Assembly (NCBI RefSeq): GCF_000156195.1
Contig: NZ_GG688318.1
Coordinates: forward strand, 168,882-232,881
From: Bacteroides finegoldii DSM 17565
GTDB taxonomy: Bacteria; Bacteroidota; Bacteroidia; Bacteroidales; Bacteroidaceae
DNA length: 64,000 nucleotides
Reading direction: 5' to 3'
The notes under the pieces were generated by a model, which did not search any database, was not told the origin of the DNA, and worked only from the letters and a program-made list of their open reading frames with translations. Made by a program: the position numbers and the translations under genes. This document shows, piece by piece, positions 1 through 64,000 of this stretch (the first letter of the stretch is position 1; each line of letters starts with the position of its first letter).

Positions 1-99
1 CTAAAAAAGACATGTACATAATGCATGGGTGGGAAGGAAAAAACAAGAATATGTAAACAATATTCTACAAAAAAGATAGAAGACTGGGAGAGTTGAACG

Positions 100-151
100 A
101 AAAAATCAAGAGAAAAGCTTTGCTTTACGTGAGCTTTTCTCTTGATTTTTT
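100..151. terminator. Strong bidirectional hairpin terminator
   Basis: A perfect 20-bp stem (100-119 pairs with 132-151) around a 12-nt loop. Both outer ends are runs of six A/T, so transcripts from either side would end in a U-tract. It lies just downstream of the leftward MerR gene. The rest of 1-216 shows no other feature. Confidence 0.85.
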
Positions 152-216
152 AGAAAGAGGAACATTTACTGAATATCCCTGCGTTTAATTCTTATTATTC
201 TTATACCATGCCGTCT

Positions 217-561
217 TTACTTGCGACCATCTAATTCTCCTTTAATAGCCAGAAGCTCTTCTTTAATCGCCTTCAACCGATTCATGATTTCATAATTCCG
301 GACAGTAGCTTCTTTATTATCTTTCAAACGTTGGCGAGCGCCCGGAAGCGTCATGCCTTTCTCTTTCACCAGATGATAGATGAGCCCGATTGTTTCCACA
401 TCTTCTTTACGATATTGGCGTATTCCTCTACCGGCAGTCTTGGGGGAAATCTGCGGAAACTCCTTTTCCCAAAAACGGAGCAGAGAAGTATTGACTCCGA
501 ACATATCGGCAACTTCTCCTATGGAATAATATAGTTTCAGTTCTTTATCCGTATTAAGCAT
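217..561 (-). CDS. MerR-family transcriptional regulator
   Basis: A 114-residue protein with an N-terminal MerR-type winged helix (about residues 10-80). It opens with YYSIGEVADMFGVN, then LLRFWEKEF and a QYRKEDVETI segment. It is followed by a helical tail (KAIKEELLAIKGEL) that could dimerise. There is no C-terminal effector domain and no cysteine metal site, so the inducer cannot be named. Short MerR proteins like this are common in Bacteroidetes. It lies 23 bp downstream of the M23 peptidase on the same strand and is probably co-transcribed with it. Confidence 0.85.
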   Translation of the reverse strand: MLNTDKELKLYYSIGEVADMFGVNTSLLRFWEKEFPQISPKTAGRGIRQYRKEDVETIGLIYHLVKEKGMTLPGARQRLKDNKEATVRNYEIMNRLKAIKEELLAIKGELDGRK

Positions 562-584
562 AATACCCCTGTCTTTTTTTAGAA

Positions 585-1553
585 TTAATCGAATACCTTA
601 CCGTGGTTGGCAGCCAACTGAATCATCTTTTCGTAATCCTCAGCACTTAAATCCATGAAATAATAATTCACCGGATTCACCACCTGTCCCTTCACGTGCA
701 CTTCATAATGGAGATGCGGCCCGGTACTCTTTCCCGTACTACCCACTTTTCCAATCACCTCTCCACGCACCACTTTCTTTCCGACTTTCGTATTAAACCC
801 CTGCAAGTGAGCATATCGAGTGAGATATCCAAAGCCATGATCAATCTCAATGGTATTGCCATATCCGGTTTCCCATCCTACCTTTACCACAGTTCCGTCT
901 CCGGTAGCATACACATCCGTTCCCGGATGAGCGGAAAAGTCCATTCCCGCATGGAACTTCGTCGTACCGTAAATAGGATCAATACGTGTACCATAACCGG
1001 AAGCCGTCTGACGAAGGTCCCTATTGGAAATAGGCTGAATGGCAGGAATACATTTCAACATTTCATCATGATTCTTGCACATATCCACCACGTCATCGAA
1101 AGATTTCGATTGGATATAGAGCCGTTTAGATAGAACATCCAACTTCTGAGTAGTATTCACCACCAGTTTCGCATTCGCTAAGTCCATCAGTTCCTCATAA
1201 CGGTTCGTACCTCCGTAACCGGCCTGACGGATGGCGGGAGAAACGGGATCGGACTGCAGGATTACCCGATAGAGGTTATCATCACGCTGCTGAATATCCT
1301 GAAGTACCCCCATAGCATCGTCCAAACGACGGGAAAGTACATTATATTGTGCCAAAAGACGGCTGTTTTCAATTCTTAATTCCTTCTCCGATGGAGAGCC
1401 GAAGATAAGAAGCAACACGATAAAACAGCCCGCTCCCAACCCCATACCATAGAAAAGCCGACGCAAAATACTAAGCGCACGCTGCCGTACGGTGGGGTAA
1501 ATTCGATCGTATGTCTGCGTCTGTGGATTATAGATATAGTAAACTTTGCGCAT
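585..1553 (-). CDS. M23-family metallopeptidase (LytM/peptidoglycan endopeptidase-like)
   Basis: A 322-residue protein with a single membrane anchor near residues 33-50 (GMGLGAGCFIVLLLIFG), then a coiled-coil-like stretch (about 58-90) and a C-terminal M23 domain (about 190-300). The zinc ligands are visible as FHAGMDFSA (HxxxD) and HLHYEVHVKG (HxH). M23 enzymes cleave peptide cross-bridges in peptidoglycan. A membrane-anchored protein with a coiled coil suggests a role in the periplasm in cell-wall remodelling or division. It is divergent from alaS and upstream of the MerR gene. The start is the ATG at 1551-1553. A leftward -7 match, TACTTTTG, lies at 1592-1585. Confidence 0.9.
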   Translation of the reverse strand: MRKVYYIYNPQTQTYDRIYPTVRQRALSILRRLFYGMGLGAGCFIVLLLIFGSPSEKELRIENSRLLAQYNVLSRRLDDAMGVLQDIQQRDDNLYRVILQSDPVSPAIRQAGYGGTNRYEELMDLANAKLVVNTTQKLDVLSKRLYIQSKSFDDVVDMCKNHDEMLKCIPAIQPISNRDLRQTASGYGTRIDPIYGTTKFHAGMDFSAHPGTDVYATGDGTVVKVGWETGYGNTIEIDHGFGYLTRYAHLQGFNTKVGKKVVRGEVIGKVGSTGKSTGPHLHYEVHVKGQVVNPVNYYFMDLSAEDYEKMIQLAANHGKVFD

Positions 1554-1584
1554 CTTTTTGAAAATATTTCGCTTGTTAATACGG

Positions 1585-1612
1585 CAAAAGTAATAAAAAC
1601 GAGCTATCTTTG
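1585..1612. promoter_or_regulatory. Divergent -7 elements for the M23 gene and alaS
   Basis: Two matches to the Bacteroides -7 consensus TAnnTTTG face away from each other: TATCTTTG at 1605-1612 (rightward, alaS) and TACTTTTG at 1592-1585 (leftward, M23 gene). No TTTG -33 element lies at the ideal 19-bp spacing for alaS, so the call rests on the -7 elements and the divergent position. Confidence 0.5.
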
Positions 1613-1725
1613 CACTGTTTTTACGAATTTATGAGCTGTGATTTATGATTTATTGGAGATTCCTCCCTTCTCTCATATCCCACAGCCACATAGTTCATAA
1701 TTCATAACTCATAATTCTTCATTAT

Positions 1726-4344
1726 ATGTTGACTGCAAAAGAGATCAGAGATTCATTCAAGAATTTCTTTGAGTCGAAAGGACACCACATCGTTCCGTCG
1801 GCTCCAATGGTGATTAAAGACGACCCTACCCTGATGTTTACCAATGCGGGTATGAACCAGTTTAAAGATATTATTTTGGGCAACCACCCGGCGAAATACA
1901 AAAGAGTCGCGGACTCTCAGAAATGTTTGCGCGTAAGCGGAAAGCACAATGACTTGGAGGAGGTAGGACACGATACTTACCATCATACCATGTTCGAAAT
2001 GCTCGGCAACTGGTCGTTCGGCGATTACTTCAAGAAAGAAGCCATCAGTTGGGCATGGGAATATCTGGTAGATGTCTTGAAACTGAATCCGGAACATCTC
2101 TACGCAACCGTATTCGAAGGAAGTCCCGAAGAAGGATTGAGCCGTGACGACGAAGCCGCTTCTTATTGGGAACAATTCCTGCCGAAAGACCATATCATCA
2201 ACGGCAACAAGCACGATAACTTCTGGGAAATGGGTGATACAGGACCTTGCGGCCCTTGTTCCGAAATCCACATCGACCTTCGTCCGGCAGAAGAACGTGC
2301 CAAGATTTCCGGCCGTGACCTCGTAAACCACGATCATCCGCAAGTAATCGAAATCTGGAATCTCGTATTCATGCAGTACAACCGTAAGGCGGACAGCAGT
2401 CTCGAGCCGCTTCCCGCAAAAGTGATCGACACCGGTATGGGATTCGAGCGTCTTTGTATGGCACTCCAAGGCAAAACGTCCAATTATGATACGGACGTAT
2501 TCCAGCCAATGCTGAAAGCGATTGCAGCCATGTCGGACACTGAATACGGAAAAGACAAGCAGCAAGATATCGCCATGCGTGTGATTGCCGACCACATCCG
2601 TACCATTGCGTTCTCTATCACGGACGGTCAGTTGCCTTCCAACGCTAAAGCAGGTTATGTGATCCGTCGTATCCTCCGCCGTGCCGTCCGTTATGGCTAT
2701 ACATTCCTCGGACAGAAGCAAGCATTCATGTACAAGTTGCTTCCTGTGCTGATTGAGAATATGGGTGAGGCTTATCCGGAACTGATTGCACAAAAGACAT
2801 TGATTGAAAAGGTAATCAAAGAAGAAGAAGAATCATTCCTCCGCACATTGGAGACAGGCATCCGTCTGTTGGATAAAACAATGGAAGATACCAAAGCTGC
2901 CGGAAAAACAGAAATCAGCGGTAAAGACGCCTTTACCTTATATGATACTTTCGGGTTCCCGCTCGACTTGACAGAACTGATTCTCCGTGAAAACGGTATG
3001 ATCGTCAACATCGAAGAGTTCAACGAAGAGATGCAACAGCAGAAGCAACGTGCCCGTAACGCTGCCGCAATCGAAACCGGTGACTGGATCACGCTGAAAG
3101 AAGGGACGACCGAATTCGTCGGTTACGACTATACGGAATACGAAGCTTCAATTCTTCGCTATCGCCAGATCAGGCAAAAAAACCAGACCTTGTATCAGAT
3201 TGTACTAGACTATACTCCGTTCTATGCGGAAAGCGGTGGTCAAGTGGGTGATACCGGTGTGTTGGTAAGCGAGTTCGAAACAATTGAAGTGATCGACACC
3301 AAGAAAGAAAACAACCTTCCGATACATATTACCAAAAAGTTACCCGAACATCCGGAAGCTCCGATGATGGCCTGTGTAGACACCGACAAACGCGCTGCCT
3401 GCGCAGCCAATCACTCGGCCACTCACTTACTGGACTCCGCTCTCCGTGAAGTTTTGGGTGAACACGTAGAACAGAAAGGTTCGTTGGTTACACCGGATTC
3501 CTTACGTTTCGACTTCTCTCATTTCCAGAAAGTGACCGATGAAGAAATCCGCAAAGTAGAGCACATTGTCAACGCCAAGATACGTGCCAACATTCCTTTG
3601 AAGGAATACCGCAATATTCCTATCGAAGAAGCGAAAGAGCTGGGTGCTATCGCTCTCTTCGGCGAGAAGTACGGCGACAGAGTGCGTGTGATACAGTTTG
3701 GATCTTCCATCGAATTCTGTGGAGGTACACACGTAGCTGCTACAGGAAACATTGGTATGGTGAAAATCATCTCCGAAAGTTCCGTTGCTGCCGGTGTCCG
3801 CCGTATCGAGGCTTACACAGGAGCACGGGTAGAAGAAATGCTGGACACTATTCAAGACACCCTCAATGACTTGAAAGCTCTCTTCAACAATACTCCGGAT
3901 CTGGGTATCGCTATCCGTAAATACATTGACGAAAACGCAGGTTTGAAGAAGCAGGTGGAAGACTTCATGAAAGAAAAAGAAGCAGCCTTGAAAGAAAGAC
4001 TGTTGAAAAATATACAGGAAGTAAACGGTGTCAAGGTTATTAAGCTTTGCGCTCCACTGCCTGCAGAAGTGGTGAAGAACATTGCTTTCCAACTTCGCGG
4101 TGAAATTACGGAAAACTTGTTCTTCGTAGCCGGAAGCACGGACAATGGCAAACCGATGTTGACAGTCATGTTGAGCGACAACCTCGTAGCAACCGGCCTG
4201 AAGGCAGGCAACTTGGTGAAAGAGGCCGCCAAGCTGATTCAAGGTGGCGGCGGTGGTCAACCGCACTTTGCTACCGCCGGAGGTAAGAATGCCGACGGAC
4301 TACCGGCAGCAGTTGAAAAAGTGATAGAGCTGGCAGGAATCTAA
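1726..4344 (+). CDS. alaS: Alanine--tRNA ligase
   Basis: A full-length 872-residue AlaRS, which charges tRNA-Ala in the cytoplasm. The class II catalytic core occupies the first ~240 residues ([40 protein letters not shown]). An editing domain follows with the zinc-binding [12 protein letters not shown] near residue 562 and [10 protein letters not shown] at 665. The C-terminal C-Ala domain contains a glycine-rich stretch, [16 protein letters not shown]. The start ATG follows a 172-bp AT-rich gap. A strong hairpin closes the unit at 4371-4410. No defect is seen. Confidence 0.98.
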
Positions 4345-4370
4345 AATAGAAAACTGAAAGTCTAGTTTAT

Positions 4371-4410
4371 AATAAAGAGAAACTTGGGGGACAACAAGTT
4401 TCTCTTTATT
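4371..4410. terminator. Terminator after alaS
   Basis: A 16-bp perfect stem (4371-4386 pairs with 4395-4410) with an 8-nt loop, ending in a T-rich tract. It sits 26 bp past the alaS stop codon. Confidence 0.85.
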
Positions 4411-4458
4411 GTTTGAGGATAGTGTCTTATTATCATAATCACATGACAAAAAACATAT

Positions 4459-4856
4459 ATGGAACCGAATAAAAGTAACATAATCATATACCAAACCGAA
4501 GACGGGCAAACTCGTATAGAAGTAAGAATGGAAGAGGAGACCGTGTGGCTTTCCTAACAGCAACTATCCGATCTTTATCAAACTTCAAGAACCCGAGAAC
4601 CAATGTGGTGGAACACATCAAACATATTTATGAAGAAAGAGAATCAGATGAAATATCAACCTGTCGGAAATTCCGACAGGTTCGAATGCAAGGAGCAGGT
4701 AATGTCAGCCATAATCAAGCGATGGATAAAGCGACCCAAGAATACCACAAATTCGAAGTACGCACACTGTCACCTGTCGAACAGGAATATTTAAGAACTA
4801 TTCAACCGCTAAATAAAAAAGCTAAAGATAAGAACCGAGAGAAACCGACAAAATAA
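4459..4856 (+). pseudogene. Decayed RhuM-family (virulence RhuM) gene
   Basis: The ATG at 4459 opens 32 codons beginning MEPNKSNIIIYQTEDG and ending EEETVWLS before a TAA at 4555. This is the usual N-terminus of RhuM-family proteins. The homology continues in shifted frames: QLSDLYQTSR in one frame, then TNVVEHIKHIYEE and STCRKFRQVR in another. It ends with a short C-terminal-like piece (EYHKFEVRTLSPVEQEYL). The remnant is about 130 codons, versus roughly 300 for intact members as I recall them, so a central part is also missing. RhuM-like genes are accessory genes of unclear function. The antisense frame across this stretch looks spurious. Confidence 0.7.
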
Positions 4857-4890
4857 ATTCATTGTTATAAGACATCTAGAAAAGATTTTC

Positions 4891-4898
4891 TATCTTTG
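4891..4898 (+). promoter_or_regulatory. -7 element upstream of the first GH92 gene
   Basis: TATCTTTG matches TAnnTTTG 68 bp upstream of the GH92 start. There is no TTTG exactly 19 bp upstream, so the -33 element is weak or absent. Confidence 0.45.
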
Positions 4899-4966
4899 CC
4901 AACAGATTAATTATTTTCTTATCCTTCAAATAAATAAAATAAGTAATCACTAATACCTAAAGAGCA

Positions 4967-7204
4967 ATGAGAACGCCTATTTATCTATGCTTGCTGTTAA
5001 CCTGCATGCTGGTTTCCTGTACCCCTACGCAAGAAAAACACGAAACAGATTACACATTGTACGTAAATCCGTTCATCGGAACCGACTTCACCGGAAACAC
5101 GTATCCCGGTGCTCAAGCTCCTTTCGGCATGGTGCAGCTCAGCCCTGACAACGGACTTCCCGGTTGGGACCGCATCTCCGGTTATTTCTATCCGGACAGT
5201 ACCATTGCCGGATTCAGCCACACCCACCTTTCCGGTACCGGAGCAGGAGATCTGTACGACATCTCTTTCATGCCTGTCACCCTTCCTTATAAAGAAGCGG
5301 AAGCGCCTCTAGGCATTCATTCCAAATTTTCTCATGAAGATGAGAGTGCCTACGCAGGTTATTATCAAGTACGATTGAAAGACTACAATATCAACGTCGA
5401 ACTGACTGCAACCGAACGTTGCGGTATCCAACGTTACACCTTTCCCGAAGCCCAATCCGCCATCTTCCTAAATTTGAAAAAGGCTATGAATTGGGACTTC
5501 ACTAATGATTCTTATATCGAAAAGGTAGACTCCGTTACCATTCAAGGCTACCGCTTCTCTGATGGCTGGGCACGCGACCAGCACATCTATTTCCGCACCC
5601 GTTTCTCCAAGCCTTTCGAGAAAATGGAACTGGACACTACGGCTATTATCAAAGACAACAAACGTATCGGTACAGCCGTCATCGCCCGCTTCGACTTCAA
5701 TACCAAAGAAGGTGAGCAAATTCTCGTCAACACTGCCATTTCCGGCACAAGCATGGACGGTGCAGCCAAAAACCTGCAAGCGGAAGTCCCCGAAAACGAC
5801 TTCGATAAATACCTGGCTGAAACGAAAGCGAATTGGAACCGCCAACTTGGTAAAATCGAAGTAAAAGGCAGTAACGAAGACGACAAAGTAAACTTCTACA
5901 CCGCTCTCTATCATTCGATGATTGCCCCGACCATCTACAATGATGTGGACGGCGCTTACTACGGTCCTGATAAGAAAGTGCACCAGGCAGACGGCTGGGT
6001 GAACTACAGCACTTTCTCCCTGTGGGATACCTATCGTGCAGCCCATCCTCTCTTCACTTACACAGAGCCGGAGCGCGTCAACGACATGATAAAATCTTTC
6101 ATTGCCTTCTACGAGCAAAATAACCGGTTGCCGGTATGGAACTTCTACGGAAGTGAAACAGACATGATGATCGGCTATCATGCCGTTCCTGTCATCGCAG
6201 ACGCCTATCTGAAAGGTATCGGTGATTTTGATGCGGAGAAAGCATTGAACGCTTGTGTTGCGACCGCTAATCTGGACAGTTATCGCGGTATCGGGCTTTA
6301 CAAAGAATTAGGATATATTCCCTACAACGTGACAGACCATTACAACGCTGAGAACTGGTCATTATCTAAAACCTTGGAATATGCCTTCGATGATTACTGT
6401 ATTGCCGAAATGGCTAAGAAGATGGGCAAACAAGACATTGCGGACACATTCTACAAACGTTCCCGGAACTATAGAAATCTTTATAACCCGGAAACCTCTT
6501 TCATGCAACCGCGCGATGACAAGGGGCGCTTTATCAAAGGTTTCAAAGCCGACGACTATACTCCACACATCTGCGAAAGCAACGGATGGCAGTATTTTTG
6601 GTCAGTACAGCACGATATCGACGGATTGATAGACCTTGTAGGCGGCAAAAACAGATTTGCCGAGAAACTGGATAGTATGTTCACCTATCATCCAGCAGCA
6701 GACGCCGAACTTCCACTGTTCAGTACGGGAATGATCGGTCAATACGCACATGGAAACGAACCGAGCCATCATGTTATCTACCTTTTCAACTCAATAGGCT
6801 TCAATGAACGGACTCAATATTACGTGGCAAAAGTAATGAACGAACTTTATAAGAACGAGCCTGCCGGTCTTTGCGGCAACGAAGATTGCGGGCAAATGTC
6901 GGCATGGTATGTATTCAGCGCAATGGGCTTCTATCCGGTAAATCCGGTCAGCGGCAAGTACGAAATAGGAACCCCGCTCTTCCCGGAAATGCAGTTGCAT
7001 CTGACAAACGGTAAAACATTTACCGTACTGGCTCCTAATGTAAACAAGAAGAATATCTATATACAGTCAACCAAAGTAAACGGACACCCCTACGACAAAA
7101 CGTATATCACCCATGAACAAATCATGAGTGGAGCCACCGTAGAATTCGAGATGGGCAGTACCCCAAAAACAATCGGAGTCATATTCGAAGAAAAACGGCC
7201 TTAA
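4967..7204 (+). CDS. GH92 exo-alpha-mannosidase lipoprotein (BT3994-like)
   Basis: A 745-residue protein with a lipoprotein signal peptide ending LVSC (Cys18), so it is probably anchored in an outer or periplasmic membrane leaflet. GH92 enzymes are calcium-dependent, inverting exo-alpha-mannosidases that trim mannose from N-glycans. The general acid is probably E537 in CESNGWQYFW. The base loop is GNEDCGQMSAWYV (D640), and HGNEPSHH is present. It lacks the His-Glu pair that marks alpha-1,2 specificity in the third GH92 gene here, so another linkage such as alpha-1,3 or alpha-1,6 is likely. It lies 29 bp upstream of the ECF sigma gene and probably shares its operon. Confidence 0.92.
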   Translation: MRTPIYLCLLLTCMLVSCTPTQEKHETDYTLYVNPFIGTDFTGNTYPGAQAPFGMVQLSPDNGLPGWDRISGYFYPDSTIAGFSHTHLSGTGAGDLYDISFMPVTLPYKEAEAPLGIHSKFSHEDESAYAGYYQVRLKDYNINVELTATERCGIQRYTFPEAQSAIFLNLKKAMNWDFTNDSYIEKVDSVTIQGYRFSDGWARDQHIYFRTRFSKPFEKMELDTTAIIKDNKRIGTAVIARFDFNTKEGEQILVNTAISGTSMDGAAKNLQAEVPENDFDKYLAETKANWNRQLGKIEVKGSNEDDKVNFYTALYHSMIAPTIYNDVDGAYYGPDKKVHQADGWVNYSTFSLWDTYRAAHPLFTYTEPERVNDMIKSFIAFYEQNNRLPVWNFYGSETDMMIGYHAVPVIADAYLKGIGDFDAEKALNACVATANLDSYRGIGLYKELGYIPYNVTDHYNAENWSLSKTLEYAFDDYCIAEMAKKMGKQDIADTFYKRSRNYRNLYNPETSFMQPRDDKGRFIKGFKADDYTPHICESNGWQYFWSVQHDIDGLIDLVGGKNRFAEKLDSMFTYHPAADAELPLFSTGMIGQYAHGNEPSHHVIYLFNSIGFNERTQYYVAKVMNELYKNEPAGLCGNEDCGQMSAWYVFSAMGFYPVNPVSGKYEIGTPLFPEMQLHLTNGKTFTVLAPNVNKKNIYIQSTKVNGHPYDKTYITHEQIMSGATVEFEMGSTPKTIGVIFEEKRP

Positions 7205-7233
7205 GTATATCTGAACTAATATCTATTGAGAGA

Positions 7234-7782
7234 ATGAATGAAAACTTCGATGTAACCTACAAAGCATTATTCCGCAAGTACTACCCCAGCCTCATCTTCT
7301 ACGCCACCCGCCTGATAGGGGAAGAGGAGGCGGAAGATGTGGTACAGGATGTCTTTGTGGAGCTATGGAGACGGAAAGACAGCATAGAGATAGGCGACCA
7401 GATACAGGCTTTTCTCTACCGTGCCGTCTACACCCGTGCCCTCAACGTGTTGAAACATCGCAATGTGGAAGACGGCTACTGTGCTGCTATGGAAGAAATC
7501 AACCAAAGACGTGCAGAATTCTATCAGCCGGACAACAATGAAGTAATCCGGCGAATTGAAGACAGAGAACTCCGTAAAGAGATCTACAACGCCATTAATG
7601 AATTGCCGGACAAGTGCAAGGAAGTTTTCAAGCTAAGCTATCTGCACGAAATGAAAAACAAGGAGATAGCCGATGTTCTCGGTATTTCACTCCGCACGGT
7701 AGAGGCTCATATGTACAAGGCCTTGAAGTACTTGCGCAGCCGCCTCGATCCGCTTTGGATAATTCTTTTCTTATTTTTATGA
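7234..7782 (+). CDS. ECF-type RNA polymerase sigma factor (BT3993-like)
   Basis: A 182-residue sigma-70 family protein of the Bacteroidetes ECF type. Region 2 includes AEDVVQDVFVELWRR. Region 4 includes NELPDKCKEVFKLSYLHE and a helix-turn-helix, NKEIADVLGISLRTVEAH. It ends in a hydrophobic FLFL tail. Such factors sit next to FecR-type anti-sigma genes and are activated through a SusC-like transporter with an N-terminal STN domain when the glycan is present. The SusC at 19448 has an STN domain and is the natural partner. The sigma gene lies outside the invertible segment, so it can act in trans on either orientation. Confidence 0.93.
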   Translation: MNENFDVTYKALFRKYYPSLIFYATRLIGEEEAEDVVQDVFVELWRRKDSIEIGDQIQAFLYRAVYTRALNVLKHRNVEDGYCAAMEEINQRRAEFYQPDNNEVIRRIEDRELRKEIYNAINELPDKCKEVFKLSYLHEMKNKEIADVLGISLRTVEAHMYKALKYLRSRLDPLWIILFLFL

Positions 7783-7825
7783 GAAGACTGATAAGTGTTT
7801 TTATGTCCTGAATTGTATTATTAAT

Positions 7826-8830
7826 ATGAAGGAAAAGAAAATGAGTAATCTAAGTGAAGATATAATCAACAGATATCTGACAGGACAATGTTCCGAAGAG
7901 GAACTTATCGAAGTGAACGCTTGGATGAAGGAATCGGAAGAAAATGCCCTCCGGTTATTTCGTATGGAAGAAATTTATCATTTAGGTAAATTCGGCCGAT
8001 ATACCGATGGACAACGGATACTTCGTGCAGAAAAACAGCTTTATAAGAAATTGGACGAAGAGCAAGGGAAACGGAATAAAATACTGCGCATACATCGTTG
8101 GATGAAATATGCAGCAGTCATTGCTATAATATTCGCCATCAGCGGTGGAATCGGATATTGGTCTCATAATGGATCCGACCAGCAAATGATGGTTGCAGTT
8201 GCCGGTGAAGGTATTGTGAAGGAAGTTGTCCTGCCGGATGGTACTAAAGTCTGGCTAAACAACTCGGCTACCTTAAAATACCCGCGTGAGTTTTCCGAAA
8301 ACGAGCGTAATGTGCATTTGGAAGGAGAAGCTTACTTCGAAGTAACCAAAAACCGCCACAAGCCATTCACAGTACAAAGTGACGCCATGTGCGTACGTGT
8401 ATTGGGGACAACATTCAATTTCAAATGCGACAAACGTTGCCGGATAGCCGAAGCCACCTTGATTGAAGGTGAAATCGAAGTGAAAGGCAACAAAGAAGAA
8501 GGACAAATCATCCTTACTCCCGGACAGCGTGCGGAACTGAACAAAAGTAACGGACGGCTGACCGTGAAACAAGTAGATGCCAAGTTAGATGCAGTATGGC
8601 ATAACAACCTGATTCCATTCCAAAAAGCGGATATATTTGCAATAACCAGAACATTGGAACGTTTCTATGATGTAAAGATTATACTGTCTCCCGATATACA
8701 ACCGGATAAAACTTACTCCGGTGTACTGAAAAGGAAATCCAACATCGAATCCGTATTGAAATCATTGCAGAACTCCATACCTATTAATTATAAAATTGTC
8801 GGAAACAATATCTTTATTTCTCCCAAATAA
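7826..8830 (+). CDS. FecR-family anti-sigma factor (BT3992-like)
   Basis: A 334-residue inner-membrane protein. The N-terminal cytoplasmic part (DIINRYLTGQCSEEELIEVN) would hold the sigma factor. One membrane helix spans about residues 93-112 (YAAVIAIIFAISGGIGYW). The periplasmic FecR domain contains LPDGTKVWLNNSATLKYP and GEAYFEVTKNRHKPF, followed by the DUF4974 C-terminal domain typical of Bacteroidetes. It passes the signal from the STN domain of SusC to the sigma factor. The gap to the sigma gene is 43 bp and to the next GH92 gene 43 bp, consistent with one transcript. An ATG five codons in (MSNLSEDI) is an alternative start. Confidence 0.93.
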   Translation: MKEKKMSNLSEDIINRYLTGQCSEEELIEVNAWMKESEENALRLFRMEEIYHLGKFGRYTDGQRILRAEKQLYKKLDEEQGKRNKILRIHRWMKYAAVIAIIFAISGGIGYWSHNGSDQQMMVAVAGEGIVKEVVLPDGTKVWLNNSATLKYPREFSENERNVHLEGEAYFEVTKNRHKPFTVQSDAMCVRVLGTTFNFKCDKRCRIAEATLIEGEIEVKGNKEEGQIILTPGQRAELNKSNGRLTVKQVDAKLDAVWHNNLIPFQKADIFAITRTLERFYDVKIILSPDIQPDKTYSGVLKRKSNIESVLKSLQNSIPINYKIVGNNIFISPK

Positions 8831-8873
8831 GAAGTACAAGGTATCACGACAAAACTAAAAAGTTATTAATACC

Positions 8874-11153
8874 ATGAAATTGAAAACATTCCTAACAGTA
8901 GGATGTTTAGGAGGTTTATTCACACTTAGCTCCTGTACAGCCCCCACGAATACGAAAGACTATAGTGCTCACGTCAACCCTTTCATCGGTACCGGCGGAC
9001 ATGGTCATACTTTCCCCGGAGCAGTAGTTCCGCACGGCATGATTCAGCCTAGTCCGGACACCCGAATTGACGGATGGGATGCTTGTTCCGGTTACTATTA
9101 TGCCGACTCTACTATCAATGGCTTCTCCCACACACACGTCAGTGGAACAGGTTGTTGCGACTACGGAGACGTACTGTTTATGCCAACTGTCGGCAAACAA
9201 CAATACCTGACTACCGATCCTCAAAGTCAAATACTAGCCTATGCTTCTTCTTTTTCCCACGAGAATGAAGTAGCAGAACCGGGATATTATGCTGTTTTTC
9301 TGGACACTTATCAGGTAAAAGCAGAAATATCAGCCACCAAACGTGGAGCTATCCACCGTTATACTTTTCCCGAAAGTACCGAATCCGGTTTCATCATTGA
9401 TTTAGATTACAGCCTGCAACGCCAGACCAACTCGGAAATGAAAATCGAAATAATCAGTGATACGGAAATCTGCGGACATAAAAAAACGACCTATTGGGCT
9501 TTCGACCAATATATTAATTTCTATGCCAAATTTTCCAAACCATTCTCTTATACATTGATTGCGGATTCCATTACCATGGATGACGGTAAACGGCTTCCCA
9601 TATGCAAAGCGCTACTGCATTTCGAGACAAAGAAGGACGAACAGGTGCTTGTAAAAACAGGGATTTCTGCCGTCGACATGGAAGGGGCACGCAAGAATGT
9701 CGAATCAGAGATTCCGGGATGGGATTTCGATAAGGTACGCAAAGACGCACGTCGGGCGTGGAATCAATATCTGTCCAAAATAGACATTACTACCTCGGAC
9801 AAAGAAGATAAAGCCATCTTCTACTCTGCCCTCTATCATACGGGAATCAGCCCGAACCTGCTCAGCGATGCGGACGGACGTTATTTAGGAATGGATCTCG
9901 AAGTACATCAGGGAGATACGATAAACCCGGTGTATACGGTATTCTCATTATGGGACACCTTCCGTGCATTGCATCCGTTAATGACAATTATCGCCCCCGA
10001 TTTGAACAATCAATTTATAAATTCACTGATAAAGAAACACCAGGAAGGCGGAATATATCCGATGTGGGACCTGGCTTCCAACTATACCGGAACCATGATT
10101 GGTTACCACGCAGTCCCCGTCATTGTAGACGCTTATATGAAAGGATACCGTAATTTCGACGCCAAAGAAGCCTACAAAGCCTGTCTGCGCGCAGCCGAAT
10201 ATGATACAACCGGCATTCAATGCCCGGAACTGGTACTTCCGCATCTCATGCCGAAAGCGAAATATTATAAAAATTCCATCGGCTATATTCCCTGCGACCG
10301 TGAAAATGAGTCTGTAGCCAAAGCCTTGGAGTACGCATATGACGATTGGTGTATCTCTATTTTTGCAGAAGCAATGAACGATTTTGAATCCAAAGCCAAA
10401 TATGAACGTTTTGCCAAAGCATACGAATTCTATTTCGACAAATCAACCCGCTTCATGCGCGGACTTGACTCGAAAGGAGAATGGCGCATCCCGTTCAATC
10501 CGCGTGCATCCACCCACCGCAACGATGATTATTGTGAAGGAACAGCCTGGCAATGGACTTGGTTTGTGCCTCATGATGTAGACGGGTTGGTCAATCTGAT
10601 GGGCGGTGAGGATGCATTCGCCCAGAAACTCGATTCGTTATTCACAGCCGATTCATCACTCGAAGGTGAAACGACATCGTCAGACATCAGCGGACTTATC
10701 GGTCAATATGCACATGGCAACGAACCCAGCCATCATGTGATCCATTTGTATAATTACGTAAATCGCCCGTGGAGGACACAAGAACTGGTAGATAGTGTCT
10801 ATCGCAGTCAGTATGCCAACAGTGTAGACGGATTATCCGGTAATGAGGATTGCGGTCAGATGTCTGCGTGGTACGTTCTCAACTCCATGGGGTTCTATCA
10901 GGTGTGTCCGGGAAAACCGGTATATTCCATCGGACGTCCCGTGTTTGACAAAGCAGTGATCAATCTGCCCGAAGACAAGACATTCAGTATAATAGTAAAA
11001 AACAATTCCAAAAAGAATAAATACATCGAAAGCATATCACTAAACGGCGAGTCTCTGAATACTCCATTTTTCAACCACCAAGACATAGCAAATGGTGGAA
11101 CAATGGAAATCAATATGAGCGACAAACCTAATAACAAAACACTTATACCATGA
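8874..11153 (+). CDS. GH92 exo-alpha-mannosidase lipoprotein (BT3991-like)
   Basis: A 759-residue lipoprotein (signal peptide ending LSSC). The N-terminal beta-sandwich begins HVNPFIGTGGHGHTFPG. The catalytic (alpha/alpha)6 domain carries the probable acid E555 (YCEGTAWQWTW), HGNEPSHH and the base loop GNEDCGQMSAWYV (D659). Like the first GH92 it lacks the His-Glu pair, so a linkage other than alpha-1,2 is likely. It overlaps the next GH92 gene by 4 bp (ATGA), suggesting translational coupling and matched production. Confidence 0.92.
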   Translation: MKLKTFLTVGCLGGLFTLSSCTAPTNTKDYSAHVNPFIGTGGHGHTFPGAVVPHGMIQPSPDTRIDGWDACSGYYYADSTINGFSHTHVSGTGCCDYGDVLFMPTVGKQQYLTTDPQSQILAYASSFSHENEVAEPGYYAVFLDTYQVKAEISATKRGAIHRYTFPESTESGFIIDLDYSLQRQTNSEMKIEIISDTEICGHKKTTYWAFDQYINFYAKFSKPFSYTLIADSITMDDGKRLPICKALLHFETKKDEQVLVKTGISAVDMEGARKNVESEIPGWDFDKVRKDARRAWNQYLSKIDITTSDKEDKAIFYSALYHTGISPNLLSDADGRYLGMDLEVHQGDTINPVYTVFSLWDTFRALHPLMTIIAPDLNNQFINSLIKKHQEGGIYPMWDLASNYTGTMIGYHAVPVIVDAYMKGYRNFDAKEAYKACLRAAEYDTTGIQCPELVLPHLMPKAKYYKNSIGYIPCDRENESVAKALEYAYDDWCISIFAEAMNDFESKAKYERFAKAYEFYFDKSTRFMRGLDSKGEWRIPFNPRASTHRNDDYCEGTAWQWTWFVPHDVDGLVNLMGGEDAFAQKLDSLFTADSSLEGETTSSDISGLIGQYAHGNEPSHHVIHLYNYVNRPWRTQELVDSVYRSQYANSVDGLSGNEDCGQMSAWYVLNSMGFYQVCPGKPVYSIGRPVFDKAVINLPEDKTFSIIVKNNSKKNKYIESISLNGESLNTPFFNHQDIANGGTMEINMSDKPNNKTLIP

Positions 11154-13417
11154 GAAGAACATTACTAATTGCTTGTGTACTTGGTTGTACACTCTTTGCC
11201 AAGGCAAAAGATTGGACGCAGTATGTAAACCCGTTAATGGGTTCTCAGTCTACTTTCGAGTTATCAACAGGTAATACTTATCCGGCCATTGCGCATCCTT
11301 GGGGAATGAACTTCTGGACTCCTCAAACAGGAAAAATGGGAGACGGATGGCAATATACCTATACTGCCAATAAGATCCGCGGTTTCAAACAGACCCACCA
11401 ACCCAGTCCATGGATTAATGACTATGGTCAATTCTCCATCATGCCGATAGTCGGAAAGCCTGTATTTGACGAAGAGAAACGTGCCAGTTGGTTTGCACAC
11501 AAAGGAGAAACAGCTACTCCTTATTATTATAAAGTATATCTCGCCGAACATGACATAGTGACGGAAATGGCACCTACGGAGCGTGCCGTCCTTTTCCGTT
11601 TCACTTTCCCTGAGAATGACCATTCATACATCGTAATAGATGCTTTCGACAAAGGTTCGTATATCAAAGTGATTCCCGAAGAAAACAAGGTTATCGGCTA
11701 TACTACCCGCAATAGCGGTGGAGTTCCCGAAAACTTCAAGAATTACTTTATCATCGAGTTCGACAAACCTTTTACCTATAAAGCGACGGTAGCCAATGGC
11801 AATCTGCAAGAAAATGTTGCCGAACAAACAGCTGACCATGCCGGAGCAATCATCGGCTTCCGTACACATAAAGGAGAACAGGTGCACGCCCGCATCTCCT
11901 CCTCTTTTATCAGCTTCGAACAGGCCGCCACAAACATGAAAGAGCTGAGCAAAGACAATATAGAACAACTAGCCAAGAAAGGGAAAGATGCCTGGAATCA
12001 AGTTTTGGGCAAGATAGAAGTAGAAGGAGGAAATCTCGATCAATATCGTACGTTTTATTCATGTCTGTATCGTTCCTTACTTTTTCCACGTAAATTCTAC
12101 GAACTGGATGCTACCGGGAAACCTATTCACTACAGCCCCTACAACGGACAAGTATTACCCGGTTATATGTATACCGACACAGGATTTTGGGATACATTCC
12201 GTTGCCTGTTCCCATTATTGAACCTGATGTATCCTTCCATCAACAAGGAAATGCAGGAAGGACTTATCAATACGTACAAAGAAAGCGGCTTCTTTCCCGA
12301 ATGGGCAAGTCCCGGACACAGAGGATGTATGGTTGGCAACAATTCCGCCTCCGTCCTAGTAGATGCCTATATGAAAGGAGTCAGAGTAGACGACATAAAA
12401 ACTTTGTATGAAGGCTTGCTTCACGGAACAGAGAATGTGCATCCTCAAGTTTCTTCAACAGGTCGCTTAGGACACGAATACTACAACAAACTGGGTTACG
12501 TTCCATATGACGTAAAAATCAACGAGAACGCTGCCCGCACTTTGGAATACGCTTACAATGATTGGTGTATTTATAAACTAGCCAAAGAGTTGAAACGTCC
12601 CCAAAAAGAAATCAACCGCTTTGCCAAGCGTGCCATGAACTATAAGAACCTTTTCGATAAAGAGTCTAAATTAATGCACGGACGTAATGCAGACGGTACA
12701 TTCCAATCTCCGTTCTCTCCGCTGAAATGGGGTGACGCCTTTACGGAGGGCAATAGCTGGCACTATACTTGGTCTGTATTCCACGATCCTCAAGGACTTA
12801 TCGACCTGATGGGCGGAAAAGATGAATTTATTACCATGATGGACTCCGTATTCGCCGTACCTCCCGTTTTCGATGAAAGCTACTACGGGCAAGTGATTCA
12901 CGAAATCCGTGAAATGACCGTTATGAATATGGGGAACTATGCACATGGCAACCAGCCTATCCAGCACATGATATATTTGTACGACTATGCAGGTCAGCCC
13001 TGGAAAGCTCAATACTGGCTACGTCAGGTTATGGACAGGATGTACACTCCGACACCGGACGGCTATTGTGGTGATGAAGACAACGGGCAGACTTCCGCCT
13101 GGTATGTATTTTCGGCATTAGGCTTCTACCCTGTTTGTCCGGGAACGGACGAATATATCATAGGTGCTCCGCTGTTCAAGAAAGCCACACTTCATTTTGA
13201 GAACGGCAACAGTCTGGTCATTGACGCTCCAAACAACAACAAAAAGAATTTCTATATCAACTCCATGAGTTTCAACGGAACCGATTATACCAAGAATTAT
13301 CTTTGTCATGGAGATTTATTCAAAGGTGGCACTATCAAAGTAGATATGAGCAACCAACCGAACAAGAACAGAGGAACGAAAGAAGAGGATATGCCTTATT
13401 CTTTTTCTAAAGAATAA
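11150..13417 (+). CDS. GH92 alpha-1,2-mannosidase (BT3990 orthologue)
   Basis: A 755-residue protein with a cleavable signal peptide (LLIACVLGCTLFAKA) and no lipobox cysteine, so it is probably soluble in the periplasm. Three sets of residues match the published numbering of BT3990: the general acid E533 (TEGNSWHYTW), the alpha-1,2 specificity pair H584-E585 (QVIHEIREM), and D642/D644 in GDEDNGQ. It would remove the terminal alpha-1,2-mannose from high-mannose N-glycans after import. The other two GH92 enzymes in this operon lack H584-E585. The start overlaps the preceding stop. A terminator follows at 13466. Confidence 0.95.
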   Translation: MRRTLLIACVLGCTLFAKAKDWTQYVNPLMGSQSTFELSTGNTYPAIAHPWGMNFWTPQTGKMGDGWQYTYTANKIRGFKQTHQPSPWINDYGQFSIMPIVGKPVFDEEKRASWFAHKGETATPYYYKVYLAEHDIVTEMAPTERAVLFRFTFPENDHSYIVIDAFDKGSYIKVIPEENKVIGYTTRNSGGVPENFKNYFIIEFDKPFTYKATVANGNLQENVAEQTADHAGAIIGFRTHKGEQVHARISSSFISFEQAATNMKELSKDNIEQLAKKGKDAWNQVLGKIEVEGGNLDQYRTFYSCLYRSLLFPRKFYELDATGKPIHYSPYNGQVLPGYMYTDTGFWDTFRCLFPLLNLMYPSINKEMQEGLINTYKESGFFPEWASPGHRGCMVGNNSASVLVDAYMKGVRVDDIKTLYEGLLHGTENVHPQVSSTGRLGHEYYNKLGYVPYDVKINENAARTLEYAYNDWCIYKLAKELKRPQKEINRFAKRAMNYKNLFDKESKLMHGRNADGTFQSPFSPLKWGDAFTEGNSWHYTWSVFHDPQGLIDLMGGKDEFITMMDSVFAVPPVFDESYYGQVIHEIREMTVMNMGNYAHGNQPIQHMIYLYDYAGQPWKAQYWLRQVMDRMYTPTPDGYCGDEDNGQTSAWYVFSALGFYPVCPGTDEYIIGAPLFKKATLHFENGNSLVIDAPNNNKKNFYINSMSFNGTDYTKNYLCHGDLFKGGTIKVDMSNQPNKNRGTKEEDMPYSFSKE

Positions 13418-13465
13418 AAAAACTTAAGACATAATAAAATCCTATTTATCAAGATTCCGGCTGAT

Positions 13466-13508
13466 AAAAAACAACCTGAAAGTATCTTCTTACTTTCAGG
13501 TTGTTTTT
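13466..13508 (+). terminator. Terminator of the GH92/sigma operon
   Basis: The hairpin ACAACCTGAAAGTA / TACTTTCAGGTTGT (13471-13484 with 13491-13504) has a 6-nt loop and is followed by TTTTTAT. It closes the rightward operon of three GH92 genes, sigma and anti-sigma. Confidence 0.85.
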
Positions 13509-13558
13509 ATCTTCTCTTAATTACTTTTTCACTACCTTTGCTCACACAAACAAAATTC

Positions 13559-13999
13559 ATGAGCATGAAAGAAAAACTTGACTTTTCAGAAGTTCCTTAT
13601 CAATACTCGATGTGCCTTAACCGGCAATGTCCGAAAGCCGACATATGCCTTAGACAACTCGCCGAACAAAGTATACCGGAAAAGGTCGAACATTGGACAA
13701 TTATTAGTCCCAAGCGTTTAACTACTACAAAAGGAGATTGTCCTTATTATCGTTCCAATATCAAAGCGAGCTATGCAAAAGGATTCATCGGCATCTTGGA
13801 AAGTCTGCCTCATAAGCAAATGGAAAATGTAATCATACATTTAATGAGTTTTTTCAGTCGAAGAACCTATTATCGTGTCCGCAAAGGTGAACGTTTACTC
13901 TCTCCTGCCGAGCAGCAGCAAGTTTTGAATGTCCTTAAATATTGTGGTGTTTTACAACCACCTAAGTTCGATGAGTATATCGAAGCTTATGATTGGTGA
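13559..13999 (+). CDS. DUF6078-like small protein (BT3989-like)
   Basis: A 146-residue protein that I recognise only as the DUF6078 type. Cysteines are clustered near the N-terminus (MCLNRQCPKADICLRQ), which could bind a metal, with another in GDCPYY. There is no signal peptide. An upstream TTG at 13538 could lengthen it, but that TTG is part of a -7 element, TACCTTTG (13533-13540), so the ATG at 13559 is preferred. It stands alone between two terminators. No function can be assigned. Small DUF6078 genes are often found near Bacteroides polysaccharide utilisation loci. Confidence 0.75.
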   Translation: MSMKEKLDFSEVPYQYSMCLNRQCPKADICLRQLAEQSIPEKVEHWTIISPKRLTTTKGDCPYYRSNIKASYAKGFIGILESLPHKQMENVIIHLMSFFSRRTYYRVRKGERLLSPAEQQQVLNVLKYCGVLQPPKFDEYIEAYDW

Positions 14000-14033
14000 C
14001 AAGCTTTAAATGCTATGACAGTAACATTCTATT

Positions 14034-14104
14034 GGCACAGTTATGCCATCGAGGTGGCACGCTTGTGACAAGGTGATAGCACAGTCATGCCACTACGGTG
14101 GCAC
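14034..14104. repeat. Pair of 27-nt direct repeats
   Basis: Copies at 14034-14060 and 14078-14104 share 21 of 27 positions. Both contain GCACAGT, ATGCCA and end GGTGGCAC; their starts are 44 nt apart. A related inverted piece, TGCCACCTTGAG, follows near 14130. They may be a protein-binding or RNA element, or a degraded interspersed repeat. Confidence 0.5.
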
Positions 14105-14270
14105 AAATCATTAAAACCAAGGAAATAATGCCACCTTGAGATGTTCCTCCGTATGATATCCGTGTAACCCTACATCCCCCAAAGCCTATCCCGACTACCC
14201 GCTTTTTGGCTATAGCTTATAGCAATGACTTGTACGACTTCTTGTCGCACTGAATGCTTAAAGACACAAA

Positions 14271-14312
14271 AAGGCAACTAACCCGTTATAAACTAGTTGC
14301 CTTATTTTTATT
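14271..14312 (+). terminator. Terminator for rightward transcripts
   Basis: A 10-bp perfect stem (14271-14280 with 14294-14303) followed by ATTTTTATTATTTTA. It probably ends transcription from the DUF6078 gene side. Confidence 0.7.
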
Positions 14313-14362
14313 ATTTTAGGAATAACCCTTATTAATACATCTGAAGTAAACAGAAACAAAAA

Positions 14363-14404
14363 TCTCCTTTTTCTTTGTTTTGTATCAAACAAAGAAAAAG
14401 GAGA
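14363..14404. terminator. Terminator of the left glycosidase cassette
   Basis: An 18-bp perfect stem (14363-14380 with 14387-14404), loop of 6 nt. On the minus strand it is followed by TTTTTG. It lies 38 bp beyond the stop of the leftward Ig-like lipoprotein gene. Confidence 0.8.
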
Positions 14405-14441
14405 CTGCCTTATACAAATGTTATATTTATCTCATAATTGA

Positions 14442-15707
14442 CTAAATGGAATCGCAGAAATACCCTCTATGTGAAACCTCATCTTTAATGAATGAAAAGA
14501 TTCCCCATATACGCCTGCCATCATTTTTTATAATCTCTAAAGTTACCGGCTCATTCTGGTAATATATATAATTAGGATAAAAATAACTATAATATGAGAA
14601 AGAAGCATCCATCTTTTTTCCTTCACTCTTATCACCGCTAAACGTTAATAAAGAATAATAAACATTGTAATATTCCCATCCATAAGTTACTTGCCCATTT
14701 TGTTGCTCATTTTTAAAGCTAACTGCCAATCCTCCTATAATTTGGTCATTGTCATCCAAATAATAGCGGCGCGAGTTATCGGCAACAATCGCTTGTATTT
14801 CTTCTTCTGTATAAGTCTTGTCTGTCGGAAGAACACGTATGATACAAGTCGCCTTCAAATTCAGAATATCAGTAACCGTAATTGTAGCAACAAGGTCTGT
14901 ATCCGAATTCTTAAGTATACCTGTGATTTTAACTGCTCCTAAAGCAGTTACGGAAACTTGTATATCCTGATTATCAGAGACAACTTTATAGCCGCCGTTA
15001 CCATCTACAACGTTTATCGTTACAGCGAACGACTTTCCAACAGCACCTTCTGCTTCCACATTCGTTTCGTCTAGTTTGAGAACATCAGTACGATGCGCTG
15101 ATATACAAACGTCAAATACAGATATCATGCCCAAAACATCAGTAACGGTAACAGCTGCAGTTGTAGGAGTTTCTATGTCTTCTGGCTTTCCCATTATGGT
15201 AATCGTTCCGCTTTCCGAAGCAGAAACAGTTACTTTCGGATTATCAGATACAACCTTATAACCGCCATTACCCTCTATTATATTAACTGTTGCATACGCT
15301 GATATATTAAGGAGAGATTCAATCTCCACTTCTGTTTTATCCAATTCTATTACATCTGTAAGGCCTACCAGTATCGGTTTCTTTTCATAATAACCATTTT
15401 TATCGGATACCACGATATAAGTTTTACCAATACTGATACCTTTTATCATGATCTTTCCGTCTACAACTTCCGCCTTTGCAATATTTTCATTAGTCGAAAA
15501 AGCATTGTATTCGCCACCACCTTGCAATATTTCAAGCTCGGCGTCGGTATCTTCTCCGATTTTCACAAATAATGCATCTTCAGCAACCATCAATTCAGGA
15601 TTCGAAGGCGGTGTATCTATTCCCGGTTCATCATCATTACCACAGCTGAAAAATGACAGTACCACAACAGTCATCAACATGGTTTTATATATAATCTTCA
15701 TACTCAT
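14442..15707 (-). CDS. Lipoprotein with tandem Ig-like repeats (BT3988-like)
   Basis: A surface or periplasmic lipoprotein of about 421 residues (signal peptide MLMTVVVLSFFSC). Two clear tandem domains share the pattern LDKTEVEIE / LDETNVEAE, then GNGGYKVVSDN and TVTDVLGM / TVTDILNL, as in bacterial Ig-like (Big) folds. A related N-terminal copy is weaker (GGGEYNAFSTN). The C-terminal ~100 residues are unassigned. No catalytic motif is visible, so a glycan-binding or spacer role is inferred. The chosen start (ATG at 15707) puts the signal peptide at the N-terminus; ATG 15701 is equally possible, and a longer reading frame would overlap the GH18 gene. It is the last gene of the left cassette and has no counterpart in the right cassette. 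Confidence 0.8.
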   Translation of the reverse strand: MSMKIIYKTMLMTVVVLSFFSCGNDDEPGIDTPPSNPELMVAEDALFVKIGEDTDAELEILQGGGEYNAFSTNENIAKAEVVDGKIMIKGISIGKTYIVVSDKNGYYEKKPILVGLTDVIELDKTEVEIESLLNISAYATVNIIEGNGGYKVVSDNPKVTVSASESGTITIMGKPEDIETPTTAAVTVTDVLGMISVFDVCISAHRTDVLKLDETNVEAEGAVGKSFAVTINVVDGNGGYKVVSDNQDIQVSVTALGAVKITGILKNSDTDLVATITVTDILNLKATCIIRVLPTDKTYTEEEIQAIVADNSRRYYLDDNDQIIGGLAVSFKNEQQNGQVTYGWEYYNVYYSLLTFSGDKSEGKKMDASFSYYSYFYPNYIYYQNEPVTLEIIKNDGRRIWGIFSFIKDEVSHRGYFCDSI

Positions 15708-15733
15708 ATCTATTTTTATTTTCATATATAATA

Positions 15734-17179
15734 TTATTCCCAATCCTTAGGATATTTCACTCCATCATATACAAGTTCATCATCAAAAAATACTTCTGCA
15801 ATATCTTGCATGGAAGGTAATTGTTGATATTCAAAATTCAATCTATACGGATCCATAGCAAAAATCATGTGCGTCTTATACCCTCCATCGACCATCCATT
15901 GCAATTGGCTCTTCTTTGCTATAAATCTACCGGTGTACTCTTGAGAATATAATCCCATATTACTTTTGGGTAGTCCCGGGAAAGAACTGCTCATATTACC
16001 GGCCACCCCATAATCACGCACTGCATAAGTTACATACTCACCGGATTGTATCGTGCGACCATCCACATATATTGACGGTAAACTAAAAATAGTACCATAA
16101 GCATATACTACAATGTCCTTTTCAGGCTGAAGTTTATGTACCTCATAGGCAAGACGCGAACAGGCCGATGCAGCCGGTCTGACAAATCCGGGAACCGTCA
16201 AATATAAATTATAATCATTATAATCAGCATATTCTTCATCCAGAAAAATACCATCCAAATTATAGGCATCGCACATCGCCTTAATTTCCAAAGCAAATTC
16301 CCGACAAGTTTCAGGGGCCAGATTGCATAAACCCGAACCATCATGATCGGGCATTATACCCATAAATACTTTCATCCCATGATCCTGTAAAGGTTTCAGA
16401 TAATGCTCATTTTTATCAAGCAATGCCTGTACATTAGCATTATACTTCATTGTAACCTGGCCGGTCTCCCGATTATACATCATGTTGCCTGAGAACATAA
16501 TCAAAGCGTCAATCAGCAACTTCTTACTATTCTTCAAGGTGAAACTTAAATTATTGAGCGGATTGGTGTCATTTACTTCCATACAACTGAAGATTTTAAC
16601 TCCGCTTGCTTTGTTGCAATCAGGCATGCCGGTTTTGTCTGTAACAAAAACCAACCAGGTATTTTCCTCCTGCACTAAATCCAAATTACCGGAAATCACG
16701 TTTATTTTCAAAGGAATAACATATTTTTTATCCATTGAAAGTTCACCATTTGAGACAAAAGAAATCTGAAGCGGAGAAGATTTCTTTTCACCGGCTTTCA
16801 CTTCCAATACCGCTTCCTCCGGTAACATTACTTGTGATTGGGGAAACAATTCATACGAAGCAGAGTTTCTGACATTATAGTCTTCAAGCACGTTTTCGTC
16901 ATAAACAACCGACACAGCACAATCCGATGTCGTTTTTTTTGTCAGATTAAGATACAATAACAAATCACCGGATGATCTGAATTCAACATTTGAGGCCAAT
17001 TGTTTCCCCTGGCTATCAGTTAAATATCCTAATAAATCATCATGAAATTCATATAATTTTTCATCAACAGTACCCACTGTCATGTCATCTTCTGTACAAG
17101 AAGAAATAAACAGGCCTCCCAACATCAGGAGAGCCATACATTGCAGTTTTAATAGATTCAGATATTTCATATTCTTCAT
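15734..17179 (-). CDS. GH18 endo-beta-N-acetylglucosaminidase (EndoBT-3987-like)
   Basis: A 481-residue lipoprotein (signal peptide ending LFISSC). A DUF1735/beta-sandwich domain occupies about residues 35-180, and the GH18 barrel begins near 190. The catalytic segment is DGIFLDEEYADY (309-320), whose D314 and E316 form the DxE pair of GH18 endoglycosidases that cut between the two core GlcNAc residues of N-glycans. By size, domain order and neighbours it matches EndoBT-3987, which releases high-mannose glycans at the cell surface. It is second to last in the left cassette. In the present orientation no promoter drives it, because the SusC/SusD genes and their upstream region point away. Confidence 0.92.
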   Translation of the reverse strand: MKNMKYLNLLKLQCMALLMLGGLFISSCTEDDMTVGTVDEKLYEFHDDLLGYLTDSQGKQLASNVEFRSSGDLLLYLNLTKKTTSDCAVSVVYDENVLEDYNVRNSASYELFPQSQVMLPEEAVLEVKAGEKKSSPLQISFVSNGELSMDKKYVIPLKINVISGNLDLVQEENTWLVFVTDKTGMPDCNKASGVKIFSCMEVNDTNPLNNLSFTLKNSKKLLIDALIMFSGNMMYNRETGQVTMKYNANVQALLDKNEHYLKPLQDHGMKVFMGIMPDHDGSGLCNLAPETCREFALEIKAMCDAYNLDGIFLDEEYADYNDYNLYLTVPGFVRPAASACSRLAYEVHKLQPEKDIVVYAYGTIFSLPSIYVDGRTIQSGEYVTYAVRDYGVAGNMSSSFPGLPKSNMGLYSQEYTGRFIAKKSQLQWMVDGGYKTHMIFAMDPYRLNFEYQQLPSMQDIAEVFFDDELVYDGVKYPKDWE

Positions 17180-17191
17180 TTTTGATCTACA

Positions 17192-18370
17192 TTATTGATT
17201 TTTCTCCGGTAATTCAAGAGGCTTCCATGTCAAATCCTTATTAGCAGTAAGATTATTTCCACTTGCATAATCAGTTATGCTCATCCCTTGCCCCTCATCA
17301 AATTTCCAATAAGCAACTAAACCCTCCGACTTTGGATCCACATAATAAAAATGATTCTTAGCTTGAATTTCCTCCACTGTCAAAACACGATTCCAAATAC
17401 GGCATTCACAAATATCACCATCCAAATAACGCGCAGCTTCATAAGAATAACCAATCCAGAAACCGCGTTTAAGTTCAGTTTCTTCTTCCACCGGATAAGA
17501 GTATCCCCAATTCACCGTGGTACGAATAGTTTTATTCCCATATCCCCTTGACACACCGTCCACAAACATTTCCGACTGCCCGGTATTTCCGTCATAAGTA
17601 AAAGCAATATGTACCCATTTCCCCGTTTCTATTGTCCAGTTGGGATTTGTAGCATTAGTGGAAGTCGTAGCAAGCTGAAGCTGATTTCCCGGAAGTCCCT
17701 GATCACTGAAACGGAGCAGAAACTTTCCTTCTATTCCCATCAAAGTACTGATTTTATTATTCAGTTCATCGGCACGAACAAGTGCTTCTACCGTTATTGT
17801 CTTCAAGCCTATCAATACACCGGCGTGAAGAAAATTCGGCTTCAACCTTCTTTCTTTTATATTGGCCACTGTATTGATTAATGCAGCACCTTTAAATACA
17901 TAATAAACTGTACGTGCGCTTTCCAAAAGTTCCCAATCAGACTCAGCTACAGTTACAGGCAATACATAGACCAAATTACTGTTCAACGCCGTCAAGTCCT
18001 TAAAATGCAATACAACATCAGTAGAAACAACACTTCCCTTATTAATTATGACATTCGACTCTTTTACTTCGTAGTAATCCTCCGGCAGCGCAACAGCTGC
18101 ATCATAATAAATCTCATTATATGTTGTAACCAATGACGGTTCTGCCTTATATACAATATGTATATCACTCTCCACCGGCTGGGGAATGGTAGCCTGAAAA
18201 GTCTGCAACATTTCGTCTACACCGGGTTTAAGCAAATGTGTTGCAACCTTTTTGGACACATCTCCGGTAATCACCTTGCTGTCAAAACTCTCGGCATCGT
18301 CCTGACAGGATACTACATTTACTGCCAACAGCAATACAAAAAGACTGAAAATTGAGTTATATTTCTTCAT
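17192..18370 (-). CDS. DUF1735 + LamG lipoprotein, surface glycan-binding (BT3986-like)
   Basis: A 392-residue lipoprotein (signal ending NVVSC). The N-terminal DUF1735-type domain covers about 30-165. It is followed by a LamG/concanavalin-like domain (about 175-385) with TVEALVRADELNNKISTLMG, WVHIAFTYDG and WNRVLTVEEIQ, and a closing GLVAYWKFDEG. Such proteins bind glycan at the outer surface next to the SusCD complex. It has a close paralogue at 25423-26592 in the right cassette (shared STLMGIEGKFL, YYVFKGA, LINxVANIKE). It is separated by 15 bp from the headless gene upstream and 12 bp from the GH18 gene downstream, consistent with one operon. Confidence 0.88.
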   Translation of the reverse strand: MKKYNSIFSLFVLLLAVNVVSCQDDAESFDSKVITGDVSKKVATHLLKPGVDEMLQTFQATIPQPVESDIHIVYKAEPSLVTTYNEIYYDAAVALPEDYYEVKESNVIINKGSVVSTDVVLHFKDLTALNSNLVYVLPVTVAESDWELLESARTVYYVFKGAALINTVANIKERRLKPNFLHAGVLIGLKTITVEALVRADELNNKISTLMGIEGKFLLRFSDQGLPGNQLQLATTSTNATNPNWTIETGKWVHIAFTYDGNTGQSEMFVDGVSRGYGNKTIRTTVNWGYSYPVEEETELKRGFWIGYSYEAARYLDGDICECRIWNRVLTVEEIQAKNHFYYVDPKSEGLVAYWKFDEGQGMSITDYASGNNLTANKDLTWKPLELPEKNQ

Positions 18371-18385
18371 ATTAAAAACCTCCTT

Positions 18386-19279
18386 TTATTTAACTGACGG
18401 ATTAAGCGATGAAATTATTTTCTTGGTATATTTATAGTTTTTATCCGCATAGAAGTAGTCATTTGAGATATTATAAATACCGACACCTCCCACCTGTCTT
18501 CCTCCTTGAAGCGATATCGCCCATTCAGCAACGATATCAGCAGCAAGTACACTTCCCAGATATCCGGTTATCTTATCGGAAGTATCCAACGATGGCATAG
18601 TAACTACCATTCCCACTGGACTATCATCTACACCTTCCGCCGTTGCAAGAGAATATTCATAAGTAAGCATGTCTTTATTAGTAACTTGTGTTCCCAATAC
18701 CCAAATCATACCACACTCTTTCAAAAAGGTTTTGAAGTACAGATTCTGAGGTCTTCCTTTGAACGAAACCAGTTTACCTGAATTCCGGATATGCCAATCC
18801 TTTATAATTCCAGTAAACATACTCTCATTCATTATATACTCATCTCTTTCTTCCTCAGTCATATGAGTACTTTTCCGTCCTGTATAACTCACACAAATAC
18901 CATCATAATTATATTTTGGTACAATTTTCAACGCATTCAACAAAGAATCCATCAGGAAATCTTCAAATCTTTCTGATACAGGTTCTACACTCAAAACATC
19001 CCCCTGCTTCCTATTATAAGCAACTTTTATAGAATCAAAACTTATGTCATAAATCACTTTCGTACCTTTTTCCATCTGGATTTCTGACATTTCTCTTATT
19101 TCCCAATCTGATAAGTTATCTGGACATAGCAAGGACACAACATCAAGACTATCGGGTAAATCAACAAGATGCTGTGCACGACTGACGGACTTCTTCTCGC
19201 TATTATCAAACCACGCGTACACTTTTTTATGTTCCGTATCGGCTTTGTATTGGCGTAAGTTCTCCAAGTACTTGGTATT
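18386..19279 (-). CDS. Headless GH18-like surface lipoprotein gene (silent paralogue)
   Basis: An open frame of about 297 codons homologous to the gene at 24393-25412 but without its first ~45 codons: no ATG, no signal peptide and no lipobox. An in-frame TAA (19282-19280) lies directly upstream of the shared repeat. The only possible start inside is the TTG at 19267, which would give a cytoplasmic fragment. Its first 82 bp of shared sequence (19278-19197) are identical to 24529-24610, after which the proteins diverge (NSEKKSVSRAQHL versus NSEKNPSSYAQHI). The GH18-like fold is inferred; the DxE acid is absent (YDGICVSYTGR), so a binding role is likely. Inversion of 19279-24528 would join it in frame to the signal peptide and give a predicted 342-residue lipoprotein. 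Confidence 0.85.
   Translation of the reverse strand, partial: NTKYLENLRQYKADTEHKKVYAWFDNSEKKSVSRAQHLVDLPDSLDVVSLLCPDNLSDWEIREMSEIQMEKGTKVIYDISFDSIKVAYNRKQGDVLSVEPVSERFEDFLMDSLLNALKIVPKYNYDGICVSYTGRKSTHMTEEERDEYIMNESMFTGIIKDWHIRNSGKLVSFKGRPQNLYFKTFLKECGMIWVLGTQVTNKDMLTYEYSLATAEGVDDSPVGMVVTMPSLDTSDKITGYLGSVLAADIVAEWAISLQGGRQVGGVGIYNISNDYFYADKNYKYTKKIISSLNPSVK
19197..19278 (-). repeat. Left 82-bp inverted repeat of the invertible segment
   Basis: Perfect inverted copy of 24529-24610. With one mismatch the match extends to 88 bp (19191-19278). It codes for the same peptide in the same frame as the right copy (YTKYLENLRQYK onward). A 12-bp palindrome, CCAAGTACTTGG, lies 3 bp from its inner edge (19264-19275). 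Confidence 0.95.
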
Positions 19280-19320
19280 TTAATCATTCTCTGTTTAACA
19301 ATACATTGCAATATTTTCAT

Positions 19321-19447
19321 TTTTAGAAAAAAAAGAGAAAACAGACTAAGTGTTTATTATATCATTATTGTTTTATTAACAGAAGGAGAGAAAGTCGACA
19401 CTCTCCTTTATAGAGTTTTAAAAAGTTATAACCATTAAATTAAATGT
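19321..19447 (+). promoter_or_regulatory. SusC promoter/leader region with hairpin
   Basis: AT-rich upstream region of the SusC gene, inside the invertible segment. It contains a hairpin AAGGAGAG / CTCTCCTT (19383-19390 with 19401-19408) in the presumed 5' leader. No convincing TTTG-N19-TAnnTTTG element is seen, as expected if the ECF sigma factor at 7234 is used. The promoter itself is inferred, not visible as a known motif. Confidence 0.45.
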
Positions 19448-22400
19448 ATGGAAAGCAAACATTCGCTTCGAAAGCCAAAGCTATTTCGAACTTTATTGAT
19501 TCTCCTGTTTATGGCAGTTCCTTTACAATGGGCTACTGCACAGTTGACCTTATCAACTCCCCGTACAACTTTAGGAGCTGTAATCAAGCAAATTCAGTCA
19601 CAATCCAAGTATCAGTTTTTCTACAATGACAAACTGTCAACTACTGCTGTGGATCCTCTCAAAGTAAAAGACGCTTCATTGGAGCAAGTCCTGAATAAAC
19701 TTTTAAACAACAAAAACATTGCCTACAAGATAGATGATAATATAATCTATTTGTCGGAAAAAGAAGATTTGAATTCCAATCAACAGCAAACAAACAAAGA
19801 ACGCACTATAACAGGGCAGGTATTAGATTCAAAAGGCGAACCATTGATTGGTGTCAGTATTTTGGTTAAAGGCACAACCGATGGTGCTATCACCGATTTG
19901 AACGGTAATTACAAAGTTACTACTAAAAGCAATAGCCCTATTATCGTGTATTCTTATATCGGATACAAAACCCAAGAAATTCCATTAAACGGTCAAACTT
20001 CTTTGAATATAACGTTAATGGATGACACACAAGTAATTGATGAAGTTGTAGTCACAGCCTTAGGTATCAAACGGGCGACAAAAGCTTTGAGTTATAATGT
20101 GCAAGAAGTTAAAAGCGACGAACTCCTCACCAATAAAGACGCCAACTTCATCAACGCTTTGTCCGGTAAAGTAGCAGGCGTCACAATCAACAGTTCATCT
20201 TCCGGTGTTGGTGGTGCAAGTAAAGTTGTGATGCGTGGAACAAAAGCCATAAACCAATCTAGCAATGCATTATATGTCATTGACGGGGTTCCCATGTTCA
20301 ATTTAGGAAGTGAAGGCGGACAAGAAAATGACTCTAAAGGAACAACAGAAGCTATTGCCGACATCAATCCGGAAGATATCGAATCCATGTCTGTACTGAC
20401 AGGTGCCGCCGCAGCAGCACTCTACGGAAGTCATGCAGCCAATGGAGCAATCGTCATCACGACTAAAAAAGGAAAAGAAGGACGACTGCAATTAACTGTA
20501 AGTCAAAATACAGAATTTCTGCGCCCTTTCAGAATGCCGGAATTCCAAAACCGTTACGGAACGGGGGATTTGTTGTCCAATACCTCTTCGGTAGAAAAAA
20601 GTTGGGGGCATAAACTCAATTCTTCGAATTATATGGGTTATTCTCCTGTAGATGATTTTTTACAAACGGGAGTTGTTACGACCGAAACTGTTGCTCTTTC
20701 TACAGGAACAGAACGTAATCAAACTTACTTTTCTGCAAGTGCAATAAACTCTGACGGCATGGTGCCGAATAATGATTATAATCGTTATAATTTTACATTC
20801 CGAAATACTACTTCTTTCTTGAAAGACAAGATGACTTTGGACGTAAGCGCCAATTACGTTAAACAAAACGACCGCAATATGGTCAATCAAGGGACTTACT
20901 CCAATCCTCTAGTCACCGCTTATTTATTTCCACGTGGTGATGACTGGAACGACATTAAGATGTATGAACGCTATGACACCACACGTAAAATCTACACTCA
21001 ATATTGGCCACAGGATTTTTCCGGTCTAACCGGGCAAAACCCTTACTGGATCGCCTATCGTAACTTACGTGAAACGGATAAAGATCGTTACATGTTGAGT
21101 GCAGCATTAAATTACAAGATATTGGATTGGTTAAGCGTTTCAGGTCGTGTACGTGTTGATAATTCGGATTCCAGATATACCCGCAAATTATATGCAACCA
21201 GTAATGAAATTCTGGTAGAAAATTCAAAGAACGGTCTTTATGGAATCAGCCAAACCAATGACAAACAGACTTATGCAGACTTCATGGTCAACATTAACAA
21301 AACATTTAAAGAAGTATTAAGCCTACAAGCTAATCTCGGTGCATCTTATTCAGATATGCAGCAAGATGTATTTAGCAATGAAGGTCCTATCAGTGATACA
21401 AAAGGTATTGCCAATGTATTCAATGTTTTCCATTTGGATAATGACAAGACCAAACGCTCGCAATCCGGTTATCGTGAACAGACACAATCTATTTTCGCCA
21501 GTGTAGAATTAGGATATAAAAGTACCTATTATCTGACATTGACAGGACGTACAGACTGGCCTTCACAATTAGCTGGTCCGAATTCTGTAAAGAGCGCTTT
21601 CTTCTATCCTTCTATTGGTGGTTCGGTGATTTTGTCAGAGCTGTTACCGATGCCTAAGCAGATTTCATTCTTGAAGTTAAGGGCTTCTTATGCTTCAGTA
21701 GGTCTTCCTTTCCCACGTTTTCTGGCAAATCCTACATACGAATGGGATCAGAAAGCACAAAAATGGGCAGTAAAGACTCATTATCCAATGTATGAATTAA
21801 AGCCGGAAAAGACAAATTCATGGGAAATAGGTATTACTGCACGTTTCCTTGACCATTTCAACTTCGACTTAGGATTGTACACAACTAAGACATATAACCA
21901 GACATTCGAACCAAATATCTCAGTGTCTTCTCAATATTCTACAATTTATGTACAAACAGGTAGTGTACGCAATAAGGGTATCGAGTTATCTTTAGGATAC
22001 GACAACGATTGGAATGGAAAATTCAGATGGGGTTCCACTGTTACTTTCAGTGCCAACAAAAATGAAATACTTGAATTGATGGAAAATTACAAACATCCGG
22101 AAACAGGTGCTATCATAACATTGGATCGTTTAGAAGTAGGTGGCTTGGGAGATGCTAAATTTGTTCTGAAAAAAGGTGGCAGCTTAGGAGACCTTTACTC
22201 CATTAAAGATCTGCAACGTGATAGTAACGGCAACATATATGTGAATGAAAAAGGAGAAGTTGCCAGTGTAGCATCAGAAGATATTAAGTTAGGCAGTGTA
22301 TTCCCTAAATGCAATCTTTCATGGCGTAACGATTTCAAATGGAAGAATCTGAACTTCGGTTTTATGCTTTCAGCACGTTTTGGCGGCATTGTTTATTCTG

Positions 22401-22798
22401 CAACTCAGTCTTATCTTGACTATTACGGAGTATCTGAAGCTTCGGCTGCCGCACGCGATTTCGGTGGAGTTACCGTAAATGGCAGTGATGTGATTAATGC
22501 ACAAAAATGGTATTCGGTTGTCGGAGCACAGAACGGTATTCCCCAATACTATACATATAGCGCAACTAATGTACGTTTGCAGGAAGCGTCTATTGGATAC
22601 ACTATTCCTAAAAATAAATTATGGGGAATTGCAGACATCACGGTATCATTGGTAGGACGTAACCTTTGGATGTTGTATTGTAAAGCACCATTTGACCCTG
22701 AAGCGGTCGCAACTACCGGCAACTATTACCAAGGGATTGATAACTTCATGACTCCCAGCGCACGCAGCTTAGGATTCAACGTTCGATTCAAGTTTTAA
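19448..22798 (+). CDS. SusC-like TonB-dependent transporter with STN domain (BT3983-like)
   Basis: A 1116-residue outer-membrane transporter. Order of parts: a signal peptide (LLILLFMAVPLQWATAQ); an STN signalling domain (about 33-105, SQSKYQFFYNDKLS to DNIIYLSEK); a carboxypeptidase-regulatory-like domain (about 118-195, ITGQVLDSKGEPLIGVS); a plug (ALSGKVAGVTI; VMRGTKA; ALYVIDGVPM); and a beta-barrel ending SLGFNVRFKF. It imports released oligomannose glycans with its SusD lid. The STN domain means it can signal through the FecR/ECF sigma pair at 7234-8830. It lies 19 bp from the SusD gene and wholly inside the invertible segment, so it is shared by both cassettes. Confidence 0.93.
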   Translation: MESKHSLRKPKLFRTLLILLFMAVPLQWATAQLTLSTPRTTLGAVIKQIQSQSKYQFFYNDKLSTTAVDPLKVKDASLEQVLNKLLNNKNIAYKIDDNIIYLSEKEDLNSNQQQTNKERTITGQVLDSKGEPLIGVSILVKGTTDGAITDLNGNYKVTTKSNSPIIVYSYIGYKTQEIPLNGQTSLNITLMDDTQVIDEVVVTALGIKRATKALSYNVQEVKSDELLTNKDANFINALSGKVAGVTINSSSSGVGGASKVVMRGTKAINQSSNALYVIDGVPMFNLGSEGGQENDSKGTTEAIADINPEDIESMSVLTGAAAAALYGSHAANGAIVITTKKGKEGRLQLTVSQNTEFLRPFRMPEFQNRYGTGDLLSNTSSVEKSWGHKLNSSNYMGYSPVDDFLQTGVVTTETVALSTGTERNQTYFSASAINSDGMVPNNDYNRYNFTFRNTTSFLKDKMTLDVSANYVKQNDRNMVNQGTYSNPLVTAYLFPRGDDWNDIKMYERYDTTRKIYTQYWPQDFSGLTGQNPYWIAYRNLRETDKDRYMLSAALNYKILDWLSVSGRVRVDNSDSRYTRKLYATSNEILVENSKNGLYGISQTNDKQTYADFMVNINKTFKEVLSLQANLGASYSDMQQDVFSNEGPISDTKGIANVFNVFHLDNDKTKRSQSGYREQTQSIFASVELGYKSTYYLTLTGRTDWPSQLAGPNSVKSAFFYPSIGGSVILSELLPMPKQISFLKLRASYASVGLPFPRFLANPTYEWDQKAQKWAVKTHYPMYELKPEKTNSWEIGITARFLDHFNFDLGLYTTKTYNQTFEPNISVSSQYSTIYVQTGSVRNKGIELSLGYDNDWNGKFRWGSTVTFSANKNEILELMENYKHPETGAIITLDRLEVGGLGDAKFVLKKGGSLGDLYSIKDLQRDSNGNIYVNEKGEVASVASEDIKLGSVFPKCNLSWRNDFKWKNLNFGFMLSARFGGIVYSATQSYLDYYGVSEASAAARDFGGVTVNGSDVINAQKWYSVVGAQNGIPQYYTYSATNVRLQEASIGYTIPKNKLWGIADITVSLVGRNLWMLYCKAPFDPEAVATTGNYYQGIDNFMTPSARSLGFNVRFKF

Positions 22799-22817
22799 CC
22801 TCTTTTATTAAAGTACA

Positions 22818-24380
22818 ATGAATAAATCAATTATAAAATTATTTCTGTTAGGAGGATTGACTATAACCTCAATAACTTCCTGTACAGACAATTATATGGA
22901 TTATAATAAAAACCCATACGAAGTGACCGATGACGAAATGGAACGGGATGCCCACAAATTGGGGGCAGCACTCGTGGGTATGCAAAGTGTAATCGTGCCT
23001 GTAGGAGAACATCTGGCACAGTTCTCCGAATGTTTGTTGGGAGGTGTTTTCAGCGGCTATATGGCAGACTCTAAAACATGGGGAAATTCGTTCTCATATT
23101 TTAATCAGTCAGAAGATTGGAACGGAAAGGTCTATCTGGATATCATGCCTGAAATTTACTCCAATCTTGCTGAAGTAAAAAAATCCACTACCGATCCTAT
23201 CCCATTGGCAGTAGCGGAAGTGCTAAAAGTAACAGCCATCGTTCGTGTTACAGATGTGTATGGTCCTATTCCTTATTCACAGGTAGGACAGGATGGTAAA
23301 CTGACAGCTCCTTTTGACACACAAAAGGATGTTTACACCAAAATGTTTCAGGAATTATCTGATGCCATCACTACTTTGACCGCCAACCGTACAAATGACT
23401 TTTCTCCGAATGCTGATCAAGTCTTTGGTGGTAAAGTTGAAAAGTGGATAAAGTTTGCCAATTCACTAAAACTGCGTATGGCTATACGTATTCGCTATGC
23501 GGATGCTACATTGGCAGAACAAATGGTAAAAGAAGCTATCAGTACGGAAAATGGCCAGGTTGGTGTAATGGAGAATAATGACGATAATGCATTTATGAAA
23601 GTTTCCCTCAATCCGTTTTATACTATTTTCGGTTGGGGAGACTCCAGAATCGGTGCCGACTTACTTACATACATGAATGCTTATGAAGATCCCCGTCGCT
23701 CTGTTTATGCATTGAAGAGCACATTTGCCGGTTCATCGATAACAAACGGTTATCATGGTTTACGTATTGGAAACGAGCATACTGCTGTTGATGCCAAAAT
23801 GTATTCAAATATGAATGTTGCGGCTACAGCACCATTAATGTGGATGAATGCTGCCGAAGTTATGTTCCTGAGAGCAGAAGCTGCCCTGTTGGGATGGGAT
23901 ACCAAAGACACACCGGAAAATTATTATAAAGCAGGTATCCGTTTGTCATTTGGTCAACATGGGGTTAGTAACGTAGAAAGCTATTTGGAAGGAACCACAG
24001 CACCTAGCAGTTATAAAGATCCTAAAGACACATATACTGTAACATTACCGGGAAGCGCAGTTTCTGTAAAATGGTCAGGAGCTGACAATGAAGTTAATCT
24101 GGAACGTATCATTACGCAAAAATGGATTGCAAATTTCCCGTTAAGTTTGGAAGGATGGGCAGATTTCCGCAGAACCGGTTATCCCAGATTGCTATCCACT
24201 CCTAATAACAAAAGCAACGAGATTGCTGAAGGTAAATTTGCCCGTCGGTTGAAATATCCGCAACAAGAATATAATACGAATAAAGTTAATGTAGAGCAAA
24301 TTGTCAGTACGTTACCAGGAGGAGATAAAATGTCGACTCACATATGGTGGGACTGCAATCCTAGATTGTCAAATGAATAA
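22818..24380 (+). CDS. SusD-like glycan-binding lipoprotein (BT3984-like)
   Basis: A 520-residue SusD/RagB-type lipoprotein (signal ending SITSC), the surface lid of the SusC transporter. Typical features are the helical TPR-like region and IVRVTDVYGPIPYSQ, then WIKFANSLKLRMAIRI. The C-terminal part has MWMNAAEVMFLRAEAALLG and a closing LEGWADFRRTGYPR. It binds the incoming oligosaccharide and closes the barrel. It lies 19 bp after SusC and 12 bp before the GH18-like lipoprotein gene, within the invertible segment. Confidence 0.92.
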   Translation: MNKSIIKLFLLGGLTITSITSCTDNYMDYNKNPYEVTDDEMERDAHKLGAALVGMQSVIVPVGEHLAQFSECLLGGVFSGYMADSKTWGNSFSYFNQSEDWNGKVYLDIMPEIYSNLAEVKKSTTDPIPLAVAEVLKVTAIVRVTDVYGPIPYSQVGQDGKLTAPFDTQKDVYTKMFQELSDAITTLTANRTNDFSPNADQVFGGKVEKWIKFANSLKLRMAIRIRYADATLAEQMVKEAISTENGQVGVMENNDDNAFMKVSLNPFYTIFGWGDSRIGADLLTYMNAYEDPRRSVYALKSTFAGSSITNGYHGLRIGNEHTAVDAKMYSNMNVAATAPLMWMNAAEVMFLRAEAALLGWDTKDTPENYYKAGIRLSFGQHGVSNVESYLEGTTAPSSYKDPKDTYTVTLPGSAVSVKWSGADNEVNLERIITQKWIANFPLSLEGWADFRRTGYPRLLSTPNNKSNEIAEGKFARRLKYPQQEYNTNKVNVEQIVSTLPGGDKMSTHIWWDCNPRLSNE

Positions 24381-24392
24381 AATCTAAATATT

Positions 24393-25412
24393 ATGAAGAA
24401 TAAATTTAAAATAGCAACCTTATTGTTCTTTACTACAAGCTTCACATTAGGAGCATGTAGTGATTGGACAGATATTGAAGGTATAGATATCAAACAACCT
24501 AACATTCAGGAGCAGAATCCTGAGTTATATACCAAGTACTTGGAGAACTTACGCCAATACAAAGCCGATACGGAACATAAAAAAGTGTACGCGTGGTTTG
24601 ATAATAGCGAAAAGAATCCTTCCAGTTATGCACAACATATAACAAGCCTACCTGACAGCATTGATATTGTCGGTTTGATGTATCCTTCAGAGTTGGCAGC
24701 TTTTGAAAAAGAAGAAATAATGACTTTACAACAAAAGGGTACAAAAGTAGTTTACGCCATCAGTTATGATGAGATACATAAGCAATATGAGGACATTATT
24801 TCTACCCAATCAGAAGCTGAAAATGAAAATACATTTGACTATTTTCTTTCAAAAGAAATAGAAAAGCAATTGGCATATGCTGCCCCCTTTGATGGAATTA
24901 TACTAAAGTTTATCGGACAAAATCCGAAATATATGACAGCCGAAGATAAAGCTGCTTACACTGCCAGTCAAAATATCTTTTTCAATGCTGCATTAAACTG
25001 GATTAATAAAAATGAGGGAAAATTCCTCTCTTTACAAGGAAAACCTCAAAATGTAGTAGATAAGAATATTCTATCCAAATTCCTTCATCTCATCATAGAG
25101 ATGTACCAAGTAACAGATAAAAATAAATTTACTCTTGCCATTCAAGACTGTTTGGAAACAGGAGTACCAACAGACCGTTTCATCATGGCTGTTTCAACTC
25201 CTTCTTTGGACACGTCTGACACAAGTACAGGCTTCATAGGCACAGAAAGGGCTATTATTGAAACTGCTTATTGGATAACAGCAGACACTCAAGAATATGA
25301 TAAATGTGGCATAGCTATTAATAATGTCCAAAATGATTATTATCAAACAAGCGGGAATTACCACAATGTGAAAAAGACCATTAATATAATGAATCCAGCC
25401 CCCACCAAATAA
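24393..25412 (+). CDS. GH18-like, apparently non-catalytic surface lipoprotein (head inside the invertible segment)
   Basis: A 339-residue lipoprotein (signal ending TLGAC, Cys22). The fold looks GH18-like but the active-site segment reads FDGIILKFIGQN, without the DxE pair, so glycan binding rather than hydrolysis is inferred. Codons 1-45 lie inside the invertible segment and codons 46-73 are the right 82-bp repeat, so everything after residue ~73 is exchangeable. In the other orientation the same head would be fused to the paralogous body at 18386-19196. The sequence from here to 28577 appears more AT-rich than the left cassette, by eye. Confidence 0.85.
   Translation: MKNKFKIATLLFFTTSFTLGACSDWTDIEGIDIKQPNIQEQNPELYTKYLENLRQYKADTEHKKVYAWFDNSEKNPSSYAQHITSLPDSIDIVGLMYPSELAAFEKEEIMTLQQKGTKVVYAISYDEIHKQYEDIISTQSEAENENTFDYFLSKEIEKQLAYAAPFDGIILKFIGQNPKYMTAEDKAAYTASQNIFFNAALNWINKNEGKFLSLQGKPQNVVDKNILSKFLHLIIEMYQVTDKNKFTLAIQDCLETGVPTDRFIMAVSTPSLDTSDTSTGFIGTERAIIETAYWITADTQEYDKCGIAINNVQNDYYQTSGNYHNVKKTINIMNPAPTK
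24529..24610 (+). repeat. Right 82-bp inverted repeat of the invertible segment
   Basis: Identical to the reverse complement of 19197-19278 over 82 bp, and 87 of 88 if extended to 24616. It lies inside a coding sequence and preserves the codon phase in both contexts. The palindrome CCAAGTACTTGG is at 24532-24543, 3 bp from the inner edge. To the left of 24529 the similarity stops at once. To the right only protein-level paralogy remains. Confidence 0.95.
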
Positions 25413-25422
25413 TTAAACTATT

Positions 25423-26592
25423 ATGAAACTACAAAAATTATATGGCATTACGTTAGGATTATTGACTTTCATCTCTACAGGATGCAATGATGATATGGAA
25501 AACTTCTCCAATAATATTTTCATGAGTTCTGTTAGTCCTGAAAACATCTTAGTCAAATCTAACATAGAATCCGACGAACGTACTTTCCAGTTGGAAATTG
25601 CAAAACCGGAAGAAAGTGATATTAATTTTACAATCAAAGTAGACCCTGCATTAGTATCTGCTTACAAAGATATCTACTATACAAATGATGTGGAAATGTT
25701 GCCTGAAAAACATTACTCTTTCTCAAATATGGAAGGAAAAATATTTGCAGGAAGTGTTATCTCCGCACCAATCACAGTCTACTTCAAAGAAATTAATCAA
25801 TTGAATATTGACAAAGTGTACATACTCCCCGTCAGTATAGACAATGCTAATATTGGCATTTTAGCTTCAGCACAAACTTTCTATTATGTATTTAAAGGAG
25901 CGTCACTCATCAATAAAGTAGCGAATATTAAAGAAAACAATATCTATGTAGAATGGAAAAATCCTGAAGCAGTTAACAAATTAACAATGATGACAGCAGA
26001 AGCATTAATTCGCCCACACAGCTTTGACCATAACATTAGTACATTAATGGGAATTGAAGGCAAATTCCTATTCCGATTCGGTGATGATGGCGTGCCAGCG
26101 AACCACTTGCAAATAGCAGGAACCTCAAGTGCTACAAACATACACATTAATCGGGATGTACCATTGGAAGAATGGTTACACATTGTCATCACTTATGACG
26201 CTGAAGCAAAAAATTTAAAGGCTTACTACAATGGAGAATTAGTTACTAATAGTCCAATGAATATTGGCGCTATTAACTGGGGAATTCCTCATTCTGACGA
26301 ATCTAATGGCAAACCACGTTGCTTCTGGATAGGTTATTCATACAATAATGAACGTTGGTTAGATGCTGATATTGCCGAAGTACGAATTTGGAACCGTGTA
26401 TTAAGTGAAGAAGAAATTAATGCAAAAGATCATGCATACGAAGTAGATCCTAACTCTGAAGGATTAGTAGCGTATTGGAAACTGAATGACGGTCTTGATG
26501 AAATAAAAGATTATTCCGTAAATGGTAATAATGCAACCCCTTCTTCAACACTGACTTGGGTAGACGTAGCTCTTCCGGCTAAAGAGGATTAA
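25423..26592 (+). CDS. DUF1735 + LamG lipoprotein (right cassette)
   Basis: A 389-residue lipoprotein (signal ending FISTGC). The N-terminal DUF1735-type domain is followed by a LamG domain with TAEALIRPHSFDHNISTLMG, WLHIVITYDA, CFWIGYSYNNERWLDADIAE and GLVAYWKLNDG. It is a paralogue of 17192-18370 and in the same relative position within its cassette. The role is probably surface glycan binding that feeds the SusCD pair. It starts 10 bp after the preceding stop. Confidence 0.87.
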   Translation: MKLQKLYGITLGLLTFISTGCNDDMENFSNNIFMSSVSPENILVKSNIESDERTFQLEIAKPEESDINFTIKVDPALVSAYKDIYYTNDVEMLPEKHYSFSNMEGKIFAGSVISAPITVYFKEINQLNIDKVYILPVSIDNANIGILASAQTFYYVFKGASLINKVANIKENNIYVEWKNPEAVNKLTMMTAEALIRPHSFDHNISTLMGIEGKFLFRFGDDGVPANHLQIAGTSSATNIHINRDVPLEEWLHIVITYDAEAKNLKAYYNGELVTNSPMNIGAINWGIPHSDESNGKPRCFWIGYSYNNERWLDADIAEVRIWNRVLSEEEINAKDHAYEVDPNSEGLVAYWKLNDGLDEIKDYSVNGNNATPSSTLTWVDVALPAKED

Positions 26593-26621
26593 TAATCAAC
26601 AATTTTAATTAGAATTAAGTC

Positions 26622-28577
26622 ATGAAATATACAAGATTTATCAAATCATCTTTTTGGATTGCGCTACTTGCCTGTACAAGTAACGTATTTACCGCCTGCG
26701 AAGATGACATTACTATATCATCTGAAAATAACTCATTTGGTAATATAGAAGGTAATTTTGGCTACGTAAAATCAGCCGCCGGAGCAAAAGCTCTCACTGC
26801 CATAGCCATTAATGGTGACAAGCATGGTACAGGACATTTATACTTTGAACTGAACAAAGCCACCAATAAAGACATCACAGTAACATTTAAAGTTGATGAG
26901 TCAGCGCTAAATACCTACAATCAAGTAAATGGCACCAACTATCCAATGTATCCGACAGATAAACTTTCATTGGAAAATGAAGGAATAACAACCATTCCCG
27001 CCGGAAAGCGCAAATCCTCTTCTGTAGAGTTGGATATTCAACCTGGAGGTACAATCGGTACAAGGTATGCGGTAGCAGTATCAGCTACTGCTTCTGACGG
27101 AATTGAAACTTCGAGCAATAACGAATCTTATATTTATCTTGTAACTCCACAAGCTACTCTACCTAATACGGAAAAAGGAAGAGTCAAAACAATCTGTTAC
27201 ATAGAGGTAAATAATGAAAATATATTGAATGCAGGTGAATATACCATGGAAAACAGTAAGAAACCATTCTTCGATATAGTCAATGTTTTTGCCGCCAATA
27301 TTCGTTTAAATGAAGAGGGAAAGCCATACGTACATTGCAATCCGCAAGTAACTTTCGTTTTAGAGAATGCTGATAAGCTAATTCGTCCGTTACAGCAAAA
27401 AGGAATAAAAGTCCATTTAACCATTTTAGGCGACCATACACCAGCGGGCATGAGAAGTTTAGGGGATGAAGCCGCTAAAGATTTTGCCAAAGAACTAAAA
27501 TCATATGTGGACATTTATGGATTTGACGGTATAAGTTTTGATGATGAATGGTCAAACTATGAACAAGTGGGAGGGCATCCCGGATTGGTAGTTCCATCAC
27601 AAGAGCAATACAGCCGCCTGATTTACGAGTGCCGACAAATAATGCCTGATAAACAAATTGGGGTATATTGGTGTAAACAGGAAAATGGTGAACCTTCTAT
27701 CAATTATCCATTAGGAGAAATTGAAGGTAAGGATGTAAATGATTTGTTAGATTATACTGTTTTTGGAAACTATAATTTATGGAATGAATTATCACATATT
27801 GATAAAACCAAGCAATGCCCATACGCAATAAATGTGACAGAAGATAATTTTTATCCTAATTCAGTCTATCTGTCTAAAATCAAAAACGAATGGGGATACT
27901 TTGCTATTTATAATTTAAAAGCATCAAAAGTTTATAGTTCAAAGTTTAATGAAATAGGTCAAACACTATATAATGACAACATTATATGGACTGAACAAGT
28001 ATATGGAAGAACTGATTTTACTCCTTCACGTTCATCAGCTATTAAAGATTACAACTATTATTTAGGAAATTGGAAAATCTCAACAGCTCAACAATATAAT
28101 TGGACAGGAAGTAAGTGGGAAAATAAATTTAGCAAAATGGAGTTCAACATCAGAATAGAAGAAAACATTAAAAATGAATCCTATTATGTATATGGATGGG
28201 CACCATATGGCAAATTGCTAGAACAGTATCCGTTAACCATGCTATATACTAATTCTGATACTAATCCACTCAGTATCCCAATGCCACAAGTTCTCCATTA
28301 TTCAGATGCCACAGATCCACTAATGTGGAAAATGTGTTGGGCCACTCCTGGACGCACAGCCAATTCATGGACAGTAGGAGGAAAAGAAGGAGAATTCAGA
28401 GCAATACTAAACAGCGACGGTTCAATTACCTTAAAACCATTTCCATTCAACGATAATAGAAACTGTACAGCTGTCCCATATTGTTCTAATGATGGCGGAA
28501 ATACATGGTTATACACTCATACTATTTTCCAAGAAGCACATCCGACAGGACTTAATTACGAATTGACAAAACAATAA
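26622..28577 (+). CDS. GH18 endo-beta-N-acetylglucosaminidase, large form (right cassette)
   Basis: A 651-residue lipoprotein (signal ending FTAC). A DUF1735-like N-terminal domain (about 50-185) is followed by a GH18 barrel with the active-site segment FDGISFDDEW, in which D306 and E308 form the DxE pair. About 180 extra C-terminal residues (from about 470), absent from the left-cassette enzyme, begin near YYLGNWKISTAQQYNW and may bind carbohydrate. It probably releases N-glycans, but the extra domain and divergent barrel suggest a different glycan preference from the EndoBT-3987-like enzyme. It is the last gene of the currently connected operon. Confidence 0.87.
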   Translation: MKYTRFIKSSFWIALLACTSNVFTACEDDITISSENNSFGNIEGNFGYVKSAAGAKALTAIAINGDKHGTGHLYFELNKATNKDITVTFKVDESALNTYNQVNGTNYPMYPTDKLSLENEGITTIPAGKRKSSSVELDIQPGGTIGTRYAVAVSATASDGIETSSNNESYIYLVTPQATLPNTEKGRVKTICYIEVNNENILNAGEYTMENSKKPFFDIVNVFAANIRLNEEGKPYVHCNPQVTFVLENADKLIRPLQQKGIKVHLTILGDHTPAGMRSLGDEAAKDFAKELKSYVDIYGFDGISFDDEWSNYEQVGGHPGLVVPSQEQYSRLIYECRQIMPDKQIGVYWCKQENGEPSINYPLGEIEGKDVNDLLDYTVFGNYNLWNELSHIDKTKQCPYAINVTEDNFYPNSVYLSKIKNEWGYFAIYNLKASKVYSSKFNEIGQTLYNDNIIWTEQVYGRTDFTPSRSSAIKDYNYYLGNWKISTAQQYNWTGSKWENKFSKMEFNIRIEENIKNESYYVYGWAPYGKLLEQYPLTMLYTNSDTNPLSIPMPQVLHYSDATDPLMWKMCWATPGRTANSWTVGGKEGEFRAILNSDGSITLKPFPFNDNRNCTAVPYCSNDGGNTWLYTHTIFQEAHPTGLNYELTKQ

Positions 28578-28599
28578 ATTATCCAACACAAATTAATAG

Positions 28600-28619
28600 G
28601 GGTATCCGAAAGGATACCC
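28600..28619. terminator. Terminator of the right cassette
   Basis: An 8-bp GC-rich stem, GGGTATCC / GGATACCC (28600-28607 with 28612-28619), with a GAAA tetraloop and TCTTACTATT downstream. It lies between the GH18 gene and the converging helicase gene. Confidence 0.65.
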
Positions 28620-28637
28620 TCTTACTATTCAAATTAG

Positions 28638-30056
28638 CTATTCCACCTGCCCCTCCGGATAATTCACCAAATACAACGTTTTCGTTGCCCGAGTAAAAGC
28701 CGTGTACAACCAACGGAAATAATCAGGAGTCAAATACTCGTCCGTCATATATCCCTGATCCAAAAACACATTCTGCCACTGTCCGCCCTGTGCTTTATGA
28801 CAAGTCACCGCATATGCATACTTCACTTGCAAGGCATTATAGTGCGGATCGACTTTCATTTTTTTCATCCGGTCACGTTTATTGGCAATATCGGCATAAT
28901 CCTCAAGCACAGTATAAAACAAACGGTCATTATCCGCTTTCGACAATGCTGGTGAATCTGAATGCAAAGTATCTAATAATAGATTAGCATCCAGTTCAAA
29001 ATCATTCTGGTCAGGAAATCTCAAGGTGACCTCCGCAAAATGGAATCCATACATCTCACGAGTGCGACGGACACGACGGACAACAGCAATCTCACCATTG
29101 GCTATGAAATCCATTTCCTTATACTTCTCTGTCCAATAATAGTTATTCTTGGTCACCATCAGCATATCGCCCGTATTCAATTCATCTTCACGCCATAGGA
29201 TTTGCGCACGTATCCCATTATTATATAGGTTCGCACGTTTATTGGAACGGCAAATAACGATTGTCTCATCCATCCCGTCGTGATCATAGCAGTTTGTCAA
29301 TTCTTCTATCAGTTCTGTGCCAGGCGCTTGCTTGATATCAGGAAAGCCCGTTATCTTTATCTTAGGTAGAGAGTAACATTCGTCTTCCGCTATCAACTGC
29401 CTCAACTGCGTAGCATTCCACAAAATACCGGACTCTTGCACTTGGCGGACTACCTGAATCAGGCTAATCTCACGGACTTCAAGCCCATATCCTTTCAACG
29501 CGTCGGCAAAAAGTGCCGGACTCAATTCCTCTCCCACCGGAGGAAGCTGTGCTGTATCTCCCATCAACAAAAGACGACACCCTTGTCCCGAATAGACAAA
29601 TTGTATCAAGTCATCCAGCAAACGTCCCGTACCGAACACGCTGCCGGACAGACCCTCGTTGGAAATCATGGAGGCTTCATCCACAATAAACAAGGTGTTT
29701 GTAGCAAGATTGTCATTTATGGAGAAATTAGTAAACTCGTTGGAATAGGACTGTTGCCGGTATATCTTCTTATGAATGGTGAAAGCAGGATGGCCTGCAT
29801 ACGCCGAAAAAACTTTTGCGGCACGTCCCGTAGGAGCCAACAAGACAGACTTCTGCTGCAACTGTTCCATCGTTTTCACCAATGCTCCGACCAGAGATGT
29901 CTTACCGGTACCGGCATAACCTCTCAAGATAAAAACTTCATCCGCCAGAGTAGATAACAGGAACTCTGAAAGAGATTTTACAGCAATTTCTTGCTCTAAA
30001 GTTGGTTGGTAAGGAAAATTTTCCTTAATTTGCCTTTCTAAATAGTTATTTATCAT
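28638..30056 (-). CDS. RecD-like ATP-dependent DNA helicase (AAA_30/UvrD_C_2)
   Basis: A 472-residue superfamily 1 helicase. The Walker A motif is GYAGTGKTSL (near residue 44), Walker B is TLFIVDEASM, and LLLMGDTAQLPPVGEE is motif III. The C-terminal motifs VTCHKAQGGQW and RWLYTAFTRATKTLYL match the UvrD_C_2 domain. Related proteins work in DNA repair or replication-fork processing. It stands alone, convergent with the glycan locus and divergent from the next gene. Confidence 0.9.
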   Translation of the reverse strand: MINNYLERQIKENFPYQPTLEQEIAVKSLSEFLLSTLADEVFILRGYAGTGKTSLVGALVKTMEQLQQKSVLLAPTGRAAKVFSAYAGHPAFTIHKKIYRQQSYSNEFTNFSINDNLATNTLFIVDEASMISNEGLSGSVFGTGRLLDDLIQFVYSGQGCRLLLMGDTAQLPPVGEELSPALFADALKGYGLEVREISLIQVVRQVQESGILWNATQLRQLIAEDECYSLPKIKITGFPDIKQAPGTELIEELTNCYDHDGMDETIVICRSNKRANLYNNGIRAQILWREDELNTGDMLMVTKNNYYWTEKYKEMDFIANGEIAVVRRVRRTREMYGFHFAEVTLRFPDQNDFELDANLLLDTLHSDSPALSKADNDRLFYTVLEDYADIANKRDRMKKMKVDPHYNALQVKYAYAVTCHKAQGGQWQNVFLDQGYMTDEYLTPDYFRWLYTAFTRATKTLYLVNYPEGQVE

Positions 30057-30108
30057 TTTTGTACGAGAAAAAAGTTCGAGGAACTATCGTATTTAAATAT
30101 ATTTATTC

Positions 30109-30116
30109 TATTTTTG
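30109..30116 (+). promoter_or_regulatory. -7 element upstream of 30152
   Basis: TATTTTTG matches TAnnTTTG 35 bp upstream of the start codon. There is no TTTG at the ideal distance. Confidence 0.45.
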
Positions 30117-30151
30117 CGATGCGAATATAACAACTAAAAACATAATTTATC

Positions 30152-30838
30152 ATGAAAACAGTATTTAATATTGTATTGGTGCTCTGTGCTGCCGCATTGG
30201 TTTACATCTGCTACGCCAGTATCATGGGTCCTATCAATTTTGAAAACGCAAAAAAAGACAGAGAAAAAGCAGTCATTGCTCGTTTGATTGACATCCGTAA
30301 AGCGCAGCAGGAATACCGCACGCTTAATCACGGAATGTATACAGACAAATTTGATACGCTGATTGACTTCGTTAAAAATCAAAAACTACCGTTCGTAATG
30401 AAAATGGGTATGTTGACAGACAAGCAGTTGGAAGACGGACTGACTGAAAAGAAGGCAATGGCTATCATCAACAAAGCTAAGAAGACAGGTAAATATGACG
30501 AAGTCAAGAAATGGGGACTCGAAGGTTTCAAACGTGATACTATGTGGGTAGCCGTTATGGATACTATCTTCCCTAAAGGATTCAATCCTGACTCTATGAG
30601 ATATATTCCTTATGGAAACGGTGCTCAGTTCGAAATGAATGTTAGGAATGATACCGCTAAATCCGGTGCTCCTGTATTCTTGTTCGAAGTAAAAGCTCCG
30701 TACGAAACTTATCTAGGTGGTCTTGACAAACAGGAAATCATTAACTTAAAAGATGTTCAGAGCAAATTGGGTAGATACTGCGGTTTGATGGTAGGTTCTA
30801 TCGATACTCCGAACAATGGTGCCGGTAACTGGGAATAA
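30152..30838 (+). CDS. Conserved hypothetical membrane-anchored protein
   Basis: A 228-residue protein with one N-terminal hydrophobic helix (VFNIVLVLCAAALVYICYAS) and then a charged helix, KDREKAVIARLIDIRKAQQE. This layout resembles a pilin-like or pseudopilin N-terminus, but there is no prepilin cleavage motif. The rest is soluble and unassigned. It overlaps the DUF3822 gene (ATAATG; its stop overlaps the next start), so the two are translationally coupled. No function is assigned. Confidence 0.75.
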   Translation: MKTVFNIVLVLCAAALVYICYASIMGPINFENAKKDREKAVIARLIDIRKAQQEYRTLNHGMYTDKFDTLIDFVKNQKLPFVMKMGMLTDKQLEDGLTEKKAMAIINKAKKTGKYDEVKKWGLEGFKRDTMWVAVMDTIFPKGFNPDSMRYIPYGNGAQFEMNVRNDTAKSGAPVFLFEVKAPYETYLGGLDKQEIINLKDVQSKLGRYCGLMVGSIDTPNNGAGNWE

Positions 30839-31608
30839 TGATTGATTTTACTAAATCACAACAATATACTTTATCCATCCGTCTTAGTACGGATGGATTT
30901 TCTTTTTCTATCTATAACCCGATTCACGATAATTCGCTGTCGACGATAGAGAAAGAGACGGATACTTCCCTGTCTCTTACTGCTAATCTGAAAGCTACTT
31001 TCCGTGAATCGGACTTTCTAAACCACTCCTACAAACGGGTTAACATCATGATGGCTGATAAGCGTTTTACTATCGTGCCACTGGAGTTGTTTGAAGAGGA
31101 ACAGGCGGAACTTCTATTTTACCACAATCATCAGAAACGGGAAAACGAGACGGTGATCTGCAATATTCTCAAAAAGAATAATGTAGCTATCATTTTCGGT
31201 ATGGACAAGAGTGCACATACCTTTCTGAGCGAACAATACCCCGAAGCCCATTTCTATTCTCAATCTACCCCGCTCATCGATTATTTCTCCGTCAAGAGCA
31301 GGCTGGGAAACAGTAAAAAGATGTACGTTTCCATACATCGGGAAGCAATTGACATTTATTGTTTTGAACGGGGACATCTGCTTTTAGCCAATTCTTTTGA
31401 ATGCACGCATACGGAGGACCGCATTTATTATCTGTTGTATGTCTGGAAACAATTAGAGTTCAATCAGGAAAGGGACGAACTGCATCTGACCGGGACGCTT
31501 CCGGATAAAGAAACTCTGATGAATGAACTAAAAAAGTTTATATTACAGGTATTTATCATGAATCCTGCTACTAATATTGATATGCAGGCCTTATTGACAT
31601 GCGAATAA
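30838..31608 (+). CDS. DUF3822 family protein
   Basis: A 256-residue protein of the DUF3822 type, which in Bacteroidetes normally sits directly upstream of rsmD. It has no signal peptide and resembles an actin/ASKHA-like fold (for example VSIHREAIDIYCFERGHLLL), which is an inference. Its stop overlaps ATGCGAATAACC (31599), which reads MRITGG and looks like the original rsmD start. rsmD now begins 806 bp further on, after an ORF6N remnant. Confidence 0.8.
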   Translation: MIDFTKSQQYTLSIRLSTDGFSFSIYNPIHDNSLSTIEKETDTSLSLTANLKATFRESDFLNHSYKRVNIMMADKRFTIVPLELFEEEQAELLFYHNHQKRENETVICNILKKNNVAIIFGMDKSAHTFLSEQYPEAHFYSQSTPLIDYFSVKSRLGNSKKMYVSIHREAIDIYCFERGHLLLANSFECTHTEDRIYYLLYVWKQLEFNQERDELHLTGTLPDKETLMNELKKFILQVFIMNPATNIDMQALLTCE

Positions 31609-31646
31609 CCGGTGGTTAACGGAGAGACGATAAAGCAGTCTGTTTT

Positions 31647-32111
31647 TTATTTCTTCTTAGGGGTAATGAAGCCAATAGGATTACGCGGCTTGTCTGCCAA
31701 TGCTTTTTGCACCTGCAATTCGGCTAATGTCTGATTTATCAATTCCAATTGCATACGAGTGTCGTCATTGATGTCGTTGTAGTCTGCGAACACTTCTTCG
31801 ATATACTCTTTCAGTTCCTTGACTTCACGCTGTAGTTCATGTACCGGACTGATAGGAGGACTTAACAGTAACGAACAGCAACAAAAGCACGCATAATGCC
31901 CATGTTTATTTGTATGACCGTCTTTGATTTCCGTTTTTTCATCTGTCAACTGAAACATAAAATCAATAGGAAAACGATCTGTATTACGTTTCACCGCTTG
32001 ATTTAAAGCGCGGGGTTCAACTCCATACATTTCTGCCAAATCTCTATCCAGCATAACCTTTTGTCCACGTATATCATAAATCTTACTCTGTATTACTTCG
32101 AGTTGTTCCAT
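31647..32111 (-). pseudogene. ORF6N-domain protein with internal deletion
   Basis: A 154-residue open frame. The N-terminal ORF6N domain (IYDIRGQKVMLDRDLAEMYG; RFPIDFMFQLTDE) and the C-terminal tail (SPPISPVHELQREVKELKEY) are normal. The middle has been replaced by a nonsense stretch, HYACFCCCSLLL. In the neighbouring frame the same DNA (31897-31871) encodes IMRAFVAVR, the conserved segment expected there. A deletion of perhaps 50-60 codons therefore put the frame out, and it returns to the proper frame before SPPISPV. ORF6N proteins are phage- or mobile-element-associated DNA-binding proteins. This copy is probably non-functional. It sits between DUF3822 and rsmD, which are usually adjacent. 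Confidence 0.7.
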
Positions 32112-32413
32112 CTTATTCTACTTTGGTGTTATTCTTTTAGCACAATTGAGGCAGGCGATTGATATACTGTCAGACTTGGGCTGTATTCTATTGGGGAATA
32201 TCTTTTCTGCGAAAGTAAGCAAATGTGTTCAATGTAACAAGTAAGCGCCAATCAATATATATTGCTATATCAAAAAGAATCTGTATCTTTGACCATGAAA
32301 AGTCTACCAAAACAGTCTGATTCATCAATGTCGTTACTATACTGTTACTTCCAAGCAGGGGAGACTGGCTTTTCATTAGTGATATTCAATACATTATAAA
32401 AGGTTATGATCTT
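32112..32413 (+). promoter_or_regulatory. Intergenic region with rsmD promoter and a mini-ORF
   Basis: 302 bp with a -7 element, TATCTTTG, at 32284-32291. Immediately downstream is a 34-codon open frame (32295-32399, starting MKSLPKQSDSS and ending GFSLVIFNTL). It faintly resembles the DUF3822 N-terminus (GFSFSIYNP), so it may be a remnant. It ends 14 bp before rsmD. Nothing else is seen. Confidence 0.4.
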
Positions 32414-32977
32414 ATGCGAGTAATCAGCGGTATTTACAAACGAAGAAGATTCGATGTGCCACGAACATTCAAAGCACGTCCCACAACAGATTTTGCCAAA
32501 GAGAATCTGTTTAATGTACTCAATAATTATATCGACTTTGAAGAAGGAGTCAGTGCATTGGACTTGTTTGCCGGAACCGGAAGCATAAGTATCGAACTTG
32601 TATCGAGAGGCTGCGACCGTGTAATCAGCATTGAGAAAGAACCTGCTCATCACGCGTTCATCTCCAAAATAATGAAAGAGGTGAAGACAGACAAATGCCT
32701 GCCGATACGCGGGGATGTATTCAAATTCATCAAGAGCAGCCGCGAGCAGTTCGATTTCATCTTTGCCGATCCCCCTTACGCTTTAAAGGAACTGGAGACA
32801 ATCCCCGAACTTATCTTCCAAAACAATTTACTCAAAGAGGGAGGCTTATTAGTATTGGAGCACGGAAAGGACAATAACTTTGAGGAAAATCCGTATTTTG
32901 TAGAAAGGAGAGTATATGGAAGCGTGAACTTCTCTATCTTTCGGGCTACAGCAATGGAGCCAACAAACGGACAATAG
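32414..32977 (+). CDS. rsmD: 16S rRNA (guanine(966)-N(2))-methyltransferase
   Basis: A 187-residue Rossmann-fold methyltransferase. The start MRVISGIYKRRRF is typical of RsmD. The SAM-binding motif is ALDLFAGTGSISIELVSRG. The catalytic motif is DFIFADPPYAL (DPPY). It methylates G966 of 16S rRNA during small-subunit assembly. Its 3' end overlaps the converging cls gene by 32 bp. Confidence 0.93.
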   Translation: MRVISGIYKRRRFDVPRTFKARPTTDFAKENLFNVLNNYIDFEEGVSALDLFAGTGSISIELVSRGCDRVISIEKEPAHHAFISKIMKEVKTDKCLPIRGDVFKFIKSSREQFDFIFADPPYALKELETIPELIFQNNLLKEGGLLVLEHGKDNNFEENPYFVERRVYGSVNFSIFRATAMEPTNGQ

Positions 32978-34385
32978 ACTCTACCGCTTTTTGTCTCCAC
33001 GAACGCTTCACCCAATTCTTTAAGAATATCTGCGTGCTTTCCCGTTGGTCTTGCAGGAATATCTCCTTCATCTCAAGTGCTGTGTTCACATCGTATATAA
33101 AGGCATTCACCTCAAAATTATGCTCAAAGCTGCGAAAGTCCACATTGGTGGAGCCTACTGTAGAAAGCATATCATCCGAAACCATAAGTTTGGAATGCAG
33201 GAAGCCTTTTTTATAGAAATAAACCTTCACACCTGCTTGCATCACATCAGCTAGGTAGGAGCAGGAACCAAGATGGGTGATTCTATTATCGGCATGTTCC
33301 GGTAACATCAAACGTACGTCCACTCCGGATAATGCCGCCGTCTGCATAGCAGCCAATATTTGTTCGGTCGGCAAGAAATAAGGTGTTTGCATATAGAAGT
33401 ATTTCTTTGCACCGGTTATCGCTACGGTCAATCCCTGCATGATTTCTTTCCAAGGACCGATAGGTTCGCTGGTAACGATCTGTACCAGTGAATTTCCATA
33501 AGAGTCTATTTTCGGGAAATAACGGGAAGCGGTTATCAGAGTACGGTCTACGAAATACCAATCAAGCAGAAAAGCCGTCTGCAAACCGTGTACCGCCTTG
33601 CCTTCTATCATGATGTGCGTGTCTCGCCAGATTCCCCAAGAGAAACCGCGCATATAACGTTCCGCCAGATTCATTCCTCCTACAAAGCCTACCTGCCCGT
33701 CGATAACAACAATTTTCCTATGATTCCGATAATTCACCCTACTTGTGAATAAGGGAAAGCGGACTTTCAAGAAGCTCCTCACCTCAATACCCGCATTACG
33801 CATCTCCTCAAAAAAGCGGTTGGGAACATGCCAGCAACCTACGTCATCATAAATCACCCGTACCTCAACTCCCTGCATGGCTTTCTCTATCAATACATCT
33901 CTGACCATACGCCCGATAGCGTCATCCTCAAATATATAATATTCCATGTGAATATGCTGCTTCGCTTTTTGCAATTCACGCAGTAAAGACTGAAGTTTAG
34001 TATAACCTTCCGTATAGACGGCTACCCGGTTTCCTTCGAACGGAAAGGCTTGGTTGGTATGCTGGAATAGTCGGATAAGACGGGAATATTCGTATTGCAC
34101 TTCCGAGCAATCTTGCGCCAAGTATTCCGCCATCGGCTTCTTGAGAAGACGGTCATAACTCTTCCTCCCGATAATCCGTTCGCGACGCTGGCTGCGCCCA
34201 AAGAAAAAATAAAAGACAAGACCTACAATGGGCAGAAAAAGCAAGATCAGTATCCAAGCCATAGTCTTAACCGGATTCCGGTTGTCAAGGATAATGATGA
34301 CAATCGTACCGATGATAGCCCCGAAATAGAGAATATCAAAAGCCACCGTTGCAATCTGACCAAGTATGTAAATCCAATCTATCAT
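32946..34385 (-). CDS. cls: Cardiolipin synthase (phospholipase D family)
   Basis: A 479-residue inner-membrane enzyme with two N-terminal membrane helices (about 10-60; TVAFDILYFGAIIGTIVIII, MAWILILLFLPIVGLVFYFF). Two HKD motifs are present: YRNHRKIVVIDGQVGFVGG and FLHSKLMVSDDMLSTVGSTN. It condenses two phosphatidylglycerol molecules into cardiolipin. It is convergent with rsmD, overlapping its last codons. Confidence 0.93.
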   Translation of the reverse strand: MIDWIYILGQIATVAFDILYFGAIIGTIVIIILDNRNPVKTMAWILILLFLPIVGLVFYFFFGRSQRRERIIGRKSYDRLLKKPMAEYLAQDCSEVQYEYSRLIRLFQHTNQAFPFEGNRVAVYTEGYTKLQSLLRELQKAKQHIHMEYYIFEDDAIGRMVRDVLIEKAMQGVEVRVIYDDVGCWHVPNRFFEEMRNAGIEVRSFLKVRFPLFTSRVNYRNHRKIVVIDGQVGFVGGMNLAERYMRGFSWGIWRDTHIMIEGKAVHGLQTAFLLDWYFVDRTLITASRYFPKIDSYGNSLVQIVTSEPIGPWKEIMQGLTVAITGAKKYFYMQTPYFLPTEQILAAMQTAALSGVDVRLMLPEHADNRITHLGSCSYLADVMQAGVKVYFYKKGFLHSKLMVSDDMLSTVGSTNVDFRSFEHNFEVNAFIYDVNTALEMKEIFLQDQRESTQIFLKNWVKRSWRQKAVESIVRLLAPLL

Positions 34386-34449
34386 AAGAATCTCTTCTAA
34401 AAGCGGATACTAAGCAACAAATATAGAGTAATTTATCGGATAAACAAAA

Positions 34450-34488
34450 AAGTCCCGATAACAACTCTCGTTCATTACACCGGGACTT
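34450..34488. terminator. Terminator between the outer-membrane protein gene and cls
   Basis: A stem AAGTCCCG / CGGGACTT (34450-34457 with 34481-34488) with T-runs on both sides. On the minus strand it follows the stop of the gene at 34514. Confidence 0.6.
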
Positions 34489-34513
34489 CCTTTTTATCTG
34501 TATTCACTTATCC

Positions 34514-37444
34514 TCAAAAACGCATCATCCGTCCCGGTCCACCGCCGTGTGGTCCACGCGGTCCACGATGACCACCTCCGTCAAATCCGCCTTGACGCAT
34601 ATTGCCACGAGCTCCTTTATTTCCAAAGACGTTCAGACGATAAGAAAAACGAAGCATACAGTAGCTGTTTATTCCATTATACTCAGAAACGGAACGCATA
34701 TCGGCCGTCAACGAACGACTGATATTGGACTGCTGTCTCAGAATATCGTATATCTCTAAACTGATTGTCGCGGCATTACCTTTTAGGAAGTTCTGGGCAA
34801 TCTGCGCATTCCAGATAAGCTCATTCTTATTCATGCTGGCGTCACGATAGCCACGACGTGCATTGTTGGTTATGTTTGTAGACAATGTCATACTCCAAGG
34901 CAAAGAAATATTGGTGCTTGCTCCATATCCGAATGTATATGGCTCCTGATTGTTCTCCGGACGCAACTCATTACGTTCGAAATTATAGTTGATCGAACCG
35001 TTAATAGTAAACTCAAACCAATCATTACGGAAAGTTCCATTCAGATTTTCACCCAAAGTCAACGTTGTACTCGTGTTCTTATCATTCACCTGTGTACTTT
35101 CGTTATAAAGATAAGCCACTGCATTAGTATAGTTAACAAGAGAGAACGAATTGATAGTAAAACGTTTATCCTTCAGAGCCGTATTAAATCCGAACATACC
35201 CATTGCATTCCAGTTACCATTAATATTCTCTGGTTTTACTGTCACCCCACCGGTTGTCTGATTATAAGTAGTAGAATTGGTAATGCTGTTTTGAGTCATA
35301 TTAAGGAAGGCGTGCGCCATCATTCCACGTTGTTTGTCTCCATTATAAGTATTATAGAACAACCGCATAGAGTGAGAAAAAGAAGGTTTCAGTCCCGGAT
35401 TACCTCTACGAACATTTAACGGATTTGAGTTATCTTCAATATCCAAGAGGTTTTCCATACTTGGCTGACTAGCACGCCCTCGATAAGTAAACCGCAATTG
35501 GCTCACCTTAGAGAAACGATAACGGAAATCGATATTAGGCGCAAAATTGAACACCTTTCTTTTGACAATCGTATCCACATCATCCTTTCTATAAGTCAAC
35601 GTTGTGTTTTGTGGCTGCAAAGATACTCCAAAGTTCAACCGATATTTCTCACGGATTATGTTCAACCCCGCATTAATATCGTGATTATAATATTTATACT
35701 GAGCATATTTACTCAGACTCATATCCTTATTGCTTTCGTAACCTTCAGGTAGTCCATCACCATAATTCCAAATCCAGTCTTGTCCTTTATCAGCATCGGG
35801 AAGCAGACTATACGTACTTCTGTCACTTTCGCTATATTTGTATTGAAACTTATACCGGAACTGCAAAAAAGTAGCCTTTGCAACCGGTTCGTTATAAGTC
35901 AGTTCTGCCGTATAATCATAATTTTGGGTCGGAGATGTTATATACTGCTTACGTTCATCATCCGATTTTCCCGCTGCCGTATCAAAATAGCGTGTTAACG
36001 ACTCGCTAAACTGTTCACTATCATTATCTCCATAACTAAATGTGCCACGAAAAGTTATATTCCTTCCCTGATTATTCAATCTTCTGTTCACTTGTAAAGA
36101 AGCATTAGCTGACAGACTATTACTTTCAGTCGAAGACTCGCTATTGCTGGCATTCACACGGATATCATCCAAAGGATCATCCGTCGTATTCCAAATACTT
36201 TTATCCAGAAAGTCATTAGGATTGGATACCAAATTGAATGGGTCACTCTTAAAAGTTCCCGACTCGGATTTAGAGTAACTGTCAGACTTTCCATACGAAA
36301 AATTCGGACGAAAGATTATATTGGTCAGTGTATCAGGCTTCCATTCCAAACGGAAGTCAGCTTTGAAGTTCGTATTTTTACTTCGGTTCTTGCTATTTGA
36401 GTTCGAGTAAGAATTTCCATTCTGCAAGAAACGTTCCGAATAGTTAGTAGAAAGCGCATCACGGTCGCTAAAGTTATAACGGGCACTACCTCCTAATTCC
36501 AATTTCTCCGACTGGGAAGCAAAGTTGACTCCTAACATTTTGGTTGCAGTCAGTCCATTACTGTTTCGGAAACGGGGTCCACCACCTCCGGAAAATCCCT
36601 GATCGTTTACATTATTAGCTGAACCAATCAAGGAGAACTGACTGTTATCAACAAAACGATTCAACATCAAGTTACTCCCATAACGGTCTTCCGTACCGAC
36701 AGCCGCACTCGCATTTCCAAACCAGCCTTGGTTCATTCCCTTCTTCACCTTCAAGTCGAGAACCGTTTCTTCTTCTCCATCGTCAATTCCCGTAACACGC
36801 GCCAAGTCAGATTTCTTATCATACGTCTTCAGTTTATCAATCATGTTAACCGGCAAGTTCTTCAGTCCGGTTTTCACATCACCGCCAAAGAATTCCTTAC
36901 CATCCACCATAATCTTCTTCACTTCCTTACCATTGATCTTGACATTCCCCTCATCGTCAATTTCCGCACCGGGAAGTTTTTTTACCAATTCTTCGAGCAT
37001 AGCTCCTTCAGGGGTACGGTAAGCGGAGGAATTATACTCCAATGTATCTTCTTTCACAGTCACTTGGGGAGCTTCGGCAGTAATCACCGCCTCCTTCAGC
37101 ATAACAGCGTCAGACTCCAGCGCTATCGTCCCCACACGCTTTTCCGTCATGTTCGCATAAAGATGAAGAGGTACATACTTTGTGAGAAAACCGATATAGG
37201 ATACCTTCAAAAGATATTTCCCGGCCTTCACTTTGGGAAGAGTAAACCAACCTTGATTATTACTGGCAATACCGGCAGCATAAGCGCTATCGGGCAATGA
37301 CAACAATTGAACTGTAGCCTGTGCCGCCGGCTCTTTCGAGTCGGACTCTACAACACGTCCCGAAACAGTAATCACCTTATTTTGTGCAAAAATAGAGAAG
37401 GTGCTCAGCAATAGCAACACCAACCCGACTGAAAATCTTTTCAT
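34514..37444 (-). CDS. Outer-membrane beta-barrel protein with CarboxypepD_reg-like domain (TonB-dependent receptor-like)
   Basis: A 976-residue protein with a signal peptide (LVLLLLSTFSIFAQ), a carboxypeptidase-regulatory-like domain (about 25-110, VSGRVVESDSKEPAAQATVQ), a plug-like region (about 115-210) and a large barrel. It belongs to the OMP_b-brl_3 type, a non-SusC group of TonB-receptor-like proteins. There is no neighbouring SusD. The C-terminus is an unusual Gly/Arg/Pro/His-rich tail (GGHRGPRGPHGGGPGRM). Its substrate is unknown; peptide or metal handling is possible. Confidence 0.85.
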   Translation of the reverse strand: MKRFSVGLVLLLLSTFSIFAQNKVITVSGRVVESDSKEPAAQATVQLLSLPDSAYAAGIASNNQGWFTLPKVKAGKYLLKVSYIGFLTKYVPLHLYANMTEKRVGTIALESDAVMLKEAVITAEAPQVTVKEDTLEYNSSAYRTPEGAMLEELVKKLPGAEIDDEGNVKINGKEVKKIMVDGKEFFGGDVKTGLKNLPVNMIDKLKTYDKKSDLARVTGIDDGEEETVLDLKVKKGMNQGWFGNASAAVGTEDRYGSNLMLNRFVDNSQFSLIGSANNVNDQGFSGGGGPRFRNSNGLTATKMLGVNFASQSEKLELGGSARYNFSDRDALSTNYSERFLQNGNSYSNSNSKNRSKNTNFKADFRLEWKPDTLTNIIFRPNFSYGKSDSYSKSESGTFKSDPFNLVSNPNDFLDKSIWNTTDDPLDDIRVNASNSESSTESNSLSANASLQVNRRLNNQGRNITFRGTFSYGDNDSEQFSESLTRYFDTAAGKSDDERKQYITSPTQNYDYTAELTYNEPVAKATFLQFRYKFQYKYSESDRSTYSLLPDADKGQDWIWNYGDGLPEGYESNKDMSLSKYAQYKYYNHDINAGLNIIREKYRLNFGVSLQPQNTTLTYRKDDVDTIVKRKVFNFAPNIDFRYRFSKVSQLRFTYRGRASQPSMENLLDIEDNSNPLNVRRGNPGLKPSFSHSMRLFYNTYNGDKQRGMMAHAFLNMTQNSITNSTTYNQTTGGVTVKPENINGNWNAMGMFGFNTALKDKRFTINSFSLVNYTNAVAYLYNESTQVNDKNTSTTLTLGENLNGTFRNDWFEFTINGSINYNFERNELRPENNQEPYTFGYGASTNISLPWSMTLSTNITNNARRGYRDASMNKNELIWNAQIAQNFLKGNAATISLEIYDILRQQSNISRSLTADMRSVSEYNGINSYCMLRFSYRLNVFGNKGARGNMRQGGFDGGGHRGPRGPHGGGPGRMMRF

Positions 37445-37527
37445 TTACCTTATTTACGATTATATTAGTAGCAATAGCAATGCTCTTTTGACAAATAAGA
37501 TCGTAAAAGGTTTAATCGGGAAGATAA

Positions 37528-37932
37528 TTATCTTTTAAAGAATCGCTCAACGAGCGCTTTTTTCAGACCAAACTCCAGACAAAGCACATTAAAGACTAGG
37601 AAAGTAAGAAAAGAAGAAGTATCAACATTGATGACATCTCCTTGCATAACGCGCCATAACATCCCTCCAAAGACAAACAGGAACGTCAGAAAGATCGCAT
37701 TCCGAACAGCCGAATTACGAATCTGCACCGTTTCACGACTTTCATGCTTACTAAAAGCAAAGATTATCAATAAACATCCTGCCATCATCAGCAACTTTGT
37801 ACATTCTTTATAAAACAACAGATTTCTGTCGGTCACCATCCCTTGCATCACCAGAATAAAAGGAATGAACAGAGCTACCAACAAGACAACATATCCCAAA
37901 GGACGACAATAGACAGGTAATAATGCTTTCAT
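37528..37932 (-). CDS. Small multi-pass membrane protein
   Basis: A 134-residue protein with four hydrophobic segments (VVLLVALFIPFILVMQGM; LLMMAGCLLIIFAFS; AIFLTFLFVFGGMLW; FLTFLVFNVLCLEFGL). The start is placed at the ATG at 37932 because the longer upstream frame runs across the aroB promoter and lacks protein-like sequence. No family is recognised. It is divergent from aroB. Confidence 0.7.
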   Translation of the reverse strand: MKALLPVYCRPLGYVVLLVALFIPFILVMQGMVTDRNLLFYKECTKLLMMAGCLLIIFAFSKHESRETVQIRNSAVRNAIFLTFLFVFGGMLWRVMQGDVINVDTSSFLTFLVFNVLCLEFGLKKALVERFFKR

Positions 37933-37989
37933 AATTGAATGATTGAACGTTTTAACGAGACAAAAGTAAGCAAAAAAGATAATTTTATA

Positions 37990-37997
37990 TACATTTG
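37990..37997 (+). promoter_or_regulatory. -7 element of aroB
   Basis: TACATTTG matches TAnnTTTG, 22 bp before the chosen aroB ATG. This makes the longer reading frame from 37939 unlikely to be translated. Confidence 0.5.
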
Positions 37998-38019
37998 CAG
38001 ACAGAAAAGCAAAAGAATC

Positions 38020-39081
38020 ATGAGTAAACAAGAAGTTATTCTCTGTGAAAGCTTGGAAACAAGCCTGCACCGTGCCATCGAACAGTGTCCGCACGACAAA
38101 TTATTCATTCTTACAGACGAGCATACCCGCTCTCTCTGTCTCCCTTCCCTAAAGGAAACATCATTGCTGAAAGAGGCTGTTGAAATATGTATCGGAGCCG
38201 AAGACGTACATAAGACGTTGGATACACTCGCCTCCGTCTGGATGGCATTAAGCACGCAAGGAGCTACCCGCCACTCTCTGCTTATCAATCTCGGAGGGGG
38301 GATGGTTACGGATTTGGGTGGCTTTGCCGCAGCCACTTTCAAACGTGGTATTGCTTATATCAATATACCCACTACCCTATTGGCTATGGTGGACGCGTCT
38401 GTCGGCGGTAAAACAGGAATCAACTTCAACGGACTGAAGAACGAGATCGGCTCATTTTTTCCGGCCAACAGTGTGCTACTCGAAACAGAATTCCTGCGCA
38501 CACTGGATGCGCATAACTTCTTTTCCGGATATGCAGAAATGCTGAAACACGGTTTGATCAGCAACGTAGAACATTGGGCAGAGTTACTCAGTTTCGATAC
38601 CATCAATATCGACTATGCCGCTCTCAAAAGGCTGGTTGGCAAGTCGGTGCAAGTGAAAGAAGAAATAGTGGAACAGGATCCCTTCGAACGTAACATTCGT
38701 AAAGCATTAAACCTGGGGCATACGGTAGGACACGCATTCGAAAGCATGGCATTGGCGGAAAACCGTCCGGTACTGCATGGTTATGCAGTCGCCTGGGGAA
38801 TTGTATGTGAATTGTACCTGTCCCATACTAAAGTCGGTTTTCCGAAAGAGAAAATGAGACAGACAATCCGGTTTATCAAAGACAATTATGGAGTATTCAC
38901 TTTCGACTGCAAGAAATATGAACAACTATACGCATTCATGACACATGACAAAAAAAATACTTCAGGAACAATTAATTTCACATTATTGAAAGACATCGGA
39001 GACATCTGTATCAACCAGACTGCCGATAAGGATACCATCTTTGAAATGTTGGACTTTTACCGTGAATGTATGGGAATTTAA
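38020..39081 (+). CDS. aroB: 3-dehydroquinate synthase
   Basis: A 353-residue enzyme from ATG 38020 (MSKQEVILCESLE) that makes dehydroquinate from DAHP in the shikimate pathway. NAD-binding is seen in LLINLGGGMVTDLGGFAAAT. Zinc and active-site segments are PTTLLAMVDASVGGKTGIN, GYAEMLKHGLI and LNLGHTVGHAFES. An ATG at 37939 is in frame but lies upstream of the -7 element. It is convergent with the AraC gene. Confidence 0.93.
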   Translation: MSKQEVILCESLETSLHRAIEQCPHDKLFILTDEHTRSLCLPSLKETSLLKEAVEICIGAEDVHKTLDTLASVWMALSTQGATRHSLLINLGGGMVTDLGGFAAATFKRGIAYINIPTTLLAMVDASVGGKTGINFNGLKNEIGSFFPANSVLLETEFLRTLDAHNFFSGYAEMLKHGLISNVEHWAELLSFDTINIDYAALKRLVGKSVQVKEEIVEQDPFERNIRKALNLGHTVGHAFESMALAENRPVLHGYAVAWGIVCELYLSHTKVGFPKEKMRQTIRFIKDNYGVFTFDCKKYEQLYAFMTHDKKNTSGTINFTLLKDIGDICINQTADKDTIFEMLDFYRECMGI

Positions 39082-39086
39082 TTCCC

Positions 39087-39953
39087 TTAGCCCAAGTGAG
39101 ACATTCGATACTGAGAAAGCGACATTCCCGTATGTTTTCTGAAGAAACGTCCTAGCGAAGACTGGTTGGCAAAATTTGTCCTAATGGCTATCTCCTGAAT
39201 ATTCATATTTGTATTCTTCAACAGTGTTTTTATTTCCAATATGACGTATTCAACGATCCAGTCTTTCGCAGACTTTCCGCTCGTCTCCTTGATAACCATA
39301 GTCAGATATTTGGAAGTGATACAAAGTTTATCCGCATAAAAGGCCACATCCTTATTCTCTTTAAAATGCTTCATGATAAGCTCGAAGAATTTATTAGCCA
39401 ACTCTTCCTTACGTATATCTTTCCTATCAGTCTTCAAAGTAGCTTCCTTCTGATAAGCGTTGAACAGCTCGAGATACAGATATCGCAGCAGATGAACTAT
39501 CAGTTCCCGTCTATATATATCCTGAGATGTAACTTTTCCTTTTATCATCCCCAGAAAATTATAGATCCGAAGAACATCAGATTCCGTCTGCGAATACCAA
39601 TAATGGTTTCGCATATAAAAGAAAAAATGTGGAGAAAATCGGGGAGCTCCACTTAACGCATCGCTAAACAAGGAAGATGATATGACCATTGTTACAGTCA
39701 AGAAATCTTCGCTAGGATCACTAAATGAGACAAACTGTCCGGGCAACAGTATTATCAGTTCCTTCGGCTGTATCCAATGTACGTCCTCATGTACAGTAAG
39801 TTTCGCTTTTCCCCTCAAACTATATACAATCAAAGCAGATTGGATATTGGAAGGATAGGAAGTCAGAGGAAGGTATTTTAGATTCTGGTAAAATTTAAAG
39901 TCATCACCCAAAACATATATCTCTAATGTCTCTGTATTATTAATGTCTAACAT
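39087..39953 (-). CDS. AraC-family transcriptional regulator
   Basis: A 288-residue protein with an N-terminal cupin-like sensing domain (LIVYSLRGKAKLTVHEDVHW, PGQFVSFSD). A C-terminal double helix-turn-helix follows (about 190-285), with ITSKYLTMVIKETSGKSAKD and the AraC signature NFANQSSLGRFFRKHTGMS. The ligand is unknown and no obvious target operon adjoins it. Confidence 0.9.
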   Translation of the reverse strand: MLDINNTETLEIYVLGDDFKFYQNLKYLPLTSYPSNIQSALIVYSLRGKAKLTVHEDVHWIQPKELIILLPGQFVSFSDPSEDFLTVTMVISSSLFSDALSGAPRFSPHFFFYMRNHYWYSQTESDVLRIYNFLGMIKGKVTSQDIYRRELIVHLLRYLYLELFNAYQKEATLKTDRKDIRKEELANKFFELIMKHFKENKDVAFYADKLCITSKYLTMVIKETSGKSAKDWIVEYVILEIKTLLKNTNMNIQEIAIRTNFANQSSLGRFFRKHTGMSLSQYRMSHLG

Positions 39954-40220
39954 TTAACGCCTTTCTAATCTAAACTAGTCTTTTCTACAAATGTATAACA
40001 TCCCCTTATACCAAAGCACTATCAGTGGAATTATGGTATTATTCTACAGAAATAATATACCTGTTATTTACATTAATTCATAAACAAAACTACTGGTGAA
40101 TTGTTTATCCGTACCTCGACACTTTAAACCTGCCATACCTCATTTATCCTCTACCAAACATAAGAAAAGATTTAAAACCGCACAAAAAAAATCACCGCAC
40201 AATAAAATTCAAAGAATTTA
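39954..40220. other. Intergenic region upstream of the tRNA
   Basis: AT-rich spacer between the leftward AraC gene and the tRNA-Pro promoter. No gene, repeat or structured element is recognised beyond the promoter listed next. Confidence 0.6.
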
Positions 40221-40251
40221 TTTGCTAATTAAAAATAAAGCACTACTTTTG
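40221..40251 (+). promoter_or_regulatory. Canonical Bacteroides promoter of tRNA-Pro
   Basis: TTTG (40221-40224), exactly 19 bp, then TACTTTTG (40244-40251). This is a perfect fit to TTTG-N19-TAnnTTTG, ending 11 bp before the tRNA. Confidence 0.85.
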
Positions 40252-40262
40252 CATCCGCAATT

Positions 40263-40337
40263 CGGGGTGTAGCTCAGCCCGGTTAGAGTACGCGTCTGGG
40301 GGGCGTGTGGTCGCTGGTTCGAATCCAGTCACCCCGA
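40263..40337 (+). tRNA. tRNA-Pro (anticodon GGG)
   Basis: A full cloverleaf: acceptor CGGGGTG / CACCCCG, D-arm GCTC...GAGT, anticodon stem CGCGT / GCGTG around the loop CTGGGGG (anticodon GGG), T-arm GCTGG TTCGAAT CCAGT and discriminator A. The 3' CCA is not encoded. It is flanked by its own promoter and terminator. Confidence 0.95.
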
Positions 40338-40344
40338 CATTGAG

Positions 40345-40386
40345 AATCAGCCATTTACAAACAGTAAGTGGCTGATTTATTTTTTA
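40345..40386 (+). terminator. Terminator after tRNA-Pro
   Basis: A stem AATCAGCCA / TGGCTGATT (40345-40353 with 40369-40377) followed by TATTTTTTAG. Confidence 0.8.
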
Positions 40387-40440
40387 GAGGAACACATTTG
40401 GAACAATAAACCCGTATTTATCAAGAATAGCCCTATAGTA

Positions 40441-41661
40441 ATGAAAGAAGATCCGAAACATATCCGAATCAGTGAATACAACTATCCGTTGCCGGATGAA
40501 CGTATCGCCAAGTTTCCGTTGCCCGTTCGCGACCAGTCCAAATTACTGATCTACCGCCACGGTGAAGTGAACGAAGACATTTTTACTTCTTTACCTGACT
40601 ACTTGCCTAAAGGAAGCCTGATGATATTCAATAACACGAAAGTCATCCAGGCCCGTCTTCATTTTCGGAAAGAAACAGGTGCGTTGATTGAAGTGTTCTG
40701 CCTTGAGCCGATTCAGCCCAATGATTATGTACTGAACTTCCAGCAGACGGAACACGCCGCATGGCTGTGCATGATCGGCAATCTGAAGAAATGGAAAGAC
40801 GGGGAACTGAAACGGGAAATGACAGTGAAAGGATTTCCCATCACTCTGACCGCAACGAGAGGAGAATGCAGAGGGACCAGCCATTGGGTAGACTTCACCT
40901 GGAATAATGCGGAAGTTACTTTTGCCGATATTCTTGAAGTATTCGGAGAACTCCCTATTCCACCCTATTTGAATCGGAATACGGAAGAGAGTGATAAAGA
41001 AACTTATCAGACGGTTTATTCGAAGATAAAAGGATCAGTCGCCGCCCCTACCGCCGGACTACATTTCACTCCACAGGTATTGGATGCACTGCAAGAGAAG
41101 GGAATCGAACTTGAAGAACTGACCCTGCACGTAGGTGCGGGAACCTTCAAACCTGTAAAGAGTGAAGAGATTGAAGGTCACGAGATGCATACGGAATACA
41201 TATCAGTCAACCGGAGTACCATCAAGAAACTGATCGACCATGACGGTTGTGCTGTCGCCGTAGGAACAACTTCTGTGAGAACACTTGAAAGCCTTTACCA
41301 TATCGGAGTCACTCTCGCAGAGAATCCGGACGCAACGGAAGAGGAACTACACGTCAGACAATGGCAACCTTACGAGAAGTACGACCAGATACCTCCGGTA
41401 GTTGCCCTGCAGAAAATACTGGGGTATCTCGACCGCCACGGCATGGAAACACTTCACACCAGTACTCAGATTATCATAGCACCGGGATATGATTATAAAA
41501 TCGTAAAGGCGATGGTTACCAATTTCCACCAGCCTCAAAGTACCCTGCTGCTTTTGGTTTCCGCTTTTGTAAAAGGCAATTGGCGGACGATCTACGACTA
41601 TGCCTTAAGCCACGATTTCCGTTTCCTTAGTTATGGAGACTCTTCTTTATTAATACCATAA
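40441..41661 (+). CDS. queA: QueA-family S-adenosylmethionine:tRNA ribosyltransferase-isomerase
   Basis: A 406-residue protein with QueA hallmarks: IRISEYNYPLPDERIAKFPL, LMIFNNTKVIQARL, KGSVAAPTAGLHFT, LTLHVGAGTFKPVKSEEIEG and VGTTSVRTLESL. QueA transfers the ribosyl group of SAM to make epoxyqueuosine in tRNA. At 406 residues it is about 50 longer than the classical enzyme. Bacteroidetes often carry a second, longer paralogue, so the exact substrate is less certain than the family. It is followed 19 bp later by the NUDIX gene. Confidence 0.85.
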   Translation: MKEDPKHIRISEYNYPLPDERIAKFPLPVRDQSKLLIYRHGEVNEDIFTSLPDYLPKGSLMIFNNTKVIQARLHFRKETGALIEVFCLEPIQPNDYVLNFQQTEHAAWLCMIGNLKKWKDGELKREMTVKGFPITLTATRGECRGTSHWVDFTWNNAEVTFADILEVFGELPIPPYLNRNTEESDKETYQTVYSKIKGSVAAPTAGLHFTPQVLDALQEKGIELEELTLHVGAGTFKPVKSEEIEGHEMHTEYISVNRSTIKKLIDHDGCAVAVGTTSVRTLESLYHIGVTLAENPDATEEELHVRQWQPYEKYDQIPPVVALQKILGYLDRHGMETLHTSTQIIIAPGYDYKIVKAMVTNFHQPQSTLLLLVSAFVKGNWRTIYDYALSHDFRFLSYGDSSLLIP

Positions 41662-41680
41662 TCCCCCGAATACAAAAACA

Positions 41681-42202
41681 ATGGCACAGAGCGATAATAA
41701 CCAAGAAATGTTCCCTATCGTAGATGAGCAGGGAAATATCACCGGAACCGCTACACGCGGAGAATGTCATAGCGGCAGCAAGTTGCTCCACCCGGTCGTC
41801 CACCTTCATATATTCAATGCCAACGGAGACTTGTATCTACAGAAGCGTCCCGAATGGAAAGATATCCAACCGGGAAAATGGGATACAGCCGTAGGCGGAC
41901 ATATTGATTTGGGTGAAAGCGTAGATATCGCTCTCAGTCGAGAAGCAAATGAAGAATTAGGTATCACAGATTTCACTCCCGAACGGCTTACCAGCTATGT
42001 ATTCGAGTCCGAACGTGAAAAGGAGCTTGTCTTTGTCCACAAGACCGTTTATGACGGAGAAATTCATCCCAGTGACGAACTGGATGGCGGACGGTTCTGG
42101 ACAGTTGAAGAAATAAAAGAGAATCTGGGCAAAGGGATTTTCACTCCCAACTTCGAAGAAGAATTGCAGAAAGTCTCTCTTATACCTTCTCTATCCAAGT
42201 AA
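41681..42202 (+). CDS. NUDIX hydrolase
   Basis: A 173-residue protein. The Nudix box reads GGHIDLGESVDIALSREANE followed by ELGI, and fits GX5EX7REUXEEXGU. The start MAQSDNNQEMFPIVDEQGNI and the LHPVVHLHIFN segment resemble the isopentenyl-diphosphate isomerase-like/YfcD subgroup. The substrate is not certain. It is probably co-transcribed with queA. Confidence 0.88.
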   Translation: MAQSDNNQEMFPIVDEQGNITGTATRGECHSGSKLLHPVVHLHIFNANGDLYLQKRPEWKDIQPGKWDTAVGGHIDLGESVDIALSREANEELGITDFTPERLTSYVFESEREKELVFVHKTVYDGEIHPSDELDGGRFWTVEEIKENLGKGIFTPNFEEELQKVSLIPSLSK

Positions 42203-42423
42203 TTGTTTCTTCGGATAAAAAACACAGGCGGAAACTACATTGAAAAGCAGCAACGAACACTTACTATGTCTGTTCGAAAGTTATGATTACCCTACTCAAG
42301 GCATCGATTTATGGTTTGACAACCAAACATTAAAACGCGGACCAATGCAATCATCGCAAATCGTAACTCTTCTTTGCGACAATCTGCGTTAATCCGCGTT
42401 TCTACTATAAGGCAGGCGATTAA

Positions 42424-43815
42424 TTATTTCTTCGCCAATTCATTGATTACATCCATTATCTTCTGTCCGATTTCTTCGGCAGCCTCCATAGTAGAAGCTT
42501 CGCTATATACACGGATAATCGGTTCTGTATTACTCTTACGCAAATGTACCCATTTGTCTGCGAAGTCAATCTTCACACCGTCAATATCGTTGATTTCCTC
42601 GTTCTTATAGATTTCCTTCACTTTAGCGAGAATAGCGTCCACGTCAATTTCCGGAGTCAGATCGACACGGTTCTTCGCAATGAAGTAAGGAGGATAAGTA
42701 GCGCGAAGTTCGCTTACCTTCTTTCCTTCGTGAGCCAGATGGCTAAGGAATAAAGCGATACCTACCAAAGCGTCACGACCGTAATGGCTGGCAGGATAGA
42801 TCACTCCACCATTTCCTTCACCACCGATAACAGCATTGGTTGCTTTCATCTTCGTTACAACGTTTACTTCACCAACGGCAGAAGCATTGTATTCCATACC
42901 GTATTTACGGGTTACATCACGCAGGGCACGAGTAGAACTCAAGTTGGATACCGTATTGCCCGGAGTATGCTTCAGCACATAGTCGGCAACAGTAACCAAT
43001 GTATATTCTTCACCGTACATCACACCGTTTTCGCAAATCATTGCCAGACGGTCAACGTCAGGGTCTACCACAAATGCCACATCCGCTTTTCCCCCTTTCA
43101 TCAAGTTCATGATGTCTCCGAGATTCTTTTCAAGCGGCTCCGGGTTGTGCTGGAAGTTTCCGGTAGGTTCACAATATAGTTTCTCTACATGTTTCACACC
43201 CAAACGTTCGAGAAGTTCGGGAAGAATGATGCCGCCTACTGAGTTTACACAGTCAATAGCCACACGGAAATCAGCTTTCTTGATAGCTTCAACGTCTACC
43301 AGGTCAAGAGCCAATACGCTGTCGATATGTTTTTGATTGTAGGTAAGATCCTTGCGATAAGAGCCCAAGTGATCAACATCGGCATAGTCGAACTCTTCAG
43401 CTTCGGCGATACGAAGTACCTCATTACCTTCCGCCGCATTCAGAAACTCACCATGTTCATTCAGTAACTTCAGTGCATTCCACTGTTTCGGATTATGAGA
43501 AGCTGTCAGAATAATACCGCCACAGGCGCCTTCCATCGTTACAGCGAGTTCTGTAGTCGGAGTAGAAGCCAAGTCAATGTCCACTACATCCCAGCCCATT
43601 CCCATCAAGGTACCGACTACTACGTTTTTTACCATTTCACCGGAGATGCGGGCGTCACGTCCCACAACGATCTTGTTACTCTTTACCGTACAAGTCTTAC
43701 GGATTAAAGTAGCATAAGCCGAGGTGAATTTCACGATGTCGAGCGGATTTAATCCTTCGCCCGCTCCTCCGCCGATAGTTCCGCGGATTCCAGAGATAGA
43801 TTTGATTAGAGTCAT
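42424..43815 (-). CDS. glmM: Phosphoglucosamine mutase (phosphohexomutase family)
   Basis: A 463-residue alpha-D-phosphohexomutase. The active-site serine lies in GGIILTASHNPKQWNALKL. The metal loop is FVVDPDVDRLAMI and the sugar-binding loop GEGNGGVIYP. The phosphate-binding loop is LRKSNTEPIIRVYSEA. It converts glucosamine-6-phosphate to glucosamine-1-phosphate for peptidoglycan and LPS precursors. Mutase activity on other hexoses cannot be excluded. It is followed downstream only by the converging NUDIX unit. Confidence 0.88.
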   Translation of the reverse strand: MTLIKSISGIRGTIGGGAGEGLNPLDIVKFTSAYATLIRKTCTVKSNKIVVGRDARISGEMVKNVVVGTLMGMGWDVVDIDLASTPTTELAVTMEGACGGIILTASHNPKQWNALKLLNEHGEFLNAAEGNEVLRIAEAEEFDYADVDHLGSYRKDLTYNQKHIDSVLALDLVDVEAIKKADFRVAIDCVNSVGGIILPELLERLGVKHVEKLYCEPTGNFQHNPEPLEKNLGDIMNLMKGGKADVAFVVDPDVDRLAMICENGVMYGEEYTLVTVADYVLKHTPGNTVSNLSSTRALRDVTRKYGMEYNASAVGEVNVVTKMKATNAVIGGEGNGGVIYPASHYGRDALVGIALFLSHLAHEGKKVSELRATYPPYFIAKNRVDLTPEIDVDAILAKVKEIYKNEEINDIDGVKIDFADKWVHLRKSNTEPIIRVYSEASTMEAAEEIGQKIMDVINELAKK

Positions 43816-43854
43816 AGGTTCTTTACTTAAAGATTTATTTAAATGTTAGTGTTT

Positions 43855-44547
43855 CTAGCTTCGTGCTTTACGGAACTCAGTGATATCATAGAAGTAAGGA
43901 GTTACGTACTGTTGAGCAGAAGTATGTCCCATCTTTGAAGGAACGATCAGACGCACGTGGGCATTGTCACGCAGGTAAGGCAATGCCAAAAGCCATCCTT
44001 GAGGTACGGCCGTACTGGCGTAATAGGACGACCAGACATAGTCCATTTCGATGAATGTACCGGCTGAATAAGTGTCTGTCTTCACATAACGGAATACGGC
44101 AGGATAGGCATACAGCTGTGAAGCGTCCATATACTCTTCCATAGGTATATTAAAAGCCGCAAGTTCGCGTGTAGCGATGTTGGTCTCCGCATAACGGGTA
44201 CAAACGATATTACCGTCTACGAACTTATCTTTTTCTTTGTCCTCGTCCGCATATTCTCCACCATTATCATCACCACGTCCACGGTCTATAATCTGCATAT
44301 ATATTCCCTCGCTAGTGAAAGACACGAATTCATCGTATGCGTCCCCATTCGCTTTCGCTTTCGTCACCGTATCATTCTTTTCGAATTCCTCGACTGAAAT
44401 CACATGAATCGCACTATCTTTGATGAACTGGCTTACCGCATTCTTCTCATCTTCCAGCATTTCCGCGTATGTCTTCGAATCATCGCACGCCTGGAACAGA
44501 CTTCCGGCAGTCAGCAAAGAGAGAAATAAAAATACAAGTTTCTTCAT
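43855..44547 (-). CDS. DUF4827 family lipoprotein
   Basis: A 230-residue lipoprotein (signal ending SLFQAC). The sequence around YAEMLEDEKNAVSQFI and the C-terminal part (DYVWSSYYASTAVPQGWLLA) match the DUF4827 type, which resembles FKBP-like folds. No catalytic residues can be named. It lies 39 bp upstream of glmM on the same strand, an arrangement common in Bacteroides. Confidence 0.82.
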   Translation of the reverse strand: MKKLVFLFLSLLTAGSLFQACDDSKTYAEMLEDEKNAVSQFIKDSAIHVISVEEFEKNDTVTKAKANGDAYDEFVSFTSEGIYMQIIDRGRGDDNGGEYADEDKEKDKFVDGNIVCTRYAETNIATRELAAFNIPMEEYMDASQLYAYPAVFRYVKTDTYSAGTFIEMDYVWSSYYASTAVPQGWLLALPYLRDNAHVRLIVPSKMGHTSAQQYVTPYFYDITEFRKARS

Positions 44548-44665
44548 TATCTGTTATTTAGCTATATTCCGCACAAATGTATCTCAAAATCATTAAAAGT
44601 TGAAAGAGCAATGTTGAAAGTTCGTATCTTTTAACCTTTCCATATTCACTTTTAACCTTCCACCT

Positions 44666-45703
44666 TTAGCTTTTGGCTGTTAATAGAGACTTATATTTCT
44701 CAAGCGCTTTCTCGAAAACAGCTTTTGCCTCTTCCATCGTTCCGAAAAATTCACCTCCGGACGCGTTCAAGTGACCGCCACCGCTAAAGAATTCGGCTGC
44801 CAACTGATTGCACGGAAAAGTCCCGACCGAACGGAGGGAAATTTTAATCATCGGTTTCTCTGTATCTTCCCGCAAAAAGCAGGAAAAGCGAACGTTCTTA
44901 ATGCTGAGAGGAATATTGACAAAGCCTTCACTATCTCCTTTTATATAGTGGAACTTGCTTTGTTCGGCTTTCGTCAGTGTAATTAAAGCCGAGTTACAAT
45001 CCGAATAGACGGTCATGTTCGACAAGACATATCCCATCAGCCGCAAACGGCTCTCGGAATAGGTGTTGTACACCTTGCGATAGATATCGTCTTTATCAAT
45101 GCCTTTGGAAAGGAGTTCGCTGATAATGAAGTAGATCTCCCGATTGTTGGAATTGTAGGTAAAACCACCCGTATCGGTCATCATGCCCGTATAGATACAC
45201 TCGGCACCTTCTTTAGAAATATCGTCGAAATAGCCCATCCGGCAAATAAGGCGGAACACCAGTTCGGAAGTAGAAGAGATCTTCGGATAGGACATTGTTA
45301 TCTTACAGAAGTCTTCAGGATACAAATGATGGTCTATCAGTATTTTACGCGCAGGAGAAGCAGCTACGGCATCCGCCATATCTTCGATACGTTTCAGCGC
45401 GTTGAAGTCCAGACAACAGATAACATCGGCCTCAGCAAGCAGTTTATCCGCAAACTCTTTATAGCGGTCATACAAAAGAATGTCCTTACTGCCCGGCATC
45501 CACTTGAGGAAATCGGGAAATGCATTAGGCACAATTACGTTCACTGTCTTTTCCTGAGAATCCAAGAAATGATATAATCCTAGTGATGAACCGATTGCAT
45601 CACCGTCAGGAGATACATGAGATACTATTACTATTTTGTCAGCTCGCTCAAACCATTTAGTAAAATGGTCTATTTTAGCTTGTTCTATTACTTTCGTCAA
45701 CAT
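44666..45703 (-). CDS. DHH/DHHA1 phosphoesterase (NrnA-like)
   Basis: A 345-residue protein. The DHH motifs are SHVSPDGDAIGSSLGL, ICCLDFNAL and ILIDHHLYPE. The DHHA1 domain ends with FFSGGGHLNASGGEF. NrnA-like enzymes degrade short oligoribonucleotides (nanoRNA), pAp or cyclic dinucleotides. The exact substrate cannot be read from sequence. It is the last of a leftward series after comEC. Confidence 0.9.
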   Translation of the reverse strand: MLTKVIEQAKIDHFTKWFERADKIVIVSHVSPDGDAIGSSLGLYHFLDSQEKTVNVIVPNAFPDFLKWMPGSKDILLYDRYKEFADKLLAEADVICCLDFNALKRIEDMADAVAASPARKILIDHHLYPEDFCKITMSYPKISSTSELVFRLICRMGYFDDISKEGAECIYTGMMTDTGGFTYNSNNREIYFIISELLSKGIDKDDIYRKVYNTYSESRLRLMGYVLSNMTVYSDCNSALITLTKAEQSKFHYIKGDSEGFVNIPLSIKNVRFSCFLREDTEKPMIKISLRSVGTFPCNQLAAEFFSGGGHLNASGGEFFGTMEEAKAVFEKALEKYKSLLTAKS

Positions 45704-45750
45704 ACTTTTTTTTCTTTATCAAGGTGCAAATGTACGATAATTCTTTGTAC

Positions 45751-47871
45751 TTAGAGCAAAAAGCGGACAGAACCTTCTTCCGATAAGGAGATAAAACGTA
45801 AACCGTATTCCTTGCATTCCTCCTTAAAACAGTCTCTACGATACTCTGAGAGGGAGGCATCGAAGATGATACAACCGGGAAGAAAGAATTTGGTAAGTTC
45901 TTTCAATCGGCCGTCATAGCCTTTGCATAAGTAAAGATAATCAATATATAACGTGGGAGTCGTCGATTTGTTCCGCAACGTCTGCCAATGATTATCGTTT
46001 ACAATACAGATATTACATCCATGAAATGATACAAGTTGCCGTTGTCGGGAAAATACGTCAGTCCGACAGTCGGAGGTGATTTCCGTCGGCGGTAAAAGAT
46101 GCCGACGTTTCCAATAATTGGCTGTCACACGTTCCAATGCTTTTTTGTTCGGTAACGTGTCCGCATAACTTATCCAGGAATCTCCACTGCTTTCTATGCA
46201 ATGAACCGCCGGACAACCCCGTACATTATAAAAGGCCAAACCTCTCTGCGGACGGTCTATCCAAACCATCGTAACATGATAAATACTTAATAAAAGAACG
46301 GAAAGAAGACAGAATAACAGGTTTCTAAGCCGCCTATGCAAACAGTAACAGACTGCTCCGAACAGGAAAACATAGATACCGCAAACTTCCAATTGATAAA
46401 GCCAGATTCCATCGACAGACGAGCAAGGAAGTTGCTCCACCCATCTCACAAAGAGGTTCAATCCCTCCAACAGTTTTCTGACACCTACCACTGCCCATAT
46501 CTGAAGCCAAGGAAAAGGAGTCAGAAGAAGCATGAAAATAGCGGCATACAGGATAATAGTAATCAAAGGAATGACCAGCAGATTCGTCAAAAGAAAGTGT
46601 ACGGAGAATCGGGAGAAGTAAAACATGACAAGCGGAGCAGTTCCTATCTGTGCGGCAATAGATACGCTCATCAGTCCCCAGACGGACTTCCCCACTCTGT
46701 TTCTTACAGCAAACAGGCGATAAACCGGCCTCTGAATCAATAAAATGGAGGCAACCGCAAGGAAGGAAAGCTGAAAGCCGACATCAAACAGTCCTGCCGG
46801 ATTACAAAGCAGCATAAGCCATGCTGTCACAGCTAGTGTATTCAAGGAGAATGGTTGACGGCCGAATACATCTGCCAATGCCAGGATGGAGAACATGGTG
46901 ACCGAACGGACTACTGAGGGAGAAAGTCCCGTAAAAAAGGCGAAAGCCCATAATAAGACTAAAAGAGACACGGAACGGACACATCTGCCGGTCCGCCCTT
47001 TTCGGGCAACAGGTCGTAGAATAAAGAAAAGAAAAGCATACAGAAGTCCGATGTGTAACCCAGATAGAGCTAGAATATGACTCGCGCCGGCTATCGAATA
47101 GCTTTCGCGAACAGATTCGCTTAATTCAGTCTTATCACCAATGGTCAAAGCAGACAGCACGGCTAGTTCATCTCCGGTAAAGCCTAATTGACGGTAAAGA
47201 GCTATCACTTTCTCACGGTAAGAATCGGCCAGACACCGAAGACGCAAATGAATCGTTCCGTTTGTCTGTACGGAACGCAGTGTTATCCATTTTCCGGCAG
47301 CGACATAGCCCGTCCCACTAATACCTCTTCGCATCAAGTAGCGGGCATAATCAAACTCATCGAAGTTCTTCTGATTAGCAGGTGGGGAAATGCGTGTAGA
47401 AACCAACAATTCATCCCCGCTCTTCAAGCAGGCGGCAGCTGAATCCTGTTTCAGATAGAGTATCGCTTTTCGCTCTACCGGATGACTACCGATAGAATCA
47501 TAATATTCTTTCACAAGTACCCTGCAGAGCGATGTACGCTCCCTTGGTTGTGGAGTATCCGTTATCAGAACCCGATAAATTACGTCATCGTCAGGAAAGG
47601 TATATTGTGTTTGCCGCAGTTGCCAAGTTATTCCTGTCCATCCGCCCGCGAAACACAGGACTGTCAGGACTGCTCCGAAACACCAACGCTGCGAATAATG
47701 CTCACAGAAATGAAAGAGAAAAGCCAAGATTAACAGGAAGATGGAAACCGATACTCCCCAAAGAACATCCATCGAACAGTCGAAAAAGCGTTCTCCACAA
47801 AAAACGCCTGCTATCCAGGGGATAACCAGGCGCATATAAGGATATTGATGGATACAATAATTACAAGTCAT
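45751..47871 (-). CDS. ComEC/Rec2 family DNA-uptake channel protein
   Basis: A 706-residue multi-pass membrane protein. The competence domain is recognisable in LSALTIGDKTELSESVRESY followed by SIAGASHILALSGLHIGLLY and FLTGLSPSVVRSVTMF-like segments (FFTGLSPSVVRSVTMFSI). The C-terminal metallo-beta-lactamase-like part seen in full ComEC proteins is short or missing here, as in many Bacteroidetes. Its start overlaps the end of rpe by 11 bp. Confidence 0.9.
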   Translation of the reverse strand: MTCNYCIHQYPYMRLVIPWIAGVFCGERFFDCSMDVLWGVSVSIFLLILAFLFHFCEHYSQRWCFGAVLTVLCFAGGWTGITWQLRQTQYTFPDDDVIYRVLITDTPQPRERTSLCRVLVKEYYDSIGSHPVERKAILYLKQDSAAACLKSGDELLVSTRISPPANQKNFDEFDYARYLMRRGISGTGYVAAGKWITLRSVQTNGTIHLRLRCLADSYREKVIALYRQLGFTGDELAVLSALTIGDKTELSESVRESYSIAGASHILALSGLHIGLLYAFLFFILRPVARKGRTGRCVRSVSLLVLLWAFAFFTGLSPSVVRSVTMFSILALADVFGRQPFSLNTLAVTAWLMLLCNPAGLFDVGFQLSFLAVASILLIQRPVYRLFAVRNRVGKSVWGLMSVSIAAQIGTAPLVMFYFSRFSVHFLLTNLLVIPLITIILYAAIFMLLLTPFPWLQIWAVVGVRKLLEGLNLFVRWVEQLPCSSVDGIWLYQLEVCGIYVFLFGAVCYCLHRRLRNLLFCLLSVLLLSIYHVTMVWIDRPQRGLAFYNVRGCPAVHCIESSGDSWISYADTLPNKKALERVTANYWKRRHLLPPTEITSDCRTDVFSRQRQLVSFHGCNICIVNDNHWQTLRNKSTTPTLYIDYLYLCKGYDGRLKELTKFFLPGCIIFDASLSEYRRDCFKEECKEYGLRFISLSEEGSVRFLL

Positions 47872-48511
47872 GTAATTGATGAATCATCGCCTCCGGATCC
47901 GGTGCTGCAAAGACGGCATTACCTGCCACCAACGCATCGGCTCCCGCCTCAACCAGTCGGGCTCCTGTTTCCAAGTTTACACCACCGTCTACTTCAATCA
48001 GCGCTTTCGATCCTGTCCGTTCAATCAGGGCACGCAGCTCACGGACTTTCTCAACCGAATGTTCGATAAACTTCTGTCCGCCAAATCCCGGATTCACGCT
48101 CATGACAAGCACCATATACACATCCCGGATAATATCTTGCAGCAGAGCTACCGGAGTAGCAGGATTGATGGTTACGGCAGGCTGCATCCCCGCTTCCCGG
48201 ATTTGCTGTATCACCCGATGCAAATGCGGACAAGCCTCATAATGCACATTCATCGTATGAGCGCCCAACGCCTTTACTTCAGGGATGAATTTTTCCGGAT
48301 TAACAATCATCAGATGCACATCCAACGGTTTCTTACTCAACTTCGCTACATACTTCAATACCGGAAAGCCGAATGAAATGTTCGGGACAAAGACCCCGTC
48401 CATTATATCAATATGTACCCACTCCGCTTCACTGCGGTTTATCATTTCAATATCTTTCGCCAATTGTCCGAAATCGGCAGAAAGAATGGAAGGAGCAATA
48501 ATCGGTTTCAT
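47861..48511 (-). CDS. rpe: Ribulose-phosphate 3-epimerase
   Basis: A 216-residue TIM barrel beginning MKPIIAPSILSADFGQLAKD. The active-site segments are VHIDIMDGVFVPNISFG, LDVHLMI, VLVMSVNPGFGGQKFIE and IEVDGGVN. It interconverts ribulose-5-phosphate and xylulose-5-phosphate in the pentose phosphate pathway. The start at 48511 fits the family; nine extra codons upstream are not needed. It is coupled by overlap to comEC and lies 23 bp after fmt. Confidence 0.94.
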   Translation of the reverse strand: MKPIIAPSILSADFGQLAKDIEMINRSEAEWVHIDIMDGVFVPNISFGFPVLKYVAKLSKKPLDVHLMIVNPEKFIPEVKALGAHTMNVHYEACPHLHRVIQQIREAGMQPAVTINPATPVALLQDIIRDVYMVLVMSVNPGFGGQKFIEHSVEKVRELRALIERTGSKALIEVDGGVNLETGARLVEAGADALVAGNAVFAAPDPEAMIHQLHDL

Positions 48512-48534
48512 AATTCTTCTATATTTAAGGTTTA

Positions 48535-49503
48535 TCACTTCATCTTACAGCCGTCCGCCAAACGGTATCCACGAAGCAATTCATCTGTTTTCAAACGTTT
48601 CTTGCCGGGAAGCTGCAAGGAAAGAATGGATACAAACCCATCCGGCACGGCAACCTTTATATATTTCTTGCCATCCGTCACAACCGTTCCCGCAGAGAGC
48701 TGATGTGATTCGTACATCTTTTCAGTCTCGAAGATTTTCACCACTACCGCTTCATTTTCAGAAGCGACCAGTTCACTCCAAGCGGCGGGATAAGGCGATA
48801 ATCCACGAATAAAGTCGTACACCTTCTTCACCGGTTGATTCCAATCAATCCGGCAAGTATCTTTGAATATCTTCGGAGCCGGACGGAGTTCACCGACAAC
48901 CGCCATTTCTTCTTGAGGAATCGGTTTTACCGTTCCATTCAATATAGCATCTACCGTTTCAAGAACCAGTTCCCCTCCCAACATCATCAATTTGTCATGT
49001 ACCACTTCCACATTGTCTGTATCCGCAATAGGCACACGTACCTGCTGAATAACCTCTCCCGTATCAATCTCATGTTTCAGGAAAAACGTAGTGATTCCTG
49101 TCTCCGTGTCACCATTGATCACCGCCCAATTGATGGGAGCAGCTCCACGATATTGAGGAAGCAGAGAAGCATGAAGGTTAAACGTACCCAGTCGCGGCAT
49201 ATTCCAGACCACCTCCGGCAACATCCGGAAAGCAACCACAATCTGCAAGTCGGCTTTCCATTCGCGCAAGGCCTCCACAAAAGCCTCATCTTTCAACTTC
49301 TCAGGCTGAAGCAACGGTAAGTTCCGCTCCAACGCATATTGCTTGACCGGAGAATACTGTATTTTATGTCCGCGTCCGGCAGGCTTGTCGGGCATTGTGA
49401 TCACACCCACTACATTATAACCGCCTTCCACCAACTGACGCAAGGCCTCTACCGCAAAATCGGGAGTACCCATATATACTATTCTTAAGTCTTCTTTCTT
49501 CAT
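48535..49503 (-). CDS. fmt: Methionyl-tRNA formyltransferase
   Basis: A 322-residue enzyme that formylates initiator Met-tRNA. The signatures are LRIVYMGTPDFAVEALRQLV, the catalytic segment FNLHASLLPQYRGAAPINWA and TGITTFFL, with a C-terminal OB-like domain (GLSPYPAAWSEL). It lies in a leftward run: Sua5 family gene, ClC, fmt, rpe, comEC, DHH. Confidence 0.95.
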   Translation of the reverse strand: MKKEDLRIVYMGTPDFAVEALRQLVEGGYNVVGVITMPDKPAGRGHKIQYSPVKQYALERNLPLLQPEKLKDEAFVEALREWKADLQIVVAFRMLPEVVWNMPRLGTFNLHASLLPQYRGAAPINWAVINGDTETGITTFFLKHEIDTGEVIQQVRVPIADTDNVEVVHDKLMMLGGELVLETVDAILNGTVKPIPQEEMAVVGELRPAPKIFKDTCRIDWNQPVKKVYDFIRGLSPYPAAWSELVASENEAVVVKIFETEKMYESHQLSAGTVVTDGKKYIKVAVPDGFVSILSLQLPGKKRLKTDELLRGYRLADGCKMK

Positions 49504-49535
49504 AATCCAACTATGTTATCATTAAAACGCAAAGT

Positions 49536-51329
49536 CTAGTCTTCCGAGAAATGTACCAGCACCTGCCGATATGAGTTAAATATCTTCGATTTAGAGACAA
49601 AGCCCTCATAGCGTCCCTCCTCGTCCACCACCGGAAGATTCCAGGCTTTCGTATCGTCAAACGTCTGCATTACCTGTTCCATTCCGTCCGTATCGAATAT
49701 CTTGGCAGGTGCGGATGTCATCAATTTGTTAACAGTGAAACGATGATAAAGTTCTTGTCGGAACATGATGTTACGGATGTCATCGAGCAGGACAATACCC
49801 AACAGTTCGCCCGTTTTTTTATCCGTTACCGGGAACACATTCCGATGGGAAGCGGCAATCGCTTTCACCAGCTCGCCCAAATCCATCTCCGGATGTACAA
49901 CTACAAAATCCTTCTCCACCACATTCTCCATCTTCATCAATGTCAACACAGCCTTGTCTTTGTGATGCGTAATCAGCTGCCCCTTCTTTGCCAGACGCAT
50001 GGAATATATACTATGAGGCTCAAATGCGATAATCGTCAGGTATGAGCTAACGGATACAATCATCAGTGGAAGGAACAAATCGTATCCACCCGTCAGTTCG
50101 GCTATCAGGAATACTCCCGTCAGAGGAGCGTGCATGACACCGCTCATGACTCCCGCCATTCCCATCAAAGCAAAATTCTTCTCCGGCAAATAAGCGGAGA
50201 AAGTAAAGTCATTACTGAAATGGGAAAAGACGAATCCGGCGATACACCCTAAATAAAGCGAAGGGGCAAAGATACCACCGCAACCGCCACCGCCATTCGT
50301 CGCGCTAGAGGCAAATACTTTCAACAGAATGATCAACATCAGATAGACCAGCAGCAGATTGCCATAACCATAAAACATGGAGTTGTTCATCACCGTATCC
50401 CATTCGGCTGTGGAAGTTCCGTTCAGCAACAGCTCAATCGTATCGTATCCTTCACCGTAGAGAGGCGGGAAAAGGAAAATCAACACACTCAACATCACAC
50501 CGCCGAAAGCAAGTTTCTTATAGGGATTATTGAGCTTGCCGAACACGCCCTCCACCGAATTCATGGCACGTGTGAAATAAAGCGAAACCAAACCACAAAA
50601 GATACCCAGCAGGATGACATAAGGAATACGTTCCAATTCGAACGCCTGATCGAGGTGGAATTTAAACATAGCCTCCGTACCGGTAGTAATATAGGAAACG
50701 GTAGCTGCCGTGACCGCAGAAATCAGCAACGGAAGCAGGGACGACATGGTAAGGTCAATCATCAGAACTTCCAATGTAAATACCAATCCCGCAATCGGTG
50801 CTTTAAAGATACCGGCAACCGCACCCGCCGCACCACAACCTACGAGCAACATCAATGTACGGTGCTCCATCTTGAACACACTTCCCAGATTGGAGCCGAT
50901 AGCGGAACCTGTCAAGACGATAGGCGCCTCCGCCCCAACCGACCCACCAAAACCGATAGTTATCGCACTGGCAATGATAGACGACCAAATATTATGTCGT
51001 TTGATGCGTCCCTGTCGGCGGGAAATGGCATACAGAATCTTTGTGACTCCATGACTGATATCGTCTTTAACAATGTTGCGTACAAACCAGCCTGCCAGGA
51101 AAATTCCGACTACCGGATATACCAGATACAAATAGTTAGCTTGGGTCACGTTGAAATTATCGGTCAGGAAATTCTGTATCTGATGGATAAAGAATTTCAA
51201 TATTAATGCGGCAAACGCTGTAAAGATACCGACCAGAAAACTTAATATAAGGATAAACTGCTTTTCCTTTATATTCGCTTCCCGCCACTTGATACAACGC
51301 TGTAATAAACTCAATTTTTCTTCTTTCAT
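49536..51329 (-). CDS. ClC-type chloride channel/transporter with CBS domains
   Basis: A 597-residue membrane protein. The ClC selectivity motifs are GFGGSVGAEAPIV, GCGAAGAVAGIFKAPIAGL and GGGGCGGIFAPSLYLG. Two C-terminal CBS domains are present (about 450-590; NVVEKDFVVVHPEMDLGEL, MTSAPAKIFDTDGMEQVMQ). At the gating-glutamate position the motif reads GAEAP rather than GREGP. Whether it is a channel or an H+/Cl- exchanger cannot be settled by eye. It is followed by fmt and preceded directly by the Sua5-type gene. Confidence 0.9.
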   Translation of the reverse strand: MKEEKLSLLQRCIKWREANIKEKQFILILSFLVGIFTAFAALILKFFIHQIQNFLTDNFNVTQANYLYLVYPVVGIFLAGWFVRNIVKDDISHGVTKILYAISRRQGRIKRHNIWSSIIASAITIGFGGSVGAEAPIVLTGSAIGSNLGSVFKMEHRTLMLLVGCGAAGAVAGIFKAPIAGLVFTLEVLMIDLTMSSLLPLLISAVTAATVSYITTGTEAMFKFHLDQAFELERIPYVILLGIFCGLVSLYFTRAMNSVEGVFGKLNNPYKKLAFGGVMLSVLIFLFPPLYGEGYDTIELLLNGTSTAEWDTVMNNSMFYGYGNLLLVYLMLIILLKVFASSATNGGGGCGGIFAPSLYLGCIAGFVFSHFSNDFTFSAYLPEKNFALMGMAGVMSGVMHAPLTGVFLIAELTGGYDLFLPLMIVSVSSYLTIIAFEPHSIYSMRLAKKGQLITHHKDKAVLTLMKMENVVEKDFVVVHPEMDLGELVKAIAASHRNVFPVTDKKTGELLGIVLLDDIRNIMFRQELYHRFTVNKLMTSAPAKIFDTDGMEQVMQTFDDTKAWNLPVVDEEGRYEGFVSKSKIFNSYRQVLVHFSED

Positions 51330-51893
51330 TTATTCGCGAATTATCTTAATCACTCCACCTTTGTCCAACTTAATAATGCTTGAGGGTTTCGGCCGACTCA
51401 GATCCTCTTGACGGAAACCGACGATATAGTCCACCGCCGACTTGATTTCATCGCTGATCTCACTAAAATTCGCAGCTCCGGGCTGACCGCTCACATTGGC
51501 CGATGTGGAGACAATCGCTTTGCGGAATTGCTGGCAAAGCCTTTGGGAAAATTCTTCGTTTGTAACACGGATTCCCACACTGCCGTCTTCCGCCAACAGG
51601 TTCGTCGCTAAATTGCGCGCACCGGAATATATAATCGTCAACGGCTTGTCGGCAACTTCAATCAAGTCCCACGCTACAGCCGGTACATCCTGTACATAAA
51701 AATCCACCTTCACAGGACTGTCCACCAACACCAGCATAGCCTTGCTATCAGCACGTTTCTTAATCTCATACACACGGCGTACAGCCTCTTCATTAGTAGC
51801 GTCGCAGCCTATTCCCCATACGGTATCGGTAGGATAAAGAATCACTCCTCCTTCATTCATCACCTGACAGGCTTTTTTAATATCTTCTATCAT
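51330..51893 (-). CDS. Sua5/YciO/YrdC family protein (threonylcarbamoyl-AMP synthase type)
   Basis: A 187-residue protein from the ATG at 51893 (MIEDIKKACQVMNEGGVILY). The family motif is YPTDTVWGIGCDATNEEAV followed by IKKRADSKAMLVLV, and STSANVSGQPGA binds nucleotide. Sua5/TsaC enzymes make threonylcarbamoyl-AMP for t6A in tRNA. The longer frame upstream runs into the promoter and the thioesterase gene, so it is rejected. It abuts the ClC gene. Confidence 0.88.
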   Translation of the reverse strand: MIEDIKKACQVMNEGGVILYPTDTVWGIGCDATNEEAVRRVYEIKKRADSKAMLVLVDSPVKVDFYVQDVPAVAWDLIEVADKPLTIIYSGARNLATNLLAEDGSVGIRVTNEEFSQRLCQQFRKAIVSTSANVSGQPGAANFSEISDEIKSAVDYIVGFRQEDLSRPKPSSIIKLDKGGVIKIIRE

Positions 51894-51910
51894 TTCTTGA
51901 TTAATTTCTG

Positions 51911-51954
51911 TTGAGAATAACACGCAAAAGTAGTACTTTTGCGCCAAATTCAAA
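51911..51954. promoter_or_regulatory. Overlapping divergent promoters built on a palindrome
   Basis: A perfect 10-bp inverted repeat around one base, CGCAAAAGTA-G-TACTTTTGCG (51923-51943), supplies back-to-back -7 elements TACTTTTG on each strand (51934-51941 rightward, 51932-51925 leftward). TTG at 51911-51913 (20 bp upstream) could be the rightward -33, and TTTG read leftward at 51954-51951 (18 bp) the leftward -33. They would serve the thioesterase and the Sua5 gene and cannot both be occupied at once. Confidence 0.65.
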
Positions 51955-51971
51955 AAGATTAAGTGAAAACA

Positions 51972-52400
51972 ATGGAAGAAATCGTATTTCACCACACTCT
52001 GCCTATCCAGTTGCGCTTCAATGACGTAGACAAATTCGGGCACGTCAACAATACTGTTTATTTCTCTTTTTATGATTTGGGAAAGACTGAATACTTCGCC
52101 TCAGTATGTCCGGGAGTCGATTGGGAAAAGATGGGAATTGTCGTCGTTCACATCGAAGCGGACTTCGTCAAACAAATCTTCGCCTCAGACCACATCGCTG
52201 TGCAAACGGCTGTCTCCCAAATAGGCACGAAAAGCTTTCATCTCATCCAACGGGTCATTGACACCACAACGAATGAAATAAAATGTATCTGTAAGTCCGT
52301 CATGGTGACTTTCGACCTCGAAAAGCATGAATCCATCCCCTTGACAAAAGAGTGGATAGAGGCGATATGCAAGTATGAGGGACGGGATTTGCGAAAATGA
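51972..52400 (+). CDS. Acyl-CoA thioesterase (4HBT hot-dog fold)
   Basis: A 142-residue single hot-dog domain. The characteristic segment is LRFNDVDKFGHVNNTVYFSF, with D at the position used in catalysis by 4HBT enzymes, and VHIEADFVKQI. It hydrolyses an acyl-CoA or similar thioester; the substrate is unknown. A GTG at 51963 adds three residues; the ATG at 51972 is preferred. Confidence 0.88.
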   Translation: MEEIVFHHTLPIQLRFNDVDKFGHVNNTVYFSFYDLGKTEYFASVCPGVDWEKMGIVVVHIEADFVKQIFASDHIAVQTAVSQIGTKSFHLIQRVIDTTTNEIKCICKSVMVTFDLEKHESIPLTKEWIEAICKYEGRDLRK

Positions 52401-52518
52401 GCCCAAACATTACAAAGGCAAACATCTGTTGATAATACTATCAAAATTACTGCCCCACTATTGCTTTTCACCAATTAATTTTGTATCTTTAGGACTCACG
52501 TCCGTTTGAAAATAGGTA

Positions 52519-52602
52519 GTCACCTTATAGAATGACATTTGTCACTTTATAAGGTGACTATTGTCATTCTACAAAGTGACCATTGTCCCCTTGTAAGGTG
52601 AC
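52519..52602. repeat. Four semi-palindromic units with an exact 22-bp period
   Basis: Units of 18 bp start at 52519, 52541, 52563 and 52585, separated by 4-bp spacers. Each begins GTC and ends TGAC with an A/T-rich centre, for example GTCACTTTATAAGGTGAC. Neighbouring units are near reverse complements of each other. The array lies in the gap between the thioesterase and the broken alkaline phosphatase gene. The rest of 52401-52649 shows no gene. Confidence 0.8.
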
Positions 52603-52649
52603 GACTACCCGGCTACATAAAACCCCACTCTTTTTCGCACAGCAAGACC

Positions 52650-53614
52650 TTATTCTTCCCACTGCTTGAGGTTAAACAGCCGCCTCAAGATATTCGCCAT
52701 ATCCGTGTTATCTCTTCTGCCCGAATACAAATGAGCCTGTTTCCCTACAACATACAGAGGAACCGGAGCGCCTGTATGAGATTTGGTAGTCCACCCAATA
52801 GAGTCTTTTTTATCTAGCAAGGCGACCGCAGCCACCGCCAACGGCTCATCTTTAGCATAGAGGCTCACTATATCTTTTGATTTCTTCTTCAAGAAAGACT
52901 GCTGCTCATAGCATATCAACAGTTCCAACTCTTCACGTGGAGTAATCGTAATTTGTTCCCAAAAGCCCAGATTCTTCTTCAAGAAAAATTTCATCTCCTC
53001 CCAAGAAGGAATGGCAACAGCACTTTTCATTTTCCGCATAGCATTGGCCAAAGCTTCTTGCGAACACTGCTGGTATTTCTGCAATTCGATATTCAAGTTT
53101 GTGCCAGAATTTCCCAATCCTAAACCTCCGGTTTCATGGTCAGCAGTTACAAGAATCAAGGTTTCATCGGGATGTTTCTTGTAGAATTCATAAGCCAGGC
53201 GGATACATTGGTCAAAGTCGATAGTTTCCGTAACAACCGTAGCCGCATCATGGGCATGAGCCGCCCAATCTATCTTGCCACCCTCTAGCATCATAAAATT
53301 ACATAGTTAGTCGTCTTTTCTCCCGTCGCCAAAGCTGTGGCAGCCGCCGAAGAGCAAGTTATCAAGTGAGAGGCCGACCGTGTGCACACTTGTGTCATCA
53401 CGGGAAAAGTAGAGAACAGTAGTGAACGCTCACCGGTATCTGTACCGACTTTCTCCGCATATATCTGCGAAGCTTCCACATGATTGAACCCCATCCCGTC
53501 ACCGATAAATAAAAATATGTATTTCGGCGCCTGCGCTCCGTATGCCAATGTAGCGCAGACTAGCAGTAGCCCGAACAAAACAGGCCTCATAGGTCTTGTC
53601 ATCCTGTCTTTCAT
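52650..53614 (-). pseudogene. Alkaline phosphatase gene broken by an internal deletion
   Basis: Two fragments overlap by ATGA. The N-terminal one (53614-53291, 107 residues) has a signal peptide, IFLFIGDGMGFNHVEASQIY and SSAAATALATGEKTTN, the metal- and phosphoserine-site region. The C-terminal one (53294-52650, 214 residues) has MLEGGKIDWAAHAHDAAT and LILVTADHETGGLGLG. The part that normally links GEKTTN to the EGGKIDWA segment, roughly 150 residues, is gone and the joint is out of frame. The phosphatase would have been periplasmic. It is the last gene of the decayed leftward Sus-type locus. Confidence 0.85.
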
Positions 53615-53651
53615 TTTATATCTATATTAAAAAAGGTTAGTCATAAATATG

Positions 53652-54512
53652 TTAGTCGTGAATATAAAGGATATTAGGTACCGTACGTTCTCCACGATGG
53701 TCGAAACGCTTATTGTCGCAGGGGTAGTTAACGATTCCATTATCCGGTGCACCGGACAACCAAAGAGTAGTAGAACCTCCTCCATCAAGATTGATCGCAT
53801 CTTTGCCTCCCAGGATTCGGATCAGATGCGCCAATTCCGGGATACTTACCCCTCCGGCATGTTTCGGGAAACGTCCGTCCACGGTTATGAATAGTATCTT
53901 TCCGTCTTTGGTAAGGGCTACCGCACTACGGGGATGCTTAGTCCGGATAAAGTCTTTCTCGCATAAACTCCAGTCGCAATAGCGACCGTCTTTCAACATC
54001 AACGGCCCGGAGGCCAATACGATACCTTTTTTCCCTTTATATTGCTTTTCTATCTGTCTATTCCAAGAGATTATCTTCATTTTTCCCTTGCGGATACTAA
54101 CGGCTCCGGTGACACGTCTCGCAAACTCACCCAAAGTAGTAGTATCTACCACCTGGCGGTCTACTTTAAGGAAACAGACCGAGTTCCCTCGCTTCATATC
54201 AAAGTAAGAACCGTTTATAGCTGCGATAGCGCCCTGTTCCGAAGCCATTCTACTTGTTTCTCTCATCTTATCCGAGACGGTTACACCGACTTTCAATCCT
54301 GCACCGGGATCAATTTCTATCAGGCTGATAGATTGGGGGACCTGATATAATTGAGGAATGGAAACATACTTATGGATAATCCCTTTTTGGGGACTTTCTA
54401 TCTTCCATTGCGCAGATACGATTGCCAGCGAATCCGATACAGTTTGCCCTTTTACTATTCCCAAAGAGCATACAGCCAAGACAATGCCGAGTAACAAGTT
54501 TCTTTTCATCAT
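53652..54512 (-). CDS. Phosphodiester glycosidase (NAGPA domain) family protein
   Basis: A 286-residue secreted protein with signal peptide LLLGIVLAVCSLGIVKG. The NAGPA/DUF2233 domain has AIAAINGSYFDMKRGNS, HPRSAVALTKDGKILFITVD and the glycine-rich DAINLDGGGSTTLW. The mammalian relative removes GlcNAc from GlcNAc-phospho-mannose, so a GlcNAc-1-phosphodiester substrate is plausible, fitting the neighbouring phosphatase. It appears intact, unlike its neighbours. Confidence 0.85.
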   Translation of the reverse strand: MMKRNLLLGIVLAVCSLGIVKGQTVSDSLAIVSAQWKIESPQKGIIHKYVSIPQLYQVPQSISLIEIDPGAGLKVGVTVSDKMRETSRMASEQGAIAAINGSYFDMKRGNSVCFLKVDRQVVDTTTLGEFARRVTGAVSIRKGKMKIISWNRQIEKQYKGKKGIVLASGPLMLKDGRYCDWSLCEKDFIRTKHPRSAVALTKDGKILFITVDGRFPKHAGGVSIPELAHLIRILGGKDAINLDGGGSTTLWLSGAPDNGIVNYPCDNKRFDHRGERTVPNILYIHD

Positions 54513-54559
54513 AAACAGATTAATAAATGTGTTAAGTATAATAAATCAATTAAGTTATT

Positions 54560-55987
54560 TTATTCAGTGAGGTTATTGCCTTTCAATATCCAGTCCTTTT
54601 TTCGAGTAGCATACTGCGACCAAGCTTTGATATCCGAAGGAATTTGCCCGCTCAACTGGTTATCATTTACTCTAAATATCCCTTTAGAACCACTCTTCTC
54701 GATCACAATTCCATATCCATAAGGGATACTTCCATTGAATCCATTGTCATAGACCATAAATTCCATCAAGTTTTTCCAAGTAGTCGGTTTATTACTGCCA
54801 TCTAACGGAATCACCGGAAGAGAGCCACTCAGATCATTACAATATGCTTTAATCGTGACAATGCCCGGAATCTTAATCAACGGATCCAGATTTCCGCTAA
54901 AAGAATTTTCAAATCCGGCGGGAGTTGCTGTCGGATGATTGGATATATTAAAGCTGGTCAATAATTGACATTCCCCCAAAGACTCCGGCAAACTGCCACC
55001 CGCCGCTGATTCAATAATCCACAAATTTGTCAATTGAGACAAATGTCCTATCTCTTCCGGAATACCTGTTATCTTTTGACGCTTGAACTTCAGCACTTTC
55101 AGTTCCGACAATTCACATAACGGAGTGATATCTCCCACAATGTTATTCGGTTCTTGAATATCAATCTGTACCACTCTCCCATTCTCAAATTTCACACCCG
55201 GCCAATGAGTCGCATTCGTTTCCAAAGGAGCGTCAAAGTTCCACTTCTTCACCCAATTATCTCCGTTCGCCCCCTCATAGAACATCCTCAAATAATCAAT
55301 ATCTTCCAACGGCTTCTTGTCCTGAGTAATGGTCAGCATATCGGTTACCCCGTTCGAGCCCTTCAAATACAGATAAGCGGTGCGGCCGTCTTCCACATCT
55401 TTATAAGGATCGATTTTAAGTTTCAGTTCCGATTCGTTCACAACACCGGGAGTGATCGGCTCACCATCGGTTATGTGTATCCAATCGCAGCCTTCCGACA
55501 ATTCATACGTATAAGCAACCATCGTAGCAAAAGGAATCACTTCTTCTTCGTTCCCCTTAGCTCCCACTTTCAACGTACGCTTCTTCAAGGCAATGCCAAT
55601 ACCTTCCTGCACCACCTTCAACTTTATTTCAGCACCTTCCACGATCCAAGCGGATATTTCGGCTTCACGAGAGGCCACATCCGTATTCTTGGTCACCGAC
55701 ATTTTGAAGCTTCCGGATTTCAGTCCATTAGAGGTCAGCAAGTCAATCCATGCCGCAGAAGTCTTCACCCTCCAAGGGAGATTCGATTCGATATCCACTG
55801 TATATTCCTTTTCATCCAAAGGCAAATTCAATGCCTCATCCACAAATTTCAAGTCCGGTTCCGGCAGAGTCATACCCGTATCATCCGTAAAATCCTGACA
55901 ACCCGACAAACCTATCAGCAAAGACAAAAGCCCGATTCTTCCGATACAGCTTTGTCCGCACAAAGATAGTATTCTATTTAGTATCAT
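54560..55987 (-). CDS. Lipoprotein with BACON domain and leucine-rich repeats
   Basis: A 475-residue lipoprotein (signal ending LIGLSGC). A BACON-like domain spans about 45-130 (YTVDIESNLPWRVKTSAAWI). A second beta domain follows, then leucine-rich repeats from about 265 (LCELSELKVLKFKRQKITGI, SLPESLGECQLLTSFNISN). It probably binds glycan or glycoprotein at the cell surface. No damage is visible. It lies between the fused SusD-NAGPA gene and the NAGPA gene. Confidence 0.85.
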   Translation of the reverse strand: MILNRILSLCGQSCIGRIGLLSLLIGLSGCQDFTDDTGMTLPEPDLKFVDEALNLPLDEKEYTVDIESNLPWRVKTSAAWIDLLTSNGLKSGSFKMSVTKNTDVASREAEISAWIVEGAEIKLKVVQEGIGIALKKRTLKVGAKGNEEEVIPFATMVAYTYELSEGCDWIHITDGEPITPGVVNESELKLKIDPYKDVEDGRTAYLYLKGSNGVTDMLTITQDKKPLEDIDYLRMFYEGANGDNWVKKWNFDAPLETNATHWPGVKFENGRVVQIDIQEPNNIVGDITPLCELSELKVLKFKRQKITGIPEEIGHLSQLTNLWIIESAAGGSLPESLGECQLLTSFNISNHPTATPAGFENSFSGNLDPLIKIPGIVTIKAYCNDLSGSLPVIPLDGSNKPTTWKNLMEFMVYDNGFNGSIPYGYGIVIEKSGSKGIFRVNDNQLSGQIPSDIKAWSQYATRKKDWILKGNNLTE

Positions 55988-56014
55988 ATATTCAGCTATT
56001 TAAAATTCAAACAA

Positions 56015-57178
56015 TCAATTATCAGTCACAACCAGCAGTCCGTTTGCCACTTCCCTTTCTACTCCACCATTATCATAAGGCCAGTTGCGTATGGCAAAAC
56101 GCCCGTCCTCAAATCCGGCAATCTTACGGATGATAAAAGTAGAAGAACCTCCTCCGTCGAGATTGATAGCGTTCTTTGCTCCTAACGCCTTCATCACCGC
56201 ACCCATTTCAGCATATCTCATTCCGTTGGAGTACCAGAAGTTACGCCCGTCGGCAACGAGGATATAGACCACATTATCATCCGTCACTCCGATAGCGGTT
56301 CTCGGTTCCAATGCGGTTACCGTCTGAGGAAGCACATTCCCGTTTGTCATCAGACGCACACGCCCTCCCACAGCTTCCTGAATATTCTCTTTGTACGAAT
56401 CATATTCATCATACGAGCCGATGATCGCTCTCTTGTTTTTCGTAATGGCGAAGAAAGTACAAACGTTATCAGTCATCGTACCTTTCAGACAAGTACCATT
56501 CCGGTAGTAGATTCCTTGCGGTGTTCCATCCTTTGCAAAGAAATCACCGTTCACGGCAGCCAATACCCTGCTGCCGGACTTATCATATGCCAAAGCCGCA
56601 TCACGGGACACATAATAATAGCTGGACGATGTGCCGAGAAAGGCAAGTGCCGTCTGCAGTTCTTCTTCGATAAAGCTCCATACCGCCTCTTCCGAATCGC
56701 GGAAAGGCTTTTCCATCGTATTCACTTTCTGAATAGGGACACCACCCCAACGAGTCACCAGTGCATGATAAATGTATGCCCTGAAATAATGCGCTTCGCC
56801 GATAATCAGATTCCGCAGTTCCGATTCAGGGAGAGATTCGACGATAGAAAGTACATTATTCACCTGATAAAGGGCATTATAATATCCATTCCAACTATTG
56901 GATACGATTGAATTCAACGAAGAGAGCACTGAGTTGATCAAGTCCTTCGCATTCCCAGTGCTTTGCGTCAAGTCACCGCCCAATATATCAAAAGTAATGT
57001 AAGATTCCCTCGTTGGAGAGTTCTGTACCTTATTGTACATTCCCATACGCAAAGCGGAGAGATCTTGGGAAGTCACGCTTCCCGGCGATACTGCGGAATG
57101 AGACTCAATATCCAGCATACCGCTACACGAAGTCAGCAACAGGCAACCGATAAATATATATATAATCTTTTTCATCAT
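56015..57178 (-). pseudogene. In-frame fusion of a SusD N-terminus to an NAGPA C-terminus
   Basis: A 387-residue open frame. Residues 1 to about 195 are the N-terminal half of a SusD lipoprotein (signal ending LLTSC; LIIGEAHYFRAYIYHALVTR; WGGVPIQKV; YYVSRDAALA). From about 200 it becomes a phosphodiester glycosidase domain (SGSRVLAAVNGDFFAKDG; EPRTAIGVTDDNVVYILV; AINLDGGGSSTFI). The switch is abrupt at LAYDKSGSR. The SusD C-terminal half and the NAGPA N-terminus are missing. A deletion fused two neighbouring genes without breaking the frame. It could be expressed as a surface-anchored chimera. I regard it as a decay product, but function is possible. Confidence 0.8.
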
Positions 57179-57193
57179 TGTGAGCATTTATGA

Positions 57194-59225
57194 TTAGAAA
57201 CTAAGGTTTATTCCGAAATTGACCGAACGGGAAGGCGGCACTCCGTAAAGATCGACTCCGAAGTACTGCGGATCCATATTCTTACTCACTTCAGGATCCC
57301 AACCGGAGTATTTGGAAAACAACAGTAAGTTATCCCCCTGAACATACAGGCGAAGTCCTTTCATCCGGATCTTCTGCAACATCACTTGCGGGAAAGTGTA
57401 ACTGAATGTCAACGAACTTATCATTATAATTGAAGATATTCTCTATCAATATGTTCTTTACCAGACGATTGTACTCAACGATACGTCCGCCACCGGCTCC
57501 ATACGGATGGTTCTCATTATAATAAACATAGTCATACGTATATCCGATATCGGTACTGACGGAGTTTTTCAAGCTGAATTTCTTATATTTCAGGTCAGCG
57601 TTGAATGTACCCAGATAACGGTACGTGTCAATATAGGACACTTCCTCGTTCAATATCTGAAGCGGATTGTGACGCGTCAGCTCGTCGGTTCCTCCCAAAT
57701 AATAGTCATCGTTCGGCTTGTACGGACGGTCGAAAGGACGCTGTTCCACAGCACGGGCCACGATAGTAGAACCAATATTGGCACCCGGCACCCGGTTATT
57801 TTTCAAATAATTGCCACTAACATTGGCGCCGACTTCCAACCATGAAGTCATTTCATGACTGATTTTCGCCTTCAAGTTGATTTTGGTTATATCGTTCGTT
57901 TTGATAATGCCCTCCTGATAATTGTAATTCGCTCCAACGTAAAACTTCGTTTTCTTGCTGCCACCGGAGAAAGACAGGTCTACATTATAAGAATGCCCTA
58001 CCTGAGTAATCAGATCCAACCAGTCCGTATCCGGCATTCCCTGAAAAGGATTTGAGATAGGAACGACATAACCGGAAGTCCCTACGGTATATCCGTTCTG
58101 ACGATTGTAGCGTTCCACTCCGTCATTATAGGTCTCTACGTACAAGTCGGAATCCGCATATTTGATACGTCCTTTATTGGCAAATTTAGAGATACCCGTA
58201 CTGACATTCAAACGAATGTCCGAACGGCCTTCCTTACCGGATTTGGTCGTTATCACAACTACACCGTTGGTAGCCCGGGATCCGTAGATAGCGGCAGAAG
58301 CCGCATCTTTCAGAACCTCAATGGATTCGATATCTGTCAGATTCAACACTGCCATCGAACTTAGATTCTCTCCCATGTTAAATAGAGAAGCGTTGCTGTT
58401 GAGAATAGGTATCCCGTCCACTACATAAAGCGGTTCATTGCTGGCGCTCAATGAGGCGGCTCCACGAATACTCATCCGTTCGGAACTTCCCAAGTTGCCG
58501 GAACCTGTCGATACCGTAACCCCCGCTACTCGTCCCTGTAACAGTTCGCTCGGGCTAAGCACCGGACGCATATTCGATTCTGTCGGTTTGAAGGAGCTGA
58601 TAGCATTAGTTACCAATGCCTTGCGCTGTGTTCCGTAGCCTACCACAACTACTTCATTCAATGCTTTTGAATCTTCACTCAACGTGACATTGATGTTCTG
58701 TTGCGCTTTCACCGGATATTCCATACTCTTATATCCCAAAAAAGAAAAGACCAATGTTGCATGCTCGGGCACTTCAAGGCTATATTTACCGTTTATATCG
58801 GTAATGGTACCGATCGTAGTACCCTTCACGGTCACATTACATCCCACAACAACTTCACCGGAAGTTTCCTTCACGAGTCCGGTTATTCTTTTCTTGTGTT
58901 GTGTGGGAGTCCGTCCCTCCACTTGCTTCTTCGTAAGAATGATGTGCTTTCCTTCCATCGTGTAGGAGAACTCCGTACCTTTCAACGCATCCATCAACAG
59001 ACTTGCCACCGTCCCGTTCGGAGTGGAAATAGCCACTTTGCGTTTCAGGCTAACCTCACGTTCGTTGTAAATAAACAAATAGTCCGTTTGCTTTTCAATC
59101 TGTCTGATAATCTCAGCCAGTGTTGCGATTCCTTTATTCATTCTAACCTTCTGATTTTGCGAATAACTATTCACGGAATACGCCTCAAAAATGATGAATA
59201 ACAGGAAAAAGACAGTCAACCTCAT
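57194..59225 (-). pseudogene. SusC-like transporter gene with internal deletion and frameshift
   Basis: The N-terminal part (59225 to about 57425) is normal. It has a signal peptide, an STN domain (ATLAEIIRQIEKQTDYLFIY to HIILTKKQ), a CarboxypepD_reg-like domain (GLVKETSGEVVVGCNV), a plug (ELLQGRVAGVTVSTGSG, EPLYVVDGIPIL) and the first barrel strands up to IFNYNDK. It then joins out of frame to the end of the barrel, which reads SSLTFSYTFPQVMLQ, LYVQGDNLLLFSKYSGWDP and RSVNFGINLSF in the 57424-57194 frame. About 350 residues are missing compared with intact SusC proteins in this window. A barrel cannot form. Confidence 0.88.
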
Positions 59226-59368
59226 AATTCTTAAAATTTGAGTACAGTGTGTTTTTCTATGGGCAATACACCCACACTAAAGATTATTTTTCATATCTTT
59301 GCTTCGAGTTATTAAGTTAATACATAAAGATTTGTAACAGATGCGAGTCTTTCTTGTTGACTTCTCAC

Positions 59369-59400
59369 ATATCGGTAAGTGTTGCAGCACTTACCGATAT
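59369..59400. promoter_or_regulatory. 13-bp inverted repeat upstream of the broken SusC gene
   Basis: A perfect 13-bp stem, ATATCGGTAAGTG / CACTTACCGATAT (59369-59381 with 59388-59400), around a 6-nt loop, between the FecR gene and the SusC gene. No T-run follows on either strand, so it is more likely an operator or RNA leader structure than a terminator. The remainder of 59226-59465 is plain AT-rich spacer. Confidence 0.55.
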
Positions 59401-59465
59401 TTCTGTTCTGGACGGGCCGGTTCTCTTGCTCTCATTTTCTGTGTTTTTTAGATTAAGTACTAGGG

Positions 59466-60401
59466 TTAATAGATAATTATCTGATTGTTCTCTTCATCCA
59501 AAGTATAGTCGAAGCCGACATACTTCTGCAATACCTTTACCACGTGCTCTATCCCTTCTTTCTGACGGAATTTACCCGTACACGGACGGGAGGCAATTTC
59601 AATGTTCTTATTGATAATCCGCACTTCATAATATTGCTCCAGTTTCTTGAATACAGCTTCCAACGGTTCATTCTTGAAAGAATAAACACCTATCCTCCAC
59701 AAGAAAGCATGATCTGACGTAAAGGCTTCCTTACAAAGTTTCCCATCTCTCGTTTCTACTTTCTCATTAGGTTGCAGTGTGACTTCATTCTGTGTATCGG
59801 GTTGATACACGGTAACCTTACCTTCTATCAAAGAGGTTTCAAACAGATCGGAATCCGGATAGGCGGAAACATTGAACGTGGTTCCCAACACTCTGACGTT
59901 ATATTTCTCCGTTTCAACAATAAAAGGATGTTTCTCATCACGCGCTACCTCAAAATACCCCTCTCCCTCCAAAATCACTTTCCTCTCTTTGGAGTGGAAT
60001 CCGGCAGCCGGATATTTTAAAATGGAGTTCGAGTTCAACCAAACGGTTGTTCCATCAGCCAGAACCAGACTGGCTCTTTGTCCTGCGGGAACAGTCATCA
60101 CCTGCATCTCTGTAGAATGTTCCAACCGGTACTCCTGATATTCTTTATGAAGAATAAAGGCAAACATAGCAACAACAACGGCTATCTTTATGGAGGTCCG
60201 GAGATAATGAGTCACGGTCTTTTTCTTTCCCGGTTTTTCTTCCTTCAGATTAGCATTCCAGACAGTCGCATCATAGATATGGCGTAGTTGCATCAACTGC
60301 TCACGGTGTTCTTCGTTCTCTTTCAGCCAACGTACCACTTCCTTCTTTTCTTCGGGAAGTACATCACCGGCAATATATTTATTTAATAGTTTCGTGTCCA
60401 T
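59466..60401 (-). CDS. FecR-family anti-sigma factor (orphaned)
   Basis: A 311-residue protein from the ATG at 60401 (MDTKLLNKYIAGD). It has a cytoplasmic N-terminal part, one membrane helix (IKIAVVVAMFAFILHKE), the FecR domain (LADGTTVWLNSNSILKYPA; GEGYFEVARDEKHPF) and the DUF4974 C-terminal domain. It is intact, but its sigma factor gene directly upstream is reduced to a 37-codon remnant and its SusC partner is broken. Confidence 0.9.
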   Translation of the reverse strand: MDTKLLNKYIAGDVLPEEKKEVVRWLKENEEHREQLMQLRHIYDATVWNANLKEEKPGKKKTVTHYLRTSIKIAVVVAMFAFILHKEYQEYRLEHSTEMQVMTVPAGQRASLVLADGTTVWLNSNSILKYPAAGFHSKERKVILEGEGYFEVARDEKHPFIVETEKYNVRVLGTTFNVSAYPDSDLFETSLIEGKVTVYQPDTQNEVTLQPNEKVETRDGKLCKEAFTSDHAFLWRIGVYSFKNEPLEAVFKKLEQYYEVRIINKNIEIASRPCTGKFRQKEGIEHVVKVLQKYVGFDYTLDEENNQIIIY

Positions 60402-60491
60402 ACGGTTTTGAATTAAAATATCAGCAGTTTTCCGCCTTACATATATAAGACACGCCACTCACGAAGTTCACTAGTGGAAAAATGAAAAAAG

Positions 60492-60605
60492 TTAGAAAAA
60501 GAGGAAAGAGGAAAGGTAATCCTTGAGACAGCAGCGTTGATAATACTCTAGATAGATATCATCAAATGGCATACTAGTGTTTATTGTATTATCCAGTCTT
60601 CTCAT
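60492..60605 (-). pseudogene. ECF sigma factor remnant (37 codons)
   Basis: A short frame whose first part, INTSMPFDDIYLEYYQRC, resembles the N-terminus of Bacteroidetes ECF sigma factors. Its end, LKDYLSSFLFF, resembles their hydrophobic C-terminal tail. The intervening ~140 residues (regions 2 and 4) are absent, so it looks like an in-frame internal deletion. The position directly before FecR is where the sigma gene belongs. A perfect promoter still lies upstream. Confidence 0.55.
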
Positions 60606-60645
60606 TTTAGCAGTTTCTCATCTATTCAGCTTTTCGTTAACGAAA

Positions 60646-60676
60646 CAAAGATAGATAAAAGAAGCTAGCTTCCAAA
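60646..60676 (-). promoter_or_regulatory. Promoter of the sigma remnant/FecR operon with internal palindrome
   Basis: On the minus strand TTTG (60676-60673), exactly 19 bp, then TATCTTTG (60653-60646). The spacer contains a perfect 12-bp palindrome, GAAGCTAGCTTC (60661-60672), placed like a repressor operator. Transcription would run left into the sigma remnant and FecR. Confidence 0.75.
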
Positions 60677-60750
60677 AAAAATCTTTTGATTCCCCTACCC
60701 ATTTCGAACCCCATAACTGTTAATGTTACAAATCAATTAATTTAATCACC

Positions 60751-63700
60751 ATGAAAAACTATGCATCAAAAGGCAAACGAATCGGATTGTTACTGGCTAT
60801 GCTATTCATAACATCTTGGATGTTTGCTCAAGTTACCGTAACCGGTAATGTTCGGGATGAGAGAGACGAAGGGGCCATCGGTGCCACAGTCTTACTTGTC
60901 GGTAGTCAGAAAGGAACCATTACAGACTCCGAAGGTAATTTCAAGTTAAGTGTACCGAACGCCCAAACGGCAGTATTACAAATTTCTTATGTCGGCTACG
61001 AGACGCAGACAATCCCTCTCAAAGGAAAAACCAGAATCAGAGTTATCCTAAAGGAAGAGGCCAACGCGTTGAATGAAGTAATGGTAGTAGCCTACGGAAC
61101 TCAAAAGAAAGAGACTCTGACGGGAGCTATCTCTTCTGTCAAAACGGATGTCTTGCTCCGCTCTCCCAATGCAAGCATCGCTACGTCTCTTGCCGGACAA
61201 ATCACCGGCCTTTCTTCCGTCGCCACAAGCGGACAACCGGGCAAGGAAGACCCGGCAATCTACATTCGCGGAGTAGGTTCATTGACAGAAAGTGCTTCGG
61301 CTCCGCTCATATTGGTAGACGGAGTAGAACGTTCCTTTTTCCAGATGGACCCCAATGAGATAGAAAGTGTGACCGTCCTGAAAGATGCTTCCGCTACGGC
61401 TGTATTCGGGGTACGTGGTGCCAATGGTGTAATCCTGGTTACCACCCGCCGAGGAGAGGAAGGAAAAGCCAAGATATCCATTTCTTCCTCTGTCGGTATC
61501 CAACAACCCACACGGATTCTGGAAATGGCGGACAGTTACACCTATGCCCAACTCTTTAATGAGATGAATGATAACGACAAAAAGCCGAAGCACGCTTTCG
61601 ACGAATATACATTGGAACGTTTCCGACTCGGTGACGACCCGATCATGTATCCCAACGTGAATTGGCGGAAGTATATCATGAAGAGTTCTTCTATCCAAAC
61701 CCAGCATAACCTTAACATAAGTGGCGGAACAGAACGTGTCCGTTACTTTATCTCTATGGGATTCTTATGGCAGGACGGACTTTTCCGGCAATATAAGGAA
61801 CTGGACTACAATAACAACTTTAACTATACCCGTTACAATTATCGGGGAAACCTTGATTTGGACATTACCAAAAGCACTTTATTGAAAGTTGGACTCGGTG
61901 GTATCGTCGGTATCACCCATGAGCCTAATGACAATAATTATGAATATGGTCTCTTCTCGCTCATCAACATGGCACAACCTTTCAACAGTCCGGGAATCAT
62001 AGACGGAAAGCTCGTCACCATCAATCCGGGAAAGTATGAAGGTATCTTGATGAACAATAATGCATTGGCACGCTATTACGGACAAGGATACGACAGGAAT
62101 ACCAGCAATACCATGAATATGGACTTGTCATTGACACAGAAGCTGGACTTTATTACAAAAGGATTATCCGTAGAGGTTAAAGGTGCCTATAATACTTCTT
62201 ACTCTTTCCTGCAGCAGCGTCACGGTTCTGTCGAATCGTACACTCCTTACTACCAATCGGAACTGGAGAATCCCGATTTGGATATCAAAGATCCTGCTTA
62301 TAACAAAACCATCGTTTACCGGGTAGACGGACAGAACAAACGGCTGGGCTATGCCGAAAAGACCTATCGGGGGCGCAATTGGTATTTTGAAGCGAGTCTT
62401 CGTTACAATCGGAAATTCGGCGACCATAATGTAGGCGGATTATTGCTCTACAACCAGAATAAAAGATACTACCCTTCCGAATTCACGGACGTTCCGACGG
62501 CATACGTCGGTTTGGTAGGCCGACTGACCTACGATTACAAAACCCGGTATATCGCGGAATTTGACTTCGGATACAACGGTTCCGAAAACTTTGCCCCCGA
62601 CAAGCGGTTTGGTGCCTTCCCGGCCGGTTCTGTCGGATATGTACTTTCAGAAGAACCGTTCATGAAAAAACAAAAGGTAGTGGATTATTTAAAACTGCGT
62701 GCTTCCGTCGGTTTGGTGGGGAACGATAATATGAACGACAACCGTTTCCTCTACCTGCCTAACGGATGGACAGTTGACCAACTGGGCAATGTCGTCGACA
62801 ATTGGGGAGCGTACCAGCACGGATACAACTTCGGGTACAACAACAGTAACACGATGTTCGGAGCTATCGAAAGCCGTATCGGCAATCCGAACGTCAGTTG
62901 GGAGACAGCTTTAAAACACAATTACGGTATCGATGTCAACTTCCTGAACAATCGTCTGAAAGTGAGTGCCGACCTTTTCTTCGAGAATCGGAAAGACATT
63001 CTGATCAAGCGGAAGACCATTCCCATCTTCACTGATCTGAACAGTAACATCATGCCTGTGGTCAACATGGGACAGGTGAAAAACCATGGATACGAAGTCG
63101 ATATAAAATGGGAAGACCGGATTAAAGGAGACTTCCATTATTATATCAATGCCAATGTATCTTACAGTAAAAACAAGATTATCTTTCAGGACGAGATAGA
63201 GCCGAACGAAACTTACCTATGGCGTACCGGTCAACCGGTAGGAAGTATCTTCGGATACGTGGCCGACGGATTCTACGGCGAAGAGGACTTCACGAAAGAA
63301 GGAGCATTAAAAGACGGGCTGCCCGTCCCCGACGCAGATGTACAACCGGGTGACATCAAATACAAAGACTTGAATAACGACCACGTCATCAATGAAGATG
63401 ATCAATGCAAAATCGGTCATCCTACACGTCCGTCCTATACTTTCGGTCTGAATTACGGAGCCGACTACAAAGGGTTCTTCTTCAGCATGAACTGGACAGG
63501 AGCCGCCGAGCGTTCACTTCTGTTGGAAGAGTTCTTCCGGATACCTTTCGGAATCAATTCCAACAATGCGTTGATGCAATTCCATGCCGACAACCGATGG
63601 ACTCCCGAGACAGCTGAAACCGCTACTGTGCCCCGATTTGCAACGAAGACTATGACTCACAACAGCAAGACTTCTTCGCTATGGGTAAAGAACGGTAACT

Positions 63701-63915
63701 ATCTCAAGCTGAAGACCGTCACACTAGGGTATAACTTCCGCAACGTGGCTGCCTTGAAAAGAATCGGTATCTCCGAACTTGCCATCAAACTAAGCGGTTA
63801 CAACTTGCTCACATTCGATAAGTTCAAGATTATGGACCCGGAATGTACGCCGGGACTGACCGATTCATACCCTATCAACAAGATCTATAATCTCGGAGTC
63901 AACATCACCTTTTAA
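60751..63915 (+). CDS. SusC-like TonB-dependent transporter (no STN domain)
   Basis: A 1054-residue outer-membrane transporter. A signal peptide (LLLAMLFITSWMFAQ) leads straight into the CarboxypepD_reg-like domain (VTGNVRDERDEGAIGATVLL), then a plug (SLAGQITGLSSVATSGQPG, APLILVDGVERSF, GANGVILVTTRRGEEG) and a barrel ending NLGVNITF. Without an STN domain it is probably not controlled by a FecR/ECF pair. It is divergent from the decayed locus. A SusD gene follows after 12 bp. Confidence 0.93.
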   Translation: MKNYASKGKRIGLLLAMLFITSWMFAQVTVTGNVRDERDEGAIGATVLLVGSQKGTITDSEGNFKLSVPNAQTAVLQISYVGYETQTIPLKGKTRIRVILKEEANALNEVMVVAYGTQKKETLTGAISSVKTDVLLRSPNASIATSLAGQITGLSSVATSGQPGKEDPAIYIRGVGSLTESASAPLILVDGVERSFFQMDPNEIESVTVLKDASATAVFGVRGANGVILVTTRRGEEGKAKISISSSVGIQQPTRILEMADSYTYAQLFNEMNDNDKKPKHAFDEYTLERFRLGDDPIMYPNVNWRKYIMKSSSIQTQHNLNISGGTERVRYFISMGFLWQDGLFRQYKELDYNNNFNYTRYNYRGNLDLDITKSTLLKVGLGGIVGITHEPNDNNYEYGLFSLINMAQPFNSPGIIDGKLVTINPGKYEGILMNNNALARYYGQGYDRNTSNTMNMDLSLTQKLDFITKGLSVEVKGAYNTSYSFLQQRHGSVESYTPYYQSELENPDLDIKDPAYNKTIVYRVDGQNKRLGYAEKTYRGRNWYFEASLRYNRKFGDHNVGGLLLYNQNKRYYPSEFTDVPTAYVGLVGRLTYDYKTRYIAEFDFGYNGSENFAPDKRFGAFPAGSVGYVLSEEPFMKKQKVVDYLKLRASVGLVGNDNMNDNRFLYLPNGWTVDQLGNVVDNWGAYQHGYNFGYNNSNTMFGAIESRIGNPNVSWETALKHNYGIDVNFLNNRLKVSADLFFENRKDILIKRKTIPIFTDLNSNIMPVVNMGQVKNHGYEVDIKWEDRIKGDFHYYINANVSYSKNKIIFQDEIEPNETYLWRTGQPVGSIFGYVADGFYGEEDFTKEGALKDGLPVPDADVQPGDIKYKDLNNDHVINEDDQCKIGHPTRPSYTFGLNYGADYKGFFFSMNWTGAAERSLLLEEFFRIPFGINSNNALMQFHADNRWTPETAETATVPRFATKTMTHNSKTSSLWVKNGNYLKLKTVTLGYNFRNVAALKRIGISELAIKLSGYNLLTFDKFKIMDPECTPGLTDSYPINKIYNLGVNITF

Positions 63916-63927
63916 AACATCAATATC

Positions 63928-64000
63928 ATGAAACGAAGGAATATATTACATACCGGCATGGCAGCCATGCTACTGCTTTCTGTCAGTGCATGCGAGGACT
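63928..64000 (+). CDS. SusD-like lipoprotein, 5' end only
   Basis: The first 24 codons before the window ends. MKRRNILHTGMAAMLLL and the lipobox VSAC fit a SusD-type lipoprotein, as expected directly after a SusC gene. The rest is outside the window. Confidence 0.7.
   Translation, partial: MKRRNILHTGMAAMLLLSVSACED

What the first reader, a model, noticed from the sequence alone, without database searches (positions are those of the whole stretch)
19197..24610. A 5.25-kb SusC/SusD segment framed by perfect 82-bp inverted repeats: a predicted DNA switch choosing between two glycosidase cassettes
Seen: 19197-19278 is the exact reverse complement of 24529-24610. Between them lie the upstream region, SusC, SusD and the head of a lipoprotein. 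Outside, two paralogous cassettes point away in opposite directions, each in the order GH18-like lipoprotein, DUF1735+LamG, GH18 endoglycosidase. Inference: inversion connects the importer to one cassette or the other, and always beheads the disconnected one. Site-specific shuffling of susC/susD genes is known in Bacteroides. A switch that keeps one SusC/SusD pair and changes the downstream surface enzymes is something I do not know to be described.
Basis: partly seen in the sequence, partly recalled or inferred. Interest (0 to 1): 0.95.

Follow-up and report, generated by a model that had tools for sequence, protein, structure and literature searches.

The report
Flipping importer picks glycan-cutting enzyme set
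A gut Bacteroides keeps one sugar importer on a 5.3-kb DNA segment between two inverted 22-base sites; related genomes show the segment in both orientations, and flipping it, likely by a site-specific recombinase, would join the importer to one or the other of two neighbouring sets of surface proteins predicted to strip N-glycans from host proteins.

Summary
The 82-bp inverted repeat is perfect, and a simulated flip grafts the 46-residue head of the connected lipoprotein in frame onto the headless left one. The conserved unit is smaller: a 22-bp site, found as one inverted pair about 5.3 kb apart around SusC/SusD in 6 of 158 genus genomes. Two sister pairs (SusC 97.8% and 98.7% identical) carry the segment in opposite orientations. 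The computed inversion product of one relative matches a database protein at 99.7% over 343/343 residues. Near-identical heads occur on tails as little as 28-33% alike. Pairwise dN/dS of a cassette disconnected in one genome is 0.05-0.14. In two relatives the sites lie between genes, a version without beheading. The locus resembles high-mannose N-glycan loci. The recombinase is not identified, no reads could be examined, and the exact fusion predicted for this window was not found. SusC/SusD inversions are known in Bacteroides; one importer moving between two enzyme cassettes was not seen in the searches made.

The parts
19256..24551 (.). invertible segment, outer ends of the two 22-bp sites (5296 bp)
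19197..19278 (-). left arm of the 82-bp inverted repeat; 22-bp site at 19256-19277
24529..24610 (+). right arm of the 82-bp inverted repeat; 22-bp site at 24530-24551
19279..19447 (+). upstream region of susC inside the segment, with a block conserved (judged by eye) in 7 of 7 loci compared; inferred promoter region
19448..22798 (+). SusC (STN, CarbopepD_reg_2, Plug, barrel)
22818..24380 (+). SusD
24393..25412 (+). connected GH18-like lipoprotein; its first 46 codons (head with lipobox-like LGAC) lie inside the segment
25423..26592 (+). right cassette: BT_3987-like_N + Laminin_G_3 lipoprotein
26622..28577 (+). right cassette: EndoF1/EndoH-type GH18 (motif DGISFDDE)
18386..19267 (-). left, headless GH18-like lipoprotein, open frame continuing to the site
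17192..18370 (-). left cassette: BT_3987-like_N + Laminin_G_3 lipoprotein
15734..17179 (-). left cassette: EndoF1-type GH18 (motif DGIFLDEE)
14442..15743 (-). left cassette: fourth gene, lipoprotein-like, no Pfam or NCBIfam match
7234..7782 (+). ECF-type sigma factor outside the segment, likely regulator
7826..8830 (+). FecR-type anti-sigma factor outside the segment, likely regulator
4967..7204 (+). GH92
8874..11153 (+). GH92
11150..13417 (+). GH92
13538..13999 (+). DUF6078 gene, left flank marker
28638..30056 (-). helicase-like gene, right flank marker used to score orientation

Best explanation
This is a likely reversible DNA switch in which a 5.3-kb segment carrying one SusC/SusD importer, its likely promoter and the 46-residue head of a lipoprotein gene is predicted to flip between two inverted 22-bp sites, likely through a site-specific recombinase acting in trans, so that the importer would be joined to one or the other of two flanking cassettes of predicted N-glycan-harvesting proteins. 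Shown: the sites, the in-frame product, both orientations in relatives, and natural proteins that carry one head on different tails. Inferred: that transcription from upstream of susC runs through whichever cassette is connected; that the disconnected cassette is silent, its first protein having no head; that the ECF sigma/FecR pair outside the segment controls the importer in either orientation; and that the choice changes how glycoproteins are bound and cut while import and the GH92 enzymes stay the same.
For: Perfect 82-bp inverted repeat, two copies in the genome; in-frame 342-aa graft. The 22-bp site: 7 of 158 genus genomes match with up to 2 mismatches, 6 of them with exactly one forward and one reverse match around SusC/SusD, reversed control 0. 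Importer faces the helicase flank in 4 of 6 two-cassette loci and away in 2 of 6; sister pairs G000/G106 and G086/G091 are opposite. Computed product of G091 = P0014, 99.7% over 343/343. 4 of 4 head groups with more than one member join near-identical heads to dissimilar tails. Headless tails are catalogued, P0002 and P0121. Site conserved in intergenic DNA in G021 and G012, and 4-9 of 22 bases different in 12 of 12 distinct 22-mers coding the corresponding peptide in loci without the switch. Low dN/dS of a disconnected cassette.
Against: No read data, so switching within a clone is not shown. The exact window-head plus left-tail fusion was not among the proteins returned; the nearest, P0001, has one member sequence and a different head allele. 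The recombinase is unidentified: none of 41 tyrosine and 5 serine recombinase matches lies in the window, and the best-correlated candidate sits beside another repeat type. The site copies within G012 and within G021 are not identical (19/22 and 20/22), so those two may be inactive. Two-cassette loci do not form one group on the SusC tree (at least 4 changes). One reversed-control match turned up in 399 family genomes.
Confidence: 0.85

Rival explanations
1. The segment inverts by RecA-dependent homologous recombination between the 82-bp repeats rather than by a site-specific recombinase.
For: 82 bp of perfect identity in the window; 36 and 39 bp uninterrupted, with longer similarity around it, in G086 and G091; no recombinase gene recognised in the window.
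Against: The longest identical tract is 22 bp in G106, 16 in G021 and 11 in G012, although G106 has the opposite orientation to its near relative G000; the same 22-mer is kept in intergenic DNA; identity stops exactly at the inner edge of the 22-mer in the window.
Confidence: 0.1
2. Orientation differs between lineages because of rare, old inversions; there is no ongoing phase variation and the disconnected cassette is a relic.
For: No reads were examined; each genome shows one orientation; the exact fusion for the window was not found.
Against: Two sister pairs differ in orientation; the product computed from G091 occurs at 99.7%; the headless frames are open; dN/dS between a disconnected and a connected copy is 0.05-0.14, where a dead copy would be expected to push it to about 0.5 (pairwise, branches not separated).
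Confidence: 0.08
3. The repeat is an assembly duplication or misjoin.
For: None found; short repeats do break short-read assemblies (general knowledge).
Against: It lies inside a 401-kb contig with two different cassettes outside, and the same layout is found in other assemblies, among them contigs of 5.24 Mb (G106), 6.78 Mb (G086) and 6.47 Mb (G021).
Confidence: 0.01

Closest known systems
Tsr0667-driven SusC/SusD shufflons of Bacteroides fragilis (Nakayama-Imaohji 2009 not held; described in passages of PMC4747536 and PMC11852207)
   Same: Bacteroides, SusC/SusD locus, DNA inversion, recombinase acting on distant places. Read on its other strand the window's site core AGTTCTCCAAGTACT fits the consensus AGTYYYN4GDACT that I recall for that enzyme (recalled; one search found the string in no held paper).
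   Different: There several SusC/SusD genes are shuffled to alternative promoters; here one SusC/SusD pair is kept and carries the inferred promoter, and the downstream surface cassette changes.
Campylobacter fetus sap inversion (recalled; only named in a passage of PMC11852207)
   Same: Recalled: an invertible segment with promoter and transport genes lies between homologous surface-protein genes that share their 5' ends.
   Different: Recalled: long repeats, RecA dependence, S-layer proteins. Here a 22-bp site, a nutrient importer and multi-gene enzyme cassettes.
Invertible capsule promoters of Bacteroides (passages of PMC12632263)
   Same: Inverted repeats, phase-variable surface, same genus.
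   Different: There a promoter flips ON or OFF; here 5.3 kb with two genes flips between two cassettes.
PUL72 (BT3983-BT3988 and regulators) of B. thetaiotaomicron (passages of PMC11180146)
   Same: SusC, SusD, surface glycan-binding proteins, GH18 endoglycosidase, GH92 mannosidases, ECF sigma/anti-sigma control.
   Different: PUL72 as described has one cassette; here there are two around an invertible importer.

Membership tests
SusC/SusD shufflon (Tsr0667 type) | Several alternative SusC/SusD genes shuffled at several sites | tested here: not met
   One SusC/SusD pair and two sites in the window
SusC/SusD shufflon (Tsr0667 type) | Recombination site consensus (recalled AGTYYYN4GDACT) | tested here: inconclusive
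   Checked by eye: 10 of 12 site copies in the six two-cassette loci fit on one strand; but the looser form of the motif has 84 matches in the genome against 172 for its reversed control, and the consensus itself is recalled
SusC/SusD shufflon (Tsr0667 type) | Tsr0667 recombinase | not tested
Campylobacter fetus sap-type inversion | Segment with promoter and transport genes between two genes sharing their 5' part (recalled) | tested here: met
   Segment carries SusC/SusD, upstream region and lipoprotein head; the promoter itself is inferred
Campylobacter fetus sap-type inversion | Long homologous repeats, RecA-dependent (recalled) | tested here: not met
   Identical tract of 22 bp or less in three of six loci; RecA dependence itself is not testable with these tools
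Simple invertible promoter | Short segment without genes | tested here: not met
   5296 bp with two genes
High-mannose N-glycan utilization locus | SusC/SusD, EndoF1/BT3987-like GH18, GH92, ECF sigma/anti-sigma | tested here: met
   the substrate is not tested

The most novel reading that the evidence does not exclude
An importer-centred cartridge system: the flipping importer serves a stable cassette on one side and an exchangeable slot on the other, where foreign cassettes are swapped in between species and plugged into the resident importer by grafting a constant secretion head at a 22-bp coding site. Sister genomes with 97.8% and 98.7% identical SusC hold quite different slot cassettes (LamG protein 46-48%, endoglycosidase 34% identical) while their opposite-side cassettes stay 64-96% alike, and the window's left tail occurs at 99% under a different head allele (P0001).
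Probability: 0.6. Interest if true: 0.87.

Novelty: new variant of a known kind. Interest (0 to 1): 0.78.

Why it matters
Phase variation in gut Bacteroides is usually described as switching importers, capsules or coats on and off. Here the importer would stay on and only the tools that bind and cut host N-glycoproteins would change, so a clonal population would keep two foraging types for one class of nutrient. It makes testable whether two endoglycosidase cassettes that look redundant are a bet-hedging pair, and the 22-bp coding site would be a natural way to graft export heads onto surface proteins.

Tried and rejected
Recombinase hunt. None of the 41 PF00589 or 5 PF00239 matches of the genome falls in the window. 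A 318-aa tyrosine recombinase (G000:C24:185641-186594) has relatives of 62% or more in 7 of 7 genomes with sites and in 1 of 9 comparison genomes (G110); the other 8 have at most 42% or none at 1e-20. But in 12 of 12 stretches read around it and some of its relatives a different repeat (GTTACTTCTTAGGTAAC-like) lies close by, in the own genome before a 190-aa gene. I rejected it as the likely invertase; shared ancestry can explain the correlation. Of the 41 matches I fetched 20 regions and compared them with 30 loci of the other six genomes; no candidate came out of that.

Further sites: a looser core has 48 matches in the own genome against 123 for its reversed control; one lies 320 bp from a recombinase match, which I treat as chance. 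A junction pattern for the window's predicted fusion had no match in viral contigs. In the wider family 8 of 399 genomes match the 22-mer: 3 with the pair (G000, G086, G106, same genus) and 5 in other genera with a single site and 2 mismatches, not followed up; the reversed control matched once.

Dropped rows: P0123, P0124, P0125 and P0192 join the right tail to unrelated proteins and look like assembly chimeras. In one search the first-gene value for G000/G106 comes from 5 residues because I cut G106 out of frame; it is not used.

Considered and dropped: tandem paralogs without switching (headless ORF, in-frame graft and opposite orientations argue against it); a pseudogene (open frame, low dN/dS). 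Structure prediction was not run; sequence matches to solved structures sufficed.
Full report
Observation. The two 82-bp arms are exact reverse complements and are the only two matches in the 4.89-Mb assembly. Between them lie 169 bp of upstream DNA, susC, susD and the first 46 codons of a lipoprotein gene. The left lipoprotein ORF is open as far as the site but lacks the head; in-frame stops stand just outside the repeat. The head carries the lipobox-like motif LGAC at residues 19-22. Simulated inversion gives an uninterrupted 342-aa lipoprotein on the left and beheads the right one.

What the genes are. Each cassette has a BT1044-like GH18 lipoprotein (Pfam PF16141; its DG motif lacks the later acidic residues, so I take it for a binding protein; the best solved relative of the right one is BT1282), a BT_3987-like-N + Laminin_G_3 lipoprotein and an EndoF1/EndoH-type GH18 (solved relatives; Pfam and NCBIfam GH18/EndoH models are below cut-off or not hit). 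Both of the latter keep a D..E motif that I recall as catalytic. The left cassette has a fourth lipoprotein-like gene. Left and right proteins are 29-43% identical. To the left lie three GH92 genes, an ECF-type sigma factor and a FecR anti-sigma factor. SusC has an STN domain, which by established knowledge couples such importers to FecR/ECF regulation. This is the composition of a high-mannose N-glycan locus such as PUL72 (passages of PMC11180146).

Relatives. SusD was searched in 149 genus genomes, 44 of them with a match at 1e-100 or better. I mapped the genes by tblastn in 27 stretches (L033-L059; L041 continues L040, and two contigs appear twice) and in L073-L075 (L075 overlaps L053). Within the up to 20.9 kb read, six loci hold two cassettes with SusC/SusD between them: G000, G106, G086, G091, G021 and G012; in the others I saw one cassette (L039 has a second SusC/SusD pair downstream). 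Scored against the helicase-like flank gene, G000, G091, G021 and G012 point the importer towards it, G106 and G086 away. The sister pairs G000/G106 (SusC 97.8%) and G086/G091 (98.7%) are each opposite, so at least two inversions are needed. On the SusC tree of 21 rows the seven loci with sites need at least 4 changes (33 of 500 shuffles as low), so one origin is not shown.

The site. In G106 the local alignment finds an identical stretch of only 22 bp, TACCAAGTACTTGGAGAACTTA. The pattern with A or G at position 13 and up to 2 mismatches matches 7 of 158 genus genomes; 6 have exactly one forward and one reverse match, with outer ends 5211-5356 bp apart; the reversed control has none. In G021 and G012 the sites lie outside the genes, after susD and before susC, and each lipoprotein keeps its own start: an operon-switch version without beheading. 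The site is thus conserved as DNA and not only as peptide. In line with this, 12 distinct 22-mers from loci without the switch that code the corresponding peptide ([A/G]KYL[E/Q/N/K]NL) differ from the pattern at 4-9 of 22 positions (some of these differences change the residue). G127 is nearly identical to G021 in SusC (99.7%), but I found no second cassette there, and its second site has 4 mismatches to the pattern, counted by eye.

Nature's own products. After searches had returned their proteins, I computed from the locus DNA alone the fusion for each of the four head-grafting loci and compared it with those proteins. The G091 product matches P0014 (61 member sequences) at 99.7% over 343/343. 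The G086 product matches P0101 at 94.9% over 336/336. The window's product is 93.6% to P0001 (one member sequence), with the tail at 99.3% but a different head allele. The G106 product has only a 261-residue partial match without head at 98.9% (P0126). Headless tails are also catalogued: P0002 (left tail, 174 member sequences) and P0121 (right tail, 98.6%, 66 member sequences). Of 275 proteins returned in all, 20 have a 46-residue head before TKYLENL; they fall into 9 head groups, 4 with more than one member, and in all 4 near-identical heads (0-1 differences) sit on tails whose lowest pairwise identity is 28-33%. The window's head type occurs on the right tail (P0050) and on G106's tail (P0212, 96% to G106's protein). 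Against this, no returned protein has the window's head on its left tail.

Selection. Between G086 (right cassette disconnected) and G091 (connected), pairwise dN/dS is 0.14 for the lipoprotein tail, 0.05 for the LamG gene and 0.10 for the endoglycosidase; SusC has 0.017. Between G000 and G106 it is 0.09, 0.05 and 0.16, and 0.20 between the two headless left-type tails of G000 and G091, but there synonymous sites are near or at saturation. A cassette dead since the split would be expected to show about 0.5. The estimates do not separate branches.

Mechanism. In the window identity ends at the inner edge of the 22-mer; tracts of 22, 16 and 11 bp are too short for efficient RecA recombination (established knowledge). 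A site-specific recombinase acting in trans is therefore preferred; it is not identified (see Tried and rejected). The region just upstream of susC lies inside the segment and holds a block that looks conserved in all 7 loci compared (by eye); I infer the promoter there.

Novelty. SusC/SusD inversions are known in Bacteroides: Tsr0667 shufflons (passages of PMC4747536 and PMC11852207), nutrient-receptor shufflons of B. thetaiotaomicron (passage of PMC12548429), and invertible regions near susC/susD that differ in IBD (passage of PMC10939037; its table was not readable and may list this locus). Passages of PMC12632263, PMC5903667, PMC12025955 and PMC10994844 were also seen. In the listings of searches and the passages seen I found no switch that keeps one importer and changes the downstream enzyme cassette. 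Porter 2020, Nakayama-Imaohji 2009, Kuwahara 2004 and Chanin 2024 are not held, so absence from print is not established.

Species. The assembly is unnamed.

Noticed in passing
L126:6040-6327 (G000:C24), with similar repeats in L127-L137: A 318-aa tyrosine recombinase gene is followed by a repeat of the type TTACTTTTTAGGTAACGGAT, two inverted copies about 270 bp apart, before a 190-aa gene: looks like a local invertible promoter, of a site type different from the switch.
   Followed up: partly
L074 (G127), second site near 13818: Where no second cassette was found, the second site has 4 mismatches to the pattern although SusC is 99.7% identical to the two-cassette relative G021.
   Followed up: partly
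L075 (G012), around 17085: Just upstream of the intergenic site the DNA resembles the lipoprotein head (codes ...MQNPELPTKYFENL, read by eye), perhaps a relic of the head-grafting form.
   Followed up: no
window 14442-15743: Fourth gene of the left cassette: lipoprotein-like, no Pfam or NCBIfam match, with relatives at the same place in several other loci.
   Followed up: no
P0123, P0124, P0125, P0192: Database proteins that join the right tail to unrelated proteins, probably metagenome assembly chimeras.
   Followed up: no
L041 about 4153-4578 (G106:C1:2948053-2948478): A tyrosine recombinase match (413 aa open frame) about 10 kb from the switch of G106, with no counterpart in the window.
   Followed up: no
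window 31647-32111: ORF6N-domain gene near the right flank, a family often found on phages (the latter recalled).
   Followed up: no
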